This document shows positions 1 to 64,000 of a DNA stretch of 64,000 bases, piece by piece. The position numbers and the translations under genes are program-made. Where the stretch lies: positions 62,001-126,000 of IMG/VR virus record IMGVR_UViG_3300020477_001012, one strand, 5' to 3'. Position 1 is the stretch's first letter. Every line of letters starts with the position of its first letter. This DNA comes from a virus. Under the pieces are notes generated by a model. It made no database searches and was not told the origin of the DNA. It saw nothing but the letters and a program-made list of their open reading frames with translations.

Positions 1-2
1 AT

Positions 3-266
3 ACAGTACCAGATGATGTAAAGCCAGACGAGAAGGAGTTATGCGATGGGTCTGGCTGGATCACACACGGGGATGGCCACAAAACAGAATGCCCGGGGTG
101 TAAAGCGTGTAAAAACAAAGTGAGACCAGAAAAGACTTGCAAGTGCAACACCAAGTCTACATATTGCGATTGTGTAAACCAGTACGGCAAGTGCAATTGT
201 GAAGCTAGGACTGTGGGAAGTGTCAGGATGGGCTTTATCATGCGCCTCTTAAGTAGGCTTAAGTGA
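3..266 (+). CDS. Cys-rich protein, 5' end outside window
   Basis: The frame is open from the left edge of the window and ends in TGA at 264-266, so the N-terminus is missing. The 87 visible residues contain ten cysteines, mostly as CxxC and CxC pairs (for example CPGCKAC, then TCKC, YCDC and KCNC), followed by a short basic, hydrophobic tail. This pattern suggests a metal-binding knuckle or a metallothionein-like peptide, but I do not recognise the family. The next gene starts 4 bases downstream, so it probably belongs to the operon of small proteins that follows. A second short Cys-rich protein is encoded on the minus strand near 54.7 kb. Confidence 0.6.
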   Translation, partial: TVPDDVKPDEKELCDGSGWITHGDGHKTECPGCKACKNKVRPEKTCKCNTKSTYCDCVNQYGKCNCEARTVGSVRMGFIMRLLSRLK

Positions 267-270
267 TGGC

Positions 271-408
271 ATGTTTAATGATATCATTACCGCAATATCA
301 ATGATTTTGGGGTTTTTATGCTTTTCCTTCATTATGGCTGTGGGTATTCCCGTATCCATTTATGTTTGTTATAAAAGACGCATTACGGAGCAAGAACAAA
401 ATGATTAG
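271..408 (+). CDS. small single-pass membrane protein (45 aa)
   Basis: A 45-residue frame starting with MFNDIITAISMILGF. It contains one long hydrophobic segment (about residues 5-33, rich in I, L, F and V), then a short charged tail (YKRRITEQEQND). The stop at 406-408 overlaps the ATG of the next gene at 401 by 8 bases, the translational-coupling arrangement seen throughout this window. No strong Shine-Dalgarno sequence is visible. The family is not recognised. It is probably a phage inner-membrane peptide; holin-like or spanin-like roles are possible but unproven. Confidence 0.5.
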   Translation: MFNDIITAISMILGFLCFSFIMAVGIPVSIYVCYKRRITEQEQND

Positions 409-790
409 AGCCACCGAGAGCAATTACCACCTACTGGACGACAACGTACAAGCTATCGCAGACAGCGTGTTAACCAAGGTGTCTGAAAAAAATGAGAACT
501 TTTCGATAGATCCCATCACAATTATAGCAATAATCAATTGCATTATCGGGGTGATCAGACTATTATATGCATGCCGTTCTAAGCGCGGAGATGTGGCGTT
601 ACAAGATCTACGTGACCCCAATATGTTTCAACGCTTCATAATAAAGAGACAGATTCGCAAGCACGTAGATAAGGAATACGAGGCAGACGTATATGACTCC
701 ATGAGGGAGCATTCTCACCAGATGGATGAAACAGATGTATTGAACATAATTAATCTTTATGATTCAAAAGAGTTGTTTAAGGAGGCGTAA
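401..790 (+). CDS. small membrane protein, unknown function
   Basis: I prefer the ATG at 401 (129 aa) over the upstream ATG at 362, because GGAG lies 10 bases before 401 and the upstream gene ends in this overlap. The N-terminal 40 residues are charged. A hydrophobic segment follows (around PITIIAIINCIIGVIRLLYA). The C-terminal half is basic then acidic, predicted helical, and likely cytoplasmic. The protein ends in TAA overlapping the next ATG (TAATG at 788-792), with AAGGAGG just before it serving the next gene. It is the second of three consecutive small proteins with one hydrophobic segment each. No known family is recognised. Confidence 0.65.
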   Translation: MIRATESNYHLLDDNVQAIADSVLTKVSEKNENFSIDPITIIAIINCIIGVIRLLYACRSKRGDVALQDLRDPNMFQRFIIKRQIRKHVDKEYEADVYDSMREHSHQMDETDVLNIINLYDSKELFKEA

Positions 791-1068
791 TGGAGACTTA
801 TCAAATAGTGTTAGTTGGTATTGCTGGGTTAATAGGGCTATCTATGGTGTGGCCTAAAATTACTAACGTGGTTAAGAATGTTAGTCACACACCCCAACCA
901 GAAGAAGAGTTTATGCAAATTATTGCTGGCTGGAATTCCTTTAAGGGGCAATGCGAGGATGCGGGGTTAGATACCGTATGTGAAAAGCTGTGTGAGATAT
1001 TCCCATTGTTAATCAAGGCGGACGAGGTACACACCCCTCAAGACGATAAGGAACCTAACGATGAGTAA
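790..1068 (+). CDS. small membrane-anchored protein (92 aa), unknown function
   Basis: It starts at an ATG overlapping the previous stop and preceded by a strong AAGGAGG. Residues 4-22 form an N-terminal hydrophobic anchor (QIVLVGIAGLIGLSMVWP). The rest is soluble and acidic, with three cysteines in the middle (GQCEDAGLDTVCEKLCEIF) and a Glu/Asp-rich end. The gene overlaps the next one by 8 bases. The family is not recognised. The operon position suggests it acts with its two small membrane-protein neighbours. Confidence 0.65.
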   Translation: METYQIVLVGIAGLIGLSMVWPKITNVVKNVSHTPQPEEEFMQIIAGWNSFKGQCEDAGLDTVCEKLCEIFPLLIKADEVHTPQDDKEPNDE

Positions 1069-1531
1069 TTCGGTAAAGCTTTTTCTTATTGCGGTTTTAC
1101 TGATAGGTGGGCTGTGGGGGGAGAACATACGGGAGCTTGTCAAAGATAATATAGATGTGATTGACGAATCCCACAAGACAACCATACCAGAACCATCCAC
1201 CGGATACAGGTCGTTAGTTCAACCTTTACGCGAGATGGAAATTGACAGCAGGGACGCTTCTCAGATTAGAGATTTCTTTTGGCAGCTATCTCAAATTGTA
1301 CAAAATGAGCCAAACATTATTAAAACGACTGGTCAGTTCAGGGAATTTAACAAAGTCTCAGGCGGGTTAAATTTTGCTGGGCTAGAGATGAAAAATAAAT
1401 ACCCAGACTTAGGAGAAGCTATAGATGATATTATCATGGACGCACTTGGCAAAGAGGATGTTCCACTAGACAGCAAGAAGAGGGAGGCATTATATAACGT
1501 ACTACACGCAATAGCATGGAGCATGCAATGA
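1061..1531 (+). CDS. exported or membrane-anchored protein (156 aa), unknown function
   Basis: The N-terminus (NSVKLFLIAVLLIGGLWG) is a short hydrophobic segment, either an uncleaved anchor or a signal peptide. A soluble, mostly helical domain of about 130 residues follows, with no recognised catalytic motif. The gene overlaps both neighbours (8 bases upstream, an ATGA junction downstream). It is the third consecutive small protein with a single N-terminal or central hydrophobic segment. The set could be a membrane complex or a lysis-related group, but nothing in the sequence identifies an endolysin. Confidence 0.6.
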   Translation: MSNSVKLFLIAVLLIGGLWGENIRELVKDNIDVIDESHKTTIPEPSTGYRSLVQPLREMEIDSRDASQIRDFFWQLSQIVQNEPNIIKTTGQFREFNKVSGGLNFAGLEMKNKYPDLGEAIDDIIMDALGKEDVPLDSKKREALYNVLHAIAWSMQ

Positions 1532-1728
1532 ACCAACGAGACGACAAGAAGTTCGGTGGATTATCTGACAAGATTATTGCTGGGATATTAGATGCGGTGG
1601 GTCTGGACCAATCACACATAGACAAAGCCCGAGATATACTAGATATGATTGAGACAACCGTGATTGAAGGCGAAGAGGTAATCATGGTGAGGATCGGCAG
1701 GAATATCGAGATAAAAATAAAAAAATGA
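1528..1728 (+). CDS. small soluble protein (66 aa), unknown function
   Basis: I chose the ATG at 1528 because it forms an ATGA overlap with the previous stop and has GGAG six bases upstream. An ATG at 1516 would add four residues. The protein is charged (MNQRDDKKFGGLSDKI at the start, EIKIKK at the end) with a predicted helical middle and a beta-like C-terminus (EVIMVRIGRNIEIKI). No family is recognised. It is the last gene before the terminator at 1736-1768. Confidence 0.55.
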   Translation: MNQRDDKKFGGLSDKIIAGILDAVGLDQSHIDKARDILDMIETTVIEGEEVIMVRIGRNIEIKIKK

Positions 1729-1735
1729 TCGACAG

Positions 1736-1768
1736 CCCTCATTTCGCGCTTGCGTTTTGAGGGTTTTT
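1736..1768 (+). terminator. rho-independent terminator
   Basis: CCCTCA (1736-1741) pairs with TGAGGG (1758-1763). An inner CGC/GCG pairing (1745-1747 with 1752-1754) closes a GCTT loop, and TTTTT follows at 1764-1768. It lies 8 bases after the stop of the small-protein operon, which is where a terminator is expected. The -35 box of the next promoter lies inside the hairpin. Confidence 0.75.
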
Positions 1769-1778
1769 GTTGTATAAT
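1750..1778 (+). promoter_or_regulatory. sigma70-like promoter before nrdA
   Basis: TTGCGT at 1750-1755 is followed after exactly 17 bases by a perfect TATAAT at 1773-1778, about 50 bases before the nrdA start. The -35 box overlaps the terminator hairpin, so termination of the upstream operon and initiation of the downstream one share the same 40 bases. This is one of the few non-coding gaps on the plus strand, which supports a real regulatory role. Confidence 0.65.
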
Positions 1779-1828
1779 CACCTGTACCACGATCACCGAA
1801 TGCACAAATTGAAACCAAAAGGGAAGAA

Positions 1829-4054
1829 ATGCAAGTTACAAAACGGAATGGAGACAAAGAAGATTACGATGTCGAGAAAATTCACAAAGTGGTGCAGTGG
1901 GCGACTCAAGAAATCAACGGGGTTTCTTTTTCAGATATAGAAATGAATGCCAACCTATCTGTTTATGATGGCATCTCTAGCTCTGAAATTCACCAGATAT
2001 TAATCAAGTCTGCCAATGACTTAATTTCTACAAACAATCCCAATTACCAGTATGTGGCAGCCAGACTGTTAAATATGCAGTTGCGTAAAGAGGTGTGGGG
2101 AAGCTCTGAACCTACGAATTTCGTTACGTTCGTGGAGAGAACAGTAGACAACGGCATCTATGATTCAGAGTTTTTAGACAGATGGTCTGAAGACGATTTA
2201 AAAGAGTTTAGTTCTTATATTAACCACGGTCGGGATGAACTTTTTACTTATGCTGGATTGCAGCAACTTATTGACAAGTACCTAGTTAAAAATAGAAGCA
2301 CGGGCAAGATCTATGAGACCCCTCAACTAGCGTACATGTCTATTGCCATGTGTCTGTTCGATACCGTCTCAGACGTAAAGCGGGCGTATGATGGCTATTC
2401 TACGTTTAAAATAAATCTTCCAACGCCTATAATGGCTGGAGTGAGAACCTGCATCAAGCAATTTGCATCATGCGTTCTGGTTGACATCGACGACGATCTC
2501 GACGGCATCTTTTCTTCTCTCCACGCTGTTGGTAAATATACAGCTAGACGTGCAGGCATTGGTATCAACATTGGCCGCATGCGTCCCATCAATTCCCCAA
2601 TTAGGGGCGGGGAAGTTATTCATACGGGCCTCATTCCCTACCTTAAGAATTTTGAGTCTGCCGTCAAATCCACTAGTCAAAACGGACTAAGGGGAGGCTC
2701 TGCCACAGTCCACGTTCCTTTTTGGCACTATGAGATTGAAGATGTCATGGTTCTCAAAAACAATGCGGGCACCGATGATAATAGGGTTCGCAAGCTGGAC
2801 TACTCAGTTCAGTTTTGTAAATTATTCTACGAAAGATTAATCAAGAATCAAGACGTGACCCTATTTAGCCCACACGAAGCAGAGGGTTTGTATGAAGCGT
2901 TCGGTAACAACAAATCCTTTGAGAAGCTGTACGAAAAATACGAGAATGCCAGATCTCTCAAGTTCAAGAAAAAGGTTCCTGCTCGAAAACTCGCAGAGAT
3001 TTTTGCAAGGGAGCGACTGGAGACTGGGCGTATATACTCCATGAATATTGACACAGCCAACGAAAACGGCTCGTGGGACGTACCTGTATATATGTCCAAC
3101 CTGTGCCAAGAGATCATTCACCCGACTGTACCCATTAAATCTATTGATGATCCAGATGGAGAAATTGGTATTTGTATCCTTTCAGCGTTGAACCTGCTGG
3201 AACTCAATAGCGAGAAAGATATAGCCGACTCTTGCCAGACCATTGTGAAGTCTTTGGAATCTGTCATAGATTACCAGTCTTACCCAGTCCTTGCTGGAGA
3301 AAACTTTACCAAAAATCGCAGATCTTTAGGTGTGGGGGTAACAAATCTAGCTGGATTCTTGGCGAAAAACAAGCTCGGATATGGCGATCAAGAAGCGTTG
3401 GAGTTGGTTCACGAAACCATGGAGCAAATCCAATGGAACCTCCTTAATGCTTCTTGCAGCTTGGCAGAAGAAAAAGGCCCATGCGCAAAGTTTGGTGACA
3501 CAAAATATTCCAAGGGGCTTCTGCCGATAGACTGGTACAAGAAAGAGGTGGACGAATTAGTCAAACCCAAGTACAACATGGACTGGGAAGGTCTGCGCAA
3601 AAGAATAAAAAAATTCGGATTGCGCCACTCCACAATGTCGGCTGTGATGCCCTGTGAGTCCTCTAGTGTCATCCAGAACAGCACTAATGGTATTGAGCCA
3701 GTCAGAAGCCTACTTTCATATAAAAAGGCTAAGAATGGGGTTCTAAAGCAATTAGTCCCGAACTACCATATGAGAAAAAATTATTATACTTTGGCTTGGG
3801 AAATCACCGACAATAAGGATATAATGAATATGGCAGCAGTGATTCAGAAGTTTGTAGATATGAGTATGAGCACAAACTTATACTACAATTATGATCACTA
3901 CGAGAATGGAAATATTCCACTAAGCCAATTAATTAAAGATCAGGTTTATGGATACAAATACGGACTCAAGAACTTTTATTACGCCAACACCCCAGATGGA
4001 GATGGCGACCTTGAGAAGGAAATGAATTGTGAATCGGGAGCATGTGCTATATAG
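1829..4054 (+). CDS. nrdA: class Ia ribonucleotide reductase, alpha subunit
   Basis: This is the large subunit that reduces ribonucleoside diphosphates to deoxy forms for phage DNA synthesis. The 741 residues match the usual length. An ATP-cone-like N-terminus occupies about residues 1-90. Catalytic residues are visible: C215 (ASCVLVDI), the NLCQE site (N424, C426, E428) and C449 (GICILSALNL). The radical-relay tyrosine pair is in the STNLYYNY region, and the redox-active C-terminal cysteines are in CESGAC (C734, C739). AAGGGAAGAA precedes the start, and the gene is first behind a sigma70-like promoter. Its partner nrdB lies 3.7 kb downstream, separated by four other genes. Confidence 0.97.
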   Translation: MQVTKRNGDKEDYDVEKIHKVVQWATQEINGVSFSDIEMNANLSVYDGISSSEIHQILIKSANDLISTNNPNYQYVAARLLNMQLRKEVWGSSEPTNFVTFVERTVDNGIYDSEFLDRWSEDDLKEFSSYINHGRDELFTYAGLQQLIDKYLVKNRSTGKIYETPQLAYMSIAMCLFDTVSDVKRAYDGYSTFKINLPTPIMAGVRTCIKQFASCVLVDIDDDLDGIFSSLHAVGKYTARRAGIGINIGRMRPINSPIRGGEVIHTGLIPYLKNFESAVKSTSQNGLRGGSATVHVPFWHYEIEDVMVLKNNAGTDDNRVRKLDYSVQFCKLFYERLIKNQDVTLFSPHEAEGLYEAFGNNKSFEKLYEKYENARSLKFKKKVPARKLAEIFARERLETGRIYSMNIDTANENGSWDVPVYMSNLCQEIIHPTVPIKSIDDPDGEIGICILSALNLLELNSEKDIADSCQTIVKSLESVIDYQSYPVLAGENFTKNRRSLGVGVTNLAGFLAKNKLGYGDQEALELVHETMEQIQWNLLNASCSLAEEKGPCAKFGDTKYSKGLLPIDWYKKEVDELVKPKYNMDWEGLRKRIKKFGLRHSTMSAVMPCESSSVIQNSTNGIEPVRSLLSYKKAKNGVLKQLVPNYHMRKNYYTLAWEITDNKDIMNMAAVIQKFVDMSMSTNLYYNYDHYENGNIPLSQLIKDQVYGYKYGLKNFYYANTPDGDGDLEKEMNCESGACAI

Positions 4055-4077
4055 CACAGGTTAAATAGGAGAGCAAT

Positions 4078-5634
4078 ATGTTCAAAGACTATGCGGGACG
4101 GAATTTTATAGACGGTGTATGGTGCGGCGATTCGGATCAGATGTTTTCTAAGTTAGATCCATGTACCGGGGAGGAGATGGCTAGGTTTCCCCAATCTACA
4201 GAGTGTGAGGTTAGAGATGCCTGCGCCTTGGCGAGAGAAACATTTAACGACTGGAAAAAACTCAGCCGAGTCAACAGGGCGGAATATCTATATAAAGTCG
4301 CTAAAATTATAGAGAGAGATCTAGAACAGTTTGCCACAGCTATTTCTGTAGAAACCGGAAAGAACTATAACGAATCAATAGCCGAGGTCAACGAGGCCCT
4401 TCATATGGCCCAATATGCCTTTGGCTCTGGCAGAACCCCACAAGGAGAATGCATTGCGTCCGAAATTCCTGAAAAAGATGCCTATATGCTGCGAAAGCCC
4501 AAAGGTGTTATTGCTGTCATTAGTCCTTGGAATTTTCCTCTTGCCATTGGTGCTTTTTGGTGCGCTGCTCCGGCTTTGGTGGAAGGAAACACTGTTATTA
4601 TCAAGCCGAGTGAAGATGCACCCCTCAGCACTGAACTGGCCGTAAAGGCATACGCAGAGGCAGGTATCCCAGCGGGGGTTCTTCAGCTATTGCACGGCGA
4701 TGGAAATGTTGGAGATATGCTTGCTAAGAATGGAGAGGTGGATCACATTTGTTTTACCGGCAGCGCAAAAGTAGGACAACATATCAGAAGGATCTGTGCG
4801 GATAGCTGGCACAAAACGTGCTCCTGCGAACTAGGTAGTAAGTCTGCGGTTATCGTATTTAATGACGCAAACTTTGATCTTGCGGTGTCGGCATGTATTG
4901 CAAGCTCCTTTAAATTATCAGGACAGAGATGTGTATCTGCCGGAAGAATCTTAGTGCAAAGAGGTATATACGACGAGTTTGCAGACAGCTTTGCTAGTTA
5001 TGCGTCTCAAGTTTCTCCCGGGAAACCGTTTAATGATCAAGCCACCGAACTTAAAGAAAGCAGAAACTTTTTTGCGTTTGGAGAGGGTAGATCTAGCTGG
5101 GTAACCCCAGTCGCAAATGAATTGGCGTACATGGGTCCGCTCATCAATCAGCAGCAGATTAATACGGTAATGGGATATAACCACATGGTGCTTGAAGATC
5201 CACAGGCCGAAGTTTTAGTAAAGCCTGCATACTCAGGTCCGGGTTATTTTGTAACCCCGCTCGTATACAAGACTGAGTGGAGAGATGTTTCCTATTTAAA
5301 GAACGAGGTATTTGGTCCCCATGTTTCTATTATTCCCTTTGATAATGTTGATGATGCTGTCCGCATTTATAACGATACTGCTTATGGACTGGCCGTTGGA
5401 GTGATCACCGAAGACTTCAAAAAAGCGAGGATTTGTCGTGACAACTGTGATTACGGTATGTGCTATTGGAATGGTGGTTCTATCGCTGCTGAGTCTCACA
5501 TGGCTTTTGGAGGAGTGAAAAAGTCAGGGAACGGATTCCCGTCAGCGGCCCGAACGTTCAGGGCGGTTACTCATGAAGTGTCATGGACTGTCAACCATGA
5601 TGACACTCTTAGCTTTCCACAGGGGATGAAATAA
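4078..5634 (+). CDS. NAD(P)-dependent aldehyde dehydrogenase
   Basis: A full-length (518 aa) ALDH-superfamily enzyme that oxidises an aldehyde to a carboxylate. Visible motifs are SPWNFPLAI with N152, ICFTGSAKVG in the Rossmann region, the general-base E251 in CELGSKSA, and the nucleophile C285 in SGQRCVSAG. An unusual insertion rich in polar residues (about 311-340) follows the catalytic Cys domain. The substrate cannot be read from the sequence. The lysine 6-dehydrogenase-like gene at 6651 makes alpha-aminoadipate semialdehyde/piperideine-6-carboxylate a reasonable guess. AGGAGAG precedes the ATG. Aldehyde dehydrogenases are rare in phages, and its position inside the RNR region is odd. Confidence 0.9.
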   Translation: MFKDYAGRNFIDGVWCGDSDQMFSKLDPCTGEEMARFPQSTECEVRDACALARETFNDWKKLSRVNRAEYLYKVAKIIERDLEQFATAISVETGKNYNESIAEVNEALHMAQYAFGSGRTPQGECIASEIPEKDAYMLRKPKGVIAVISPWNFPLAIGAFWCAAPALVEGNTVIIKPSEDAPLSTELAVKAYAEAGIPAGVLQLLHGDGNVGDMLAKNGEVDHICFTGSAKVGQHIRRICADSWHKTCSCELGSKSAVIVFNDANFDLAVSACIASSFKLSGQRCVSAGRILVQRGIYDEFADSFASYASQVSPGKPFNDQATELKESRNFFAFGEGRSSWVTPVANELAYMGPLINQQQINTVMGYNHMVLEDPQAEVLVKPAYSGPGYFVTPLVYKTEWRDVSYLKNEVFGPHVSIIPFDNVDDAVRIYNDTAYGLAVGVITEDFKKARICRDNCDYGMCYWNGGSIAAESHMAFGGVKKSGNGFPSAARTFRAVTHEVSWTVNHDDTLSFPQGMK

Positions 5635-5795
5635 TGGGGATGTGGGCTTTAGTTTTAGCCTTTCTATTATATCTTGTTGTGTCTATAGACTTATTCTCTA
5701 AAAAGAACTATGCTTTATCACTCGTGTTTCTATGTTATGCAGTATCCAACCTTGCATACATCTGGGTCGGTGATTATTTAAGAGGGCCAAAATAG
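5634..5795 (+). CDS. small two-segment membrane protein (53 aa)
   Basis: The ATG at 5634 overlaps the last base of the ALDH stop (TAATG). The protein has two hydrophobic stretches, about residues 4-20 (WALVLAFLLYLVVSIDLF) and 27-45 (ALSLVFLCYAVSNLAYIW), and a short polar tail. Its TAG at 5793-5795 overlaps the GTG start of the next gene. This tight overlap on both sides, filling an otherwise empty 160-base gap, is the main support. The family and function are unknown. Confidence 0.6.
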   Translation: MGMWALVLAFLLYLVVSIDLFSKKNYALSLVFLCYAVSNLAYIWVGDYLRGPK

Positions 5796-6640
5796 TGGGC
5801 AATAATGGTCTGCGGAATATAGGTGTTGTGGGCAATGGCTTTGTCGGCTCAGCCGTAGCGTTTGGATTTTCGCATCTCACAGGGTGCGAGGCAAACGTCA
5901 GGGTGTACGACAAAGATAAATCAAGGTCGTCAGCCGAGCTATCAGATGTTGTTAACGAGTCTGACTTTATCTTCGTGTCGGTTCCAACCCCCGCCAACAG
6001 CGATGGCTCTGTCAATATAGATATAGTAGAAGATGTCTTTGCTGAAATGAATGAGCTTAACACAAGCAAGAACAACATATTCCTACTTCGGTCCACCGTG
6101 GTCCCGGGGACCACAAGAAAGATTCAAGAAGACTGCCCAAACTTGAATATAGTATTTAATCCCGAATTTCTCACCGAGAAGTCGGCCAAGTTTGACTTCA
6201 TAAACCCGTCTCGGTTTATACTAGGTGGCTTTCAGAAGGTGCTGGACTACCATACAATTAAAGCGGGAGACCTTTTAAAATGGAGATTCGGCCCCAGCGT
6301 TCCTATTATAAAGACTGATTACGAAACGGCAGAATTTATTAAGTATATGAATAATTGCTATTTTGCCACGAAAGTGTCTTTTCTAAACGAGATGAATCAG
6401 ATTGCTAGCGAATGTGGGGTCAATTGGGATGCGGCTATAGACGGCTTTTCAAGAGACGGCAGGGTTGGTCACTCACACCTGTCAGTTCCCGGTCCCGATG
6501 GTAAGTATGGTTTTGGAGGTAGCTGTTTCCCAAAGGACATACAGGCTATGATTAGCTTTGCTAAAACATTGGGAGTCGAACCCACCATGTTGGAGGGTGC
6601 GTGGAGCAAGAACTTAGAAGTTAGACCAAGCGATACATAA
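5795..6640 (+). CDS. UDP-glucose 6-dehydrogenase-like protein, short form
   Basis: A nucleotide-sugar dehydrogenase family protein with GNGFVG (13-18) for NAD binding, FNPEFLTE (121-128) and the catalytic GGSCFPKD with C244. The family oxidises a UDP- or GDP-sugar C6 alcohol to a uronic acid. It is only 281 residues, compared with about 390-450 for usual members. The NAD-binding and central dimer domains are present, but the C-terminal nucleotide-sugar-binding domain is absent. The next gene starts after 10 bases, so this is a genuine short form, not a window artefact. The start is GTG, overlapping the previous stop. It may supply a uronic acid to the glycan genes, or act on a smaller substrate. 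Confidence 0.8.
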   Translation: MGNNGLRNIGVVGNGFVGSAVAFGFSHLTGCEANVRVYDKDKSRSSAELSDVVNESDFIFVSVPTPANSDGSVNIDIVEDVFAEMNELNTSKNNIFLLRSTVVPGTTRKIQEDCPNLNIVFNPEFLTEKSAKFDFINPSRFILGGFQKVLDYHTIKAGDLLKWRFGPSVPIIKTDYETAEFIKYMNNCYFATKVSFLNEMNQIASECGVNWDAAIDGFSRDGRVGHSHLSVPGPDGKYGFGGSCFPKDIQAMISFAKTLGVEPTMLEGAWSKNLEVRPSDT

Positions 6641-6650
6641 GGATGATCAT

Positions 6651-7739
6651 ATGAGAGCAGCAGTAATTGGAACAGGTAGAATGGGTAGCGCCATAGCTTG
6701 GGCGATAGACAAATTATCAGATTTAGATGTGTTAACGCTGGTTGATTCCAACTCGGATAGTCTTAACCGGTGCGCAGATAACGTGGAACGTTCACCACTT
6801 AAAAGCTGTCTTCTATCTGAATGGACACCTGATTATTCACCGCTAAATAATAATGACATAGTGGTCTCTGCAATGCCCTACCATCAAAATTGGAAGGTTG
6901 CCAAATTTTGCATAGACCATAACGTGCCTTACTGCGATCTTGGTGGGCATGTAGAAACCAGCAAGAAGATTAACGAGTACGCTACATCTAATAACCAAGT
7001 AGTAGCAACAGATTTGGGTCTAGCCCCCGGGTGGGTAAACATCCTAGCGGAACGTGGATATCAATCGTATAATGCCAATAGCAAAGTCGCCCGGACCCCA
7101 ACATTAATAGAGATGATGGTTGGAGGACTTCCTATTCATCCTAGTAACTATTTAAAATATAGCTGTACGTGGTCATATGATGGGTTAGTCAATGAATATA
7201 AAGACCAATGTGAAGTTCTGGTTGATGGAGACATCAAGCTAGTTGACGGGATGTCTGGACTCACTCACATACAAACAGGCTTAGGTGACATGGAGGCATT
7301 TTATACAAGTGGAGGGGCTTCTCATACCATCAAGACTATGCTACAAAGAGGTGTTAAGAACTGCCACTACAAAACAATTCGGTATCAAGGACATTGCGAG
7401 GCCATAAAGTTTTTAATGAGCGAATGCGGACTAAGCGACGATGAGCTTGTCAAACTATTGCAAAATGCGTGCCCCCCAGCGGACGACTTAGTGATCATTA
7501 AAGCTAGAGTGGGAATTGGACACGCAAGTGATTGGAATACAGAAAAAGTTATATATCGGAACGATAAATTTTCAGCGATGCAGATGGCCACAGCGTTCCC
7601 GGTGGCTGTTGTAGCTACTATTATGGGAAACAAGGATCGAGATGAGCTAGGCACAGAACCATTGTCTTACAAAGACATTGCCTGCTCCTACGAAGAGTTT
7701 GAAAGTAGCCTAGAATATCTCTTTAGGGAAGTAAAATGA
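6651..7739 (+). CDS. lysine 6-dehydrogenase / saccharopine dehydrogenase family oxidoreductase
   Basis: The N-terminal Rossmann motif is IGTGRMGSAIAW. Several stretches follow the lysine 6-dehydrogenase pattern in order: DLGGHV, DLGLAPGWVNIL, a VGGLPIHP segment, EAFYTSGGAS and YKTIRYQGHCE. The length (362 aa) fits that family. Lysine 6-dehydrogenase oxidatively deaminates the lysine epsilon-amino group to alpha-aminoadipate semialdehyde, which cyclises to piperideine-6-carboxylate. Other saccharopine-dehydrogenase-like activities cannot be excluded. AAGGA precedes the ATG, and the gene overlaps nrdB by 4 bases. An aldehyde dehydrogenase two genes upstream could take the product onward; that link is inference. 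Confidence 0.8.
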   Translation: MRAAVIGTGRMGSAIAWAIDKLSDLDVLTLVDSNSDSLNRCADNVERSPLKSCLLSEWTPDYSPLNNNDIVVSAMPYHQNWKVAKFCIDHNVPYCDLGGHVETSKKINEYATSNNQVVATDLGLAPGWVNILAERGYQSYNANSKVARTPTLIEMMVGGLPIHPSNYLKYSCTWSYDGLVNEYKDQCEVLVDGDIKLVDGMSGLTHIQTGLGDMEAFYTSGGASHTIKTMLQRGVKNCHYKTIRYQGHCEAIKFLMSECGLSDDELVKLLQNACPPADDLVIIKARVGIGHASDWNTEKVIYRNDKFSAMQMATAFPVAVVATIMGNKDRDELGTEPLSYKDIACSYEEFESSLEYLFREVK

Positions 7740-8806
7740 AATCCATATTCAATATGAAGAATGTAGACCCAATGAATCAACCTCTTTTTCTGGGGAAGGA
7801 TCTCGGTGTTCAAAGATACGACATCGTTAAATACCCAGTGTTTAAAAATCTCGACAGTAGACAGATGATGAACTTCTGGAGGCCAGAAGAAATAGAACTT
7901 AAAAAGGATAGGGGCGACTTTAAGGAGATGTCTGATAACGAGAAATTTATTTTTACATCTAACCTTAAATATCAAACGATGCTCGACAGTGTCATCTGCC
8001 GTGGCGTACCCACCCTATTGGAATATGTGACGAACACAGAGCTGGAAGCCTGTATGATGACTTGGCAGTTCTTTGAAAAGATACATAGCCAGAGTTACTC
8101 ATATATTATTCAAAACGTTTATGCCGACAGCAAGGAAGTGTTTGGGGGCATCTATGAAGATAAAGAGATTATGAAAAGAGCAAAAAGTGCCATTGAGGAT
8201 TATAATAACCTAATGGGTATGGCTTGTGATAGCACAAAGATAGCTGATTTAAAGAAGCAAATCTATATGACAATTATGAGTATAAATATTCTTGAGGCCG
8301 TTCGATTTTATGTTAGCTTTGTTTGTTCATTTGCGTTTGCGGAAAACAAAAAAATGGTTGGCAATGCAGATATTGTCAAGCTTATTAAGCGTGACGAGGC
8401 TTTACATTTATCTAATACCCAAGAAATACTTAAGATCTTACACAAGGAAGAAGATGAGGGTTTTGTTAAAACAGCAAAGCAGTGTGAAGAGGCTGCTGTG
8501 GAAATGTTTGAACATGCTGCCAACGAGGAGAAAGAATGGGCATCCTACCTCTTTAAAGACGGTTCTATCATTGGGCTAAACGAAACTGTGCTACACCAAT
8601 ACATTGACTGGTTATGTATGACAAGACGCAAGACCATCGGCCTGCCTTACAGCACGGGAAAAAACCCAATCGCTGGTTGGACTGAACCTTGGATGAATAG
8701 TGAAGCCGTGCAGGTTGCGCCTCAAGAGCATGAGATCACTAGCTATAAAATTGGTGCTAGCACTAATGACTTGGAAGACGTGGACTTCGGAGATTTAAAA
8801 CTATGA
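7736..8806 (+). CDS. nrdB: class Ia ribonucleotide reductase, beta subunit
   Basis: A 356-residue ferritin-like radical-generating subunit. The diiron ligands are at expected places: D84 (TMLDSV), E114 and H117 (FFEKIHSQSY), E187 (LEAVRF), and E221 and H224 (RDEALHLS). The radical tyrosine is conserved as Y121, four residues after H117, which points to class Ia rather than a Tyr-less type. The C-terminal tail (DVDFGDLKL) resembles the peptide that docks on NrdA. It starts in an ATGA overlap with the lysine-dehydrogenase-like gene and overlaps mazG downstream. Confidence 0.97.
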   Translation: MKSIFNMKNVDPMNQPLFLGKDLGVQRYDIVKYPVFKNLDSRQMMNFWRPEEIELKKDRGDFKEMSDNEKFIFTSNLKYQTMLDSVICRGVPTLLEYVTNTELEACMMTWQFFEKIHSQSYSYIIQNVYADSKEVFGGIYEDKEIMKRAKSAIEDYNNLMGMACDSTKIADLKKQIYMTIMSINILEAVRFYVSFVCSFAFAENKKMVGNADIVKLIKRDEALHLSNTQEILKILHKEEDEGFVKTAKQCEEAAVEMFEHAANEEKEWASYLFKDGSIIGLNETVLHQYIDWLCMTRRKTIGLPYSTGKNPIAGWTEPWMNSEAVQVAPQEHEITSYKIGASTNDLEDVDFGDLKL

Positions 8807-9201
8807 CAGAAGACTCTGAGAATTGTATGCATGATCAGACAGCAAGGATGAAACAATTAGTTGAACATAATGCCAAGCCAAAGGGATGCTGGAGAAAAAA
8901 TCACTTAGATGTTTTGATAAGCAAAGTGATTCTTTGGCACCGCGACCGCAATCTTATTGATGGTAGCTCGGACAAGGATCAAGTACTCAAATTAGCCCAA
9001 GAGCTAGGGGAGCTATCGGATTCGGTGTGTAAGAACAAGGACATTAAGGATGACATCGGTGACATGCTTGTTGTTATGTTAAACATCGTGGAACGAAATG
9101 GTCTATCATTATCGGAATGCTTAGAAACAGCATACGACGACATCAAGGACCGCAAGGGTAAAATGGTAGATGGTGTATTTGTGAAGGAGGAAGACCAATA
9201 G
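8803..9201 (+). CDS. MazG-like nucleotide pyrophosphohydrolase
   Basis: A 132-residue all-alpha NTP pyrophosphohydrolase. The metal-binding pattern is visible as ELGELSDSV followed by DDIGDMLVVMLNI, and the C-terminal DIKDRKGKMVDGVFVK is typical of phage MazG proteins. The family hydrolyses (d)NTPs to monophosphates. In phages it is thought to trim nucleotide or alarmone pools. It overlaps nrdB by 4 bases, so it belongs with the nucleotide-supply genes. Confidence 0.88.
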   Translation: MTEDSENCMHDQTARMKQLVEHNAKPKGCWRKNHLDVLISKVILWHRDRNLIDGSSDKDQVLKLAQELGELSDSVCKNKDIKDDIGDMLVVMLNIVERNGLSLSECLETAYDDIKDRKGKMVDGVFVKEEDQ

Positions 9202-9229
9202 CAAAATTACCCTATAAAAAGGCATATTC

Positions 9230-9892
9230 ATGAGAGATAAATCTAATAGAAGGCAAAAAAGATATAACAAAATTGTTCCACTGGAGGCCAAAACTGACAA
9301 TCAGAAAGACTATATCAGAACGATAATAGAGAACGATGTAATTTTCTGTTCTGGTCCGTCAGGCTCAGGAAAATCTTTTGTTGCTTCAGGGGTTGCGGCA
9401 GAACACCTACATACGAAAAAGATTGAAAAGATAATCGTCACCAGACCACTGGTCTGCGCTGGCAAGGATGTGGGGTCTCTACCGGGAGAACTATTTGAAA
9501 AAATAGCTCCCTACCAAGGCCCAATGCAGGAGAATTTAAAGTACTTTCTCACTCAGGCTTATTATGGTCTGTATGTCAACGAGGGAAAGATCTGCTACGC
9601 CCCACTGGAAACCATGAGGGGTGCTACTTTTCACAACGCATACATGCTATTGGATGAAGCCCAAAACTGCACTTTTGATCAAATAAAGATGTTCATCACC
9701 CGAATGGGTCAGAACTCAAAGGTTTTGATCAATGGAGATGTGGATCAAACAGACCTTAGAGGCAGAAGTGGACTTCACGAGTGCATAGATCGGTTGTCTT
9801 CTGTGGAGGGCGTCGGCATATGCGAATTAAACTATTCTGACATACAGCGCAACGGTCTGCTTGGCAGAATATTACAGGCTCTGGAGGAATAA
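9230..9892 (+). CDS. phoH: PhoH-like P-loop ATPase
   Basis: A 220-residue PhoH family ATPase with Walker A SGPSGSGKS (K48) and Walker B LLDEAQN. VTRPLVCAGKDVGSLPG, the GATFHNAYM segment and the late FITRMGQNSKVLINGD block are all typical of PhoH. Its role in phages is unsettled; an ATPase linked to RNA metabolism or phosphate stress is usually proposed. The gene follows mazG after a 28-base gap and precedes an FmdB-like zinc ribbon. The shorter C-terminus is common among phage PhoH proteins. Confidence 0.93.
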   Translation: MRDKSNRRQKRYNKIVPLEAKTDNQKDYIRTIIENDVIFCSGPSGSGKSFVASGVAAEHLHTKKIEKIIVTRPLVCAGKDVGSLPGELFEKIAPYQGPMQENLKYFLTQAYYGLYVNEGKICYAPLETMRGATFHNAYMLLDEAQNCTFDQIKMFITRMGQNSKVLINGDVDQTDLRGRSGLHECIDRLSSVEGVGICELNYSDIQRNGLLGRILQALEE

Positions 9893-9894
9893 AG

Positions 9895-10221
9895 ATGTTA
9901 TATGACTACAAGTGTACCAACTGTGACAACATTCTTACCGATGTGTCCCAAAAAATGAGAGATCCACCCCTTGTCAAGTGCCCGGAATGCAAGAAGAAGA
10001 CCTTGCAGAGAATAATTACCGGTGGGTGTCATGGATTTATCAAGGGTGGCAGCACTCAAATTGACATGGGTAGGGCAAGAGAAGATGCAGCTAAACACAA
10101 GGAACAGTCTGCTCAACCCGAAAAACCTTGGTATCATAAACATGGAACCGCCTCATCTGAGGATATAAACAAGATGACTAAGAAGCAAAAGGCCGAATAC
10201 ATAATGAAGGGTAAAAAATGA
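9895..10221 (+). CDS. FmdB-like zinc-ribbon protein
   Basis: The N-terminus has an FmdB-type zinc ribbon: YDYKCTNC followed by CPEC about 25 residues later, then LQRIITGGCHGF. The rest is charged, low in complexity and lysine-rich, ending NKMTKKQKAEYIMKGKK. Such ribbons occur in many phage and bacterial proteins of unproven regulatory role. It is 2 bases after phoH and overlaps the next gene by 4. Confidence 0.75.
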   Translation: MLYDYKCTNCDNILTDVSQKMRDPPLVKCPECKKKTLQRIITGGCHGFIKGGSTQIDMGRAREDAAKHKEQSAQPEKPWYHKHGTASSEDINKMTKKQKAEYIMKGKK

Positions 10222-10538
10222 AATACGTAGAAAAACACACCCCTGTTGATGAACGTACAGAAATATTGTTTAACAAAAACGCCAAACAGATAAATTCTGA
10301 AACAAAAGAGAAAAGTTATGCAAAAGTAATTGTAAAAAATGACCGAGAGACATATTATATAAGGGTATATCAAAGCGTGCCTCTTGACCCCTTGGGGTCA
10401 TACGGTAACCGAACGCGAGACTTGCAGACGAAAATGACGCCAGTATCTAAGGGCACTTTTGATTTCTACATGCTATACCTGAAAACTAACAATTCTGTTT
10501 ACATGACCAGAGCCAGAAGGGGAATGTCCAATGACTAA
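10218..10538 (+). CDS. hypothetical protein (106 aa)
   Basis: A charged, beta-rich small protein (YAKVIVKNDRETYYIRVYQS), ending RARRGMSND, with no recognised motif. Its start is in a 4-base overlap with the FmdB-like gene and its end overlaps the next gene by 8 bases, which supports a real coding region. No function is suggested. Confidence 0.65.
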   Translation: MKYVEKHTPVDERTEILFNKNAKQINSETKEKSYAKVIVKNDRETYYIRVYQSVPLDPLGSYGNRTRDLQTKMTPVSKGTFDFYMLYLKTNNSVYMTRARRGMSND

Positions 10539-10824
10539 AAAAGGACCACTTAGTAAATCCGAGAAGTTCTACATAGAGAGTTTTTGCGAGGAGTACGACC
10601 TCAACACACTCTGCAAGGATTTGGACAGGGCGCAACCAATAGTAAAGAAGCATATTGCAAAATGCAAAAAAGAGTCTACCCCACAGGACATTAGCGAGCA
10701 ATTTGCACGCAACGGAGGGTCTACTGTAATGACTCCTAATGCCTCTGAAATGGCAGACAATTTGAGAGGAAAGATGTCGGGTCAAGGTGTCCGTAAAAAT
10801 CAATGCATAACGAGTATAAAATGA
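10531..10824 (+). CDS. small protein with possible helix-turn-helix (97 aa)
   Basis: The first 50 residues (KSEKFYIESFCEEYDL, then LCKDLDRAQPIVKKHI) look like a helix-turn-helix with a conserved-looking recognition helix, as in small DNA-binding domains. The second half has a GGSTVMTPNASEMAD stretch before a basic tail. The family is not identified. It is translationally coupled on both sides (overlap at 10531-10538 and ATGA at 10821). Confidence 0.6.
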   Translation: MTKKGPLSKSEKFYIESFCEEYDLNTLCKDLDRAQPIVKKHIAKCKKESTPQDISEQFARNGGSTVMTPNASEMADNLRGKMSGQGVRKNQCITSIK

Positions 10825-11237
10825 ACAATGATAAGTGGCTGGAAGCATACCGGACCAACAAGGATGCTGTTTGGATTAAGTGTAAGCTAACCAATGGCGA
10901 AGAATTCTTTTATGATCACCAAATTGGATGGAAGCTGATCAAGCAGGCGTGCAAAAATAATGGCGTGTTTGTTGAAGAATTACACTTGCAATTTAGGTCT
11001 CACGAGGTTACAATAGATGTTGAGGACGCTGAAGCTGTTTATCTAGTCAGATCTGTCATGGGGCAAATGGGTGGTGAAAGCAGGCAGTATTACACTACGG
11101 GAAGACTAGAGGGCGGCAAGATGCACAAAAAGATGTGGCTTACACCCGAATTGATAGTCGAGAAGGAACTAACTGATGAAATCGACGAATGTTTTGAAGA
11201 GGCGATCATCTACAATGAAAAAACGCAAGAGAACTGA
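10821..11237 (+). CDS. hypothetical protein (138 aa)
   Basis: The preferred start is the ATG at 10821, which forms an ATGA overlap with the upstream stop. An earlier ATG at 10803 adds six residues and has no ribosome-binding site. The protein is mixed alpha/beta (VWIKCKLTNGEEFFYDH, then LHLQFRSHEVTID) with an acidic C-terminal helix (LTDEIDECFEEAI). No family is recognised. It overlaps the next gene by 23 bases. Confidence 0.65.
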   Translation: MNNDKWLEAYRTNKDAVWIKCKLTNGEEFFYDHQIGWKLIKQACKNNGVFVEELHLQFRSHEVTIDVEDAEAVYLVRSVMGQMGGESRQYYTTGRLEGGKMHKKMWLTPELIVEKELTDEIDECFEEAIIYNEKTQEN

Positions 11238-11682
11238 GAAGAGTAGGTACCAGCACGAGAGCACGGGCGATCATTGCACCTGTGCGGCTTATGTTGCAGA
11301 GATTATGTGCAAGAAAAAGGCAGAGTACAAAAATGTAGGTTCTCTGTCGTTCAAGTTTTGGAATACCGAACCTTGGAAGCACACGTTTCGGTACCAGATG
11401 ACTCTGGCAAACAGTTTGCTTAATGATAAAAAGATTAGTGAGAAAGCCCTTGTTAAGGCAGTAAATTCTGAAGAGTTTAATCGAGCAAATATCTTCTCAC
11501 TCAAACACCCGAAAGCCATAGAGATTATTAAAAAGTACGAGTGTCTCATCTCTCAAGATTCGGACAAGCAGCAAGACTTAGAATTAAAACATAATGCCAA
11601 ATCTAGAAAAAAGACTTTTGGCAAGAGATCACAAATAGACAAACTCAGGAGCATCGACCTGTATGCCGAAGAAGAAGAATAA
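11215..11682 (+). CDS. hypothetical Lys-rich protein (155 aa)
   Basis: I chose the ATG at 11215, with AGAGG about 12 bases upstream, over a longer frame starting at 11176. The N-terminus is very basic (MKKRKRTEKSRYQ) and is followed by a His/Cys cluster (HESTGDHCTCAAYVAEIMCKK) that could bind a metal. The middle is helical, and the end overlaps the recombinase start by 20 bases. The arrangement (basic, possible metal site, next to a RecA-like gene) hints at a nucleic-acid role, but no family is recognised. Confidence 0.6.
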   Translation: MKKRKRTEKSRYQHESTGDHCTCAAYVAEIMCKKKAEYKNVGSLSFKFWNTEPWKHTFRYQMTLANSLLNDKKISEKALVKAVNSEEFNRANIFSLKHPKAIEIIKKYECLISQDSDKQQDLELKHNAKSRKKTFGKRSQIDKLRSIDLYAEEEE

Positions 11683-12775
11683 AGTCACATTTGACGACGA
11701 CATTGTAAGCAATCAGATCAACAGTAAATATGGGGATATTATTGAGTCTGGCAGCAAAGTGCTGGCCAGCTTAGAAGAATTTGAGACTCTAGGCGTATCT
11801 CCAGCATTAGACATTGCTCTCGGTGGAGGATTGAGAGAGGGTAGCTGCGTGGTGATCACGGGCGACCCAAAGACTGGAAAAACGACTACCGCTCTCTATT
11901 TCGCAGCTAAAGCGCAAAGGGCCGGTAAAAAGGTGTACTACTTTAACACCGAGGGCCGCCTGACCAAGGAAAATTTCACAGGCATAAAAGACCTGAACAT
12001 AGAAGAAATTAAAATCGTACAGGCAACCGATAATCAGCCAGTTGTCTCTGCTGAGAAGTTTTTAAATACTCTGGAGGCACATGTCAAGGGTACTCCAGAT
12101 CTAGTGGCTATTATAGACTCTGCTTCCAACATGGTCCCGCAAGACGAACTAGATGGAGAAATTCGTACCGGTGTTCGTAATGCCCTACCCCGCTTACTGT
12201 CTATGTTCTTAAAAAGAATCAGCAATGATGTCGCAAGAACTAAGGCCATTCTCATTTTTATCACCCATAATATTGCTAATACTGGCGGTAGTAGATGGGC
12301 ACCCGCAAAGATGGCTGACTGCGGGAACATGTTACAGTTCCAAGCTGGAACCAACATGGTAATAACACACAGGGGCAAATGGGACGCCACCAATGATAGC
12401 GGCAGAGATGTAGGGCAAGTGGCCAACTGGGTGGTTAAAACTTCTGCTGCTGGAGGCATCCCCAACTCTACGGCAATGAGTTGGATTAGGTATGGTGTGG
12501 GTATTGATGAGGTACAAGAGATAGCTCAAATTGCAAATGAGTTTGCGCTGGTCAAACGTAGCGGAGCTTGGTACACGCTCAGCACAGCTATTGAAAACAA
12601 AGACGATCCCACGATTAGAAGTTGGTTGACAGAAATCGGCGTGAACCCAGACTCAGACGAAGAAGTAGAGAAGGCGTTTAAATTCCAAGGTATGGAAAAA
12701 TTAACTTCATTCTTAGAGAACAACGAGACGATAACTAGCTTTATATATGACCAGATCAAAGAGATCCTGCTGTGA
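11663..12775 (+). CDS. RecA/UvsX-like strand-exchange recombinase
   Basis: A 370-residue RecA-fold ATPase. Walker A is GDPKTGKTT (K73, T74), the catalytic glutamate is in YFNTEGRL, and Walker B is LVAIIDSAS. A conserved FITHNIANTGG segment in the sensor/L2 region follows. The family forms filaments on single-stranded DNA and drives strand exchange in recombination-dependent replication. No RecA-type C-terminal domain is obvious and the sequence is closer in style to phage UvsX. The gene overlaps a PD-(D/E)XK nuclease gene downstream, and a possible UvsY-like mediator follows that. Confidence 0.92.
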   Translation: MPKKKNKVTFDDDIVSNQINSKYGDIIESGSKVLASLEEFETLGVSPALDIALGGGLREGSCVVITGDPKTGKTTTALYFAAKAQRAGKKVYYFNTEGRLTKENFTGIKDLNIEEIKIVQATDNQPVVSAEKFLNTLEAHVKGTPDLVAIIDSASNMVPQDELDGEIRTGVRNALPRLLSMFLKRISNDVARTKAILIFITHNIANTGGSRWAPAKMADCGNMLQFQAGTNMVITHRGKWDATNDSGRDVGQVANWVVKTSAAGGIPNSTAMSWIRYGVGIDEVQEIAQIANEFALVKRSGAWYTLSTAIENKDDPTIRSWLTEIGVNPDSDEEVEKAFKFQGMEKLTSFLENNETITSFIYDQIKEILL

Positions 12776-13191
12776 AAGTCGTAGGACTGAACGGAAGGGA
12801 ATACAATCTTGACCTCAAAAAGTACATGAGCAATGACAGATTAAAGGTATCCAAGTATCACTCTAAAGCCCGAGACCTTATCCACCAAGTGTTTCATGGT
12901 TACAATATACTAGAAGAAGTAAAGCTACCGGGATCGGTAAATCCGGCAAGAAAATCTGTTTTATACCTTGACTTCCTAATTCCAAATGTTAAAATGGGGG
13001 TTGAAGTTCATGGCAGACAACACTATGAGTTTGTTCCATTTTTTCATAAAAGCAAAGCAGGGTTTGCAAAAGCAAAGAAACGCGACCTAGATAAAAAAGA
13101 ATGGTGTAGAATCAATGACATCACGTTGGTTGAACTAAAATGGAACGAAGACATAGATCATTGGAGGGAGAAAATTGAGCGTAGCAGATAG
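12772..13191 (+). CDS. PD-(D/E)XK (Vsr/DUF559-like) endonuclease
   Basis: A compact 139-residue nuclease with the Vsr/DUF559-type core: D67 in LYLDFLIP, E78 in VEVHGRQHYEF, with H80 and H84 nearby. An ARDLIHQVF helix precedes it, and a C-terminal RDLDKKEWCRIN-ITLVELKW block completes the fold. Possible roles are recombination-intermediate processing next to the recombinase, or a free-standing homing endonuclease of the EDxHD (I-Bth0305I-like) type. It overlaps the recombinase by 4 bases and the next gene by 17. Confidence 0.75.
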   Translation: MKVVGLNGREYNLDLKKYMSNDRLKVSKYHSKARDLIHQVFHGYNILEEVKLPGSVNPARKSVLYLDFLIPNVKMGVEVHGRQHYEFVPFFHKSKAGFAKAKKRDLDKKEWCRINDITLVELKWNEDIDHWREKIERSR

Positions 13192-13636
13192 ACTACAAAA
13201 GTTTCTGTCTGGAATCGATACTTACGTAACCGGAAGCAATATAGCGCCGACTAAGTTCAGTCCAGAATTTGCCGTGGCCGAAACGCTGAGTGTAGAGCAA
13301 ATGGAGAACTTAACTCAGGACGATTGCTTTCATTATGCTTATCAGTTATACCAGTATGCGGATCACATAGCTTGGCAGAGGGCATCATCCGAGAACGTGG
13401 TTAGGTGGTGCAAAGACAGTCTAGGCAGCATTGTAGCCAGTGAAGTAGCAGAAATTGAAGTGCAATTTATGAAATACGAAACAAAAGTTGATCTCATAAA
13501 GCGAAATAATATTATAGCAAAGAATATCAACGAGTGGTTAATGACAGCAGAGAGCAGGCTGGAGATGCTCAAAAGCAGAGAGTATAACGTTCGTCGAAAG
13601 GCAGATATTTTAATTGAAAAAGGTAAGAGAAAATGA
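13175..13636 (+). CDS. possible UvsY-like recombination mediator
   Basis: The start is TTG at 13175, with a strong GGAGGGA five bases upstream; no ATG fits better. The 153-residue protein is almost all helical. Its C-terminal segment (EWLMTAESRLEMLKSREY, then NVRRKADI) resembles by eye the T4 UvsY stretch ending ALDAIKSRGFAIKHIQDM. UvsY helps load UvsX onto SSB-coated single-stranded DNA. The position one gene after the recombinase and the size support the idea, but the similarity is weak and was not computed. Otherwise it is an unknown helical protein. Confidence 0.5.
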   Translation: MSVADRLQKFLSGIDTYVTGSNIAPTKFSPEFAVAETLSVEQMENLTQDDCFHYAYQLYQYADHIAWQRASSENVVRWCKDSLGSIVASEVAEIEVQFMKYETKVDLIKRNNIIAKNINEWLMTAESRLEMLKSREYNVRRKADILIEKGKRK

Positions 13637-14046
13637 ATCCAGAAGACATGGTCAAGTTCATTAAATCCTTAAATGGTGAACAGAAGAAACAATTTGAAAA
13701 TATCTTTAAAACCGTAGGTGAAACTATGGGAGTTCAAACAACAGGAGAAGAGTCTCTGGAGATAAATCCATCTGAACCTGAACCAACCGTAACAGAAGAT
13801 TTTAAGGTTACAAGACCCGATACCTCGAAGAATAGGAAGACACCAGTGAAGTTCAAAAAAAACAAATGGAAAGATACAGGGGAGTTTGGAGATGTGGAGA
13901 CTCCCAATTTTGAAAAGACGCCCAGAAAGAGAGGCAAGCCCAATAAGAGGCAAGTAGAATGCCACGTCTGCGGTAGAGAATTCTCTATCAATGAAAATCT
14001 TATCTATGGCGAATTTCATCGGTGCAATCGTTGTACAGGAAGATAA
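13633..14046 (+). CDS. zinc-ribbon protein (137 aa)
   Basis: The C-terminus carries two CxxC pairs (CHVCGREF and HRCNRCTGR, about 20 residues apart), a zinc ribbon. The N-terminus is a short helical region (MVKFIKSLNGEQKKQFENIF). The middle is a disordered, Pro/Lys/Glu-rich linker (about residues 38-105). It lies between the UvsY candidate and the DnaB helicase, so a role in loading or bridging replication proteins is conceivable. No family is recognised. Confidence 0.7.
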   Translation: MNPEDMVKFIKSLNGEQKKQFENIFKTVGETMGVQTTGEESLEINPSEPEPTVTEDFKVTRPDTSKNRKTPVKFKKNKWKDTGEFGDVETPNFEKTPRKRGKPNKRQVECHVCGREFSINENLIYGEFHRCNRCTGR

Positions 14047-14049
14047 TCA

Positions 14050-15495
14050 ATGAGTCCTCAGTTATCAGATATAGGTGCGGAGCGCGCCGTTTTGGCGGGT
14101 TTATTTACCTATGGGCTAGAATCTTACGTAGAAATATCAGACCTGCTTGACCATGGAAGTTTTGGAAATCAGAACAATCAGGTTATTTACAAATGCATAG
14201 AAAAAGTCCTGCAAAATGAGGCTGAGGTTGACCTTCCCGCCATCTTGTCGGCAGCAGAACAGCTCAATCTTTCCGACGCTATAAATACCCGACAGGAGCT
14301 AGAGTATATTAACTCTTTGATGGAGTTTCCCATCAAGAAGGATAATGTAATCTATTTTGCCGCTCAAATCAAAAAGTTTGAGTTTGCCCGAAAGATTAAA
14401 AGCTTAACCTCTAAGATCTCCAGAGATGTAGAATCCATCAATGGGGATGAGTCTATAGATGACATTATTGGGATAGTAGAAAATCCCATTATGGAATTCC
14501 TCAGAGAGGATGACTCCGGGCAAAAGCCAGAAAGGCTAGGGGAAGGAGTCGAAGAGTATTTAGACTTCTTAATGGAGAATAAGTGCGACCAGATCGGCGT
14601 GCCCACTGGCTTTGCTAGATATGACGCTTCTATTGGGGGAGGATTGCGCAGAAAATGTGTTGACTTGGTTTCAGCACGACCAAAAGTTGGTAAAAGTGTT
14701 TTTGCTGATAATGTGGCCCTCAATGTGGCAAATCAGGGTGTTCCCGTCCTCATGCTCGACACCGAGATGTCTAAAGAGGACCACCTCAACCGCATCATTT
14801 CTAACCTGAGCGGTGTGCCCATTAACGAAGTGGCAACTGGTAGCTTCACCGATGACGACGAGAAAACCATTAGTGTCAAAGGGGCTATAGATCAGATCAA
14901 AGATATCCCTTATACTTATATCAGTGTGGCGGGAGCGCCTTTTGAGCAGATCATGAATGCCATTAAGAGATGGATTATGCAAGAGGTGGGTCAAGATGAG
15001 TCTGGTCGTACCAATGAATGCGTCGTCATATATGATTATCTCAAGCTGATGTCGTCTAGCTCTATAACAAACAATCTTCAAGAGTATCAGGCTCTTGGCT
15101 TTCAGATTACTTCTCTGCACAACCTGTCAGTTAAGTATGACTTCCCCTGCCTCTCTTTTGTTCAACTGAATCGAGACGGAATCACAAGAGAAACAACTGA
15201 TACAGTAAGTGGCTCTGACAGACTAATTTGGCTTTGTACATCTTTTTCTATTTTCAAGGTCAAGTCTCCAGAAGAATTAGCCGAAGATGGTCCTAATGCG
15301 GGTAACCGAAAGTTGGTCCCAGTTGTTTGCAGGCATGGCCCGGGAATGGAGGATGGCAACTATATTAACATGAGGATGCTCGGAGACCACGCCCGCTTGG
15401 ATGAGCTACGAACTAGAGATGAATTTCGCGTTGCCCCCGACTCTGATGGAGCCATTGAGGGTGCTGATTTACCATTTGATCTGGAGGATGAATGA
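14050..15495 (+). CDS. dnaB: DnaB-family replicative helicase
   Basis: A 481-residue hexameric helicase that unwinds DNA at the fork. The N-terminal domain (GAERAVLAGLF onward) is DnaB-like, a linker follows, and a RecA-fold motor domain starts near residue 185. Walker A is ARPKVGKSVF (K215) and the catalytic E239 is in LDTEMS. A Walker-B-like VIYDYLKLM and the SGSDRLIWLC segment follow. It starts 3 bases after the zinc-ribbon gene and overlaps the cupin gene by 4. The primase is two genes downstream. Confidence 0.93.
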   Translation: MSPQLSDIGAERAVLAGLFTYGLESYVEISDLLDHGSFGNQNNQVIYKCIEKVLQNEAEVDLPAILSAAEQLNLSDAINTRQELEYINSLMEFPIKKDNVIYFAAQIKKFEFARKIKSLTSKISRDVESINGDESIDDIIGIVENPIMEFLREDDSGQKPERLGEGVEEYLDFLMENKCDQIGVPTGFARYDASIGGGLRRKCVDLVSARPKVGKSVFADNVALNVANQGVPVLMLDTEMSKEDHLNRIISNLSGVPINEVATGSFTDDDEKTISVKGAIDQIKDIPYTYISVAGAPFEQIMNAIKRWIMQEVGQDESGRTNECVVIYDYLKLMSSSSITNNLQEYQALGFQITSLHNLSVKYDFPCLSFVQLNRDGITRETTDTVSGSDRLIWLCTSFSIFKVKSPEELAEDGPNAGNRKLVPVVCRHGPGMEDGNYINMRMLGDHARLDELRTRDEFRVAPDSDGAIEGADLPFDLEDE

Positions 15496-15869
15496 TGCCG
15501 GTATTGAAAAGGATGTTACTGCATACAGTAAACAAGCCTTGGGGAAAGTATGAGGATCTATATAGAACAGATGAGGTTGTCCTAAAGAAGATTACCGTTG
15601 ATCCCAAACAGAGACTGTCGCTGCAAGCACACAACCATCGAGCAGAGTTTTGGGTTGTTACTGATGGCGAGTGTCTATGTGAGGTTGGACCAAATGTATG
15701 GAGACTAAGGAAATGGGGTACTATTCATATTGAGCGGGGACATGCCCACCGCCTAATAAATGACACAAGCGAACCCTGCGAGATCACCGAGTTGCAATTC
15801 GGTTTGTGTCAAGAAGATGACATAACGAGATACGAAGATGACTACTCCAGAGCAGAGCCACCGTTCTAA
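15492..15869 (+). CDS. cupin, type II phosphomannose isomerase-like
   Basis: A 125-residue single-domain cupin resembling the C-terminal isomerase domain of mannose-1-phosphate guanylyltransferase/phosphomannose isomerase: KPWGKYEDL, then RLSLQAHNHRAEFWVV and HIERGHAHRLIND. Metal ligands are probably His and Glu of AHNHRAE and the later GHAH. The family interconverts mannose-6-P and fructose-6-P, and stand-alone versions are common in sugar clusters. Two possible ATGs are adjacent (15492 and 15495); the first overlaps the helicase stop. It could feed GDP-sugar synthesis for the fucose synthase at 49736. Confidence 0.8.
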   Translation: MMPVLKRMLLHTVNKPWGKYEDLYRTDEVVLKKITVDPKQRLSLQAHNHRAEFWVVTDGECLCEVGPNVWRLRKWGTIHIERGHAHRLINDTSEPCEITELQFGLCQEDDITRYEDDYSRAEPPF

Positions 15870-15878
15870 GAGGTAACC

Positions 15879-16946
15879 ATGAATATTGACCACGAAATTA
15901 AATTGGACTTTGATGATGTCTTACTCGTTCCACAGCGATCAAAAGCTGCCAGTAGAAAACAAGTGAATTTAATCCGCAATTTCAAATTCTACCATTCCAG
16001 CAGGAAGTGGAGTGGGGTGCCCGTGATGGCAGCGAACATGGACACAACTGGAACATTTGAGATGGGCAAGTGCCTGTCTAGTCATCTTATAGTAACATGT
16101 ATAAATAAACATTACTCACTAGACGACAGGATACATAACTTTCAAGAACCAGATTATATCTGGTATAGCTTGGGCATTAAAGATAAAGATCTAGATGAGC
16201 TTTTTGATTTTATCGAAAGTACAAGCATTGTGCCCAATCTATGTATTGATGTGGCCAATGGGTACACTGATGATTTTGTGTCATTCTGCGCCTTAGTAAG
16301 GAAAGAATTCAATAATTTAGGCCCAGACTATTCCCCAATCATAATGGCGGGCAATGTGTGTAGCCCAGAAATGGTGCAAGAAATTATTCTGCATGGCGGT
16401 GTAGATATAGTTAAGATTGGCATTGGTCCGGGTTCAGCATGTACTACCAGACTGAAAACAGGCTGTGGTTACCCACAATTATCTTGTATTAGCGAGTGTG
16501 CTTATGCCGCCCACGGCTTAAGGGCTGATTCTGGCAGGCTCGGACTGATTTGTGCCGATGGAGGATGCCGATACGCCGGGGATGTCGCCAAAGCATTTGC
16601 GGCTGGAGCTGACTTCGTAATGCTTGGTGGTATGCTTGCAGGGACCAGTGAGTGTGTTGGAGAGTGGGAATACGACAGAGATGGGTATAAATCCAATTTT
16701 CTATTCTATGGCATGTCATCCGAAAAGGCTCAGGAAAAACATGGGGGTGGATTAAATGGATACCGATCCAGTGAGGGTCGAGTAATGAAAATTCCCTATA
16801 AAGGCCCAGTTGAAAATGTAATAAGAGATACCCTCGGTGGGGTTAGAAGTGCCTGTGCATATACCGGAGCGATTTCTTTAAAGGATTTCTCTAAAACCGC
16901 AAGATTTGTCAGAGTAAACCGAACCCATAACAATCAATCGGTGTGA
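15879..16946 (+). CDS. guaC: GMP reductase
   Basis: A 355-residue TIM-barrel enzyme without CBS domains, the size of GMP reductase (about 347) rather than IMP dehydrogenase (about 490). GuaC signatures are visible: KLDFDDVLLVPQRS, AANMDTTGTFEMG, CIDVANGYTDDF, and the catalytic C188 in GIGPGSACTTR. DGGCRYAGDVAKAF, MLGGMLAG, FYGMSSEKA and GPVENVIRDTLGG follow. It converts GMP to IMP with NADPH. The reverse-direction IMP dehydrogenase is a less likely reading. It sits between the helicase/cupin genes and the primase. A GMP reductase in a phage is unusual and may shift purine pools for replication. Confidence 0.92.
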   Translation: MNIDHEIKLDFDDVLLVPQRSKAASRKQVNLIRNFKFYHSSRKWSGVPVMAANMDTTGTFEMGKCLSSHLIVTCINKHYSLDDRIHNFQEPDYIWYSLGIKDKDLDELFDFIESTSIVPNLCIDVANGYTDDFVSFCALVRKEFNNLGPDYSPIIMAGNVCSPEMVQEIILHGGVDIVKIGIGPGSACTTRLKTGCGYPQLSCISECAYAAHGLRADSGRLGLICADGGCRYAGDVAKAFAAGADFVMLGGMLAGTSECVGEWEYDRDGYKSNFLFYGMSSEKAQEKHGGGLNGYRSSEGRVMKIPYKGPVENVIRDTLGGVRSACAYTGAISLKDFSKTARFVRVNRTHNNQSV

Positions 16947-16947
16947 A

Positions 16948-17973
16948 ATGTACCAACAAAAAACCAAAACCATGTTAGATCTTAATCAGGTTAAACAAAT
17001 CATCTTTGACGATATATGTAAACTTTTAGACGATTTAGATTTGGAATATACCCAAGTTGCAGATAACATATTTATGCGATGTCCAATTCACGAAGGTAGC
17101 GACAATAATCAGGCGGTCTCTATATCTTTGACAAAGAACACATGGAGGTGCTGGACTCGCGGGTGTCACGAACATTATAATACAGATATTTTCGGATTTA
17201 TCAAGGGTGTGCTAGACACAGACTCCTTTTCGGAAGCACTGAAGTATGTATGCGGGTTATATGATGTTAACGGAGCGAGAACCAAAGAACAAAAGAAAGA
17301 CACTGTTAGAGACGACAACTTTAGATGTTTAATGCAAGCTATCCGCGCAAAAAGAGAAGCTAGCACACCGGAGTGGTCTAAAGAGGAAGTAGAAACTTTG
17401 AACAATTCCCCGTATTTTGAGAGCAGAGGTTTTGAGCCAGCAACATTAAAGCATTTCGGAGTAAAAGATTGCTCGGACTCAATGTCTCCTATGAGGCACA
17501 GGTCAATCATACCGATTATTTTTGACGGCGTTAGAGTGGGACACATAGCCAGATCTAACAAGCAATGGTTAACGCCCAAGTATCTATTCTCGGGAGGGTT
17601 AAGAAAAACTGATTACTTATACAACTATGATAATGCAATCTCAGCGGCCCAAAACAAGGTCGCTATGTTTCTAGTCGAGGGTCAGGGGGATGTGTGGAAA
17701 TTGTATGAGTCCGGTGTTTATAATGCAGTTGGACTGTTTGGTAAAGATGTCTCTTCGACACAGCGCACGCTGTTACTCAAAAGCGGAGTAACGACCCTGA
17801 TTATTCTTACAGACAATGATCAGGCGGGTAGAGAATCTAAAATAAAGATTAAAAGAGAGCTGGGTAGGCTGTTTAATTTGGTTTTTCCAAAAATGCACAC
17901 TAAGGATTTGGGAGACATGTCTACCGAACAAATTCACGACCAAATTCTAACAGACTTAAAAGGATGCTACTAA
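16948..17973 (+). CDS. DNA primase (CHC2 zinc finger and Toprim)
   Basis: A 341-residue primase. The N-terminal CHC2-type zinc-binding site uses C45, H48 (CPIHEG), C68 and C73 (WRCWTRGC). A Toprim domain follows, with E in FLVEGQGD and the DND of IILTDNDQAGRE as the metal-binding acidic residues. It synthesises RNA primers for the DnaB/DnaE replisome. It starts just after guaC (1 base) and overlaps the dNMP kinase by 1 base. An internal ATG at 16972 would drop eight residues; there is no strong ribosome-binding site for either. Confidence 0.9.
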   Translation: MYQQKTKTMLDLNQVKQIIFDDICKLLDDLDLEYTQVADNIFMRCPIHEGSDNNQAVSISLTKNTWRCWTRGCHEHYNTDIFGFIKGVLDTDSFSEALKYVCGLYDVNGARTKEQKKDTVRDDNFRCLMQAIRAKREASTPEWSKEEVETLNNSPYFESRGFEPATLKHFGVKDCSDSMSPMRHRSIIPIIFDGVRVGHIARSNKQWLTPKYLFSGGLRKTDYLYNYDNAISAAQNKVAMFLVEGQGDVWKLYESGVYNAVGLFGKDVSSTQRTLLLKSGVTTLIILTDNDQAGRESKIKIKRELGRLFNLVFPKMHTKDLGDMSTEQIHDQILTDLKGCY

Positions 17974-18746
17974 TGAAGATAGTTGGGATAGCAGGAAAGA
18001 AGCAAAGCGGCAAAAACACTACTGCTAATATTCTACACGGGATAGTTCTTAAAGATCAAGGGCTTGTTAGGGACTGCAACATAGACGGCGATGGTAAACT
18101 GGTGATTCTCACCTCAAATAGTCAGGGAGAGGAAGACTGGGGTGAATTTGACGTGACCAGAAAAGATGCTGCGTTCGTTGAGTACGCAGAACACAATATG
18201 TGGCCGCATGTCAAACTGTATAGCTTTGCTGACAATCTGAAACAAATATGTGTAGATCTTTTTAGTATCCCGCCGGAGTGCGCTTGGGGCACTGACGAAC
18301 AAAAGAACCAACCGCAGGAGCACCTACTTTGGGAAAACATGCCTAAAGCCATCAACTCTTCGATGATGAAAAAGCTTTTGCCGCCAGATGCACGGACATC
18401 TCATGGTTGGAAGGAAGGACCAATGACGGCCCGTGAGTTCATGCAGTTCCTTGGTACAGACGTTATGCGTAAAATGTATGAGCCGGTGTGGGTTCAGTCT
18501 TGCGTCAACAAGATTAAGCACGAGCAATCATCCCTTGCTATCGTCGCAGATGTAAGATTTCCGAATGAGGTCGACGCAATCAAAAATGCTGGTGGCTCTG
18601 TGGTTAGATTGAACAGGGCGAACAGGGCGGATAACCACCCTAGCGAAACGGCCTTAGACGACTATGATTTTGACCATTATATTGACAATACGGGTAGCGT
18701 TGACGCATTGATAAGTCAAGTTAAATCATTTCACAAGAAACTATAG
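17973..18746 (+). CDS. deoxynucleoside monophosphate kinase
   Basis: A P-loop kinase with GKKQSGKN near residues 8-15 and a dNMP-kinase-like core (REFMQFLGTDVMRKM, then IVADVRFPNEVDAI). It resembles T4 gp1, which phosphorylates dNMPs produced from host DNA breakdown. I chose the ATG at 17973, overlapping the primase stop, because AAGGA lies about 10 bases upstream. An in-frame ATG at 17964 is too close to that site. The product is 257 residues. It works with RNR and MazG in nucleotide supply. Confidence 0.85.
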   Translation: MKIVGIAGKKQSGKNTTANILHGIVLKDQGLVRDCNIDGDGKLVILTSNSQGEEDWGEFDVTRKDAAFVEYAEHNMWPHVKLYSFADNLKQICVDLFSIPPECAWGTDEQKNQPQEHLLWENMPKAINSSMMKKLLPPDARTSHGWKEGPMTAREFMQFLGTDVMRKMYEPVWVQSCVNKIKHEQSSLAIVADVRFPNEVDAIKNAGGSVVRLNRANRADNHPSETALDDYDFDHYIDNTGSVDALISQVKSFHKKL

Positions 18747-18754
18747 AGGACAAT

Positions 18755-19792
18755 ATGCTAATTACTTATATGCGAAGCTCTAGTTACAATAACTACGACT
18801 CGTGCCAGATGCAGTATTTCATTACTTACGTATTAGGGCATCAGTCAGATAGCGGCAAGAAGGCAGAGCTAGGAACGATAGTTCACAAAGTCATGGAAGT
18901 ATTGGCTGGACTTAAAAAGTTTCAACAAGACAACAAAAGGCGTAAGTACCTAGAAATTGTTGACGACGCCGTTGGAAAGGTACGCACCCACAAAGACAAG
19001 CTGCTGACTGACGAATTAGTAGAAGAACTGCTTGATCTCAGCTTTGATTCCTACACCAAGAACTCAAAACATGCGTGGCGTCCAGCAGATAGGCGGGATG
19101 CCTTGAAATTGACACGCACGGCAATTACCTATAATGATGGAGCTTTTGATCCACGTTTTAGAGACATTGTAGATCCAGAGCCTCATTTTGATATCCCCAT
19201 CGAAGAAGATTGGGCAAAATACAATTACACGCTACCTGACGGAAAAACCGTAGAGGGGCAATTAGCCATAAAAGGAACTATTGACCTTGTGACAAGGGTG
19301 GGTGACGACACAATAGAGGTGATAGACTGGAAAACGGGGATGCGAAAGGACTGGGCTACTGGCGAAGTTAAAACATACGAAAAACTCACTGTAGATCCCC
19401 AGTTGCTATTGTATAACTACGCAATATCCAAGCTGTATCCAGACTACGAACAAGCTATTATGACCATATTTTATATTAAGGACGGCGGTCCATTTAGTAT
19501 GTGTTTTGATAAAAAAGACCAAGAAAAGTTCATGAACATGCTAAAAAATAGGTTTGAAGAGATAAAAGACAATTCAAACCCCCAGACCGTCCCGTGGAGG
19601 GACAATTTTAGGCATCCCAACCACTTCAAATGCTCGAAATGCTGCCATTTTTATAAGAATAATTGGCCAGAAACAAGTCAAAATATGTGTATATTTATAG
19701 AGAAGCACCTACAAAAACATGGACTAGAGGAAACAATTAACCAGTGTACACGTCCGGGCTTTGACATAGGCTTCTACGAGGCCCCGGGATAA
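18755..19792 (+). CDS. RecB/Cas4-like PD-(D/E)XK exonuclease
   Basis: A 345-residue RecB-family nuclease. Motifs in order are SSYNNYDSC with C17, GTIVHKVME (H44), GTIDLV, EVIDWKTG (catalytic D/K) and QLLLYNYAI. The C-terminus has clustered cysteines (C293, C296, C297, C312, C331). Together with C17 these could hold a 4Fe-4S cluster, as in AddB and Cas4-like nucleases. It probably resects DNA ends for the recombinase. It starts 8 bases after the dNMP kinase; AGAGGA precedes the ATG. Confidence 0.85.
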   Translation: MLITYMRSSSYNNYDSCQMQYFITYVLGHQSDSGKKAELGTIVHKVMEVLAGLKKFQQDNKRRKYLEIVDDAVGKVRTHKDKLLTDELVEELLDLSFDSYTKNSKHAWRPADRRDALKLTRTAITYNDGAFDPRFRDIVDPEPHFDIPIEEDWAKYNYTLPDGKTVEGQLAIKGTIDLVTRVGDDTIEVIDWKTGMRKDWATGEVKTYEKLTVDPQLLLYNYAISKLYPDYEQAIMTIFYIKDGGPFSMCFDKKDQEKFMNMLKNRFEEIKDNSNPQTVPWRDNFRHPNHFKCSKCCHFYKNNWPETSQNMCIFIEKHLQKHGLEETINQCTRPGFDIGFYEAPG

Positions 19793-19811
19793 AACCATGA
19801 AGGAGTTTAAC

Positions 19812-20756
19812 ATGGATCGCAGCGGAAAACGATTTTTGACGGGAATCTTAACGGCGGCTCTCATTTTTTCTAGTATGACTGTGTCCTACGCCCAGAATGT
19901 GGCCCAGCATCTTCAAGATGTAAGCGTGACCATTAAGTCAGGATTTGCTGAAGGCTCTGGAGTACTGATAACAAGAGAGCTAACAGCAAAAGACAACGAG
20001 AAGATCAAGGTTAATTTTGTCGTGACATGCGCCCACGTTATCGACAATCTCCGATCTACGCGCCAAGTCATTGAAAACGGCAGGCCCAAAACTGTTGTCG
20101 AGTTCAAAGACGCTCAAATTGTTAAAGAGTTGGTGGAGAATGGCAGAAAAGTGGGCGAACTCAAAATGGACGCCAAAGTTATTATGTACTCTGATGCGGA
20201 AGAGGGAGAAGACCTTGCCCTCCTCATGGTGCGGAAAAGAGGTTTTGTTGCCGCAAATACAGAGTTCTACTTAGAAGGCAAGCCTGTTGAAATTGGTACT
20301 GACCTATTTCATGTGGGAAGCCTACTTGGCCAGTCCGGGGCAAATTCGATGACGGCGGGCATAATGTCTCAAGTTGGTAGAGTTCTAAACTTAGGCTCTG
20401 GTGGAGGCACCGTCTTCGACCAAACTACAGTAACCGCATTCCCCGGATCTTCCGGTGGTGGTGTATTTCTCACAGACGGTAAGTATGTGGGAATGCTCGT
20501 GCGCGGAGCTGGCGAAACATTCAACTTGATTGTACCTGTACGCCGCATGCAATCTTGGGTCGAAGCCCGTGGCGCTGGGTGGGTGCTTGATCCCAAATCA
20601 AAAATGCCCACTTTAGAAGAAATTAAAAAAATAGACGTGGAAAATGATTCCGGCTCAAGTAAAACACAAAGCAAGGATGCCAAGTCGTTTCCACACCTTA
20701 TTAGAATCACTAAACCTACAGAAAACAAATCTGAAAAGATTGAGGAGAAGAAGTAG
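19812..20756 (+). CDS. secreted trypsin-like serine protease
   Basis: I chose the ATG at 19812 because AAGGAG lies 6-7 bases upstream; an ATG at 19797 has no such site. The 314-residue product has a Sec signal peptide (about residues 5-27, likely cut after VSYA) and an S1/DegP-like catalytic triad: H75 (VTCAHVI), D134 (EGEDLALL) and S214 (PGSSGGGVF). No PDZ domain follows; the C-terminus is a polar, Lys/Ser-rich tail. It would act outside the cytoplasm of the infected cell, in the periplasm or on the surface. The next gene also carries an export signal. It could process envelope proteins late in infection or modify receptors; this is inference. Confidence 0.88.
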   Translation: MDRSGKRFLTGILTAALIFSSMTVSYAQNVAQHLQDVSVTIKSGFAEGSGVLITRELTAKDNEKIKVNFVVTCAHVIDNLRSTRQVIENGRPKTVVEFKDAQIVKELVENGRKVGELKMDAKVIMYSDAEEGEDLALLMVRKRGFVAANTEFYLEGKPVEIGTDLFHVGSLLGQSGANSMTAGIMSQVGRVLNLGSGGGTVFDQTTVTAFPGSSGGGVFLTDGKYVGMLVRGAGETFNLIVPVRRMQSWVEARGAGWVLDPKSKMPTLEEIKKIDVENDSGSSKTQSKDAKSFPHLIRITKPTENKSEKIEEKK

Positions 20757-20758
20757 TC

Positions 20759-22000
20759 ATGTTGCAGGTTAATTTTAACAGACGAGATTTTATCAAAACT
20801 GGCGCTCTTGGCGGCTTAAGCTATATGCCGTTCTCTGACGTGGCTTTTGCTCAAGAGGCCATAGTTCCAAACAACAAGTCTGTCGTGTGGCTGTGGCTTG
20901 GGGGTGGTCCTACCCAGTTTGAGACTTTCCACGCCCCCACAGACGCCGTACCAGACCCGTACAAGCCCGTTGCTGGTATGGTGCGTCATCCTAACGGGTT
21001 GGCTTTTGGTGGCTTGTTCAAGGAGCTAATCAAGCGTGGGGACCATCTCACAGCAGTTAATTCTTTTTCTCACGGGGATTCTTCACACCGTCAAGCTACC
21101 CATTGGATGATGACGGGACACCGTAACCCCAAACGAGAAAATACTGCGAACTCTGAGTTCCCGGGTCACGGGGCTATTGTTTCTTCGGTGTTTGGTTCCA
21201 ACGATCCTTCTAATGGTATGCCAGCTTACGTTAAGCAGGGTAAAATTGAAGGTGAGCAGCCTACGTTCTTGGGTGGGGCGCATAAGCCGTTTGACCCCTC
21301 TAACAAAGAGAACTTAGCCCCCCGCATTGCGCTTGCGAGATTTCAGAATCGTAAAGATCTCTTAAGTGCATTTGATCAGGGCAGGGTTGTGTCCAGTGAG
21401 GCCGAGTCTTTTGTACGTATTGGGGATCAGGCATATAACGTTATCTTGGGAAATGCCAAGAATGCGTTTGACCTTGAAAAGGAAAAGCCTGCAACCAGAG
21501 AAAGATATGGCAAGGGTGGCATTGGGGATCAAATGCTGCTTGCTAGACGACTGGCTCAGTTTGGCACCAAGTTTATTACTGTTCACTATGGTGGGTGGGA
21601 TATGCATGGCAATATCGCCAATGCCCTCAAGGGCAGAGTTCCTCCCCTCGACAAGGCCATTTCCGCCTTTGTGGATGATATCTATGATAGCGGGCTGTCT
21701 GACGACGTGCTTTTGGTGGTGACAGGTGAATTTGGCAGGACACGCCTGAATGGAAATGCTGGTAGGGATCACTGGCCATCTATCACCCCCATGCTTCTGT
21801 CTGGCGGAAGCTATGATCACGGCAGGGTTATTGGCAAATCGGATAAGGCGTATTATCCCACTGAAGCCAAGGTTATGCCTATTGACTTGGCGGCCACGAT
21901 GTTCGACCATTTTGGGATTGACCCCAAGATACAGAAGGTTGACCAAGCGGGCAGACCAAGATACCTCTTGGATGGAGATGGTAAACCAATCCTGTCATGA
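20759..22000 (+). CDS. DUF1501 protein with Tat signal
   Basis: A 413-residue member of DUF1501, a family placed in the alkaline phosphatase/sulfatase fold class. The N-terminus has a twin-arginine-type signal (NRRDFIKTGALGGLS) ending near VAFAQ. Family stretches include VWLWLGGGPTQFETF, FSHGDSSHRQATHWMMTG, HYGGWDMHG and VTGEFGRTRLNGNAGRDHW. The biochemical activity of DUF1501 is not established. It is very common in Planctomycetota and related bacteria and unusual in phages, so it was probably taken from a host. Arg codons include more CGT than its neighbours use. It starts 2 bases after the protease gene and overlaps the cytidylyltransferase by 4. Confidence 0.88.
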   Translation: MLQVNFNRRDFIKTGALGGLSYMPFSDVAFAQEAIVPNNKSVVWLWLGGGPTQFETFHAPTDAVPDPYKPVAGMVRHPNGLAFGGLFKELIKRGDHLTAVNSFSHGDSSHRQATHWMMTGHRNPKRENTANSEFPGHGAIVSSVFGSNDPSNGMPAYVKQGKIEGEQPTFLGGAHKPFDPSNKENLAPRIALARFQNRKDLLSAFDQGRVVSSEAESFVRIGDQAYNVILGNAKNAFDLEKEKPATRERYGKGGIGDQMLLARRLAQFGTKFITVHYGGWDMHGNIANALKGRVPPLDKAISAFVDDIYDSGLSDDVLLVVTGEFGRTRLNGNAGRDHWPSITPMLLSGGSYDHGRVIGKSDKAYYPTEAKVMPIDLAATMFDHFGIDPKIQKVDQAGRPRYLLDGDGKPILS

Positions 22001-22500
22001 AATACCAAACGGGTTTTATAGCTGGATGTTTTGATTTAATACATCCCGGCTATGTTTCAGCTCTCAAGGAGGCAAAGTCGGTGTGCAATCGACTTGTGGT
22101 TGGATTGCATAGCGACCCCTCCATAGAGCGACCCGAAAAGGCAAGACCCATATTGTCAATGGAGGAAAGAACGGAAACACTTCTGGCCCTTAAATATGTA
22201 GATGAAATTAAACCCTATGATCTAGAGCAAGACTTGCTCGAAATACTGAAGTCAGACGACCCAAGAATTGACGTGAGGTTCTTGGGAGATGACTACAAAA
22301 CCAAGGTTGGCTACACTGGATGTGAACTGGGTATTGATGTTCATTTTATCCCAAGGGGACACGGTTGGTCAGCAACGCTTTTGCGTAAAAAGATCATGGA
22401 CACTCGACCCAAAAAATGGTCAGACTCACAGGTTCAAGGATGGTTCGATTGTTGCTATAGTCCAAGCAGTAAAACTCAAGACAAAACTAGGAGGACGTAA
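21997..22500 (+). CDS. cytidylyltransferase, glycerol-3-phosphate type
   Basis: A 167-residue nucleotidyltransferase of the TagD/RfaE fold. The N-terminal GCFDLIHPGYVSALKEAK carries the HxGH-type motif, here HPGY rather than HIGH, and the C-terminal WSATLLRKKI matches the second substrate loop. Enzymes of this type make CDP-glycerol or ADP/CDP-activated sugars for envelope polymers. The altered last histidine makes activity uncertain. It overlaps its neighbours on both sides. It may feed the glycan island, though it lies 9 kb upstream. Confidence 0.75.
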   Translation: MKYQTGFIAGCFDLIHPGYVSALKEAKSVCNRLVVGLHSDPSIERPEKARPILSMEERTETLLALKYVDEIKPYDLEQDLLEILKSDDPRIDVRFLGDDYKTKVGYTGCELGIDVHFIPRGHGWSATLLRKKIMDTRPKKWSDSQVQGWFDCCYSPSSKTQDKTRRT

Positions 22501-22829
22501 TGATTAAACAGATTGTAGTATCCGGCTTACTTGTCTTCATGTGTTGTACCTCCGTGAGTAAAGCGGAAGCACCACCAGAACCAGCGCAAAAAGTGTTACC
22601 CGTAGCAGTACGTCGGCAACTAGTACACGAACGGGCTGCCAGAGAGGCGGAAGCCCGCCGAATGAGGTTAAGGGCGCAAAGAAACGCCAATTTCTTCCGT
22701 CCTCGACCCAGACCCATGTCGTCTTACTATAACTATCGTAGATATTCATATCATTACAGGTATCGCTATTACAATCAGCAGCTTTTTTATCCACGCCGCA
22801 CTGGCGTGTATCTGTATTTTAGGTTTTAA
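22500..22829 (+). CDS. small exported Arg/Tyr-rich protein (109 aa)
   Basis: It starts with a Sec-like signal peptide (IKQIVVSGLLVFMCCTSVSKAEA), with cleavage likely near KAEA. The mature part is highly basic, with an Arg/Ala helical stretch (RAAREAEARRMRLRAQRN), then a Pro/Arg segment and a Tyr/Arg-rich tail (NYRRYSYHYRYRYYN). No family is recognised. Composition suggests binding to anionic polymer (membrane, nucleic acid or polysaccharide). It shares the exported-protein block with the protease and DUF1501 genes. Confidence 0.65.
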   Translation: MIKQIVVSGLLVFMCCTSVSKAEAPPEPAQKVLPVAVRRQLVHERAAREAEARRMRLRAQRNANFFRPRPRPMSSYYNYRRYSYHYRYRYYNQQLFYPRRTGVYLYFRF

Positions 22830-22846
22830 CTTTAGGGGAATATAAG

Positions 22847-23245
22847 ATGCCTATCCCATCCAAGAAGGGTAAAGAAGACCCCAAGGGGTTTATGTCTCGA
22901 TGCATGAGTAGTGAAGTCATGCAACGGGAATACCCAGATCAAAAGCAGCGTACAGCCATTTGTATGAGCAAGGCTTGTGAGGATTTGAGTTATGTTGAAT
23001 CCGCAGGCTTTCAATTGTGGTATGAGTCCACAGGTGACGACAAGGCTGGATATCCCCCTAACTGTAAAGATGGGTACACAGAAAAGGACGGCAAGTGCGT
23101 ACCCTTGGGTGACCACCTTCACAAAGAAGATAAATCTGACGCCAAAACCTACCGGTATCAAGACCCCAAAACTGGGGAAATTTATAATTACAGGCAGCCG
23201 GGAATTTATAGGAAAAACGGCAGAGTCTTAATTCCTGTTAGATAG
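22847..23245 (+). CDS. phage protein with CMSxEVM-type N-terminus (132 aa)
   Basis: The N-terminus (FMSRCMSSEVMQREYPD, then QKQRTAICMSKAC) matches a short domain seen in many phage genomes, often near head-maturation genes, in which small Cys and Arg residues are conserved. A CKDGYTEKDGKCVPLGDH segment and a Tyr-rich C-terminus (YRYQDPKTGEIYNYRQPG) follow. The function is unknown. AGGGGAATATAAG precedes the ATG. It has no signal peptide, unlike the gene before it. Confidence 0.65.
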   Translation: MPIPSKKGKEDPKGFMSRCMSSEVMQREYPDQKQRTAICMSKACEDLSYVESAGFQLWYESTGDDKAGYPPNCKDGYTEKDGKCVPLGDHLHKEDKSDAKTYRYQDPKTGEIYNYRQPGIYRKNGRVLIPVR

Positions 23246-23257
23246 GGTTGAGGCAGA

Positions 23258-24265
23258 ATGCAGAAGCTAGACACTTCACAGTGCGTATGTATCCAATCTG
23301 GGTTTTGCCCAATCTTCCAAAAGATAATGGATGGCACCAATCTGAAGTGGTGTCAGAACGCAAGTGAAGAAGAAAGAGAAATATACAAAGAGTCCTACAG
23401 AGGTCCAATACCATTCACCCCTGAAGTGGACCGCTTTCTCCATCAGTATGACTGCGCAGAAGAAGTGGAGACGCTGCCCAAAACAGAGATAGCAATTCTT
23501 GGGCACAGCCCGAAGCAGTTTGACACTATATCGGATCGCCCTTATCTTAAAAAGGTATACCTAGACGACCTTGATCTAGGTAAATACCATAAAAGGTTCC
23601 AGTCCAACTACTTCTCAGAAAGTAGAGCTTTCTTGTGTGACGACCTGTTTGATGACGGTGTAGAATACGTTGGGGTCGCCACCGCCTCTTGGAACATAAA
23701 GTATCAAGGGTTGAACCCTATTGATAATTTTCACAACTGGTGTTCGGCCAAGGCCATGTTCCGCTCCAAGAGAGACAACGTTTTACTCTGCGCGGACACA
23801 AATAGCACGCTTGCTTGGTTTGGAAAATATACCGATGAGAAAAACATAGACAAGCACTCTAGCCCCTTCTGGGCAAATTTTCACAACGATAATCATGTCT
23901 TCAAAAGCTTAGGGTTTAGCATCACCCAAATGAAGTTGATTTGGAGGCTTCTCCAATCTTTAAAACTGTCTTTGAGTAGTCGCCCCACAGCGAACTCCCA
24001 TCAGTTTATATGTCACAGAAATTTATACAATAGGTATATTAAATTCTTCAGAGAAAAAGAAATACTCCCCAGAGTAACCAACCTTTGGAAGAGGCACGAC
24101 ATGGTGACCCACAACCCCCACACTGACACTAGGCCGGTAGGGTATGTGATAGAGTGTATATCCATGATGTGGCTCAATTCTCAGGAGGACGTATTAGTGA
24201 TACCAAATGAGGTACGAGCAGGTGCATGGTCTTTTGGCTCATCCCCAGAGCGAGATAAAGAATGA
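23258..24265 (+). CDS. glycosyltransferase-like protein, paralogue A
   Basis: A 335-residue protein, paralogous to the next gene. The shared core runs from IAILGHSPKQFDTI through LKKVYLDDLDLGKYH, SRAFLCDDLFDDGVEYVG and TASWNIK to a C-terminal YVIECISMMWL. This layout recalls DUF4422-type capsular glycosyltransferases, but the match is not firm. This copy has an extra N-terminal Cys cluster (CVCIQSGFC, then WCQNAS) absent from its partner, which could bind a metal. The tandem pair precedes UDP-galactopyranose mutase, so a sugar role is plausible. Confidence 0.55.
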   Translation: MQKLDTSQCVCIQSGFCPIFQKIMDGTNLKWCQNASEEEREIYKESYRGPIPFTPEVDRFLHQYDCAEEVETLPKTEIAILGHSPKQFDTISDRPYLKKVYLDDLDLGKYHKRFQSNYFSESRAFLCDDLFDDGVEYVGVATASWNIKYQGLNPIDNFHNWCSAKAMFRSKRDNVLLCADTNSTLAWFGKYTDEKNIDKHSSPFWANFHNDNHVFKSLGFSITQMKLIWRLLQSLKLSLSSRPTANSHQFICHRNLYNRYIKFFREKEILPRVTNLWKRHDMVTHNPHTDTRPVGYVIECISMMWLNSQEDVLVIPNEVRAGAWSFGSSPERDKE

Positions 24266-25107
24266 CCAGAAAAGAATTAAGAATATATGAGGCTGAGGCA
24301 AGGCGTTTTGTAAACAAATACAGGGACGAGGAAACGCCAGACACATCTAAAGTACAGATTGCCGTTCTAGGACACAGCGAGAAACAGTTCAACACAATAA
24401 AGGATCGGTCATACCTTAAGAAAATATACTTAGATGATATGGATCTAGGTGAATATCATGAGTTCCAGTCAAACGCTTACGGCGAAAGCAGGGCTTTTTT
24501 ATGTGATAAACTTTTTGATGACAGTGCAGAATATGTAGGCGTCGTCACGGCGTCTTGGAATATTAAACACCAAGGGTTCAACCCTATCGACGAGTTCCAC
24601 AATTGGCATGCGAGCAAGGGACTATTGTTATCAGGAAAGGAGGACGTGGTGCTGTGTGGCAACATGTACTATGCTAGTCAATGGCTTCTCAAAAACAAGG
24701 GGTCGGTTTTTAGGCATCTATATTTTTCTAAGCGACAGAAAGAAGAGGTTGAAAAGCTATTACTCAAGACTTTGAACTTAAAGGTTAATCCCGACAGCCC
24801 GAAAGTGGCAGCGTGTAATCAAATTATATGTCGCAAGACTTTGTATGACAAATATACAAAGTTCTTTAAAGACAACGAAGTTTTGCCCATACTACGTCAC
24901 TTTTGCCGTACTAATGATATGACTACCGGCGTAGACTGGGTAGACCAAAGAACAGTGGCATATATTGCTGAGTGCGTAACTATGCTGTGGCTCAACCAGC
25001 AAGACATATTAACCATACCAACAGAAATAGCAAAAGAGAAGTGGTATTACAATTCAAATAGGTCAGCACGAGTCGATTGGTATAAAGGGAAAAACAATGA
25101 CCTCTAA
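24262..25107 (+). CDS. glycosyltransferase-like protein, paralogue B
   Basis: A 281-residue tandem paralogue of the preceding gene. It shares IAVLGHSEKQFNTI, LKKIYLDDMDLGEYH, SRAFLCDKLFDDSAEYVG, TASWNIKHQGFNPID and a C-terminal YIAECVTMLWL, in the same order. It lacks the Cys-rich N-terminus. It starts in an ATGA overlap and overlaps glf by 11 bases. Probably a tandem duplication with divergence. The predicted activity is the same as paralogue A and equally unproven. Confidence 0.55.
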   Translation: MTRKELRIYEAEARRFVNKYRDEETPDTSKVQIAVLGHSEKQFNTIKDRSYLKKIYLDDMDLGEYHEFQSNAYGESRAFLCDKLFDDSAEYVGVVTASWNIKHQGFNPIDEFHNWHASKGLLLSGKEDVVLCGNMYYASQWLLKNKGSVFRHLYFSKRQKEEVEKLLLKTLNLKVNPDSPKVAACNQIICRKTLYDKYTKFFKDNEVLPILRHFCRTNDMTTGVDWVDQRTVAYIAECVTMLWLNQQDILTIPTEIAKEKWYYNSNRSARVDWYKGKNNDL

Positions 25108-26200
25108 GTATGACTATCTCGTAGTGGGATGTGGTTTATTTGGGTCAGTCTTTGCGAGACAAGCCACCGACGCTGGCAAAAAATGCCTGATTGTAGACAA
25201 GCGTAACCATATCGCGGGCAATTGTTACACAGAAAACAATAACGGTATTCACGTACATAAGTACGGCCCTCATATTTTCCATACCAACAACGACCGCGTG
25301 TGGGAATTTATGAACCAGTGGGCGTCGTTCAATAATTATGTGAACAGACCAAAGGTTAACTTCGGGGGAGAGATCTACTCTTTTCCGATCAATTTATTTA
25401 CTCTGCACCAGCTATGGGGCGTCAATACGCCCGAAGAAGCAAAGCGGGCGTTGGAGGATGTGCAAATTCCGTGCTCAGACCCAAAAAATTTAGAGGAGTG
25501 GATTCTTTCTCAAGTGGGACGAGAAATATACAATACTTTTATTTATGGGTACACGAAGAAGCAATGGAACAAAGATCCTAAAGAATTGCCAGCTTCCATC
25601 ATAAAAAGATTACCTATCAGGCTCACGTATGACGATAACTACTTTAACGACAAGTACCAAGGCATACCGATTGGGGGCTATACTGCCATATTTAAGAGAA
25701 TGCTAGATGGGATACCAGTTGAACTAGGGATAGATTATTTGTCTGCCCAAGACTACTGGGATAGCAAAGCCAAGATGGTTGTATATACAGGGGCTATTGA
25801 TGAATTTTTCCGCAGCGCTTATGGCACGTTGGAGTGGAGGAGCTTGAGGTTTGAGAATGAAGAAATAGAAAACTGTGACTACCAAGGCAACGCTGTTATC
25901 AACTACACGGAAGAAAGCGTGCCATTTACAAGAATTGTAGAGCACAAGCACTTTGATTATGCAAATCAGCCAGACACAGTCATCACCAAAGAATACCCCA
26001 AAAGCTGGTCAGTGGGCCAAGAGAAGTTTTACCCCGTGAATGACACAAGGAACAACGATCTATATTTTCACTACAAAAAATTGATTGACAGATCCAAGTA
26101 TATCTTCGGTGGAAGGCTGGCCGATTACAAATATTACGACATGCATCAGGTCGTGGCCTCCTCACTTCATCATTTTTCAAAAATTAATTTGACAAATTGA
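25097..26200 (+). CDS. glf: UDP-galactopyranose mutase
   Basis: A 367-residue FAD flavoenzyme that interconverts UDP-galactopyranose and UDP-galactofuranose. GCGLFG (11-16) is the dinucleotide-binding motif. RNHIAGNCYTENNNGI and YGPHIFHT are classic GLF signatures, and QWNKDPKELPASI and the C-terminal ADYKYYDMHQV fit the family. The length is normal. Its stop TGA (26198-26200) lies inside the promoter of the next operon. It provides galactofuranose for the phage's glycan genes. Confidence 0.95.
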   Translation: MTSKYDYLVVGCGLFGSVFARQATDAGKKCLIVDKRNHIAGNCYTENNNGIHVHKYGPHIFHTNNDRVWEFMNQWASFNNYVNRPKVNFGGEIYSFPINLFTLHQLWGVNTPEEAKRALEDVQIPCSDPKNLEEWILSQVGREIYNTFIYGYTKKQWNKDPKELPASIIKRLPIRLTYDDNYFNDKYQGIPIGGYTAIFKRMLDGIPVELGIDYLSAQDYWDSKAKMVVYTGAIDEFFRSAYGTLEWRSLRFENEEIENCDYQGNAVINYTEESVPFTRIVEHKHFDYANQPDTVITKEYPKSWSVGQEKFYPVNDTRNNDLYFHYKKLIDRSKYIFGGRLADYKYYDMHQVVASSLHHFSKINLTN

Positions 26201-26217
26201 CTCACTCTTGCTATAAT
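26189..26217 (+). promoter_or_regulatory. sigma70 promoter with perfect -35 and -10, polymerase operon
   Basis: TTGACA at 26189-26194 and TATAAT at 26212-26217 are separated by exactly 17 bases, matching the consensus at every position of both boxes. The -35 box and part of the spacer lie inside the last codons and stop of glf. The polymerase gene begins at 26251. This implies transcription by the host housekeeping RNA polymerase, probably early in infection. Confidence 0.9.
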
Positions 26218-26250
26218 AGAGTGAAACTTAACACATTGAGAGGTTGAAAT

Positions 26251-27879
26251 ATGAACTGGTTTCCACTGTGTAATTATACCCACTATTCCCTGCTTAAGGG
26301 ATTCTCCAAGCCTGCACAGCTTGCAAAGAAATGTGCAGATAATGCATACAGAGCATGCGGCATCGCGGACTACAAGTCCCTGTCTGGAGCGGTGACATTC
26401 TATCAGGCATGCATAAAGAACGACGTGAAGCCTATCATTGGGTGCTCGTTCGATGGATTCTCCCTGTTTGCAAAAAATAAAGAAGGCTGGCTAGACCTTA
26501 TCCAGATAGTGTCATCTTTAGATGACTCTGGTGAGGTAAACAATGCTTTACTAACACATGTCTCTAGTAAGGGCAACTTGATTAGTATTGCTGGTAGCGA
26601 AGCCAACTCCCCCATCAGAGGCGAAGACTTTTATCGCAAGTCCGAGTCATTTATGGACATTTATTATACCGACAGGGAGGACGCACCGTTACATCGCATT
26701 TTACTATGCTCTAGTATGAAGACCACTTTACCCAAAGTAAGTAAACAGTTAACCGCTGGGGAAGAGGTTAAAAATCAAGTTTTCTTTGAATCAAACGACT
26801 TCTTTTTAAAGAACAAAACGGAGATCTCCGAGGTTATTGTGCTAGACCCGCAGATTGGAAAATTTGATGAGATCTACAACAAATGCGAGAACTACAACAT
26901 ACTCAACAAGCCAATGCTTCCAAAATTTTCTACACCAAGCGGGCTTGGGGAGAATGAATACCTAACGCAGCTTTGCAGGGATGGATGGAAAGAGAAAATG
27001 ATCCCAAGCGGAAAGGTAGACGACGAGGCGGAAAAAAATAGATATGCAAACAGGATCAAAGAGGAGCTGGATGTAATTTTTGAGGCCAACTTGTCTGGGT
27101 ATTTTTTAATTGTACAAGATATTGTAGATTATGTCAATCGGCAAGGATGGCTGTCGGGTCCGGGGCGAGGCTCTGCTGCTGGGTGTCTGGTTTCTTATAT
27201 GATCGGTATTACTAAAATTGACCCGATTGAGTTTGACTTATTGTTTGAAAGGTTCTATAATAGTGGGAGAAACACGGGGGGTCACATATCCCTACCAGAT
27301 ATTGATATGGATGTACCCGGGAACAAGCGCGATGAGATTATCTCCTACCTCAAAGATACCTATGGCCACGGCAACGTGAGCCAGATGCTTACATTCGGAA
27401 GACTCCAAGGAAGAAGTGCGATAAAAGAAGTGTTGCGTGTTAACAGTGCGTGTGGATTTAGTGAAATGAACGAAATCACAAAGGCCATCCCAAACGAGGC
27501 CGACATTTCTGATCAGTTGCAGGAGATGGACGAAGAGGACCGCTCGATCATCAGGTGGGCGTTAATCAACAATCCAGAAGACCTTAGAGATTACTGCTTT
27601 GTCAATGATAGAGGAGAGCTTGACGGAGACTACGCTGACTTCTTTGACCAAGCCATTAAAATAGAGGGCACATTCAAAACCCAAGGTAAACATGCGGCGG
27701 GTGTTGTGATTTCAGTTGATGAACTCAACACAGTTTGCCCCATGGTGAACCAAAGAAGCGGTGGAGAGAAAATTGCGGGACTGGAAATGGCCGACCTAGA
27801 AGCGCTGGGTCATGTTAAATTTGATGTCTTGGGGATCAACCTCCTAGACAAGATTATGAAAATAGAGGAACTAATATGA
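26251..27879 (+). CDS. dnaE: DNA polymerase III alpha subunit, N-terminal half (split DnaE)
   Basis: A 542-residue ORF covering the PHP region and the palm of a DnaE-type polymerase. The palm metal-binding aspartates are all here: D352 and D354 in LPDIDMD, and D525 in VKFDVLGIN. The SGPGRGSAAGCLVSY and KIEGTFKTQGKHAAGV blocks are also present. The PHP region is short (about 210 residues) and its first histidine motif is degraded (YTHYSLLKG), so PHP activity is doubtful. The protein ends right after the third aspartate, and the remaining finger, thumb and OB domains are in a separate ORF at 29022. AGAGGTTGAAAT precedes the ATG. Both halves are needed for one enzyme. Confidence 0.93.
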   Translation: MNWFPLCNYTHYSLLKGFSKPAQLAKKCADNAYRACGIADYKSLSGAVTFYQACIKNDVKPIIGCSFDGFSLFAKNKEGWLDLIQIVSSLDDSGEVNNALLTHVSSKGNLISIAGSEANSPIRGEDFYRKSESFMDIYYTDREDAPLHRILLCSSMKTTLPKVSKQLTAGEEVKNQVFFESNDFFLKNKTEISEVIVLDPQIGKFDEIYNKCENYNILNKPMLPKFSTPSGLGENEYLTQLCRDGWKEKMIPSGKVDDEAEKNRYANRIKEELDVIFEANLSGYFLIVQDIVDYVNRQGWLSGPGRGSAAGCLVSYMIGITKIDPIEFDLLFERFYNSGRNTGGHISLPDIDMDVPGNKRDEIISYLKDTYGHGNVSQMLTFGRLQGRSAIKEVLRVNSACGFSEMNEITKAIPNEADISDQLQEMDEEDRSIIRWALINNPEDLRDYCFVNDRGELDGDYADFFDQAIKIEGTFKTQGKHAAGVVISVDELNTVCPMVNQRSGGEKIAGLEMADLEALGHVKFDVLGINLLDKIMKIEELI

Positions 27880-28550
27880 ACAGGGATATTATTGTTTTTG
27901 ACTTTGAAACCGGTGGCCGAAACCCATTAAGGTGCCAGCCAACTCAGATTGCTGCCATCGCCTTGGATGGGAGAAACTTCAAACTGAAGGGCGAGTTCAA
28001 CAGTGAAATGAGACCGATCCTAGACGACAAGAAAGCTGCCGAAGCCGGAGTCGACCCAGTGGAAGACGAGGCGTTAAGGATCACAAACAAGACTAGGGCA
28101 GGCTTAGCCAAGGCCCCACTCCCGAAGGGTGTTTGGAAGAAGTTTGTTAACTTTGTTAATAAGTACAACTGGAAAGGAACACCCTATTTTGCTCCCATTC
28201 CTGCCGGATTTAACATTATTGGGTACGACATGAAGATCGTAGACAGATTGTGTAAAGCATATGGCCCTTGGGACGACAAGAGGAAATGTCAAAAGTTGTT
28301 TCACCAAATCTATAAGATTGATGTTATGGATGACGTGTGGTTGTGGACTGAAGGAGACCCAGACGTGAAGTCTATTAGTATGGATTCCTTGAGAGAGAGA
28401 ATGGGGCTGTCGTCAGAAAATGCCCACGACGCCCTTCAAGATGTCAAGGACACCGCCAATATATTTATCAAGCTGCAAAAGTCCCGCAGGGCGGTGTATC
28501 GCAACATGAAATTTGAAAAGGCTTTTGCAGATGGAAAGTTGTACGTATGA
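27876..28550 (+). CDS. DEDDh proofreading exonuclease
   Basis: A 224-residue 3'-5' exonuclease of the DnaQ type. Motif I is D9 and E11 in IVFDFETGG, motif II is D118 in FNIIGYDMK, and motif III is H184 with D189 in AHDALQDVKDTA. It lies between the two halves of the polymerase and overlaps both neighbours (ATGA with the N-half, 4 bases with the nuclease), so it is probably co-translated and acts as the proofreading subunit. The gene is complete, without beta-clamp or polymerase domains. Confidence 0.9.
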   Translation: MNRDIIVFDFETGGRNPLRCQPTQIAAIALDGRNFKLKGEFNSEMRPILDDKKAAEAGVDPVEDEALRITNKTRAGLAKAPLPKGVWKKFVNFVNKYNWKGTPYFAPIPAGFNIIGYDMKIVDRLCKAYGPWDDKRKCQKLFHQIYKIDVMDDVWLWTEGDPDVKSISMDSLRERMGLSSENAHDALQDVKDTANIFIKLQKSRRAVYRNMKFEKAFADGKLYV

Positions 28551-29029
28551 TTGAAGTAAAAATAACTAAAACCATGCTCACTAGGGCCAAGAAGAAGGCC
28601 AAGGAAATGGGTGTAATAAAGAATAGCATCCTTTCCGGCGAGGGAAATTTAGCTGGATTTCTCGGAGAAGAGGTTGCAAATCGCATTTTACGTGGTAAAA
28701 TAAACAACACATACGACTATGACATTGTGTGTGGAGACAAGAAATACGACGTGAAGACCAAGCGGTGTACTAGTCCCCCGAAGCCTTATTACGAGTGTAG
28801 CGTGGCAAAGTACAATACTAAGCAGGGATGTGATAGCTATTGCTTTGTGCGAATAGAGTACAAGAATGGGAAGTGGGGCCGAGCATGGTATCTTGGAGAA
28901 AAAGACAAAAAAGCGTTCTACAAAAAGGCGAAAGAACTAAAAAAGGGTCAGGTTGATCCAGACAACAACTTCGTTGTCAAGGCAGATTGTTTTAATTTAG
29001 CTATCAAAGATTTGAAAATAAATGATTGA
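28547..29029 (+). CDS. PD-(D/E)XK endonuclease-like protein
   Basis: A 160-residue restriction-endonuclease-fold protein. The probable active site is E41 (GFLGEEVA), D59 (YDYDIV) and the D-x-K of D68/K70 in KKYDVKTKR. The remainder is basic (KAFYKKAKELKKGQ). It lies between the exonuclease and the second polymerase half, overlapping both (4 and 8 bases). It could process replication intermediates or be a relic of a homing event that split the polymerase; the sequence does not decide. Confidence 0.75.
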   Translation: MIEVKITKTMLTRAKKKAKEMGVIKNSILSGEGNLAGFLGEEVANRILRGKINNTYDYDIVCGDKKYDVKTKRCTSPPKPYYECSVAKYNTKQGCDSYCFVRIEYKNGKWGRAWYLGEKDKKAFYKKAKELKKGQVDPDNNFVVKADCFNLAIKDLKIND

Positions 29030-30581
29030 CTACAAAGACGATAAGACTTGGGACTTGTTCAAAAATGGTCGAACCAAAGGGGTTTTCCAACTGGAGAGCA
29101 ACCTTGGTAAGTCGTGGTCCAAAAAGGTGTCACCGGACAACCTTGAGGAACTGGCAGCATTAATTGCCCTGATTAGGCCGGGATGTTTGAAGGCCATGTC
29201 TGAAGGCAAATCTATGACCCAGCACTACGTTGATCGTAAGAGCAAAAAAGACAAGGTGACCTATCTAGATGAGTCTCTTGAGGAAATTTTAAGCCCCACA
29301 TATGGGGTTCTGGTATACCAAGAGCAATCTATGCGTATCGCCCAAAAAATCGCTGGGTTTGATCTTCAAGAAGCTGATATACTTAGAAAGGCTATTGGAA
29401 AGAAGAAGGCTGGACTTATGGCCGAGGTTCGAGAGTCATTCTTAGAGGGCGCTCAGTTCGTAGGATTGGTTAGTAATGATGTTGCCGAAGAAATTTTTAG
29501 TTGGATTGAAAAATCTTCTAGATACTCTTTTAATAAGTCCCATGCCGTGGCTTATGCTATTAACTCCTATTGGTCAGCATGGTATAAGGCTAATCATACC
29601 AAGGAATTCTTCTTGTCGTATTTCTTCCACGCCGCCGACAAGCAAGATCCCCACCAAGAGGTATACGAACTATTGTCTGAAGCTAAGCTCTTCAACTTGG
29701 AAGTTAAGATACCTAATCTGTCTAGATTTAGTGAGAAATTCAAGCTGTACGGCAGAAGTATACAATTCGGTATCAAGGATATCAAGTCTTTAACAGGCGT
29801 GACCGGAGACAAGGTTATGCAAGCAATAGCAGACACAAAAAAAGAACTCGGAAAAAAGCCAGAAGAATTTAGCTGGCTGGACATAGTAATCTATCTGTCC
29901 CCTAGAATCAATGCAACCGCCTTCAAGGCCCTTTGCTCAATTGGGTTTTTCTCTACGAAGGAGGCTAATGTTTCTAGAAATAAGGCCCTGTACGAGTATC
30001 TTATTTTTAGAGAGTTGACTAAAGCAGAGGTTAACTGGGTCACAAAGAATTATCCAGATAAACAATGGTCTAGAATGTCTGATTGCTTCCGAGACCTTGC
30101 GCCCGTAAAGAAAATGGGTGGAGGAACCAGCAAGGTAGAACGAAGTCAAATTGTTTTAAATGAGGCAGAGATGTTAGACAATCCCCCGTATGATTTGAGT
30201 GACGATCCCGCATGGATCATTGAGCAGGAGGCCAAGTTTTTAGGGTGCCCGGTGTCACTTGCTCGTATTGAGTCATCTGACACGTCTACTGCCAATACGT
30301 CTTGTAAAGATATTACAAACGGCAAGACTGGCAAGGGGATTTGTGTGGCCGCCAACGTAAACAGGGTTGCTAACTACAAGGTAAAAAAGGGCAAGACAAA
30401 GGGAAAAACAATGGCCTTTCTGACAATAGAAGACGAAACATGCTCACTGGACAGTGTTGTTGTCTTCCCAGAAGCCCGAGAAAAACATCAATACATATTG
30501 TACGAGGGCAACAATTTACTCTTCTGCGGATCTGTAGAAAAAGACAGTTCCTTTATTATAGAAAAAATTCACGAAATATAA
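29022..30581 (+). CDS. dnaE: DNA polymerase III alpha subunit, C-terminal half (split DnaE)
   Basis: A 519-residue ORF continuing the polymerase from the point where the N-half stops. It starts IDYKDDKTWDLF, then GVFQLES, LIRPGCL, TYGVLVYQEQSMRIAQ and FNKSHAVAYA, as in the finger domain of DnaE. A helical region and a C-terminal OB-fold-like domain follow (NVNRVANYKVKKG to FLTIEDETC). No residues appear to be lost at the junction. The site where cyanobacterial DnaE carries a split intein corresponds to Y168-S169 here and is uninterrupted, so this is a different split with no intein. It starts with an 8-base overlap with the nuclease gene. Confidence 0.92.
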   Translation: MIDYKDDKTWDLFKNGRTKGVFQLESNLGKSWSKKVSPDNLEELAALIALIRPGCLKAMSEGKSMTQHYVDRKSKKDKVTYLDESLEEILSPTYGVLVYQEQSMRIAQKIAGFDLQEADILRKAIGKKKAGLMAEVRESFLEGAQFVGLVSNDVAEEIFSWIEKSSRYSFNKSHAVAYAINSYWSAWYKANHTKEFFLSYFFHAADKQDPHQEVYELLSEAKLFNLEVKIPNLSRFSEKFKLYGRSIQFGIKDIKSLTGVTGDKVMQAIADTKKELGKKPEEFSWLDIVIYLSPRINATAFKALCSIGFFSTKEANVSRNKALYEYLIFRELTKAEVNWVTKNYPDKQWSRMSDCFRDLAPVKKMGGGTSKVERSQIVLNEAEMLDNPPYDLSDDPAWIIEQEAKFLGCPVSLARIESSDTSTANTSCKDITNGKTGKGICVAANVNRVANYKVKKGKTKGKTMAFLTIEDETCSLDSVVVFPEAREKHQYILYEGNNLLFCGSVEKDSSFIIEKIHEI

Positions 30582-30610
30582 TTGTCTTTTTCCTCGGTAG
30601 CAGCTATTAC
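30582..30610 (+). promoter_or_regulatory. possible promoter before SSB
   Basis: In the 56-base gap before the SSB gene, TTGTCT (30582-30587) is followed after 17 bases by TATTAC (30605-30610). Each box matches four of six consensus positions. AAGGAA serves as the ribosome-binding site at about 30627. This gap is one of few on the plus strand, but the boxes are only moderate. If real, it would give separate expression of SSB and the glycan genes downstream. Confidence 0.4.
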
Positions 30611-30637
30611 ATATAACGCTATAGGACAAGGAAATTA

Positions 30638-30955
30638 ATGAACATCTGTAATTTTACCGGCTTCTTGTTAGAAGACCCCGAGCTATCTATTAGTAGTAAT
30701 GTGAGCCATCTTGTTTTTAAGCTGGTCACCTATACATATAGAAGAAGCAAAAATACCGGAGAGAAGCAAAGAATGCCCACTGTCTTAACTTTTGAGGCGT
30801 GGCACACAGGGGCCGAAACTATTGCCAAGCTGGCTCAAAAGGGCACCAAAATGACCGTGTCTGCTTCTGCCAAGAATGGAAAAGGGGAAGCCGACATACT
30901 CTTCAGGGTGAATGAATTTGATTTTGGGTGCCTTAACCAAGAGCAGGAATTATGA
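30638..30955 (+). CDS. single-stranded DNA-binding protein
   Basis: A 105-residue OB-fold protein with the SSB pattern: an NFTGFLLEDPEL start, SHLVFKLVTYTYRR, FEAWHTGAETIAKLAQKGTKMTVSASAK. It lacks the acidic C-terminal tip of bacterial SSB, though it ends NQEQEL. It protects single-stranded DNA in replication and may be the partner displaced by the UvsY-like protein. AAGGAAATTA precedes the ATG; it overlaps the next gene by 4 bases. Confidence 0.8.
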   Translation: MNICNFTGFLLEDPELSISSNVSHLVFKLVTYTYRRSKNTGEKQRMPTVLTFEAWHTGAETIAKLAQKGTKMTVSASAKNGKGEADILFRVNEFDFGCLNQEQEL

Positions 30956-32640
30956 GAAAAAAACGTATATTGTTTTGCAGTGAGGCTACGTTCTTAAATA
31001 CTGGTTACGCTACATATACCAGAGAAACACTGAACTATCTTAACAGCACAGGGAAGTATGAACTTGCTGAGATGGGTTCTTATGGAGAGCGTAACGACCC
31101 AAGGGCAGCGAATATACCTTGGAAGTACTACGGTGTGGTTCCCAATCAGTCAAGCGAACCCAAGGCATCTAAAGAAGAGATGGATGCATACGGAGCGTCG
31201 GGCAGCAATCAATTTGGAGAGTGGATATTTGAACACGTTTGCTTGGATTTCTTTCCAGATATCGTTTGCGACATCCGTGATTTCTGGATGCTAGAATTTG
31301 CTGAGCGGTCTCCATTTAGGAAATACTTTAAGTGGGCGTTGATGCCCACGGTGGACGCACGACCCCAAGCGAGGCAATGGGTGGCGACATATCAATCAGC
31401 CGATGCGTGCTTTACTTATTCCGACTGGGCTGGCGGAATATTAATGGATCAATCTGGCGGGCAAATCAACTACTTGGGCAGTTCGCCGCCGTCAGCCCAC
31501 CCTGCTTATAAGCCAGTAGAAGACAAAAGAGGCCACAAAGAACAGTTTGGGATAGACCCAGACTGCAAGATTATCGGCACGGTTATGCGCAACCAAAGAC
31601 GTAAGCTTTACCCAGATTTGTTTGAGGCGTTCAGAATATTTCTCAACAAGTCAAAAGACAAAAATTTCTATTTGTATTGTCACACGTCGTATCCAGATTT
31701 GGGCTGGGACTTACCAGAACTACTGCAAGAGCATGAGCTTTCGTCACACGTTCTGTTTACGTATATATGCCCAGAAACAAAAAAACCGTTCCCCTCGCTA
31801 TTCAAGGGGGCTATTGCCCAGTCTCCATTCACCGGAAAGTGGGGGGCAACCCTGTCCAACGTGAAGAATGGGGCATCTTATGAAGATCTTTCTGATATTC
31901 AAAACTTATTTGATCTGTATACACAATATGCGAACTGTGAGGGGTTTGGGCTTCCCTATGTTGAAGCTGCCGCATGCGGAGTTCCCGTGTGTGGAACTGA
32001 TTACTCTGCCATGGAGAGTGAAATTCGCAAGCTAGAAGGGCACCCAATAAAACCCAAGGCTTTATACAAAGAATTGGAAACGGGATGTTTGCGGGCTGTG
32101 CCGGATAATGAAGGGGCCGCATCTTACTTTTTGGATTTCTTTAATGCTAGCGATGAATATAGAGAGAAAGCTGGCAAAAGGACTAGAGAGTTGTTTGAGA
32201 AGCACTTTCAATGGCACCTGAGTGGCAAGAAATGGGAGGACTACTTTGATAGCGTGGAAGTGCCCCCGGTAGAGCAAACTTGGGCATCACCGCCAAGCAT
32301 TCACCAGCCAGAGGCAAAGCCAGAAAATATTCCACCAAATGTAAACCATAGTGAGCTTGCCAAGTGGCTGATATTGCATGTTCTTGGAGACCCCTCTCGT
32401 ATTGGTACCTTTTTTGAAGCTAGGCTTACTAGGGATCTGATGTATCAGTCTTCCACGTCTTCCACTGGGGGTATGTACTTCAATGAGTCTTCAGCCGCAT
32501 TTGATGGATTAAATGTAAGGGCAAACTTCTCTTTTGATGATGCATACAACAACCTGCACGCTCAGTGCGAAAAGAACAATGCTTGGGAAAGAAAAAGGAT
32601 CGAAACTATAAAACAAAGGATGTCTACCGAGCAATCATGA
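30952..32640 (+). CDS. glycosyltransferase, GT4-like (562 aa)
   Basis: A GT-B fold glycosyltransferase, first gene of a 22 kb glycan island. The N-terminal domain starts ILFCSEATFLNTGYATYTRETL. The donor-binding region is EGFGLPYVEAAACGVPVCG (the E-x7-E motif). The C-terminal 120 residues are an extra, Pro-rich linker and helical tail not typical of the family. It transfers a sugar from a nucleotide donor; acceptor unknown. It overlaps SSB by 4 bases and the next gene by ATGA. Confidence 0.85.
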   Translation: MRKKRILFCSEATFLNTGYATYTRETLNYLNSTGKYELAEMGSYGERNDPRAANIPWKYYGVVPNQSSEPKASKEEMDAYGASGSNQFGEWIFEHVCLDFFPDIVCDIRDFWMLEFAERSPFRKYFKWALMPTVDARPQARQWVATYQSADACFTYSDWAGGILMDQSGGQINYLGSSPPSAHPAYKPVEDKRGHKEQFGIDPDCKIIGTVMRNQRRKLYPDLFEAFRIFLNKSKDKNFYLYCHTSYPDLGWDLPELLQEHELSSHVLFTYICPETKKPFPSLFKGAIAQSPFTGKWGATLSNVKNGASYEDLSDIQNLFDLYTQYANCEGFGLPYVEAAACGVPVCGTDYSAMESEIRKLEGHPIKPKALYKELETGCLRAVPDNEGAASYFLDFFNASDEYREKAGKRTRELFEKHFQWHLSGKKWEDYFDSVEVPPVEQTWASPPSIHQPEAKPENIPPNVNHSELAKWLILHVLGDPSRIGTFFEARLTRDLMYQSSTSSTGGMYFNESSAAFDGLNVRANFSFDDAYNNLHAQCEKNNAWERKRIETIKQRMSTEQS

Positions 32641-33251
32641 ATGAACCAATAGATGTATGGAAATCCGAATTCCTGTTAGCCCACAGCATATTGTTTTCGG
32701 GTGTTAAAAACAGAATAGACACCGTGGAAGTTCAATCAGAAGACGGCGAGGGTACCCGAACTGTCAACACCAGAGACCACATATTTAGCCAAGTGCTCAA
32801 AGAGTTTTATCCTGAACCCATTAGAGTGTTTCAAGTAGGAGCTATAGAAACTTTCAAATCCGAGTGGAGAATAGGGTCTGGGTGGAGCGATCTGATTTTC
32901 GGGGCGTATATCAATGCTCATGGAGGTCGGCTAACACTTGTAGACATAAATCTGGACCATTTAGCAAATTCAACGCTGGCATCCCATGCGTTGCAATACC
33001 CAGTGGAGATTATGCTTGGGGATGCCATCGACGCAATTGGCCAAGGCGAATACGACATTTACTATTTAGATGGGGGTAATGACCCACAAGAAACACTAGA
33101 CCAGTTCAATAAAATTAAGGACAAGAAGTGTGTAGTTTTGGTTGATGACTTCTCTATAAAAGGAACGCTACTCAGTGAAACAGACTATGACTTTACGGTC
33201 CACGACGCCGTTAATGGTTTTGGCGTACTAGACTTAAGGAATCAGGAATGA
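32637..33251 (+). CDS. class I SAM methyltransferase-like protein
   Basis: I chose the ATG at 32637 (ATGA overlap with the GT stop). A longer frame from 32565 would overlap it by 76 bases. The 204-residue protein has a Rossmann core: IRVFQVGAIETF, LTLVDINLDHL, YYLDGGNDPQETL and VVLVDDFS. This is the Methyltransf_24 style, although the usual DGxHxY is DGGNDP. It probably methylates a sugar or small molecule in the island, though the glycine motif is weak. Confidence 0.65.
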   Translation: MNEPIDVWKSEFLLAHSILFSGVKNRIDTVEVQSEDGEGTRTVNTRDHIFSQVLKEFYPEPIRVFQVGAIETFKSEWRIGSGWSDLIFGAYINAHGGRLTLVDINLDHLANSTLASHALQYPVEIMLGDAIDAIGQGEYDIYYLDGGNDPQETLDQFNKIKDKKCVVLVDDFSIKGTLLSETDYDFTVHDAVNGFGVLDLRNQE

Positions 33252-34381
33252 AAATTTTATATATAGGCCACTACAAAGAGCAGGGCGGGTGGGCGCAGGC
33301 AGCAACAGATTACATATTAGCCCTAGACTCAGTGGGGGTAGATGTAGTCTGCCGTAACGTTACCCTAACGAGAGATAAAGCAATCTCTGGTAGGTTGGCA
33401 GAGTTGGAAAGAAAGGATACGCAGGGTGTTGATTTCTGCGTCCAGCACGTTCTTCCGCACCATCTGGTGGGCACGAAAAAATTCAAGAAGAACATAGCAT
33501 TGCTAGACGCAGAGTCTACCAGTGTTAAACATCTGCCATGGTTTAATTATTTACAGCAAATGGATGGCGTGTGGGTTCCTAACTCTCAGTGTAAAGAATT
33601 CCTAGAGAAAGACAAGCTGGGAATCCCCATTGAGGTAGTTCACCATACATGCGACCTTACAAAGTACACCAAAAAATATAGCCCTTTGCAGATACCTCAT
33701 ATACAGGGCAAGTTTGTGTTTTATTACATAGGCGACCTGAATGATAGAAAAAATATTGAGTCCATTGTCTCATGTTTTCATAGCGAGTTTGAAATATCTG
33801 AGGATGTTACCCTGCTTTTAAAAATTAATAAATTTGGCCACTCCCCAGATCAACTGCAAGAGGTAATGGAGCAAAAACTTTTTAATATTAAATCGTCCCT
33901 AAGAATGTTTGACGACCCAAGTAAATACAAGAAAGACATTATTATTTCTGACAGAGCTACTGAAGATCAGATCTCTGCCTTGCATCAGCAGTGTCATTGT
34001 TTCTTGTGCCCGTCTCATGGAGAGGCTTGGTCCATTCCGTCGTTTGACGCCATGGCGTTTGGTAGTACGCCAATATGTAGCAACTTTGGAGGCCCCAGAG
34101 AGTTTATTTCCGATGATGACAACACAGGGAAGTGTATTGATGGGGTTTATAGCGTGTGCAAGTGTTCCGATGCTGCTTTTCCAGACATGTTTACCGCCCG
34201 TGAGTATTGGTTCTCACCATGCGAAAAAAAGATAAGAGAACAGATGCGGACGTACTACAATAGATACAAGTCAAACCCAATCAAATATAAGGCTCAAGCT
34301 CAATCTGCGGGCATGAAAAGCGCCCAAAGGTTCTCATACGACATTATCGGAGAACAGATAAAGGGACTACTGAATGACTAA
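33248..34381 (+). CDS. glycosyltransferase, GT4-like (377 aa)
   Basis: A GT-B glycosyltransferase. The N-terminal MKILYIGHYKEQGGWAQAA and the central FYYIGDLNDRKNIES are family features. The donor-site block is SHGEAWSIPSFDAMAFGSTP (E-x7-D variant) followed by GGPREFI. The acceptor and sugar are unknown. It overlaps the methyltransferase by 4 bases and the next GT by 8. Confidence 0.82.
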   Translation: MKILYIGHYKEQGGWAQAATDYILALDSVGVDVVCRNVTLTRDKAISGRLAELERKDTQGVDFCVQHVLPHHLVGTKKFKKNIALLDAESTSVKHLPWFNYLQQMDGVWVPNSQCKEFLEKDKLGIPIEVVHHTCDLTKYTKKYSPLQIPHIQGKFVFYYIGDLNDRKNIESIVSCFHSEFEISEDVTLLLKINKFGHSPDQLQEVMEQKLFNIKSSLRMFDDPSKYKKDIIISDRATEDQISALHQQCHCFLCPSHGEAWSIPSFDAMAFGSTPICSNFGGPREFISDDDNTGKCIDGVYSVCKCSDAAFPDMFTAREYWFSPCEKKIREQMRTYYNRYKSNPIKYKAQAQSAGMKSAQRFSYDIIGEQIKGLLND

Positions 34382-35369
34382 TAAAACCATTTCAATTATT
34401 AATAAAGCCAATAGGGTGAAAGAGAAATATGACATATTAACTTTTGATACCCATGAAAGATATCAGACACAGCTCTGTAAGACGGGGCACAATTTTTATT
34501 CATTTAGGTACGATGACTGCAAAGAGTGGGATGATACATATGCCCCAAAACCCAGCAACCATTACGTGCTTCCCAAGAACTCCATACTGAATGGCATTGA
34601 CTTTGATTTTATTTTGAGTCAAAGTAAGTTTGGGCAGTTTCAGGTTTCACAACAGATAAACCAGACGTTAAGAATCCCCGTAGTGTCTTTGGAGCACACA
34701 CTTCCTATTCCTAGCTGGCCCGCAGACCAAACCAATGCTTTCAGGCATATGCTTGGGGATATTAATGTCTTTATCTCTGAGTATTCAGTTGACAAGTGGG
34801 ACATACAGGGTGATTACGAAGGCCCCTTTGTTGTTCACCACTCAGTGGACTCCGAGACATTCCAACCAATGGACATCGAAAAAAAACCGGTAGTTCTCAG
34901 TGTGGTTAACGACTTTGTTAACAGAGACTACTGTTGCAACTATAGTGGCTGGCAGCGTATCACAGAGAACTTTGAAACAAGACTGGTCGGAAAAACAGAA
35001 GGATTATCCAAACCAGCCGCTTCAGTTAAAGAGTTGGCTGAGGAATATAATACGGCACAAATCTTTTTGAACACATCCACAATTAGCCCAGTCCCAACCT
35101 GCCTGCTTGAGGCCATGTCTTGTGGGTCTGCTGTGGTAACTACCGCAACATGCATGATACCTGAAATAATTGAAAACGGTGTCAATGGGTTTATGTCAAA
35201 CGACGAAGAGGAATTAAAAGGGTATATTAAACAATTGTTAGACGACGAGGACTTAAGAAACAAGATGGGCAAAGCGGCCAGAGAAACTATTTTGACTGAT
35301 TTTTCAGAAAGCAAGTTCATCGATACATGGAACAATATTTTTGACAAAGCTCATGGAGTTATTATATGA
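34374..35369 (+). CDS. glycosyltransferase, GT4-like (331 aa)
   Basis: A GT-B glycosyltransferase. Family features are the SWPADQTNAFRHMLGD and VHHSVDSETFQPMD segments, and the C-terminal PTCLLEAMSCGSAVVTTAT donor site with PEIIENGVNGFM. Somewhat shorter than its neighbours. It overlaps the upstream GT by 8 bases and the next small gene by 4. It may extend the same glycan chain as the previous two enzymes. Confidence 0.82.
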   Translation: MTNKTISIINKANRVKEKYDILTFDTHERYQTQLCKTGHNFYSFRYDDCKEWDDTYAPKPSNHYVLPKNSILNGIDFDFILSQSKFGQFQVSQQINQTLRIPVVSLEHTLPIPSWPADQTNAFRHMLGDINVFISEYSVDKWDIQGDYEGPFVVHHSVDSETFQPMDIEKKPVVLSVVNDFVNRDYCCNYSGWQRITENFETRLVGKTEGLSKPAASVKELAEEYNTAQIFLNTSTISPVPTCLLEAMSCGSAVVTTATCMIPEIIENGVNGFMSNDEEELKGYIKQLLDDEDLRNKMGKAARETILTDFSESKFIDTWNNIFDKAHGVII

Positions 35370-35782
35370 AATTACACATTGTTAAACCGGGTCAAGAGTC
35401 CATCGAAAACTATACGAGGGTTGAAGCCTCTCCCAATTCCTTGGATATATCTACGGTGTCCGATAATGAATGCACCTCTATCGTGGCTAATGATATATTG
35501 GATCTTTTTAGCATTGATAATATCCCCAAGGTTTTGGAGCATCTGGCCACTAAAATGCGCATGGGGGGAGATCTGGTAATAGGCGGAACAGACGTTAGAC
35601 TGTTTTGTAAATATGTTATCAACGATCAGGTAGACGAGCTATCCGCTGCCCAGTTAATTGGCGTCTGCGAATCAATGACCACATGCGATCAAATTTCTAA
35701 TACTCTGCAATCTTTGGGTTTAAGGATCGCATCTTCTCAAATAAATGGCATGCACTACGAGATTAAAGTAACGAGAGGATAA
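35366..35782 (+). CDS. degenerate methyltransferase-like protein (138 aa)
   Basis: A short protein resembling the second half of a class I SAM methyltransferase: ANDILDLFSIDNIPKVLEHL, then MRMGGDLVIGG. The N-terminal SAM-binding glycine motif is not visible, so it may lack activity or need a partner. The nearest candidate partners are the other methyltransferases in the island. It is coupled to the GT upstream. Confidence 0.5.
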   Translation: MKLHIVKPGQESIENYTRVEASPNSLDISTVSDNECTSIVANDILDLFSIDNIPKVLEHLATKMRMGGDLVIGGTDVRLFCKYVINDQVDELSAAQLIGVCESMTTCDQISNTLQSLGLRIASSQINGMHYEIKVTRG

Positions 35783-35784
35783 AT

Positions 35785-36555
35785 ATGGATTGTGCTGGTT
35801 GCATATTTGCGGAGCTGGAGCAAGCTGAAAATGGGAATGATACCCAGACAGGTTGCAGCGTGTCTAGATTAAATGAAGATTGTACCATTATAGTAGATAC
35901 GGGTTTTTACAAGTTGCCACGAGTATGCAACATGAAAAGGGGTGAAGACTGGCTAAAGACAAAGTGCGACCCCAAATATAATGAGTATCACGCAACGGAG
36001 ATAGCCAGAAAAGAGGTGGAGCCTACTTTTGGTATAGTTGTATATGAGTACGATGATGGACAAAATGACATTCACAAAACAATAGAGAGTATTCGAGGGG
36101 CAGATTACAACAAAAATAAAATCACCATACTGTGGTCTACCACCGAACTTACAATGAGGCGTCGGGAAATATACCTCATAGATGCAGTTAAGGCTATTCA
36201 ATCTTTGAAGGTGGATGGATATGACGCTTGGCTTAGCTTATTCAAAGAAGAAGACAACGTCACCCTAAGAGACAAAGAGTGCTTCTCTAAATTAGTAAAT
36301 CGCTCTCACTGGATCAAGATACGATGCGGAGACATACTACCAAAATACGCCCTGAAGCATGTAGATCATTCCGTTAACGAGAAGCAAGAAACCATCGCTC
36401 TTTTCGAGGATGCCGGGCAAACATTTTCTATCATTCCCGCTAGTGTCGCAAGGCTGAAATATTTAGGCTACAATGATTATGACTTAATGGTTGACGCCAT
36501 TAGAGAGGAAAGTCATAAAGAAGGTTTACATACGGAACTAAATGAAACGAAATAA
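35785..36555 (+). CDS. glycosyltransferase 2-like protein with Cys-rich N-terminus
   Basis: A 256-residue protein. An N-terminal Cys cluster (MDCAGCIFAE, GCSVSRL, VCNMKRG) could bind a metal and recalls the N-terminus of the protein at 23258. A GT-A-like start follows (TFGIVVYEYDDGQNDIHKT, ITILWSTTELTM), with further GT2-like features but no clear DxD. The sugar and acceptor are unknown. It overlaps the next gene by 14 bases. Confidence 0.55.
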   Translation: MDCAGCIFAELEQAENGNDTQTGCSVSRLNEDCTIIVDTGFYKLPRVCNMKRGEDWLKTKCDPKYNEYHATEIARKEVEPTFGIVVYEYDDGQNDIHKTIESIRGADYNKNKITILWSTTELTMRRREIYLIDAVKAIQSLKVDGYDAWLSLFKEEDNVTLRDKECFSKLVNRSHWIKIRCGDILPKYALKHVDHSVNEKQETIALFEDAGQTFSIIPASVARLKYLGYNDYDLMVDAIREESHKEGLHTELNETK

Positions 36556-37288
36556 GAAATATATAACTAGCCCCAAGAGTAAAACTGGCAAGGACGAGCG
36601 CGGAGACTTGGTTTCCGTGGTTCTGCTAAGTGAAAACCATGGGTATAGAATGAAATCTTATGGGCCTATTTCATTGGTTCAAGTCGGGGGAAAGAGCCTC
36701 ATTGAGCGTCAAATAGAATCTATTCAGGCGGCATTTTTAAACTTTGAAATAATATTGTGCTCTGGTTTTGAAACCGAAAAGATTGTCAACTTTGTCAAGG
36801 ACAAATATTATGACGTAAATATTAGGGTGGTGGAGAATCAAGTACACTACAATTCCAATTGCTGCGAAAGCGCTAGGCTGTGTATTAACAATACTACCAA
36901 TAACAAGATATTGCTATGCGGCGGAAGCGTATTGATACATCCAACACACTTGGAAATGATAGACCTACAGCAATCGTCTATTGTGACGCAAGATGAAAAC
37001 TCCAATTCTTCATTTGAAGTCGGTGTGATTCACAACCAAAAAAATAGACTAGAGACACTGTCTTTAGGGGTAAAATTTAACTACTGGACAGAGATAGTCT
37101 ACCTATCTGATGAAAAAATCATAAGAGCGATATATTCCATAGTGTCTAATCCCGAATACAAGAACAGATTTGTGTTTGAGGCGATTAATGAGCTTTCCTC
37201 TAAGCATGACATACGAGTTTTAAATAACCACCAGACGCCGCTTCGCAAGGTGGATAACCTCAAAACACTGAAAAGGATGCAAGACTAA
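36542..37288 (+). CDS. sugar nucleotidyltransferase-like protein, altered active site
   Basis: A 248-residue protein of the sugar-phosphate nucleotidyltransferase fold. The N-terminus LVSVVLLSENHGYRM corresponds to the usual GxGxR loop, and ISLVQVGGKSLIERQIESIQ matches the family's substrate-binding helix. The glycine-rich loop is altered, and where a catalytic GD is usual there is LLCGGSVLIHP. Activity is therefore doubtful. A functional enzyme could supply the dTDP- or other sugar donors that the island needs. Confidence 0.55.
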   Translation: MKRNKKYITSPKSKTGKDERGDLVSVVLLSENHGYRMKSYGPISLVQVGGKSLIERQIESIQAAFLNFEIILCSGFETEKIVNFVKDKYYDVNIRVVENQVHYNSNCCESARLCINNTTNNKILLCGGSVLIHPTHLEMIDLQQSSIVTQDENSNSSFEVGVIHNQKNRLETLSLGVKFNYWTEIVYLSDEKIIRAIYSIVSNPEYKNRFVFEAINELSSKHDIRVLNNHQTPLRKVDNLKTLKRMQD

Positions 37289-38166
37289 TGAAAACCTTGA
37301 TACACAATTATTCATCGGGCATGACTACTGAGCCGATGTATTTCAATAGGTGCCTTGAATTGTGCGAGACCCCAACGCACCTGTGGGCAAATGAAGTCAG
37401 CGCATTTGATATGTTTGATGCTACTCAACCAGATGTGTTCATAAGTCACTATGCAATGTTAACCAACGATATTGTTAAATATCTTAGCCAAAATAAGAAG
37501 ATTAGCACCGTGTTAAATGTGACGGGGGCAAATAATCAAGAGCTGCAAACAATCGAACAGGTTTTTTTGGACAACAAGATGAACATCCCGTTCGTGTTTA
37601 CTAACCACCATGACTCTCTTTACAAACACAAAACCAAACAAATAAAAATGGTCAACATATGGCCTTCGGTCGACATATTTTTGCCTCGTAATCCCTTGCC
37701 TGATTTTAAAATAAACTTGGCGGTGCTAGCAACAGAGATGAGTGATCTGGTTAAAAGAGCAATCGCTTCCAAGGACACGTATCACCTGTTGTCATTGTCG
37801 GGTGACGCAGAAGGGTTTGATCTTGCAGTCAATGTGCAATCTTTGGGTAACATGTACGACAAATACGACGAAGTTATGATAGCGTCGGATGTAGATACAG
37901 TGTTTTCTCAGGTGCTTTTCGAGGCCGCCTTAAGCGCAAAGAAATTGTCGATAAGAGTCAACAAGCAGCAGCAGGGGACACTAGATAAGGTTTTGGCGTC
38001 ACTCTTTCATGACGACGGAAACAAGGATGTAGGCAGTCTGGTAAAGCAACAAATAAAAAGAAAACACACCTGTGTTAACAGGGCCGCCAGACTATGCAGA
38101 TTACTAAAAAATGAAGATGCGGCCAAGCGGCTTGGAAAACTTGGAGAGCAGCTATGCGAACAGTAG
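37288..38166 (+). CDS. possible GT-B glycosyltransferase, unrecognised family
   Basis: A 292-residue protein with MKTLIHNYSSGMTTEPMYFNRC at the start, then QPDVFISHYAML and FTNHHDSLYKHKTKQIKMVN, which look like the Rossmann halves of a GT-B enzyme. No standard donor motif is visible; FSQVLFEAALSAKKLSIRV is the nearest equivalent. It is placed in the glycan island by context. It overlaps the epimerase downstream by 13 bases. Confidence 0.45.
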   Translation: MKTLIHNYSSGMTTEPMYFNRCLELCETPTHLWANEVSAFDMFDATQPDVFISHYAMLTNDIVKYLSQNKKISTVLNVTGANNQELQTIEQVFLDNKMNIPFVFTNHHDSLYKHKTKQIKMVNIWPSVDIFLPRNPLPDFKINLAVLATEMSDLVKRAIASKDTYHLLSLSGDAEGFDLAVNVQSLGNMYDKYDEVMIASDVDTVFSQVLFEAALSAKKLSIRVNKQQQGTLDKVLASLFHDDGNKDVGSLVKQQIKRKHTCVNRAARLCRLLKNEDAAKRLGKLGEQLCEQ

Positions 38167-39050
38167 TAACAGGTGGATGCGGATTTATTGGGTCACACCT
38201 AGTAGACAGGTTGATAGACCAAGGCCATGAAGTTATGGTCATCGATGATGAATCATCTGACGCTCATGACAATTTTTATTATAACAATGATGCCGAGTAT
38301 ATCTGGTATGACATTGCTAACTATCACCAGATAGAACATTTGTTTGAAGGTGTAGACTACGTATTTCACCTTGCAGCCGAGGCTAGGATACAGCCAGCAA
38401 TCGAAAATCCTACCTTAGCGGTTAGAACGAATGTGACAGGAACCTGCAATGTCTTGCAGGCATCTAGACAGCATGGCGTCAAAAGGGTCATGTACTCTTC
38501 AACTTCATCAGCCTATGGATTAATCAATGAGCCTCCCCTGCTGGAGACAATGCCGAGGGACTGTCTAAACCCGTATTCGGTCTCTAAGTGCGCTGGAGAA
38601 GATTTATGTAGAATGTACTGGGATCTTTTCGGGTTGGAGACTATTATATTTAGGTACTTTAATGTGTATGGAGAAAGACAACCCACTAAAGGTCAGTATG
38701 CTCCGGTTATCGGGGTCTTTCAGCGTCAAATATCTGAGGGAAAACCGATGACAGTGGTTGGAGATGGATTGCAAACTAGAGACTACGTACATGTATCCGA
38801 CGTTGTTAACGCCAATATTTTAGCCTCACAGGTAAACTACCCGGAGGCCATTGGGCAGGTGTTTAACATTGGTACTGGAACCAGCCACAGTGTAATTGAC
38901 TTAGCAGACATGATGGGAGGCACCAACGCGCAGGTTGTTCACGTAGAGCAGAGGCCCGGAGAAGCAAGGCACACGGCGGCAAATATTTTTAAAGCGCAGC
39001 GAATCTTGGGGTGGCACCCCGAGATAAGATTGGAGGACTGGCTAACATGA
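38154..39050 (+). CDS. NAD-dependent sugar epimerase/dehydratase
   Basis: A 298-residue extended SDR. GGCGFIG (7-13) is the NAD site, and Y141-x3-K145 (NPYSVSK) with the preceding YSSTSSAYG is the catalytic set. YFNVYGERQ and GDGLQTRDYVHVSD are typical of UDP-sugar 4-epimerases. The substrate is probably a UDP-hexose or UDP-GlcNAc, but this cannot be decided. It overlaps the next gene by 4 bases. Confidence 0.85.
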   Translation: MRTVVTGGCGFIGSHLVDRLIDQGHEVMVIDDESSDAHDNFYYNNDAEYIWYDIANYHQIEHLFEGVDYVFHLAAEARIQPAIENPTLAVRTNVTGTCNVLQASRQHGVKRVMYSSTSSAYGLINEPPLLETMPRDCLNPYSVSKCAGEDLCRMYWDLFGLETIIFRYFNVYGERQPTKGQYAPVIGVFQRQISEGKPMTVVGDGLQTRDYVHVSDVVNANILASQVNYPEAIGQVFNIGTGTSHSVIDLADMMGGTNAQVVHVEQRPGEARHTAANIFKAQRILGWHPEIRLEDWLT

Positions 39051-39781
39051 AATTCCTGATTCAATTCCCAACACTAAAAAGGCCAGACAAGTTTCTGGGT
39101 GTTTTAAACAAATACGTAAACAAGGCTAGCGGGCATTGGTACGATAACAAACGTAGCCCTATAGCGCTGTTCTTTAATATCAACTGCGACTTTGACGACG
39201 CAAGCATGAACAATACTTTTATGAAGAATAGGATAAAGCAGGTTTTCTTAAACAATGTCCACGCTGATTACCGAATACACTACGACAAAAATACTGACAA
39301 GATTAGCGCCATCAACGCTCATATAGATAGCGTGGATTTTGATGTTGTGATCTGCGCGTCAGACGACATGGTGCCGCAGGTGAACAATTGGGATTTTGAG
39401 ATCGCTGACGCTATGCAAGAATTTTTTCCAGACCTCGATGGTTGTGTTCATTTTAACGACGGCCACACTAACGGCAAATTAATCACCTTCTCGATTTTAG
39501 GCAGTAAACTTTACAATCGCTTTGGATATATTTATCATCCAGACTATAAGAGTTTGTACTGTGACAACGAATTCACGCAGGAAGTGACTAGGATGGATAA
39601 GGTGCAGTATGTAGACAAGGTCATTGTCAAACATGAGCATTATGGCGAAGAGGGTAACGAAAACTCTGGGGACTTTGACTTTGCCGCCCAAAAAACCTTG
39701 CACTACTCAGGTAGAGATGGGCAGGTGTTTCAGTTACGTCAGGGCAGAGGATTCCCAAAGGAAAGAATTACATTAGACTAA
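39047..39781 (+). CDS. GT-A-like glycosyltransferase (244 aa)
   Basis: I chose the ATG at 39047 (ATGA overlap with the epimerase stop, GGAGG about 10 bases upstream) over 39011. The protein begins MKFLIQFPTLKRPDKFLGVL. DFDVVICASDDMVPQV carries a DxD-like DDM typical of GT-A enzymes. The C-terminal QEVTRMDKVQYVDKVIVKHEH is consistent with glycosyltransferase family 2-like folds. The sugar is unknown. Confidence 0.6.
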   Translation: MKFLIQFPTLKRPDKFLGVLNKYVNKASGHWYDNKRSPIALFFNINCDFDDASMNNTFMKNRIKQVFLNNVHADYRIHYDKNTDKISAINAHIDSVDFDVVICASDDMVPQVNNWDFEIADAMQEFFPDLDGCVHFNDGHTNGKLITFSILGSKLYNRFGYIYHPDYKSLYCDNEFTQEVTRMDKVQYVDKVIVKHEHYGEEGNENSGDFDFAAQKTLHYSGRDGQVFQLRQGRGFPKERITLD

Positions 39782-39793
39782 AGGGCTAATCAA

Positions 39794-40447
39794 ATGGAAA
39801 TACTTGGTCAATTGCCGCAAATATTAGATCAGCTAAAGCAGCGCGGTAGATTTTTAAACGTGCGCGGATGCATACATATCGGTGCCCACGAGGGGCAGGA
39901 ATACCCCCTATACAAACATTTCAACATTCGCAACCTTCTATTCTATGAGGCCCTGCCAGATAATTTTCAAAAACTCAAGAGTAACGTTTCTGGAGACATG
40001 TCAATAGACATTAGAAATATTGCGTTAGGTAATACTTCCGGCACCGTAGAGATGTACCTTGAGGATCGCGGCCTATCTTCATCTGTCTTGCCGCCCAAGC
40101 ATCACCTAGAGCAATACCCACAGATTGCCTTTGAGGAAAAGGCGACCGTAAATATCACACGTCTTGACGACGAAGAGTTTGACAGGCTGAAATACAATTT
40201 CATCAATATTGATGTCCAAGGTTATGAAATGGAAGTTTTTAAGGGGGCCACAGACACCTTAAAGCACATAGACCTTATTATTACCGAAATCAACAAAGAA
40301 GAAATGTACGAAGGCTGTGCCCTAGTAGAAGATATGGATGCATTTTTATCTACACATGGGTTTTCCCGCATAGCTACTTACTGGCAGCAAGACGGAGGGA
40401 CTTGGGGAGACGGGCTATATCTAAAGGCTAGCAAGGAGCTACAGTGA
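39794..40447 (+). CDS. FkbM-family methyltransferase
   Basis: A 217-residue SAM-dependent methyltransferase of the FkbM family: CIHIGAHEGQEYPLY (SAM site), FYEALPDNFQKLKSNV, NFINIDVQGYEMEVFKGA and IDLIITEINKEEMY. These enzymes O-methylate sugars or other secondary metabolites. The probable role is glycan methylation in the island. It ends in an overlap with the GTG start of the next gene. Confidence 0.88.
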   Translation: MEILGQLPQILDQLKQRGRFLNVRGCIHIGAHEGQEYPLYKHFNIRNLLFYEALPDNFQKLKSNVSGDMSIDIRNIALGNTSGTVEMYLEDRGLSSSVLPPKHHLEQYPQIAFEEKATVNITRLDDEEFDRLKYNFINIDVQGYEMEVFKGATDTLKHIDLIITEINKEEMYEGCALVEDMDAFLSTHGFSRIATYWQQDGGTWGDGLYLKASKELQ

Positions 40448-41313
40448 CCCATATATGCTGCGTTTCAGATTACAGCTTCTTGCCAAGAGGACTTGCTTTG
40501 TATGAGTCCCTGTCTAAGTATAATCCAGACTTTTATTTGCACTACCTATGCATAGATAAGCAAACACATGAGCGTCTGCAAGGCGAGAATGACAGGATTG
40601 TGCCTTATGATCTAAACGACTTTTTATCAAGAGACGAGGCGCTACTCAGCTTAAAGGAAAGCGACTACAGATATTTTTGCTGGACGCTCGCATCTTACTT
40701 TACAGATTTCTTGGTTGGGAACCTACAAGAAGATGTTACGTATATAGACAGCGATATTTATTTTTACAGCAGCATACACAGCGTGATTGCAGAGATCGGA
40801 CAAAAAGACATAGGGCTATTTCGGCATAGGCAAAACCCACTAGAGGTGCCAAACGGAAACGGTTGGTTTAATGTTGGAGTTGTTCACTTTAAAAACACCC
40901 ACATCTCTACTGAAGCTTTAGCATGGTGGAAGGACGCAGTTCTACACAAGAAACACCCAGAATTGGCCACATGTGGAGATCAAAGGTATCTAGACGCCTT
41001 TGTGCAATTAGATAAAAAGCACTTGTTTATAGAGGGCGACATAGGACATGGTTCTCCTTGGGAATGGCAGCTTTATAATTTTGATTCATATGATATAGAT
41101 GGATGTATTACGTGGGGTGATAAAAAAGAGAAGCTGGTGTTCAGTCACTTTTCACAGTTTGAATACTCTATAGAAGAGGAAAGCTATACCCCTTCAACTA
41201 CCCATTATTGTTTTACCCCCTTGGATATGTATAGTAGTATTCCACAGCTCAAGTCGATCCACGATGATTACTTTGGGCACATAAAGAAAATCCACAAGGA
41301 GTACAACTTATGA
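40444..41313 (+). CDS. GT-A-like glycosyltransferase (289 aa)
   Basis: The start is GTG at 40444, with AAGGAG about 5 bases upstream, overlapping the FkbM stop (GTGA). The sequence begins THICCVSDYSFLPRGLALYESL. VTYIDSDIYFYSS carries the DxD metal site, and GWFNVGVVHFK and CGDQRYLDAF are typical of GT8-related glycosyltransferases. The donor and acceptor are unknown. It overlaps the rmlB-like gene by 4 bases. Confidence 0.75.
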   Translation: MTHICCVSDYSFLPRGLALYESLSKYNPDFYLHYLCIDKQTHERLQGENDRIVPYDLNDFLSRDEALLSLKESDYRYFCWTLASYFTDFLVGNLQEDVTYIDSDIYFYSSIHSVIAEIGQKDIGLFRHRQNPLEVPNGNGWFNVGVVHFKNTHISTEALAWWKDAVLHKKHPELATCGDQRYLDAFVQLDKKHLFIEGDIGHGSPWEWQLYNFDSYDIDGCITWGDKKEKLVFSHFSQFEYSIEEESYTPSTTHYCFTPLDMYSSIPQLKSIHDDYFGHIKKIHKEYNL

Positions 41314-42203
41314 TTTTTACGGTAACGGGTGGCAGAGGGTTTATCGGAAGTCATTTTGTAGATCGGGTGCTCAACGATGGGCATCAGGTAATAGATATAG
41401 ATAAAATGACCTATGCATCAAATTCAGTTTTGCCTTGGGATAATAACCCTAAATATACACATATAAAAGAGGACATATGTGATTTAAAACACATACCGGT
41501 GTGCGATGTGCTCGTAAACTTTGCGGCGGAATCTCATGTAGACAATTCCATAGAGGCTCCCAAGGTGTTCCTGAGATCCAACGTAGAGGGTGTGTTTAAT
41601 ATCCTTAGTCTTCTTAGAGCAAAGGTGTATCAGAAGCCCAAATTTATCCATATAAGCACAGACGAAGTGTATGGCGATGTTAATGAAGGCAAGAAGACAG
41701 AAGACAGTATTCTGAATCCCAGCAACCCATACTCGGCAACCAAGGCTGCTGCGGAGATGCTTATACTCGCCTATGCTCGCACCTTTGATATTGACTACCA
41801 AATAGTTAGGAGCACTAACAATTACGGCCCCCGGCAATACCCAGAGAAGTTAATACCAAGAATTTTACACTGCCTTGATACCGGTCAGAAAATACCACTA
41901 CATGGCGATGGGTCATATGTCAGAGACTGGTTGTTTGTGGAAGATAATGCCAATGCTATATACAAAATTTGCCAAACTGACCGCATGAACGAGATATGGA
42001 ATATATCCACATACAATTACATGAGAAACATAGAGGTTGTAAAAGAAATCTGTCGGTGGCACGGGATAGAAGGTTATCACGATCATATCGAGTTTATAGA
42101 AAACAGAATGGGCCAAGATTACAGGTATTCCATTTGCTCCGAAAAAACTAGGACTCAACTGGATTGGCTTCCAGAAAAAAAGTCACTATTCAAATTCATT
42201 TGA
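41310..42203 (+). CDS. rfbB: dTDP-glucose 4,6-dehydratase
   Basis: A 297-residue SDR with the RmlB signature: GGRGFIGS at the NAD site, DKMTYASNSV, NFAAESHVDNSI, and STDEVYG (T117, D118, E119) followed by Y141/K145 in NPYSATK. RSTNNYGPRQYPEKLIPR and GSYVRDWLFVEDNANA complete it. It makes dTDP-4-keto-6-deoxyglucose, the precursor of rhamnose and of 3-amino sugars. No RmlA, RmlC or RmlD is visible; the FdtA-like ketoisomerase at 48763 points to the amino-sugar branch. Confidence 0.93.
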   Translation: MIFTVTGGRGFIGSHFVDRVLNDGHQVIDIDKMTYASNSVLPWDNNPKYTHIKEDICDLKHIPVCDVLVNFAAESHVDNSIEAPKVFLRSNVEGVFNILSLLRAKVYQKPKFIHISTDEVYGDVNEGKKTEDSILNPSNPYSATKAAAEMLILAYARTFDIDYQIVRSTNNYGPRQYPEKLIPRILHCLDTGQKIPLHGDGSYVRDWLFVEDNANAIYKICQTDRMNEIWNISTYNYMRNIEVVKEICRWHGIEGYHDHIEFIENRMGQDYRYSICSEKTRTQLDWLPEKKSLFKFI

Positions 42204-42210
42204 GGTTATT

Positions 42211-43104
42211 ATGAAAATTGCATTCGGAATGATAGTGTTCGAGGGGGACTATGTCCTTAAGGAATGTCTAGAACAGGTATATCCATTTGCGGAACAGATC
42301 TTAATAGCAGAGGGACCAGTAGAGTTCTGGCAGCGCCAAGGTAGGACAACTTCCACAGATGAAACCAACAAGATTCTGGATGAATTCCCAGACCCCGAAA
42401 ATAAAATCAGAATTACGCATGGACAATTCTCAGAAAAGGATGACCAGTGCAAGGCTTACATGTCGTTTATTAATGACGATATAGATTACATTTGGAACTT
42501 GGACTCAGACGAGATCTATAAATCAGAAGACCTTAAGAAAATAATTGCCTTCTTAGAGGCCGAAAGGCCCACTAGTGTCGGGGTTAGAAGCTGCTCATTT
42601 TACGGCGGAATAGACCACTACCTCACTGGCTTTGAATTGGCCACTGATAATTTCTTAAGAATATTTAAATATGAAAAAGGGTCTACTTGGCTAACGCACC
42701 GACCCCCCACCATTCAATATCCCCCAGATAGCACAGTAGTCAAGAAGCATGTAGATAGTGACACTCTATACGAGGCCCTCGGCGTTCAAATGTACCACTA
42801 CTCATACGTGTTTCCAGACCAAGTATACAGAAAAGTTTCCTATTACAAAGACAGCGTATCTAAGGAACTGTGTATTGATAACTATTTCAATACTATATAT
42901 CTCCCTTGGGTTGTGGGTAATGATCGCGTGGCGATAGAGGACAAGTACTGGGGCGTTCACGAATTTAAACCTTCCGTCAGGGGGGAATGCAGAACAGAAC
43001 GGTTTACTGGTACTCATCCCCAGAGTATTATCAACAATGTGAAGACCCTCTCGAATAAGTTCCGTTCGCAATTAACTAAATACACAAAGGTGAGTGAACA
43101 ATGA
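42211..43104 (+). CDS. GT2-type glycosyltransferase (297 aa)
   Basis: A GT-A fold protein beginning IAFGMIVFEGDYVLKECLEQ, with the metal-binding DSDE in YIWNLDSDEIY. The YPFAEQILIAEGP segment is a GT2-like strand-helix. The C-terminal half (HYSYVFPDQVYRKVSYYK) is a family-typical tail. A sugar transferase of unknown specificity. It overlaps the aminotransferase by 4 bases. Confidence 0.72.
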   Translation: MKIAFGMIVFEGDYVLKECLEQVYPFAEQILIAEGPVEFWQRQGRTTSTDETNKILDEFPDPENKIRITHGQFSEKDDQCKAYMSFINDDIDYIWNLDSDEIYKSEDLKKIIAFLEAERPTSVGVRSCSFYGGIDHYLTGFELATDNFLRIFKYEKGSTWLTHRPPTIQYPPDSTVVKKHVDSDTLYEALGVQMYHYSYVFPDQVYRKVSYYKDSVSKELCIDNYFNTIYLPWVVGNDRVAIEDKYWGVHEFKPSVRGECRTERFTGTHPQSIINNVKTLSNKFRSQLTKYTKVSEQ

Positions 43105-44228
43105 ACACAAGTATCAAAATTAATATAGTCAGGCCGTTTTTGCCTGCGATAGACGAGATATTTCATGATCTTAAAGAGTGCCTAGATAGTGGTATGGTCA
43201 CCAATAACTCGAAACACGTCGTTAATCTGGAACAGCGGTTACAAGAGTATTTTGACTCCAAACTAAAGCCTTTATGTTTTTGCAATGGTGAAATGGCTTT
43301 ATTCAATCTGATACAAGCGCATAAATTAAAGATGGGCTACGGACCACATGATAGCTTTAATGTTCTGGTGCCTTCTCTGACTTTCTCTGGCACACTTAAT
43401 GCCATATTAATGAACAATCTCAAGCCAGTCTTTTGTGACGTTGATGATACGCTAACCATCGACCTAAGTAAAGCTGAGTTCGATGACGTGAAAATGATCG
43501 TCTTGGTTGGTGCTTATGGTAATTTACCCGACGTAGACCTTTTGTCTAGCATGGTAAACGAGCATGAGCTAGACGTAATATTTGATAATGCTCCAGCATT
43601 TGGTTCAACCTATAAGGGTAAATTTGTTTCTAATTATGGATATAGCGAAATTTTCAGTTTCCATGCATCCAAAATAATGAACAGTATGGAAGGCGGAACC
43701 GCCATAACTAGTGATGAAGACGTATGGAGCACATTATACAAACTGCGAGATTTTGGTCAATACGAAAAAGTTAGAGGAAATGTTGATGTCGCTGGCCTAA
43801 ACTCAAAGATGCAAGAGGTATCAGCTCTGGTCGGTTTAAAGAACTTAGAAAAAATAGACCTAATCGTAGATAAGCGTACCCAAAACGTACAAAGATACAG
43901 CGATTTCTTTGAAAACTTTGGAGACGAGATTGACACTATGTCAATTAGAGATGATGTTTTTTGCACATACTTATATTACCCCATCATCCTAAAGGAAGAG
44001 GCTACCGAGTTTGTTGACTATATGCAGAGTAATGGGGTGGTTGCCCGCAGATATTATACGGCAGTACATTTATTGGATTTGTATAGAGACAAATACAAAA
44101 CCCAAGATTTGAGTTTTACAAACAGCGTCAAAGATAGGCTGGTCGCCCTACCAATCCACACGATCATGAATGATGACGAGATAAATCACTTATTTGAGAC
44201 CGTGAGTAACTTTTTTAAGAGAAGCTAG
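43101..44228 (+). CDS. DegT/DnrJ/EryC1-family sugar aminotransferase
   Basis: A 375-residue PLP-dependent aminotransferase that adds an amino group to a keto-sugar nucleotide. The catalytic lysine is K191 (FSFHASKIMNSMEGG). DNAPAFG is the equivalent of the usual DxAQA/DAAHA cofactor motif, and VPSLTFSGTLNAIL matches the N-terminal signature. With RmlB and the FdtA-like ketoisomerase it could make dTDP-3-amino-3,6-dideoxyhexose. A second DegT-like protein is at 47862. Confidence 0.88.
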   Translation: MNTSIKINIVRPFLPAIDEIFHDLKECLDSGMVTNNSKHVVNLEQRLQEYFDSKLKPLCFCNGEMALFNLIQAHKLKMGYGPHDSFNVLVPSLTFSGTLNAILMNNLKPVFCDVDDTLTIDLSKAEFDDVKMIVLVGAYGNLPDVDLLSSMVNEHELDVIFDNAPAFGSTYKGKFVSNYGYSEIFSFHASKIMNSMEGGTAITSDEDVWSTLYKLRDFGQYEKVRGNVDVAGLNSKMQEVSALVGLKNLEKIDLIVDKRTQNVQRYSDFFENFGDEIDTMSIRDDVFCTYLYYPIILKEEATEFVDYMQSNGVVARRYYTAVHLLDLYRDKYKTQDLSFTNSVKDRLVALPIHTIMNDDEINHLFETVSNFFKRS

Positions 44229-44243
44229 AGAGGAACATAGATA

Positions 44244-45263
44244 ATGAAAACAGCATTAGTTACTGGTGCAGGCGGATACATAGGCTGCATAATGTGTGAA
44301 GAATTACTTAAACAAAATTATCACGTAATCTCCCTAGATAGATTCTTCTTCGGTCTCGACAAAATCGATCATATTAAGTCTGAAAATTTAACTGTGGTTC
44401 AGGACGATATCAGATACATTGATGAGAAACTGCTAGTAGATGTGGATGTCGTGATTGATCTAGCGGGGTTAAGTAATGACGCAACTGCTGAAATAGACCC
44501 AGTTTTTACTAAAGAAATTAATTGTGACGGCGCGATTAGATTGGCCAAGTTAGCAAAGAAACATAAAGTTAAGCAATATATCTACTCTAGTTCCGCTAGT
44601 GTCTATGGAGCTGGCGGTAAAAAAGCCTTAAAAGAAACTGATCCCTTAAATCCGTTGACCGATTACGCTAAGAGCAAGGTTGCGGTCGAAGATGCGTTAA
44701 AAGAACTACAAGATGACGAATTTAACATCACGTTGCTGCGTAACTCAACGGTATACGGCCTGTCGCAGAGGATGAGGTTTGACTTAGCTGTGAACATTAT
44801 GACATACAAAGCGTGGAAAGAAGGAATCATCTATATCATGGGAGATGGGGAGCAATGGAGACCCTTTGTGCATGTTCGGGACGTTGTCAAAGCCTTCTTG
44901 CTGTCCATTGACAATAAGCAAGCTTACGGGGAAACTTTTAATGTGGGTAGCAATGAGCAGAACTACACCGTAAAAGATTTGGCAGCGAGTATATCTAGAT
45001 ACACCAAAGGCACCCAAATAACTTATATCCCCAATGACCCAGACCATAGAACATATAATGTTAATTTTGATAAGATCAGCACCGCTTTAGGGTTCAGGCC
45101 CAGCTTTACCATCAAGGACGGTGTTTTAGAGATAGAGCAAGCATTAATTGATGGAACCCTAACTGACAATGATCCGACGTACCACACTTTAAAATGGTAT
45201 AAAACATTAATAAAGTATAATGAAATCATTGAGGGTGTCAAGAAATACGACAAGATACTATAG
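44244..45263 (+). CDS. NAD-dependent epimerase/dehydratase
   Basis: A 339-residue extended SDR with GAGGYIG at the NAD site, the YSSSASVYG strand and catalytic Y141/K145 (DYAKSK). LRNSTVYGLSQRMRFD and GDGEQWRPFVHVRDVV are typical of sugar 4-epimerases and related dehydratases. The substrate is unknown. AGAGGAACATAGATA precedes the ATG. Confidence 0.83.
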   Translation: MKTALVTGAGGYIGCIMCEELLKQNYHVISLDRFFFGLDKIDHIKSENLTVVQDDIRYIDEKLLVDVDVVIDLAGLSNDATAEIDPVFTKEINCDGAIRLAKLAKKHKVKQYIYSSSASVYGAGGKKALKETDPLNPLTDYAKSKVAVEDALKELQDDEFNITLLRNSTVYGLSQRMRFDLAVNIMTYKAWKEGIIYIMGDGEQWRPFVHVRDVVKAFLLSIDNKQAYGETFNVGSNEQNYTVKDLAASISRYTKGTQITYIPNDPDHRTYNVNFDKISTALGFRPSFTIKDGVLEIEQALIDGTLTDNDPTYHTLKWYKTLIKYNEIIEGVKKYDKIL

Positions 45264-45272
45264 GAACCTAAC

Positions 45273-46424
45273 GTGAAACATAAACTATTAGTACTCCCCT
45301 GCGCTACACAAATGGGGGTAGAGCAATATCATAGCTTAAAATATAACAAAATTGTTGAATTGGTGGGAGCGGCCCACAACGACAACGATGAATTGTTTTT
45401 GGACTACACAAAGTTGAACCACTCAGTGGAGAAACCTGAATTTATAGAAGAAGTCAAGCGCATAGTTAAACTACGCGACATAGATATGATCCTTACGTCC
45501 CACGACGACATGCTTTACACCTTAAAGAACATCCCAGAGCTGGAATCCCTCATTCCGGGCAGCCCTAAAGAAGCAATAAATATTTGTCGGTTTAAAAGTA
45601 AATCCTATGAAAAACTAAAAAGTCATCCCAATTTACGGGACAGGGTTCCCGAGTATAGCCTGCTAGCCCCGGGATTTTTAAAACCCGATAGGGGGCAAGG
45701 GTCCAGAGGTAGCTTACAAATCAGTCAAGATTATGTATATTGTGAACACCTACCCGGAAGAGAATACACCATAGACTGTTTCACTAATAGCCTAAATGAA
45801 GTAATACACGTTAACCCTAGATTAAGGAAAACTATTGTCAACGGAATCAGTGAGACCACATCTTTGGTGTCGCTACCTGACATTAATAAGATAGCCACTT
45901 GGATCAACGAGGTTATCCATTTTAAAGGGGCGTGGTTCTTTCAGATGAAGGAGGATGAAAGGGGCAACCTAAAGTTTCTAGAAATAGCCCCTAGAATAGG
46001 AGGGGGATCAAACATAAACAGATTAAATGGCATCAATCTCACCTTATCAGACATATACCAATATTTAGGACATGATACAGAGTTTTACTGCCAACATTTA
46101 GTAAAAGAAGTAAAAAGAAAGCAGCCCAGATACAACTTGAATTATGATACTATCTTCGTTGATTATGATGATACTTTTGAATACATTAAACATATCTTAC
46201 CCAGACTGAATAAAGAGGTGATAATAATCACAAGAAGCGAGACCCCAGTACATACCCCACACCAAACTGTTTACGTAAAGAGTCATGAACGCAAAAGTAG
46301 TGTTATAAACAAGATGGGCAAACCCAGACCGGTATTTATTGACGATTCTTTTAAGGAAAGGAAGGATGTGTTTCTAAATTGTGAGATACCTTGCCTAACC
46401 CCAGAAGAAGTCGACTACTTATAA
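45273..46424 (+). CDS. ATP-grasp protein with C-terminal HAD-like domain
   Basis: The start is GTG at 45273, with AGGA 7 bases upstream. The 383-residue protein has an ATP-grasp core in its first 270 residues: GREYTIDCFTN and EIAPRIGGGSNINR, typical of the ATP-binding and metal sites, although the lysine-containing loop is weak. From about residue 290 the sequence DTIFVDYDDTFEYI looks like a HAD-type DxD motif, with FIDDSFKER later. Fusion of a ligase with a phosphatase/phosphotransferase-like domain is unusual. A possible role is attaching an amino acid or other acid to an amino sugar in the island. Confidence 0.65.
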   Translation: MKHKLLVLPCATQMGVEQYHSLKYNKIVELVGAAHNDNDELFLDYTKLNHSVEKPEFIEEVKRIVKLRDIDMILTSHDDMLYTLKNIPELESLIPGSPKEAINICRFKSKSYEKLKSHPNLRDRVPEYSLLAPGFLKPDRGQGSRGSLQISQDYVYCEHLPGREYTIDCFTNSLNEVIHVNPRLRKTIVNGISETTSLVSLPDINKIATWINEVIHFKGAWFFQMKEDERGNLKFLEIAPRIGGGSNINRLNGINLTLSDIYQYLGHDTEFYCQHLVKEVKRKQPRYNLNYDTIFVDYDDTFEYIKHILPRLNKEVIIITRSETPVHTPHQTVYVKSHERKSSVINKMGKPRPVFIDDSFKERKDVFLNCEIPCLTPEEVDYL

Positions 46425-46438
46425 GGAAACGCAAAGTA

Positions 46439-47260
46439 ATGCTGAGCTTAGAACAAGGTAATCAGTTAATAAAAGATGCAATAGTATCTAAAAAGCCTTT
46501 CTCCGTGGCCAGATTAGGTATGCATGAGATGGATTTATTTTATAGAGTCGTCAATGATCATGGTATAACAAAGGGCGACATCATGCAGCTTAATAGCTTT
46601 GGTGGAGTATACGGTGATTGCCTGAGCGAGTTTATAGAGATATACTTACACTCAACCACAACCGCTGACATACATTGTTACTGGGCTGATTGCGGGTTAG
46701 AGTTGAAACAAGAAAACTTCTTTTCAAAAGTTTCACCTAATTCACCCAAAGTTCCCCATAGGACAGTTGAACCTTTTCATATTAAAAATCCATGGTCTCA
46801 ACTATTAAAAGGCAAAAAAGTGCTGGTGATTAACTCATTTCCAGAAACCATTAAACACCAATATCCCAAGAGAGACCAAATATGGGGAGACAAACAGGTC
46901 TTGCCAGAATTTGATTTGATCACATATAAATCAGTCCAGTCCATAGGTGATTTAAAACCTCATGGTTCGTGGGTCGAATCATTAAATGTGATGAAAAAAG
47001 ATATAAGCGGCATTGACTTTGATATTGCATTATTGGGTTGTAGTACTTACGGTCTGCCATTGGTAGATTTTATAAAGAATCATCTTAACAAAACGGCAAT
47101 CTATATTGGCGGTGGTATTCAAATCCTATTCGGCATTAAAGGCAAGCGGTGGGACACCCACGATGAAATCAGCTTGTTCTTTAATGAGCACTGGGTGAGA
47201 CCTTTTGAGAATGAAAGAGTACGCAATTATAAGATTTTAGAAGGTGGATGTTATTGGTAA
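46439..47260 (+). CDS. GT-D/DUF1792-like glycosyltransferase
   Basis: I chose the ATG at 46439; AAGGAA lies 11 bases upstream, and a longer frame at 46391 overlaps the previous gene by 34 bases. The 273-residue protein has FSVARLGMHEMDLF, which resembles the RxGDGE motif of GT-D (GalT1/DUF1792) enzymes, but with MHE instead of DGE. LLKGKKVLVINSFPETIKHQ and FDIALLGCSTYGLPLVDFIK match the Rossmann part. A glycosyltransferase of this type is the best guess, with an altered metal site. Confidence 0.6.
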   Translation: MLSLEQGNQLIKDAIVSKKPFSVARLGMHEMDLFYRVVNDHGITKGDIMQLNSFGGVYGDCLSEFIEIYLHSTTTADIHCYWADCGLELKQENFFSKVSPNSPKVPHRTVEPFHIKNPWSQLLKGKKVLVINSFPETIKHQYPKRDQIWGDKQVLPEFDLITYKSVQSIGDLKPHGSWVESLNVMKKDISGIDFDIALLGCSTYGLPLVDFIKNHLNKTAIYIGGGIQILFGIKGKRWDTHDEISLFFNEHWVRPFENERVRNYKILEGGCYW

Positions 47261-47290
47261 CTACATGGTTTTTTATTTGAAGGGAATAGA

Positions 47291-47860
47291 ATGAACGATA
47301 CGGTAGAGAGAATACAATCTTTTTGGTCTCCAGACATAGGACATTTAAGTGAGACCCAACGAGACTTTGTGATACACGAACTTGAACAAATCAACCCATC
47401 CTCTGTGTTGGAAATAGGCTTTGCTGGAGGCCGACACACAGTAACGGTTTTAAGCTGCTGTAATCCAACCAAAATGATTTCTATTGATATAGATTTTGAT
47501 TATCAAAATGGAAGGAGCAAGGTAGACTTAATTAATGAACAGTTCGATAATATCGAATTCCTAGAAGAGAATTCTAGCACAGCCTTGACCGAAGAATTTT
47601 TTGAATCAAACTTTCCGAATGGGTTAGACTATATACTTGTAGATGGCTGCCACTCTTATGAAGGGGCAATTGCCGATATGGAAAAATGCTATCCCCACCT
47701 AAATTCTGGCGGATTGATGGTAGTGGATGATTATCAGAGCAAGGTGTGTCCTTTGCCCCCGGTAGACAGGGCGGTAGAAGATTTTGCGAAAGTTTCAGAC
47801 TTAGAGTTTGAAACAGTTAGTTTATCTGATGGTAAAGGAATGGCGTTGTTTAGGAAATAG
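47291..47860 (+). CDS. class I SAM methyltransferase (Methyltransf_24-like)
   Basis: A 189-residue methyltransferase: SVLEIGFAGGRHTV (SAM loop), MISIDIDFDYQN, LDYILVDGCHSYEGA (DGxHxY) and GGLMVVDDYQS. Probably methylates a sugar or small molecule. It has a short 30-base gap before it with GAAGGGAATAG as the ribosome-binding site, and its stop is 2 bases before the next ATG. Confidence 0.85.
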   Translation: MNDTVERIQSFWSPDIGHLSETQRDFVIHELEQINPSSVLEIGFAGGRHTVTVLSCCNPTKMISIDIDFDYQNGRSKVDLINEQFDNIEFLEENSSTALTEEFFESNFPNGLDYILVDGCHSYEGAIADMEKCYPHLNSGGLMVVDDYQSKVCPLPPVDRAVEDFAKVSDLEFETVSLSDGKGMALFRK

Positions 47861-47861
47861 C

Positions 47862-48803
47862 ATGATCAGTTTATTTAATATACCCAACTACACTATTGAT
47901 ACTTCAAGATTCTCCAACCTACTTCATGATGGGGTGGTGGGCGAGTTAGAGGAAAACTTTGCCCAATATGTTGGGGCCAAATATGCATGCACTGCCAACA
48001 GTGCATCCAGCCTTTTGTTCTTATCGCTACTCAAATACAAAGAGATTATAGATATACCTAGCACTATGCCCATAGTTGTGCCAAACGCTATAGTAACGTC
48101 TGGGAATAAAGTTAGATTTTATAACGATACGGATTGGGTTGGGCACTGCTACCATCTTCACGACAATATTTTTGATTCAGCACAAGAGGTCAGGAGAAAC
48201 CAATATCAAGATCTAAAGAACGACGACGCCGTGGTGATATTTAGTTTCTATCCAACCAAGCCAGTTAGCGGGTGCGACGGGGGAATTGTGGTATCTAACA
48301 ACAAAGACTTAATAGAATATTATAAAACCATGACAATGAATGGTACCAGCTTCGCAATGGACAATTGGGACCGGAAACACACGGTCGCGGGATACAAGAT
48401 GCATTGCAACTCTATACAGGCATTTGTCGCTAACGAGAACCTAAAAAAAATAGACCAGAAAAATGACATTTTAGATGAAATAAGCTGTGCCTATAATAGG
48501 ACTTTAGGCTATAATAATAAAAGTAGGCATCTGTATAGAATCAGAGTCAGAAACAATAAAGAGTTCATACAGTACATGAAAAGTAACGGAATTCAGTGTG
48601 GGGTGCATTACGCGCATTGTCACGGTAAACCAGCATTTGTAGAGGCCGAGGTGCGTCAACCTAGCGAAAGCATGCTGAAATCCGAAAAGGAGTCGCATTC
48701 AACGGTTAGTTTGCCATTCCATGAAAACCTTACAAAATTAGAAATCGAAAGGGTTACAAAATATGCGTTGGACTCAGGACTACTTGACAGAGGTTCACAG
48801 TAG
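47862..48803 (+). CDS. DegT-family aminotransferase-like protein (313 aa)
   Basis: I chose the ATG at 47862, just after the methyltransferase stop; an earlier in-frame ATG at 47808 lies inside that gene. The protein resembles DegT aminotransferases but is about 50 residues shorter: EENFAQYVGAKYACTANSAS, DNIFDSAQ and the lysine K133 in FSFYPTKPVSGCDGG. The later C-terminal YRIRVRNNKEFIQYMK and HENLTKLEIERV fit the family. It may be a QdtB/FdtB-type enzyme or an accessory partner of the aminotransferase at 43101. It overlaps the ketoisomerase gene by 41 bases. Confidence 0.75.
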   Translation: MISLFNIPNYTIDTSRFSNLLHDGVVGELEENFAQYVGAKYACTANSASSLLFLSLLKYKEIIDIPSTMPIVVPNAIVTSGNKVRFYNDTDWVGHCYHLHDNIFDSAQEVRRNQYQDLKNDDAVVIFSFYPTKPVSGCDGGIVVSNNKDLIEYYKTMTMNGTSFAMDNWDRKHTVAGYKMHCNSIQAFVANENLKKIDQKNDILDEISCAYNRTLGYNNKSRHLYRIRVRNNKEFIQYMKSNGIQCGVHYAHCHGKPAFVEAEVRQPSESMLKSEKESHSTVSLPFHENLTKLEIERVTKYALDSGLLDRGSQ

Positions 48804-49155
48804 CGAACGTGGATCGCTAACTGTCATGGAAAAAAATATACCCTTTATTCCTAAGAGGATATTCTATGTCAAAGATGTCCCCAAGGGGTCTCGCAGGGGA
48901 GAGCATGCCCACTACAAAAACAGGCAGGTTCTCATATGCATCAAGGGCAGCATATTAGTAGAGCTAGATTATGGAAACAGGGTAGAGCAAGTGACCCTGA
49001 AAGAAAACGATGGCGTCCTTGTCGAGAATATGGTGTGGGACTCACAGGTATATCAAACTGGCGAAGACATATTAATGTCGATATGCTCTACTGAGCATAA
49101 CCCTGAAGACTACATTACAGATTACGGTGTTTTTCTAAAAACTTTAACCCCATAG
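48763..49155 (+). CDS. sugar 3,4-ketoisomerase (FdtA/QdtA-like cupin)
   Basis: A 130-residue cupin close to FdtA/WxcM-type proteins: ERGSLTVMEKNIPF, KRIFYVKDVPKGSRRGEHAH, YKNRQVLICIKGS and a VWDSQVYQTGEDILMSIC strand. The enzyme moves the keto group of dTDP-4-keto-6-deoxyglucose from C4 to C3 before amination. With RmlB (41310) and a DegT enzyme it completes a route to dTDP-3-amino-3,6-dideoxyhexose (Fuc3N or Qui3N type). The start overlaps the previous gene by 41 bases, but this start gives the normal length. Confidence 0.85.
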   Translation: MRWTQDYLTEVHSSERGSLTVMEKNIPFIPKRIFYVKDVPKGSRRGEHAHYKNRQVLICIKGSILVELDYGNRVEQVTLKENDGVLVENMVWDSQVYQTGEDILMSICSTEHNPEDYITDYGVFLKTLTP

Positions 49156-49168
49156 AGGAATCTTTACA

Positions 49169-49732
49169 ATGAAAGATCTTAAAGAAATCGTTGACATCTA
49201 CACAACAGTGCGATCAGGTTTGGGTCGGCCCAAGGCCGCCTACATTTGCGGAAGCAACCTTCATGCCGAGGGGCACGATGACGAAGTGCTTGCTATCCTG
49301 AGAGAGAAATGCGACACAGTTGATCCAGAAGGCCCGGGAGAATACTCTGTTGGAACGCATTCTGACATTAAGTACGAAGTGCTTGTTCTGAATGGAGAGC
49401 CGGAAGCATTCGATCACCTACTCGATGGCGTGCAAATGGCAGTTTACATTGGCCCAAACACAGGAGTGAGGCAAGGGTTTAGAAACACGATGGATTGGAG
49501 CAAAAAGCACAATATCCACGACTTGATCATTACCCCTAAAGGCGCAGTCGTATATGCAATACGCGAAGTGATGGAAGTCTTACAGTCGGAACTAACCTTA
49601 ACTTCAACTACACGCCCACCAGATGCTGTATGGGAAGAGACTACAACTACCCCTGAGCCTGTGCTCGATGATCCAGAGCAACCAGTAAACACCACGCCTC
49701 CTCCAAGGGACTTCTTTTCTATGGGACAATAA
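49169..49732 (+). CDS. hypothetical protein (187 aa)
   Basis: The first 140 residues are mixed alpha/beta (RPKAAYICGSNLHAEGHDDE, DLIITPKGAVVYAIREVME) with no recognised family. The last 45 residues are a disordered Thr/Pro/Glu-rich tail (TTTTPEPVLDDPEQPVNTT). AGAGGAATCTTTACA precedes the ATG. It lies between the ketoisomerase and GDP-fucose synthase, so a sugar-related role is possible, but nothing in the sequence shows it. Confidence 0.6.
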   Translation: MKDLKEIVDIYTTVRSGLGRPKAAYICGSNLHAEGHDDEVLAILREKCDTVDPEGPGEYSVGTHSDIKYEVLVLNGEPEAFDHLLDGVQMAVYIGPNTGVRQGFRNTMDWSKKHNIHDLIITPKGAVVYAIREVMEVLQSELTLTSTTRPPDAVWEETTTTPEPVLDDPEQPVNTTPPPRDFFSMGQ

Positions 49733-49735
49733 GCA

Positions 49736-50644
49736 ATGAAAATACTACTCACCGGAGCAACTGGCTTCTTAGGAAACAACTTGGAACCTGTGTTGTCAAA
49801 GAAACATGTGGTTATTGGACATGGTTCTAGCACATGGGATCTGAGAAACCAAATGCAAACTGAGTACTGGGTGGGGCATATCAAGCCAGACGCCATTATT
49901 CACGCGGCAGGATCTGTTGGGGGTATTGGGGCTAACCAAGAAAACCCCGGAAAGTTTATGTATGAAAATCTCATTATGGGGGCCAACCTCATTCACCAAG
50001 CGTATAAGCACAAAATTCCAAAATTTATACTCTTGGGCACTGTGTGTGCATACCCTAAATACACTCCGGTTCCGTTCGTGGAAGAGGCTTTGTGGGATGG
50101 GTACCCAGAAGAAACAAATGCCCCTTACGGCATCGCCAAGAAGACGTTAATGCGGCTAGTGGAAGCATATCACGAGCAGTATGGTCTGAATGGCGTTAAT
50201 CTCATCCCGGTCAACATGTATGGTCCACATGATCATTTTAATTTGACCAGCAGCCATGTTATACCCGCCCTAATACTGAAAGTAAAAAACGCAATACAGA
50301 ACAATAGCGAGTCTATCACTCTTTGGGGAACAGGGCAAGCGTCTAGAGAATTTCTATATGCCCCAGATTGCGCAGAGGCTATTTGTTTGGCAATTGAAAA
50401 AGATGTTTCACCCGAGCCAATAAATATTGGAACGGGCAGAGAAATCAAAATCTCTGAACTCATCGAAACAATAACTGACGTGATGGGCTACGACGGAAAG
50501 ATCATATATGACTCTACTAAGCCTGATGGGCAACCAAGGCGATGCCTAGATACCTCGCGGGCAAAGGAAAGGCTGGGCTTTGAAGCCAAGACTGGTCTTT
50601 TTGAGGGACTGACTAAAACAATAGAATGGTTCAGGGGGCAATAG
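49736..50644 (+). CDS. fcl: GDP-L-fucose synthase
   Basis: A 302-residue SDR epimerase-reductase that makes GDP-L-fucose from GDP-4-keto-6-deoxymannose. GATGFLG (7-13) is the NADP site, AAGSVGGIGANQENP is the family signature, and Y131/K135 (PYGIAKK) with LGTVCAYPK are catalytic. PVNMYGPHDHF and GTGQASREFLYAPD are typical. The partner GDP-mannose 4,6-dehydratase is not in the window, so the precursor must come from elsewhere. It starts 4 bases after the previous gene and is followed by GlmS after 1 base. Confidence 0.93.
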   Translation: MKILLTGATGFLGNNLEPVLSKKHVVIGHGSSTWDLRNQMQTEYWVGHIKPDAIIHAAGSVGGIGANQENPGKFMYENLIMGANLIHQAYKHKIPKFILLGTVCAYPKYTPVPFVEEALWDGYPEETNAPYGIAKKTLMRLVEAYHEQYGLNGVNLIPVNMYGPHDHFNLTSSHVIPALILKVKNAIQNNSESITLWGTGQASREFLYAPDCAEAICLAIEKDVSPEPINIGTGREIKISELIETITDVMGYDGKIIYDSTKPDGQPRRCLDTSRAKERLGFEAKTGLFEGLTKTIEWFRGQ

Positions 50645-50645
50645 T

Positions 50646-52208
50646 ATGTGTGGTATATTTGGATCAATCAGTGACAATGCTCTTTCAGACATTTACGAGG
50701 GACTGTCTAGGCTAGAGTACCGTGGATATGACAGCTTTGGCTATGTCCGAATTGACAACGGAAAGGTATATACATGTAGGCATCTTGGACCTATAGAAAA
50801 ATCTTCGTTTACCGATGAGGCTGAGTTGGCTGTTGGGCATGTTCGGTGGGCCACCAACGGTGAAGTTACCCATGCAAACACCCACCCGCAGGCAACTGAC
50901 GGGTTCTATGTGGTTCATAACGGTGTAATTGAAAACGCACCGCCACACATGCTTGATACCAAGTGGCTGGCAAACCTAATATCTTTATGCAATGGGAAGC
51001 CCAAAGAAATATACCATAAAGTACAAGGGGACAACGCCTTTGTGTTTGTTAGCGAGAACACCGAAGAGGTGTGGTGTGTTGCGAAAGGGACCAAGAGACT
51101 ATTTATAACCCCCAACGGCTATGTGAGTAGTGATTTAAACGCGCTATCTGGTTTTAGTAAATCTGCGTGGATATTAGAGAACGGTGTATGCGGGCTAGAT
51201 TCAGAAGAGCTGCCGTATGGCAGGGATGCGATACACGTCCCAAAGACAGACGATTTATTATTGAGTTCGGGCCATCGAATGCTCGCGGAGATCAAAGAGC
51301 AGTGCGACCTAAAGAGCTTAAGATGGCATAACATAGAAACCGACTTAGACATAGTGGCAACGGGAAGCAGCCTGCACGCAGCTATGTTTGGGGCATACGC
51401 TTTAGAAAAACGAAAATCTATCAAGGTGAGATGCATACATGCCAGTCAAGCCAAATATAAATCAATAGGACCAAACATTCTTGCCATAAGCCAAAGCGGA
51501 GAAACAAAAGACGTGGTTAACGCTATGCAGGGAAGGGATTTTATGTGCATTACAAATAATCCTCATTCCACGCTCTCTGGCATGTCTACAAGTCCCATTG
51601 ATATGTACGCAGGAATAGAACGGGCCGTGGCGGCAACTAAAACCTTCACTGCGTCGTGTATGAAGTTGTGCCAATCATCTGGGGTATCTTGTGGGGAAAT
51701 GACCGAATGTATTGCAGACCTAATTCACAGAGTAGATGAAATCAAACAAATTGCTGACAGGATCATGGGATATGAGCACTTTCTCTTTCTTGGAGACAGG
51801 CATAATTACCCCATAGCTCTTGAGGGCGCTCTCAAGTTTAAAGAGGTGGCTTATGTTCACGCAGAAGGAATGCCATCCTCTGAGATGAAACATGGTCCAA
51901 TTGCCTTGGTAGACTACAGGGTTCCAAGCATGTTTGTTATTACAGAGGGAGTGTCGCCAGAAACACTTGCCAATATGCAAGAAATTAAATGCCGAAAAGG
52001 GCTGGTTCTAGCCATTACCCATGATTCCATTAAGTCAGACATAGAAAAGATAGCAGACATAGTGTTCTCGTGCAAGGACACGGGAGAGGAATTTTCCCAG
52101 TCCTTGGTGTTAAATGTTGTGCTGCAATTGTTATCTTACTACATAGCAGTGGAACGAGGGATAAACCCAGACCGCCCCCGTAATCTCGCTAAATGCGTGA
52201 CAGTATAG
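50646..52208 (+). CDS. glmS: glucosamine-6-phosphate synthase (GlmS-like)
   Basis: A 520-residue glutamine:fructose-6-phosphate aminotransferase, shorter than the usual 600 or so. The N-terminal glutaminase starts MCGIFGS with the nucleophile C2, then SRLEYRGYDSFG and GHVRWATNG. The two SIS sugar domains contain ATGSSLHAAM, SQSGETKDV and, at the end, RPRNLAKCVTV. It makes glucosamine-6-P for amino sugars and UDP-GlcNAc. Most of the shortening seems to be in the glutaminase half. AAGGAGAGGAATA follows the gene and serves the next one. Confidence 0.92.
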   Translation: MCGIFGSISDNALSDIYEGLSRLEYRGYDSFGYVRIDNGKVYTCRHLGPIEKSSFTDEAELAVGHVRWATNGEVTHANTHPQATDGFYVVHNGVIENAPPHMLDTKWLANLISLCNGKPKEIYHKVQGDNAFVFVSENTEEVWCVAKGTKRLFITPNGYVSSDLNALSGFSKSAWILENGVCGLDSEELPYGRDAIHVPKTDDLLLSSGHRMLAEIKEQCDLKSLRWHNIETDLDIVATGSSLHAAMFGAYALEKRKSIKVRCIHASQAKYKSIGPNILAISQSGETKDVVNAMQGRDFMCITNNPHSTLSGMSTSPIDMYAGIERAVAATKTFTASCMKLCQSSGVSCGEMTECIADLIHRVDEIKQIADRIMGYEHFLFLGDRHNYPIALEGALKFKEVAYVHAEGMPSSEMKHGPIALVDYRVPSMFVITEGVSPETLANMQEIKCRKGLVLAITHDSIKSDIEKIADIVFSCKDTGEEFSQSLVLNVVLQLLSYYIAVERGINPDRPRNLAKCVTV

Positions 52209-52221
52209 AAGGAGAGGAATA

Positions 52222-52665
52222 ATGAATATAGGTTTTTATATTAACTCAACAAACGTAAACCCGCCAAATGATGCAATTTTCAAAGCTTTAAATGAAGCGG
52301 TATCCAACAAGGAAGTTACAGACGCCAGCGTGTTCTATAACGATATAGATTTTAATCCAACAGAAACAAAGTTTGGCATGTTTAACTCTACTGAGTTGTG
52401 GGCATTCACCGGAGTGCTCGTTGCCACTAGTGTGGCCAATGTGGTTCGCTCCCTGAAAATTGTCAACAAGCTTCGCCCTGTTTATCTATACCATCAAGGC
52501 GATGAGGGTAGTAAGGATCTAATGGGGTTGCTACACATAACTAACCAAGTTAAAATTATTACCAGAAGCGAACAGGACAATAAAGAAGTCTACAGACTCA
52601 CTGGTGAAAAGGCCACGGTTATTCCTGATCTGAATATTTCCAAGATTTTTGAGGCATCACAATGA
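52222..52665 (+). CDS. hypothetical protein, possibly GT-B N-terminal-like (147 aa)
   Basis: A single-domain alpha/beta protein: MNIGFYINSTNVNPPNDAIF, SVFYNDIDFNP, TGVLVATSVANVVRSLKIVN, PVYLYHQGDEGS and VKIITRSEQDN. This alternation of strand and helix resembles one Rossmann half of a GT-B enzyme. No donor motif is visible. AAGGAGAGGAATA precedes the ATG. It is the last gene before the homing-endonuclease-like gene and is coupled to it by ATGA. Confidence 0.5.
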   Translation: MNIGFYINSTNVNPPNDAIFKALNEAVSNKEVTDASVFYNDIDFNPTETKFGMFNSTELWAFTGVLVATSVANVVRSLKIVNKLRPVYLYHQGDEGSKDLMGLLHITNQVKIITRSEQDNKEVYRLTGEKATVIPDLNISKIFEASQ

Positions 52666-53426
52666 ATAAACTTGACATAAGCATTATCAAAATGTACAAT
52701 GAAGACAACAAGAGTACCTACGAAATAGCTGAGGCTCTCGGTACGTACCCAAACAAGATTAGGAGAACCCTAAAGAAGCATGGATACGAACTGAAAGATA
52801 AAAAAACAGCACAACAGAATGCCCTAAAGAGCGGTAGAAGTCCGCACCCCACAAAGGGGAAAACAAGATCACTAGAAGAGAAAATAAAAATTAGCGGAGG
52901 CTTGGTCAACTACTGGGAAGATATGAGCGATGAGGAAAAAGAAAGAAGGGCAGAACAAGCAAAGGCAAGGTGGGAGGAGATGCCACAAGAACAAAAAGAG
53001 AAAATGAGAACGAGGGGAATAGAGGCCATCCAGAGATCAGCCAAAGAGGGATCTAAATTAGAAAGATTTTTGCTAGACAGACTGGGCAAGCTTGGATACG
53101 AGGTGAAGTTTCACCAAATGCTCATTCCCGCCGAAAAATTAGAAATTGATTTGTATATTCCCACACTCAAGACTATAATAGAAGTAGATGGGCCTTCACA
53201 TTTCCTTCCCATATGGGGAGAGGAACGACTGCAAAAACAAACGAATGCCGATCTGAGAAAAAGTGGAACTCTGCTTAGTAAAGGATATGTAGTTATCAGG
53301 GTTAAGACAGTTGGTTTTGAATCTATTAAAAGAAAGGAAGATATAATAAATCAGATTGCGTCTCATTTGAACAAAATTGAAACCAAGTTTCCAAAAAGAT
53401 CGAAACGTTTTATTGAGGTTGAATAA
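52662..53426 (+). CDS. homing endonuclease-like protein (HTH, NUMOD-like and PD-(D/E)XK domains)
   Basis: A 254-residue mosaic. The first 45 residues are a helix-turn-helix (KSTYEIAEALGTYPNKIRRT). A NUMOD3-like stretch (SPHPTKGKTRSLEEKIKIS) follows, then a Glu/Lys/Arg-rich coiled-coil linker (about 85-120). A Vsr-like PD-(D/E)XK nuclease follows with E134, D163 (EIDLYIP) and E174 (TIIEVDGPSHF). This is the domain layout of EDxHD-type free-standing homing endonucleases, which cut and spread into related phage genomes. It overlaps the previous gene by 4 bases and abuts the next one. Confidence 0.75.
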   Translation: MNKLDISIIKMYNEDNKSTYEIAEALGTYPNKIRRTLKKHGYELKDKKTAQQNALKSGRSPHPTKGKTRSLEEKIKISGGLVNYWEDMSDEEKERRAEQAKARWEEMPQEQKEKMRTRGIEAIQRSAKEGSKLERFLLDRLGKLGYEVKFHQMLIPAEKLEIDLYIPTLKTIIEVDGPSHFLPIWGEERLQKQTNADLRKSGTLLSKGYVVIRVKTVGFESIKRKEDIINQIASHLNKIETKFPKRSKRFIEVE

Positions 53427-54206
53427 ATGATTGATAACAGATCGCGGGTCGACGAAGACCTGTTTAAAGATGTTGAGCTACAAACACCGGAGAATACAGA
53501 GGTTGGGACTACTGACGTTATGGATGATGGCAGACCCAACATTGTGTCCCCCGAGTGGAATGATTTTGTCATGTCTCAATTTGAGGACAATGAACTCATA
53601 GAGGGCAGGCCAGTTGCCGCTGGTCTCAGACGTGTTGCGGAGATGATGCTTGGGGAAATTATTTCTAGTGGACCCTCGCAAGTGTTTCCCCCAAGTGATG
53701 ATAAGAGCATTGGTAGAGCCACGGTTGTGTGGCGAGTAGAGTTTTCTAATGGGACATCTTTTTCTGATGTGGCAGACTGCTGGGAAGGCAACACAGACGA
53801 CACATTCTGCGTCTATGCGGTCGCAACAGCAGCTACTAGGGCAGAAGGCAGGGCGTTGAGAAAGGCTCTTAGACTGCGAACTGTGGCCGCTGAGGAGATT
53901 ACCAAAAAGAATACGGCTAGTATTGCTCGCAGTATTAGCCAAGCCTCCGGCATGGAAACAACACAGGGCGAATACGAAGATCAGGGAAGAATGACTGATG
54001 CACAAGGCAACTTTATTGATGTCAAGTGCAGACAACTCAATATTAATGGCTCTCTATTTTTCAAAGAGGCATTTGACATCTCATCAAAGCGTAAAATTAC
54101 AAAGCAGCAAGCTAGTAACGCAATAGAGAGACTAAATGACTTTCAGAGAAACGAGAGTGGCGTACCAAAATCTATTTTAGGCTATAAAGAAGACTGGAGA
54201 GACTAA
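53427..54206 (+). CDS. possible Rad52-like single-strand annealing protein
   Basis: A 259-residue protein. An alpha/beta core has WRVEFSNGTSFSDVADCWE followed by a helix with VATAATRAEGRALRKALRL and RTVAAEEI, which resembles the DNA-binding helix of Rad52-like annealing proteins. The first 60 residues are acidic and disordered, and the C-terminus is helical. The link is by eye and moderate; no family is certain. It is co-oriented with the zinc-ribbon gene and overlaps it by 1 base. Confidence 0.45.
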   Translation: MIDNRSRVDEDLFKDVELQTPENTEVGTTDVMDDGRPNIVSPEWNDFVMSQFEDNELIEGRPVAAGLRRVAEMMLGEIISSGPSQVFPPSDDKSIGRATVVWRVEFSNGTSFSDVADCWEGNTDDTFCVYAVATAATRAEGRALRKALRLRTVAAEEITKKNTASIARSISQASGMETTQGEYEDQGRMTDAQGNFIDVKCRQLNINGSLFFKEAFDISSKRKITKQQASNAIERLNDFQRNESGVPKSILGYKEDWRD

Positions 54207-54541
54207 TGAAAGTAACTTATACCACAAAGAACCATCGACTTACAGCAGAGATTGAGGGAGATTCTCCACGAGATGTCTTCGAGAGTATCGCAAGGTTTCA
54301 GGAGGTGTTTGAAGAGAATGTATGTGGCAAATGCGGTTCTGAAAACGTAAAGCTTGTGGTAAGGAATGTCGATGACAATTTCTACTACGAAGTGAGATGT
54401 TTGGGATGCGGGGCTAGACTATCATTTGGTTCTCACAAGAAGGGAGGTGGTCTGTTTCCAAAGAGGAAAGATGGCGAAGGAAACTGGTTGCCCGACCACG
54501 GTTGGGTCAAATGGAATCCTAAAACGGAGAAAAACGAGTAG
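54206..54541 (+). CDS. zinc-ribbon protein (111 aa)
   Basis: An N-terminal beta region (MKVTYTTKNHRLTAEIEG) precedes a four-cysteine zinc ribbon: CGKCGSENV and, 25 residues later, CLGCGARLS. The tail is basic and Gly/Lys-rich (SHKKGGGLFPKRKDGEGNW). It may bind nucleic acid. It is the last gene of the plus-strand block, just before the terminator at 54564-54597, and overlaps the possible annealing protein by 1 base. Confidence 0.7.
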   Translation: MKVTYTTKNHRLTAEIEGDSPRDVFESIARFQEVFEENVCGKCGSENVKLVVRNVDDNFYYEVRCLGCGARLSFGSHKKGGGLFPKRKDGEGNWLPDHGWVKWNPKTEKNE

Positions 54542-54563
54542 CTGTTGAGAGCACAGCTAACAA

Positions 54564-54597
54564 AAAAGGGGGAGCATGAAGCTCCCCCTTTTCTTTT
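54564..54597. terminator. bidirectional rho-independent terminator
   Basis: GGGGGAGC (54568-54575) pairs with GCTCCCCC (54581-54588) around the loop ATGAA. AAAA on the left (54564-54567) pairs with TTTT on the right (54589-54592), and runs of T or A on each side make it work on both strands. It separates the plus-strand genes from the convergent minus-strand genes. A small hairpin, AGCTGT/ACAGCT (54540-54558), overlaps the zinc-ribbon stop just before it. Confidence 0.9.
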
Positions 54598-54611
54598 GCT
54601 ACAATCAAAAA

Positions 54612-54818
54612 TCATTTAACGCAGTTTGGACATCCGCAATTTCCATCACAATCGCAAACATCTGCGTCAACGTGCTCGCATCCCTCTACACAGGTATCGC
54701 AGGCACAAGCCGTGTTAAGGTTTCCATCAATAATATTGTGAAACCATGTACACTTGGCGGCAAAAACAATCATAGCCACGCCAAGCAGGATTCCACAAAG
54801 TTTAATTCTTCTTGTCAT
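54612..54818 (-). CDS. small exported Cys-rich protein (68 aa)
   Basis: Reading leftwards, AAGGAG lies 7 bases before the ATG (54818). The N-terminus is a signal-like hydrophobic segment (IKLCGILLGVAMIVFAAKC), possibly with a lipoprotein-type cysteine at its end. The mature part has nine cysteines in CxC and CxxC pairs (ACACDTC, VCDCDGNCGCPNC) and resembles metallothionein-like or zinc-binding peptides. No family is recognised. It is the last gene of the minus-strand block, which ends at the shared terminator. Confidence 0.7.
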   Translation of the reverse strand: MTRRIKLCGILLGVAMIVFAAKCTWFHNIIDGNLNTACACDTCVEGCEHVDADVCDCDGNCGCPNCVK

Positions 54819-54828
54819 ATCTCACTCC

Positions 54829-55572
54829 TTACAGGTATTCTAAGGTAAAGTACAAACCATAATCAGTTTTGCTACCAATGCTATCTGGAGATGCGCTAAG
54901 CGCAATATACCAGTCGTGCCGCGTTGACTGGTGTGCGGAGCCTTCTTGGGTCAGCCAGTTCATGTAGCCATCGCCCGCCTCAGAGGGCAAAACCTCTGCT
55001 GCTGAGGTGTTCAGTCCGCTCATCCCCGGGGAAGCTGTGAAGGCTAAATCTGCCATTGCTTCTGGAGCATCATAAGATGTCCAGCCAAAATGATCAGAAC
55101 CCCGATAAGCCAGTGACCCGCTGCCTGTGTTATGCACCTCAGTAGGATGGGGATGTCTAACTTCCATCACCTGAGTGGTCACCCCGCTAGCATGCTTGGT
55201 GATATCGTTACGATCAAAGATGCGAAGCTTGCAATTTTGAACCCTCACAGCCTCAGAGTGTTCAAATCTGACATTTAAGGGGGCGTAATAATTAGGTACA
55301 CCAGAAGTTCCTGCGGTAGAGCCGCCGTTATGAGACATGCCACTCACGCTCACATACTTTGTATTGTTAATCTTTACGCCACTAGAAGTCCCATTAGAGT
55401 TCGTTACGTAAGATGAGTCTTGGTATTGAGAAACAGGCACAGATATACCAAATCCGCCCCCAAAAAACCCTATCCCAGACCCGGATGTATGGTTGATTAG
55501 CGATGGATCAGTATCATATGCCGTGCTATACTGGGCTTTATGCCCGTTTGCATGGAATGTAATTGTAGCCAT
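54829..55572 (-). CDS. virion structural protein (247 aa), unknown type
   Basis: A Gly/Ser/Thr-rich, beta-type protein starting ATITFHANGHKAQYSTAYD, with GIGFFGGGFGISVPVSQYQ and VRVQNCKLRIFDRND. No catalytic motif or signal peptide. AAGGAG precedes the ATG. Its composition and its position beside two giant structural genes suggest a tail or decoration protein. No closer assignment is possible from sequence alone. Confidence 0.6.
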   Translation of the reverse strand: MATITFHANGHKAQYSTAYDTDPSLINHTSGSGIGFFGGGFGISVPVSQYQDSSYVTNSNGTSSGVKINNTKYVSVSGMSHNGGSTAGTSGVPNYYAPLNVRFEHSEAVRVQNCKLRIFDRNDITKHASGVTTQVMEVRHPHPTEVHNTGSGSLAYRGSDHFGWTSYDAPEAMADLAFTASPGMSGLNTSAAEVLPSEAGDGYMNWLTQEGSAHQSTRHDWYIALSASPDSIGSKTDYGLYFTLEYL

Positions 55573-55630
55573 TTATTGGTCTCCTTAATAGAGTTCGTTA
55601 TATTATACACGAAAATTAAGTTTTACTAGG
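55573..55630 (-). promoter_or_regulatory. intergenic gap with -10-like element
   Basis: This is one of the larger minus-strand gaps. On the minus strand a TATAAT lies about 25 bases before the AAGGAG of the next gene (near plus coordinates 55601-55606). No good -35 box is found 17 bases upstream (CCTAGT), and it is not an extended -10. A late, phage-activated promoter is possible. Confidence 0.35.
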
Positions 55631-58600
55631 TTAAACAGGGTCAATGGTAAGATCTATATATTGGTCACTATTGTTGGCGTAGCTACCCCAGTCGCCCCGA
55701 CTCCAAAAAGTGTGAGATATGTCGTTTTGGAAATGAAAAAATATGTCATATTTACCCTCATCAGAGGGGTTGTCTATCATGGCTTGAGTTACCTTATTTC
55801 CCTGTGTCAGCTCCTTGGGGTCTGAGTGTTCTTTTGGGTAATTAGGGGCTTGTATGGAAAGTTGGAAATTATCAATGGATGTTGCCATTTGGGGCTTAGC
55901 GTCCGTAGCGTCCATGGTTTTTACTCGCCCCTGAACCAGATATGCCTTAAACCCCTTACCGTGTACAGACACGGAGCTTACAGGCTCAATTTTGGCAGAT
56001 CCTTGGGTGAAGCTTTTGAGTTTATTCATATGAGCTTGGGTCATATTTCCCTGATTTGAGAGCTTAAAAAGTTTAGTATGATCAAAATACGTGCCTGAAC
56101 TTACAAGCTCAAATTGATTAATAAATCCTTTGTGATCACCCAAGTCTGTAACATAGCTCACCTTGAGTTCGCAATCGCTACCCGCAATTGTGAATCTGTC
56201 TCCCACCTTATAATTTTTACCCAAATCCTGAACCACCATGTTCACGACCCACGGAGTTTTCGTTTGCGCATCCGGCGTGCTTGGTTCATCAATGAACTTA
56301 TGGGTAGACAGGTGGGTCTGTGGCAAGCCTCCGCTGTGATAGACCCCGGCGCTTTGGGTCGCAAGAGATGCAACGTGATCAGTTAAGGTTATCTTGTCTC
56401 CTACATCCCAAGGAAATGCCACCCTCTTGTAAGCATATTTAAACGGAAGTAATTTCCCCCTTCTAATTTTGTTTATTTCCCACTTACCGGAAGGCAGGAG
56501 TGGATCATTAATGGCTGCGGCCGTGTCTTTGCACGCATCTCCGAATATCTGGTAGTCATTCAAAAGTTCAGTGGGAAGGTTAAGAACGGTAGTATCCTCT
56601 TGGTCTGCTTTTTTGACGCAGGTGGGGATTCTTATGTCCACCGTGCTATCTGCGATGGCAATGTTATGATCTGGTATACCGTCCCCATCTGTGTCTTGGC
56701 CCTCTCTCCTGACAGCCACATCAAAAATCGTCGCCCCATGATTGAAATGGTGGACCGCAAAGAATCTAGGATCATAAATTGTCTGCTCTCTGGGCCAAGC
56801 GTAATAAATTCTAGCGGACAAATTGGTGGTATGGAAGTCGTTATACGTTAATGAGGGACCACCCCAAGTAGATAACCACTTGGTCGTATCCCCAATCCTG
56901 TAGCCAAAGTCTGATTGCATTCCAAATATCTGATCAGTGGTGAAATTAATAAACTGAGAGGCCGAAACCGTGCAAATAGCGCCTATAACACCCACAGCGC
57001 CTGCTGGCTCTGAATCTGATGTGGTCGGCCCGAGCGGCCACTTGTTCTGGTGAGCTGACCAAGAATCGTGTGACGAGAAGTGCTCAGATGGATCATTTGA
57101 GGCAAATAAGGACTGTGGATAATCCACGTTAAAGCTAAGACCATAAGCTGGGCGATTATGAAAATCAGGAGCACCATTCATGTATAAATTGTTGAATCCT
57201 CCCGGGCCGAACTGCTTCTCTCTATCACGAGAAGTTTTGGAGACAAGAGTTCCTCCGGGTATGCTGAAAAGACCGTGTGAAGCTAGTTGCGACATTTTTC
57301 TTTCGCCATAATGATAAAAATCTCGACGCTCAAACTCTGCCAGAACGGCGGCTGTTTCCGACATAGGGGTAACACCAGCATATACTTCTGCCTTAAGGGG
57401 CCGGAACTGTATTTTATTGGCCGTTTTGGGCTGGAAATCATAAGCGCTGTCGTCCGCAGCTCCAACTCCAGTATAATCGCTGCCCAAAGTGGCGTCATGA
57501 CTAACTGTGTCTCCATCTGTATATTTCCGTTTATGTAACCAGTTATACGCACAATTTCCCAGAGGATCATCAGGGGAATAAAAGAAATGGTCCTTTAAGT
57601 GGGTTCTTAAAGCTGATCCGGTAAGTGTCGTATTATGTACCGCCTTGGTGATCTCATAAAGACTAGTTAATGGCCTACCGTAGCTGCCGCTGGGGGAAGC
57701 ATTCATAGCAATGTCGGCGGGCAGATGGGGGACATCATGGTTACCATTAAAAATATCCGCAAACATAGCTAGCCGTATGGTTTTGTCGGGATCATTGGGA
57801 TCTATTATTGACGGGCTTTCCGAATAAACATGCCTATCCGACTCCATACTAGTCCCGCCATCAAATGCTATTTCCGTAGAATCTATCCCTCCCGCGTTGA
57901 AATAAGCAGCATTCTGTCTTGGCGAAACCTCAAAAGATCGAGTGTCGGAATAATACTCTGCCCCATTTCTATCTACATCCTCATCCGCGCCCTTATAACC
58001 GTTCGGGAATACGCACCCAAAAAATGGCCCAGATGTTTCTGGTGGAGGATCACTAATCACAGTTCCAATGGGGTCTTGACCATACACGGTGGCCCCAAGA
58101 GACCTAGTCTCCCCTCTGGTTCCACCAACATATCTGTCCATAAAATCAAACGAGGTAAACTGATGATATCCATCCAGCTCAGTGTCAAAGGAACTGATAT
58201 TTCTAGTGTAGAGATGTGGGCTTTGGGCGGGATCGGCATTCCAATTGTCGGCATCACCATGGTAATACTGGACATGAAAGGATTTCTCGGCACGTTCAGG
58301 AGAAATCCTTGCGTTGTTCTTGTCTCGGAAAAAATACTGGAGACTTGTCGCAAAGTATGTAAAGTCCCATCGCCCCTCAAAAACCGAAACACCTACTGCA
58401 TCCTCTGTAACACCACTTCCAAACTCTAAGGGCATCCAAAGTCCGTTGATTTCATTAAGTATAACAGTTGTGTCTGTCTCCCAGATGCGCCCGGGATCAG
58501 GATTGTGTACAATAACCTTAAACTTTTCTTTGTTGTCCTTGCGGCAATCTTTAGGCAGAACGTAATTGGGCGTCCACTGCATGGGATTCCCATTCTGCAT

Positions 58601-59746
58601 GGTAATAGGTATTGCTGCCCCGCTCCCTAGAACCAAATGTTTTGGGTCTTCTGTGTCGTCTAAAACATCCTTGTTGTCTTGGTCCTCCATGTCTTTTGCT
58701 GTGGCGGCCCATGTCGCGGCGGGAATGGTCTGGGAAATTTTAGCTAACATCTGTTTACTTCCAGATTGCCATTTACCCGTCATGTGGTTCATGTGCATAT
58801 CCACATCTCCCACCACCTTGTTCTCGGGCTTATCTTCTACTTCCGAAATTTCTCCATCTTCCGAGTTTCCGTCCCGGCCAGCCACGTCTCTTGGCACCCC
58901 AGCGTGTTTCATGGCGCTCATAATGGCTGTTCTTCCGGTCTTTCTCTCCGACCTTTCATCGTAAAGGTACAATTGAATGTTAAAGGATTCCGTCTTGTGT
59001 GCCGGAACAAGGTTTCCAGCATCATCACTAAATAGTTGCCCCGGCGCTACATCAAAGGTTACTGCCACCGGGTATATTAAGCAACCAGATTTGCTGGTTT
59101 TAATATCTTCAATGAACCTATGCCGGGCTTGAGCTTCGTCATTCCACTTAGACACATCTGGCTCTTTCACTAAGTAGTCACGCACCCAGTCATTCATGGC
59201 AATAATATTAGTCACCTCGTATGTCCCACCGTCAGCGACTGGAAGTCCAAGAAGCCTTTTTGGTTCCAACAAATTAGAAAAAGTTCCATCGTTAATATCA
59301 TCACTTGCGGCTGGAATCCACTTAATGGCTTTGAAAAAATCTATGTCTAAGTCCGCGTAGTCGTAATTATTGCCATGCCACGGTTTATCTTCTGCCTCTG
59401 GTCTACCGTCAGCATAAGCCCAAGTTAGGTCAAATTTCTTTTCTTGATACTTACCCTTGTTGTTTCCCTCAAACCTCCACACTTCAGATGTCCCCTGTGA
59501 GGGCGGGTGTGGACCTGCGGCCCCCGCTATTGTCGGAGTCATGTTAAAAAACACACTGGGCGTTATGTGCGATTGGTCCTGTAAGACTAGAGACCTATTT
59601 ATAAACTTACCCCCTGCACCCCTATGGTACCACCAGTCGTACAGTGTTCCTGTTGTAAATGTAGAAAGACCTAGCTCTTTCATCCACTCACTGTCGGTCA
59701 CAAAGACGTGAAAATCCTCGGCCTCATTATTCTTAAATAAATCCAT
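55631..59746 (-). CDS. large virion structural protein (1371 aa)
   Basis: Reading leftwards from 59746 with AAAGGAATAAG as ribosome-binding site. The 1371 residues are rich in D, N, G and aromatic residues and have no signal peptide, transmembrane segment or enzyme motif. Many short beta-like repeats, such as FHVFVTDSEWMKEL at the start and DQYIDLTIDPV at the end, fit a large baseplate or tail-fibre-like protein. It is 12 bases after the gene at 59759 (in transcription order). I cannot assign it to a known family; the size and strand place it with the structural genes. Confidence 0.75.
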   Translation of the reverse strand: MDLFKNNEAEDFHVFVTDSEWMKELGLSTFTTGTLYDWWYHRGAGGKFINRSLVLQDQSHITPSVFFNMTPTIAGAAGPHPPSQGTSEVWRFEGNNKGKYQEKKFDLTWAYADGRPEAEDKPWHGNNYDYADLDIDFFKAIKWIPAASDDINDGTFSNLLEPKRLLGLPVADGGTYEVTNIIAMNDWVRDYLVKEPDVSKWNDEAQARHRFIEDIKTSKSGCLIYPVAVTFDVAPGQLFSDDAGNLVPAHKTESFNIQLYLYDERSERKTGRTAIMSAMKHAGVPRDVAGRDGNSEDGEISEVEDKPENKVVGDVDMHMNHMTGKWQSGSKQMLAKISQTIPAATWAATAKDMEDQDNKDVLDDTEDPKHLVLGSGAAIPITMQNGNPMQWTPNYVLPKDCRKDNKEKFKVIVHNPDPGRIWETDTTVILNEINGLWMPLEFGSGVTEDAVGVSVFEGRWDFTYFATSLQYFFRDKNNARISPERAEKSFHVQYYHGDADNWNADPAQSPHLYTRNISSFDTELDGYHQFTSFDFMDRYVGGTRGETRSLGATVYGQDPIGTVISDPPPETSGPFFGCVFPNGYKGADEDVDRNGAEYYSDTRSFEVSPRQNAAYFNAGGIDSTEIAFDGGTSMESDRHVYSESPSIIDPNDPDKTIRLAMFADIFNGNHDVPHLPADIAMNASPSGSYGRPLTSLYEITKAVHNTTLTGSALRTHLKDHFFYSPDDPLGNCAYNWLHKRKYTDGDTVSHDATLGSDYTGVGAADDSAYDFQPKTANKIQFRPLKAEVYAGVTPMSETAAVLAEFERRDFYHYGERKMSQLASHGLFSIPGGTLVSKTSRDREKQFGPGGFNNLYMNGAPDFHNRPAYGLSFNVDYPQSLFASNDPSEHFSSHDSWSAHQNKWPLGPTTSDSEPAGAVGVIGAICTVSASQFINFTTDQIFGMQSDFGYRIGDTTKWLSTWGGPSLTYNDFHTTNLSARIYYAWPREQTIYDPRFFAVHHFNHGATIFDVAVRREGQDTDGDGIPDHNIAIADSTVDIRIPTCVKKADQEDTTVLNLPTELLNDYQIFGDACKDTAAAINDPLLPSGKWEINKIRRGKLLPFKYAYKRVAFPWDVGDKITLTDHVASLATQSAGVYHSGGLPQTHLSTHKFIDEPSTPDAQTKTPWVVNMVVQDLGKNYKVGDRFTIAGSDCELKVSYVTDLGDHKGFINQFELVSSGTYFDHTKLFKLSNQGNMTQAHMNKLKSFTQGSAKIEPVSSVSVHGKGFKAYLVQGRVKTMDATDAKPQMATSIDNFQLSIQAPNYPKEHSDPKELTQGNKVTQAMIDNPSDEGKYDIFFHFQNDISHTFWSRGDWGSYANNSDQYIDLTIDPV

Positions 59747-59758
59747 CTTATTCCTTTC

Positions 59759-62700
59759 TTATTCCGGTCTTGGCTTTGGTGGTTTCGGGGCGGGCATATC
59801 AGGTTCATTGGGGTCATTAGAAACCCATTGAGCTAAAGAGTCATGGGCATCATTTAAGTTACCAATAATGTTAATAGCCATCTTACCACCATTTATAATC
59901 GCATCAAGCATTCCTGCGTCTGCCTCTGTGGAGGTGGCTTCCGTTTGATCCGGCCCCGATGTAGCTCCCCCTTGAATAGCTGTACTTACCACATCTTTGG
60001 TTCCATCAACAGGAACTCCATGGTTATATCTTTCTTTATATCCAACCAAATAATCCATACGAGCTGCCTCGCCCTTTTCTAAAGTGGTAAAATGCTCCTC
60101 TGTTGATTTTGTTCTCGCCACTAGTTCCGCTCCCCCCGCAGATAGAACACTACCAAACAAATTGACGTTGCTCGAAGATTTGCCCAACCCTCTTCTAATT
60201 GCAGAATTGTTTTGATCTATAATTTTTTGTCTTTCTCTGGATATTGTTGCTATGTTGCCCTCTTTTTGTTTTTGCAGCTTACCAAAGCTGGAAGTATATA
60301 GATCCATTTTTACGGCAGTGCTGATCTTATCAGTCCCAATGTCAACGCTAATCGAAGTGACCAGTGGGCCGCCCTTCTTTAATGCTTTTGCCAGACTTAT
60401 ACCTGTGGGAGCTTGAGGAAATGTAAAACCTCCACGCTCACTAAACAGAAGCAAGCTGTTAGAAAATTGGGCCTGCAATGATCCTGCCGCATTCATGAGC
60501 TGATACCCAGCAAAATTCCAAGGGGCAAGGTTTTCATCCTTAACAAATTCTATTTTGCCCCCAATATTCATCACCCCCGGAGATCCAGTGTTAGGATCTA
60601 ATGATGTTGCGGACAGCCAAGGTCCATAACATCTCTCCATTGACATTAATGGCATAGCCACCATGCTAGGGTATACCGGAGAAGGCGATATGAAAGATAG
60701 CTTACTAGCATCAAGGCTGGCCCCCTGCATCGCCTGCTTCTGCAATCTTCTTGCTGTTCCCAGATCCTCGAAATCAAACTTGACCACTTTATCCACATGT
60801 ATAGGTTTATCGCTATTTACAATCGGGGCCGGTTTGTCAAAGCCCGGGACACCCCTAACTACATCTCGCGTCATAAGGTTATACATACCAACCGCATTAA
60901 AAGAAGCTAATGGGCCATCTAGGTACCTCATGTCTACACCGGGTTTAATACGTCCCGGCAGTGTAATTAAGGCATACACATTGCTGGCGTCCAAATTATC
61001 CGTCCTTGAATTAACAATTTCGCCTTTCAGATTGTCATCATAGAATCTTACAAAGTCTTCATTTTGAACAGTTTTTTTCTTCCCCTCTGCTGGGGAAAAG
61101 CTAGGTTGTAATTTTTCAGTAACCTTTTTAGCCACCTTGCACCCATCCGAATCTTTGGTGAATTCTACTCTAACCTTGGGTTTTGATATTTTTACCTTAA
61201 AATCCCTTGCCCACACTTTTGTGGGAACCTCTGCTGTGCGAGGGGGCATATATAATTCTTCACTGACATCACATTTGACATAAGCAACAGACGGTCCCTG
61301 ACGTTTCAAAAGCTTATCATCTGCAATTTTGGCCTGCACCTGCTGCATGCTCATTTTCCTATCTGGATGAAGATTGTCTAACTCCTCCATCACATCAGGA
61401 ATAAAACCTTTCGCTGTAATACTTTGCTGAGCAATAGACTTAGAATCAACAGTGCTAAAATCGAGGTGTTCACTGTGGTCATACCTAGCATAGCAAGACA
61501 CCCTACCCCCATCGCCCAGCAGATTAGTTAAATCCATAGGGGCTAATGATTGCTGTGAGGCTGGAGGGAGGTTAGCAAACGGAACATTGCTTGCTTCTGC
61601 AAGCGACAAGTTTCTGTTATAGAGAGCAAAATTAAAGAACCCTCCTTGTGGCTCAGGCTTGTAATTAAATTCCCACTTTTCAGAGATAGGATTGAAGCTG
61701 CCCTTTAAAGCACCGTAGGTATACTTAGCCACATGAGTGTTGTCTAAATAATGCTCATATGTATCTTTAAACAGCACATTGCTTTGTAATATCGACATTT
61801 CTGTTGTAAATGAAAAGCTACTCGCAAAGTTCAGGGTGTTGTTCACTGGCTGGGGTCTAAAGCCAAACGGACCATTCTCTATGCTCCCAACCTCCTCTGG
61901 GCTGTACAGAGTTATATCAGAGGAATAATTTACATTGCAAGAGTTGGGAATCTTCACCAAGAATTTTTTGCCCAAATTCTCCTCAGCAACCTTCTTTACA
62001 AAGTTGTAAACTTTTTTTGCGTTTTTCAGGTGCTCTTTGGCCATACGGGACATATTTTTCACTAGACCCATGTTGGCATTAAGGGTGCTTTTTATTTCTT
62101 GTAGTTCAACCTTATCACTGGCCTGAATTGATGCCAACATCTGATCAAGTGTCTCTGAATATTTCTTGGCTTCCGCTATAGCGGTTGCGACTTCGGCTAA
62201 CTGGGCTGCAAGCTTGATTCGATCTGGCCAACCCATATCACCAAGAAGCAACCGATGCGTTCTCGCAAACGCTTTCTCCAATCTTGTTATTTCCTCCATC
62301 GCGTCGTCTTTTAAAATTTTGAACTCAGGAGCGTTGTTGTCTAGTTTCTTTTTAAGTCGCTCAACATTACTCATGCATGACGTGACTGCGCTTTGAATAG
62401 ACGCGATGCCGCCCTCGGGAATACCTATTTTCTCAGCGCGCTTGTAGTATAATGGATAACCATAAGGAGGCGCACACGGGCTGGCAGGAAGGCCATCTGG
62501 CCCCATGTAATTTTTATCAGAATTAAATAAACATCTTGGTACAGACACGCCGAAATCTCTACCCGTGAACATGGATTTTAGGGCATCTTTTGCGTCTGCG
62601 TCACCAGATAGTGCATCAATCTTGTTCTCTGCATCCGCCGTGAGTCCACCGCCCGCAGCGATCAATGTGGTCTCCCAAGTCTGGTTCTCTGACAATTCCT

Positions 62701-64000
62701 GCATGTACACTTCGTCATATTGCAATAATAATGTCTTCCACTGTTCATATGACACTAGAGCGGCACGAAGCTCAATTTCTGTAGCTATGTAATAATTCCC
62801 CACACCATAGGCATTTAAAGAGGTGGCATCTAGCATTATTTGTTGATAAGAACCAAAACCCTTGGGTATTGTTACAGCTTTATCTGCCCCAAGGAAACCA
62901 TAAAAGGGCAAAATTTGTTGTTTTAGGGATGTAGACAATCGCCACTTATCGGTCTGCAATAATTCATAGGAGTTGGGTCTGCCGTTGTTCTTTTTTCTAA
63001 GCTCTAAATTGTCCCTGTCTTTATTGTTACTAAAATAATACATCTCAACTTCTTGAGCGCCAACTACAAACTTGTCAGTTGTAACGTTAGACAACTCGTA
63101 ACCTAAATCTTGACTCTCTACGTCTACACCCCGTGCGTGCAGAGTATCCAAATAGGATTTGATGGCCCCGTATTTTGGAGGCTTGCTTTTATCTATAGCG
63201 TCCACGCGAATAATACCGGCAATGACCTGAGACGCATTAATGGGCGCTATATATTTATTCCACTCGTCGATAAAACTACAAGCAGGATGATCAATTATGG
63301 GCAATAAGCTAACAAACAGCTCATGACTTGTAACGTCACATATCTCTTGGGCCAACTCCAAAAGATTCATCTGATCAAAATCCATAAAATACATTGACGG
63401 AATATGCTTTGTGGGCAGCCCAGAGAAATCTACAACATATTTATATCCCCTAAAATCTATCGCCCCGCCAAAGCCAGCGTCAACATACTCTTGTGGTAGC
63501 AACCCATTGTAATTAAATAGCGATACTAACGCTTGTTCAATTCTGTACCAAGGCATACCCTTGTCGCTTCTTCTAGAGAAGCCTTGACCAGTAACCGGGA
63601 AGTACTCAGGAAGTTCACCAAAGGGCGGGGGCACATTGCATTTTCTAGCAGGGGCGCCAACTGGACCCAAGTAATACATATCATTACCAAAATACCCAAC
63701 GTTTCCAAATGCGTCCACCCCTTTAGTAAGTATGCTCTTACCCATAGCATTGCTGTCTAAGCAGTTCCGAACGCTATCGCTAAGATCATATTCTAAGAAA
63801 CCATATACATTAATTAGATTCTTATTATTAAATGTGCTTCCTTGGTAATTATTTAATAAGATAACCGCGTTGGTCAAAATTTCTCTAGGGTCAGTAACCT
63901 GCACTGAGTACAGCGGGTTGCCAGCAGAGCTACGATTTTGAGTGTAGCTCTGTAAAATTCCACCAAATGCAAAATGGTCTTTACCTCTCCATTTTGTATT
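59759..64000 (-). CDS. large baseplate/tail structural protein, N-terminus outside window
   Basis: The frame is open to the right edge of the window; reading from 64000 it gives NTKWRGKDHFAFGGILQSY without a stop, so the GTG at 63904 is not the true start. At least 1,413 residues are visible. The first part (NPLYSVQVTDPREILTNAVI, then NLINVYGFLEYD and MNLLELAQEICDVTSHELF) recalls baseplate hub-type proteins of tailed phages. Around 450-700 there is a coiled-coil-rich stretch (RLKKKLDNNAPEF, AEVATAIAEAKKYSETL). The C-terminus is Pro-rich (MPAPKPPKPRPE). Probably a myovirus-type baseplate component; inference from style only. Confidence 0.7.
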   Translation of the reverse strand, partial: NTKWRGKDHFAFGGILQSYTQNRSSAGNPLYSVQVTDPREILTNAVILLNNYQGSTFNNKNLINVYGFLEYDLSDSVRNCLDSNAMGKSILTKGVDAFGNVGYFGNDMYYLGPVGAPARKCNVPPPFGELPEYFPVTGQGFSRRSDKGMPWYRIEQALVSLFNYNGLLPQEYVDAGFGGAIDFRGYKYVVDFSGLPTKHIPSMYFMDFDQMNLLELAQEICDVTSHELFVSLLPIIDHPACSFIDEWNKYIAPINASQVIAGIIRVDAIDKSKPPKYGAIKSYLDTLHARGVDVESQDLGYELSNVTTDKFVVGAQEVEMYYFSNNKDRDNLELRKKNNGRPNSYELLQTDKWRLSTSLKQQILPFYGFLGADKAVTIPKGFGSYQQIMLDATSLNAYGVGNYYIATEIELRAALVSYEQWKTLLLQYDEVYMQELSENQTWETTLIAAGGGLTADAENKIDALSGDADAKDALKSMFTGRDFGVSVPRCLFNSDKNYMGPDGLPASPCAPPYGYPLYYKRAEKIGIPEGGIASIQSAVTSCMSNVERLKKKLDNNAPEFKILKDDAMEEITRLEKAFARTHRLLLGDMGWPDRIKLAAQLAEVATAIAEAKKYSETLDQMLASIQASDKVELQEIKSTLNANMGLVKNMSRMAKEHLKNAKKVYNFVKKVAEENLGKKFLVKIPNSCNVNYSSDITLYSPEEVGSIENGPFGFRPQPVNNTLNFASSFSFTTEMSILQSNVLFKDTYEHYLDNTHVAKYTYGALKGSFNPISEKWEFNYKPEPQGGFFNFALYNRNLSLAEASNVPFANLPPASQQSLAPMDLTNLLGDGGRVSCYARYDHSEHLDFSTVDSKSIAQQSITAKGFIPDVMEELDNLHPDRKMSMQQVQAKIADDKLLKRQGPSVAYVKCDVSEELYMPPRTAEVPTKVWARDFKVKISKPKVRVEFTKDSDGCKVAKKVTEKLQPSFSPAEGKKKTVQNEDFVRFYDDNLKGEIVNSRTDNLDASNVYALITLPGRIKPGVDMRYLDGPLASFNAVGMYNLMTRDVVRGVPGFDKPAPIVNSDKPIHVDKVVKFDFEDLGTARRLQKQAMQGASLDASKLSFISPSPVYPSMVAMPLMSMERCYGPWLSATSLDPNTGSPGVMNIGGKIEFVKDENLAPWNFAGYQLMNAAGSLQAQFSNSLLLFSERGGFTFPQAPTGISLAKALKKGGPLVTSISVDIGTDKISTAVKMDLYTSSFGKLQKQKEGNIATISRERQKIIDQNNSAIRRGLGKSSSNVNLFGSVLSAGGAELVARTKSTEEHFTTLEKGEAARMDYLVGYKERYNHGVPVDGTKDVVSTAIQGGATSGPDQTEATSTEADAGMLDAIINGGKMAINIIGNLNDAHDSLAQWVSNDPNEPDMPAPKPPKPRPE

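Follow-up and report, generated by a model that had tools for sequence, protein, structure and literature searches.

The viral locus described here probably encodes a two-chain C-family replicase, assembled non-covalently and with a linked exonuclease as its proofreader. It lies in a 64,000-nucleotide stretch of viral DNA (the window), where DnaE is encoded as two separate proteins, so that the enzyme must be assembled from parts, a reading of assembly and activity that draws on sequence comparison and predicted folds. Elsewhere, the replicative polymerases of the C family consist of one large chain or are rejoined by inteins.

Results

The genes of the locus and the adjacent replication gene are, in window coordinates:

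26251..27879, + strand: DnaE N-half, 542 aa; PHP (metal site degraded), palm and thumb; catalytic D350, D352 and D525
27876..28550, + strand: DEDDh (DnaQ/epsilon-like) 3'-5' exonuclease, probable proofreader, 224 aa; RNase_T family PF00929 (E 2.9e-9), phrog_192 "DNA polymerase exonuclease subunit"
28547..29029, + strand: PD-(D/E)xK-like nuclease, inconstant passenger, 160 aa; E...D...DxK-type motif
29022..30581, + strand: DnaE C-half, 519 aa; fingers, beta-binding-type region and OB fold; own start codon
30638..30955, + strand: single-strand DNA-binding protein, adjacent replication gene; PF00436 barely over the cut-off (E 5.8e-6)

The four ORFs (26251-30581) overlap by 4, 4, and 8 bases, the last at the C-half start, as the original prediction (overlaps of 4 to 8 bases) had it. 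Its central claim, a DnaE in two halves with exonuclease and nuclease genes between them, is confirmed in the window, and 159 public loci share the split and the exonuclease. The organised four-gene operon that it proposed stands for the constant order N-half, exonuclease, and C-half, but not for the third-gene nuclease, which moves or is absent.

Both halves are recognisable as parts of one DnaE. The N-half matches PF07733 (E 9.4e-70) and the PHP family PF02811, and the C-half matches the fingers family PF17657 (E 5.9e-48) with a further, weak OB match, which agrees with the predicted placement of all three active-site aspartates in the N-half and of finger and OB domains in the C-half. D350, D352, and D525 are invariant across 50 aligned family members, and the finger motifs of the C-half are conserved throughout the family. 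The AF2 model of each half has a pLDDT of 92; the best PDB matches of the N-half model are all Pol III alpha (TMq about 0.76), and Foldseek likewise matches the C-half model to Pol III alpha. In sequence, the C-half matches E. coli alpha 587-854 and 900-1058. In this general rather than motif-specific alignment, a non-matching stretch stands opposite QLDLF of 5fku, the E. coli form of the QxxLF-type internal clamp-binding motif found between fingers and OB. Aligned to solved Pol III alpha structures, the window polymerase is DnaE-type, not PolC-type; the palm with three Asp, the thumb, the fingers, and the OB fold expected of a C-family DnaE are all present, spread over two polypeptides instead of one. 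The alignment of the N-half stops at residue 637 of the Taq enzyme and that of the C-half begins at 648 (597 and 615 in Mtb), and this gap indicates that an interdomain linker of 10 to 20 residues is missing, about 10 to 17 by these two references. The earlier statement that nothing is missing at the split needs correcting for this short linker.

The question of how widespread the split is was answered by collecting the public loci that hold the three core genes (N-half, exonuclease, and C-half), 159 in all, of which 88 remain at <95% identity and 34 at <70%. All 159 have the same palm-finger linker split with the exonuclease between. The N- and C-halves occur in all three relative frames (39, 37, and 12 of the 88 loci), and two contigs have the N-half well upstream of the exonuclease and C-half genes, in one case (L232) with about 6 kb and six metabolic ORFs between. 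The split family is monophyletic in our tree, set off by a branch that has an SH-aLRT of 100 and a stem of 1.27 changes/site, apart from every fused DnaE sampled. Pairwise omega values of about 0.01 to 0.11 for the N-half, the exonuclease, and the C-half indicate strong purifying selection. No uninterrupted close relative was found among the best 80 of the 253 stretches that the first scan for the C-half picked out. One fused candidate (L208) was rejected, being distant (22-39% identity) and not adjoining an exonuclease. The top-listed N-half match, "Staphylococcus phage SA 1306 Kay," is an ordinary fused DnaE, which we judged to be host DNA because its neighbour genes look bacterial, and it was set aside.

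The literature searched held no description of the split family, and no isolate of it was found in a search that may omit the records nearest the window's. Since the closest isolate terminases (Microcystis phage MaeS and Bacillus phages) are only about 25% identical to that of the window's virus, the latter was assigned to no named family. Host inference from three MAG contigs was dropped, as their bins (SAR202, Flavobacteriales, and Lokiarchaeota) disagree.

The catalytic set of the exonuclease is complete, D9, E11, D118, H184, and D189 being invariant in 38 homologues, and its gene stands between the N-half and the C-half in every locus with the three core genes. The gap from exonuclease to C-half is at most 60 nt in 64 of 88 loci, and the two genes overlap in 53 of them. 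An intact PHP metal site is present in many, not all, DnaEs. The window N-half keeps 2 of 10 metal-ligand positions, and the full set HHDDHEHHDH occurs in 18 of 50 N-halves; it is incomplete in the other 32, whereas the exonuclease is always intact. Judged by these residues, the PHP metal site has decayed in the window's clade, which leaves the exonuclease as the sole proofreading activity that can be recognised among the products of the locus. The gene linkage points to the exonuclease as the probable proofreader of the split polymerase, and a role in recombination instead could also be envisaged.

The other occupants of the gap are inconstant. The third gene (28547-29029) has no family match above cut-off in Pfam, PHROG, or PADLOC, and its conserved E...D...DxK-type motif was recognised by eye in the alignment. 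This nuclease lies upstream of the N-half, in the N-half/exonuclease gap, or in the exonuclease/C-half gap, and is absent from some loci, so that we rejected it as a constant subunit. EndoVII/HNH nucleases, uracil-DNA-glycosylase-like and methyltransferase-like genes, and a six-ORF metabolic cassette stand between the halves in some members.

In the 173,842-bp record, which may be incomplete, PF07733 matches once and neither PolA nor PolB (PF00136) gives a match; the second intact polymerase that would have spoken against the original prediction was not found in it. PF07733 and PF17657 likewise match once each in every one of 16 contigs of 90 to 238 kb. Among the phage's own genes are those for a helicase, a primase, UvsX-like and SSB-like proteins, and RNR. 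The record yielded no DnaN-type clamp, and the sole PHROG match for a clamp loader, a 25-residue stretch within the UvsX-like gene, was rejected; the replisome therefore looks host dependent.

Discussion

We propose a model in which the N-half provides the PHP domain, palm, and thumb with all the catalytic metal ligands, and the C-half the fingers, the beta-binding-type region, and the OB fold. Made from overlapping genes, the halves would associate non-covalently at the palm-finger boundary, in ordinary DnaE a mere variable linker, and the exonuclease encoded between them would act as the epsilon-like proofreader of the polymerase core. The split would have a single origin, in the common ancestor of a large lineage of uncultured viruses, and have been kept by all sampled descendants, while the gap between the half-genes would gather mobile nucleases and other genes. 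A stronger version, which we hold only tentatively and think rather unlikely, is an obligate three-chain core in which the exonuclease bridges or chaperones the palm-finger joint and polymerase activity needs the bound proofreader; if so, fidelity and synthesis would be coupled through assembly, not tethering. The gene to which the exonuclease gene is most often coupled is that of the C-half.

The two-chain replicase has to be weighed against readings in which the halves do something else or are not truly separate. They might form no polymerase and act apart, perhaps attaching to the DnaE of the host or to partners of that enzyme and so redirecting or blocking the host's replication, as the apparent lack of a clamp and clamp loader in the record would allow. 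Such a role is improbable, for the catalytic aspartates and finger motifs are conserved under strong purifying selection beyond the needs of mere binding, in a phage that has replication genes of its own and no other polymerase found. Covalent rejoining by an unrecognised split intein or RNA trans-splicing, like that of cyanobacterial DnaE, we regard as very improbable. Relatives do carry inteins in the C-half, at another site: in L092 a contiguous intein that includes an HNH endonuclease sits at RPG|C, and in L062/L103 a split intein, accompanied by an endonuclease ORF of its own, sits at FNK|S, so that DnaE trans-splicing appears to operate in some members, away from the palm-finger split. 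At the split itself, inspection of 97 loci found no intein blocks, the N-half tails being short and variable (at most about 25 residues beyond the conserved LDKxM) and the C-half heads short; no Rfam intron family was found within the window, and the halves, whatever their relative frame and at distances of up to about 6 kb, have the exonuclease between them. The predicted absence of inteins thus holds for the split but not for the C-halves of relatives, and the cyanobacterial split-intein site, Y168-S169 of the C-half, is intact as first reported. The FNK|S site is a few residues from the latter.

A recent insertion into an ordinary dnaE gene by an intron or a homing endonuclease, now decaying or spliced out, has parallels in isolate phages: in the dnaE of Thomasclavelia phage TR-TP1 an HNH gene breaks the frame directly behind the third Asp, those of Alicyclobacillus phage MMB025 and Bacillus phage Jayan are interrupted at other motifs, and EndoVII/HNH genes do occur in the gap in some family members. 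We nevertheless give this explanation very little credence, since the ends are clean (each half has its own stop and start, and the tails vary) and fall within a linker that is not conserved, not inside a motif; the split is old, as the long stem indicates, and present in every member, the best 80 stretches of the C-half scan held no uninterrupted close relative, and in 20 of 88 loci the exonuclease sits alone, tightly packed, between the halves. The chance of a sequencing or assembly artefact is negligible: the window's halves are in different frames with >1 kb between them, which also speaks against a frameshift, and many independent contigs show the same split.

Palm and fingers on separate proteins, each strongly selected, offer natural parts for dissecting finger closure on the palm, and the family is useful for asking if the exonuclease contributes to keeping the core assembled and to what extent a replisome can be made modular. 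Moreover, split polymerases can be missed when viral metagenomes are screened for full-length DnaE, and the split DnaE is a marker by which a large group of uncultured phages can be recognised.

In cyanobacteria, dnaE of the Ssp/Npu type is also two genes, but the break falls within the fingers, ahead of CFNKSH, and a split intein rejoins the products; the window family is instead split at the palm-finger linker, with no intein there and the cyanobacterial site uninterrupted. Polymerase and DEDDh exonuclease sequences are adjacent in PolC too, but PolC carries its exonuclease domain inserted in the PHP domain, and in the window family the exonuclease is a chain of its own, whose gene lies between those for the palm and the fingers. 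Fractured phage and metagenome replication genes with split inteins and an endonuclease gene between the parts were reportedly described by Dassa et al. in 2009. The L062/L103 C-halves have such a layout at FNK|S, whereas intein halves are absent from the palm-finger split, and the gene always present there encodes a DEDDh exonuclease instead of a homing endonuclease. Rossellomorea phage phiT1 (PV767480, gp20/gp19/gp18) is an isolate with an inteinless two-chain DnaE split in the same palm-finger linker, so that a phage with this architecture can be viable; only a 49-aa ORF, and no exonuclease, lies between its halves, and the phiT1 split is independent because phiT1 falls among fused DnaEs in the tree. 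In group 2.2 jumbo phages, the Pol III alpha catalytic module is found in two stand-alone proteins predicted to reconstitute the enzyme, in a minimal form without the other Pol III alpha domains, with genes far apart and alongside a family B polymerase (Iyer et al. 2021, PMC7824862). The window family, in contrast, has the complete set of domains, PHP and OB included, and linked genes with the exonuclease gene between them, and no PolB was found in the record. Altogether, phiT1, jumbo phages, and cyanobacteria provide precedents for a split Pol III alpha.

The DnaE locus and the position of the cut

The four-ORF organization first read from the window was borne out: the genes lie on one strand, with successive overlaps of 4, 4, and 8 bases.

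Window 26251-27879, N-half of DnaE (PHP, palm, and thumb)
Window 27876-28550, DEDDh exonuclease
Window 28547-29029, PD-(D/E)xK-like nuclease
Window 29022-30581, C-half of DnaE (fingers to OB fold)

In Pfam and PHROGs, the first ORF matched PHP and DNA_pol3_alpha, the second RNase_T (exonuclease) and phrog_192, named "DNA polymerase exonuclease subunit", and the fourth DNA_pol3_finger, with a weak OB match; the third had no confident match, and phrog_405, a DNA polymerase family, was matched by both halves. In alignments with solved Pol III alpha chains, the profile of the N-half extends to residue 637 of Taq and 597 of Mtb, and that of the C-half begins at residue 648 of Taq, 615 of Mtb, and 587 of E. 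coli, thus placing the cut in the variable palm-finger linker. The original prediction that nothing is missing between the halves must be corrected, since ~10 to 17 linker residues are absent compared to solved Pol III alpha. Modeled singly with AlphaFold2, the N-half and C-half both reached a pLDDT of 92 (pTM of 0.88 and 0.83, respectively), and the best PDB matches of either model were Pol III alpha structures.

No second polymerase was detected: the 173,842-base record, which may be incomplete and of which the window is positions 62001-126000, matches PF07733 once, and neither PolA nor PolB gave a match, although the same searches do register in control genomes. Its replication-type genes encode UvsX-like, DnaB-like, primase, exonuclease, RNR, PhoH, and SSB-like proteins. 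Searches of the record found neither a DnaN-type clamp nor a clamp loader; the sole clamp loader match (phrog_5846), 25 residues inside the UvsX-like gene, was rejected. The window and contig L142 also carry the following.

Window 12772-13191, HNH/homing-endonuclease-like gene, flanked by the UvsX-like and DnaB-like helicase genes
Window 55631-59746, - strand, very large ORF (1371 aa)
Window 59759-63904, - strand, very large ORF (1381 aa)
L142:5023-17469, - strand, very large ORF (4148 aa)

A split family in uncultured viruses

INPHARED tblastn, which may omit the records nearest to the window's, returned no close isolate; identity in the best-covering matches was ~30% for the N-half and 29% for the C-half. 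In IMG/VR, scanning with the C-half as seed gave 80 loci (the best 80 of 253), the N-half gave 58, and a divergent C-half gave 61. Among the returned loci with both halves, DnaE was split in all except L208, which was rejected as a fused family member, being a remote fused DnaE. At least 159 loci carry a full-length N-half, exonuclease, and C-half, in this order throughout (108, 88, 76, and 34 nonredundant loci at <99%, <95%, <90%, and <70% identity). Two contigs apparently devoid of the N-half have it farther upstream, and 16 contigs of 90 to 238 kb each hold a single PF07733 and a single PF17657 match. Three members (L145, L146, and L147) lie on contigs that were placed in MAG bins of SAR202, Flavobacteriales, and Lokiarchaeota; these conflicting placements suggest mis-binning of viral contigs, not a host. 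The sampled locus L140 has a permuted two-piece tmRNA gene (L140:14193-14622, record 53193-53622; Rfam RF04321, 91 bits) with the predicted tag AKPSFALAA, and four tRNAs are found in L139/L140.

Arrangement was counted in the 88 loci at <95% identity. The exonuclease lies within 60 nt of the C-half in 64/88 (overlapping in 53/88) and within 60 nt of the N-half in 30/88 (overlapping in 29/88), and is the sole, tightly packed gap gene in 20/88. All three relative frames of N-half and C-half are used (39, 37, and 12 loci). A conserved ORF of ~70 to 90 aa, possibly an extra core subunit, separates N-half and exonuclease in 35 loci (e.g., L045:6756-7031). EndoVII-like HNH genes occupy the gap in 11 loci, and uracil-DNA-glycosylase-like and methyltransferase-like genes also occur there. 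The PD-(D/E)xK-like gene is in the gap in 9 loci and otherwise upstream of the N-half. As the occupants vary, the constant unit is N-half, exonuclease, and C-half, the others being passengers; the proposed four-gene set is therefore constant only in these three genes and not in the nuclease. In L232, the N-half lies ~6 kb ahead of exonuclease and C-half.

L232:2511-8412, six metabolic ORFs between N-half and exonuclease-C, judged from sequence: glyoxalase-like, aldehyde dehydrogenase, amidinotransferase-like, aminotransferase, UDP-glucose dehydrogenase-like, and saccharopine dehydrogenase-like

The window has UDP-glucose dehydrogenase- and saccharopine dehydrogenase-type genes at 5795-7739, types shared with this set.

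Conservation of the polymerase and exonuclease

The three catalytic aspartates are invariant in 50 N-halves, the DEDDh residues are invariant in 38 exonucleases, and the C-half finger residues are highly conserved. Across 16 close pairs, omega, where computable, was ~0.04 to 0.11 for the N-half, 0.01 to 0.04 for the exonuclease, and 0.03 to 0.10 for the C-half. We infer that the halves assemble into an active polymerase, for which the DEDDh exonuclease would be the proofreading partner. The PHP metal-ligand set (HHDDHEHHDH) is full in 18/50 N-halves and incomplete in 32/50, the window's keeping 2/10 positions. Degraded forms are not monophyletic on the tree, L152 and L051-L060-L075-L196 grouping apart from the window's clade; this scatter suggests repeated loss of the PHP metal site in a family whose exonuclease is always intact. 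In L132, a ~275-nt insert with stop codons (L132:5350-5626), perhaps an intron or mini-element, lies near N-half residues 342 to 355, beside the PDIxD active-site motif, and has no Rfam match.

Origin of the split and inteins

When 40 members of the split family were placed on a tree with 16 further DnaEs from phages and bacteria, the family formed one side of a branch with an SH-aLRT of 100 and a stem of 1.27 changes per site; the tree came from a quick search without bootstrapping and has several long outgroup branches. In the isolate Rossellomorea phage phiT1, DnaE is also cut at the palm-finger linker, and a 49-aa ORF separates the halves.

L215:2989-6271 (PV767480), split DnaE of phiT1

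It is placed among fused DnaEs, which argues that the palm-finger joint was cut at least twice, the phiT1 split being independent of that of the family. Other isolates (TR-TP1, MMB025, and Jayan) show sporadic interruptions at conserved motifs that look intron- or endonuclease-driven. Since mobile nucleases often occupy the gap, a homing endonuclease is a plausible author of the family's founding cut.

As originally predicted, no intein was seen at the split, here in 97 inspected loci, and the window's RPG|C and FNK|S sites are uninterrupted. Inteins do occur within other C-halves: at RPG|C, L092 (10331-12676) has a contiguous intein, which is in frame and carries an HNH endonuclease motif, and in L062 (6200-9047) and L103 a split intein at FNK|S (intein-N of ~95 aa, intein-C of ~38 aa, and a separate 297-aa endonuclease ORF between them) fractures the C-half. 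The polymerase is thus encoded there in three pieces, of which trans-splicing presumably re-joins two, an arrangement resembling the "fractured genes" reportedly described by Dassa et al. 2009.

Comparison with known split polymerases

In the literature searched, from which subscription journals are mostly absent, we found no description of a split DnaE with the full set of domains, linked genes, and an exonuclease among them. In cyanobacteria, an intein joins the halves of the split DnaE, whereas none was seen at the split in this family. Jumbo phages have a split minimal Pol III alpha encoded by distantly located genes, with PolB alongside (Iyer et al. 2021, PMC7824862); in contrast, the DnaE of the split family is full-domain and its genes are linked, with the exonuclease between them.
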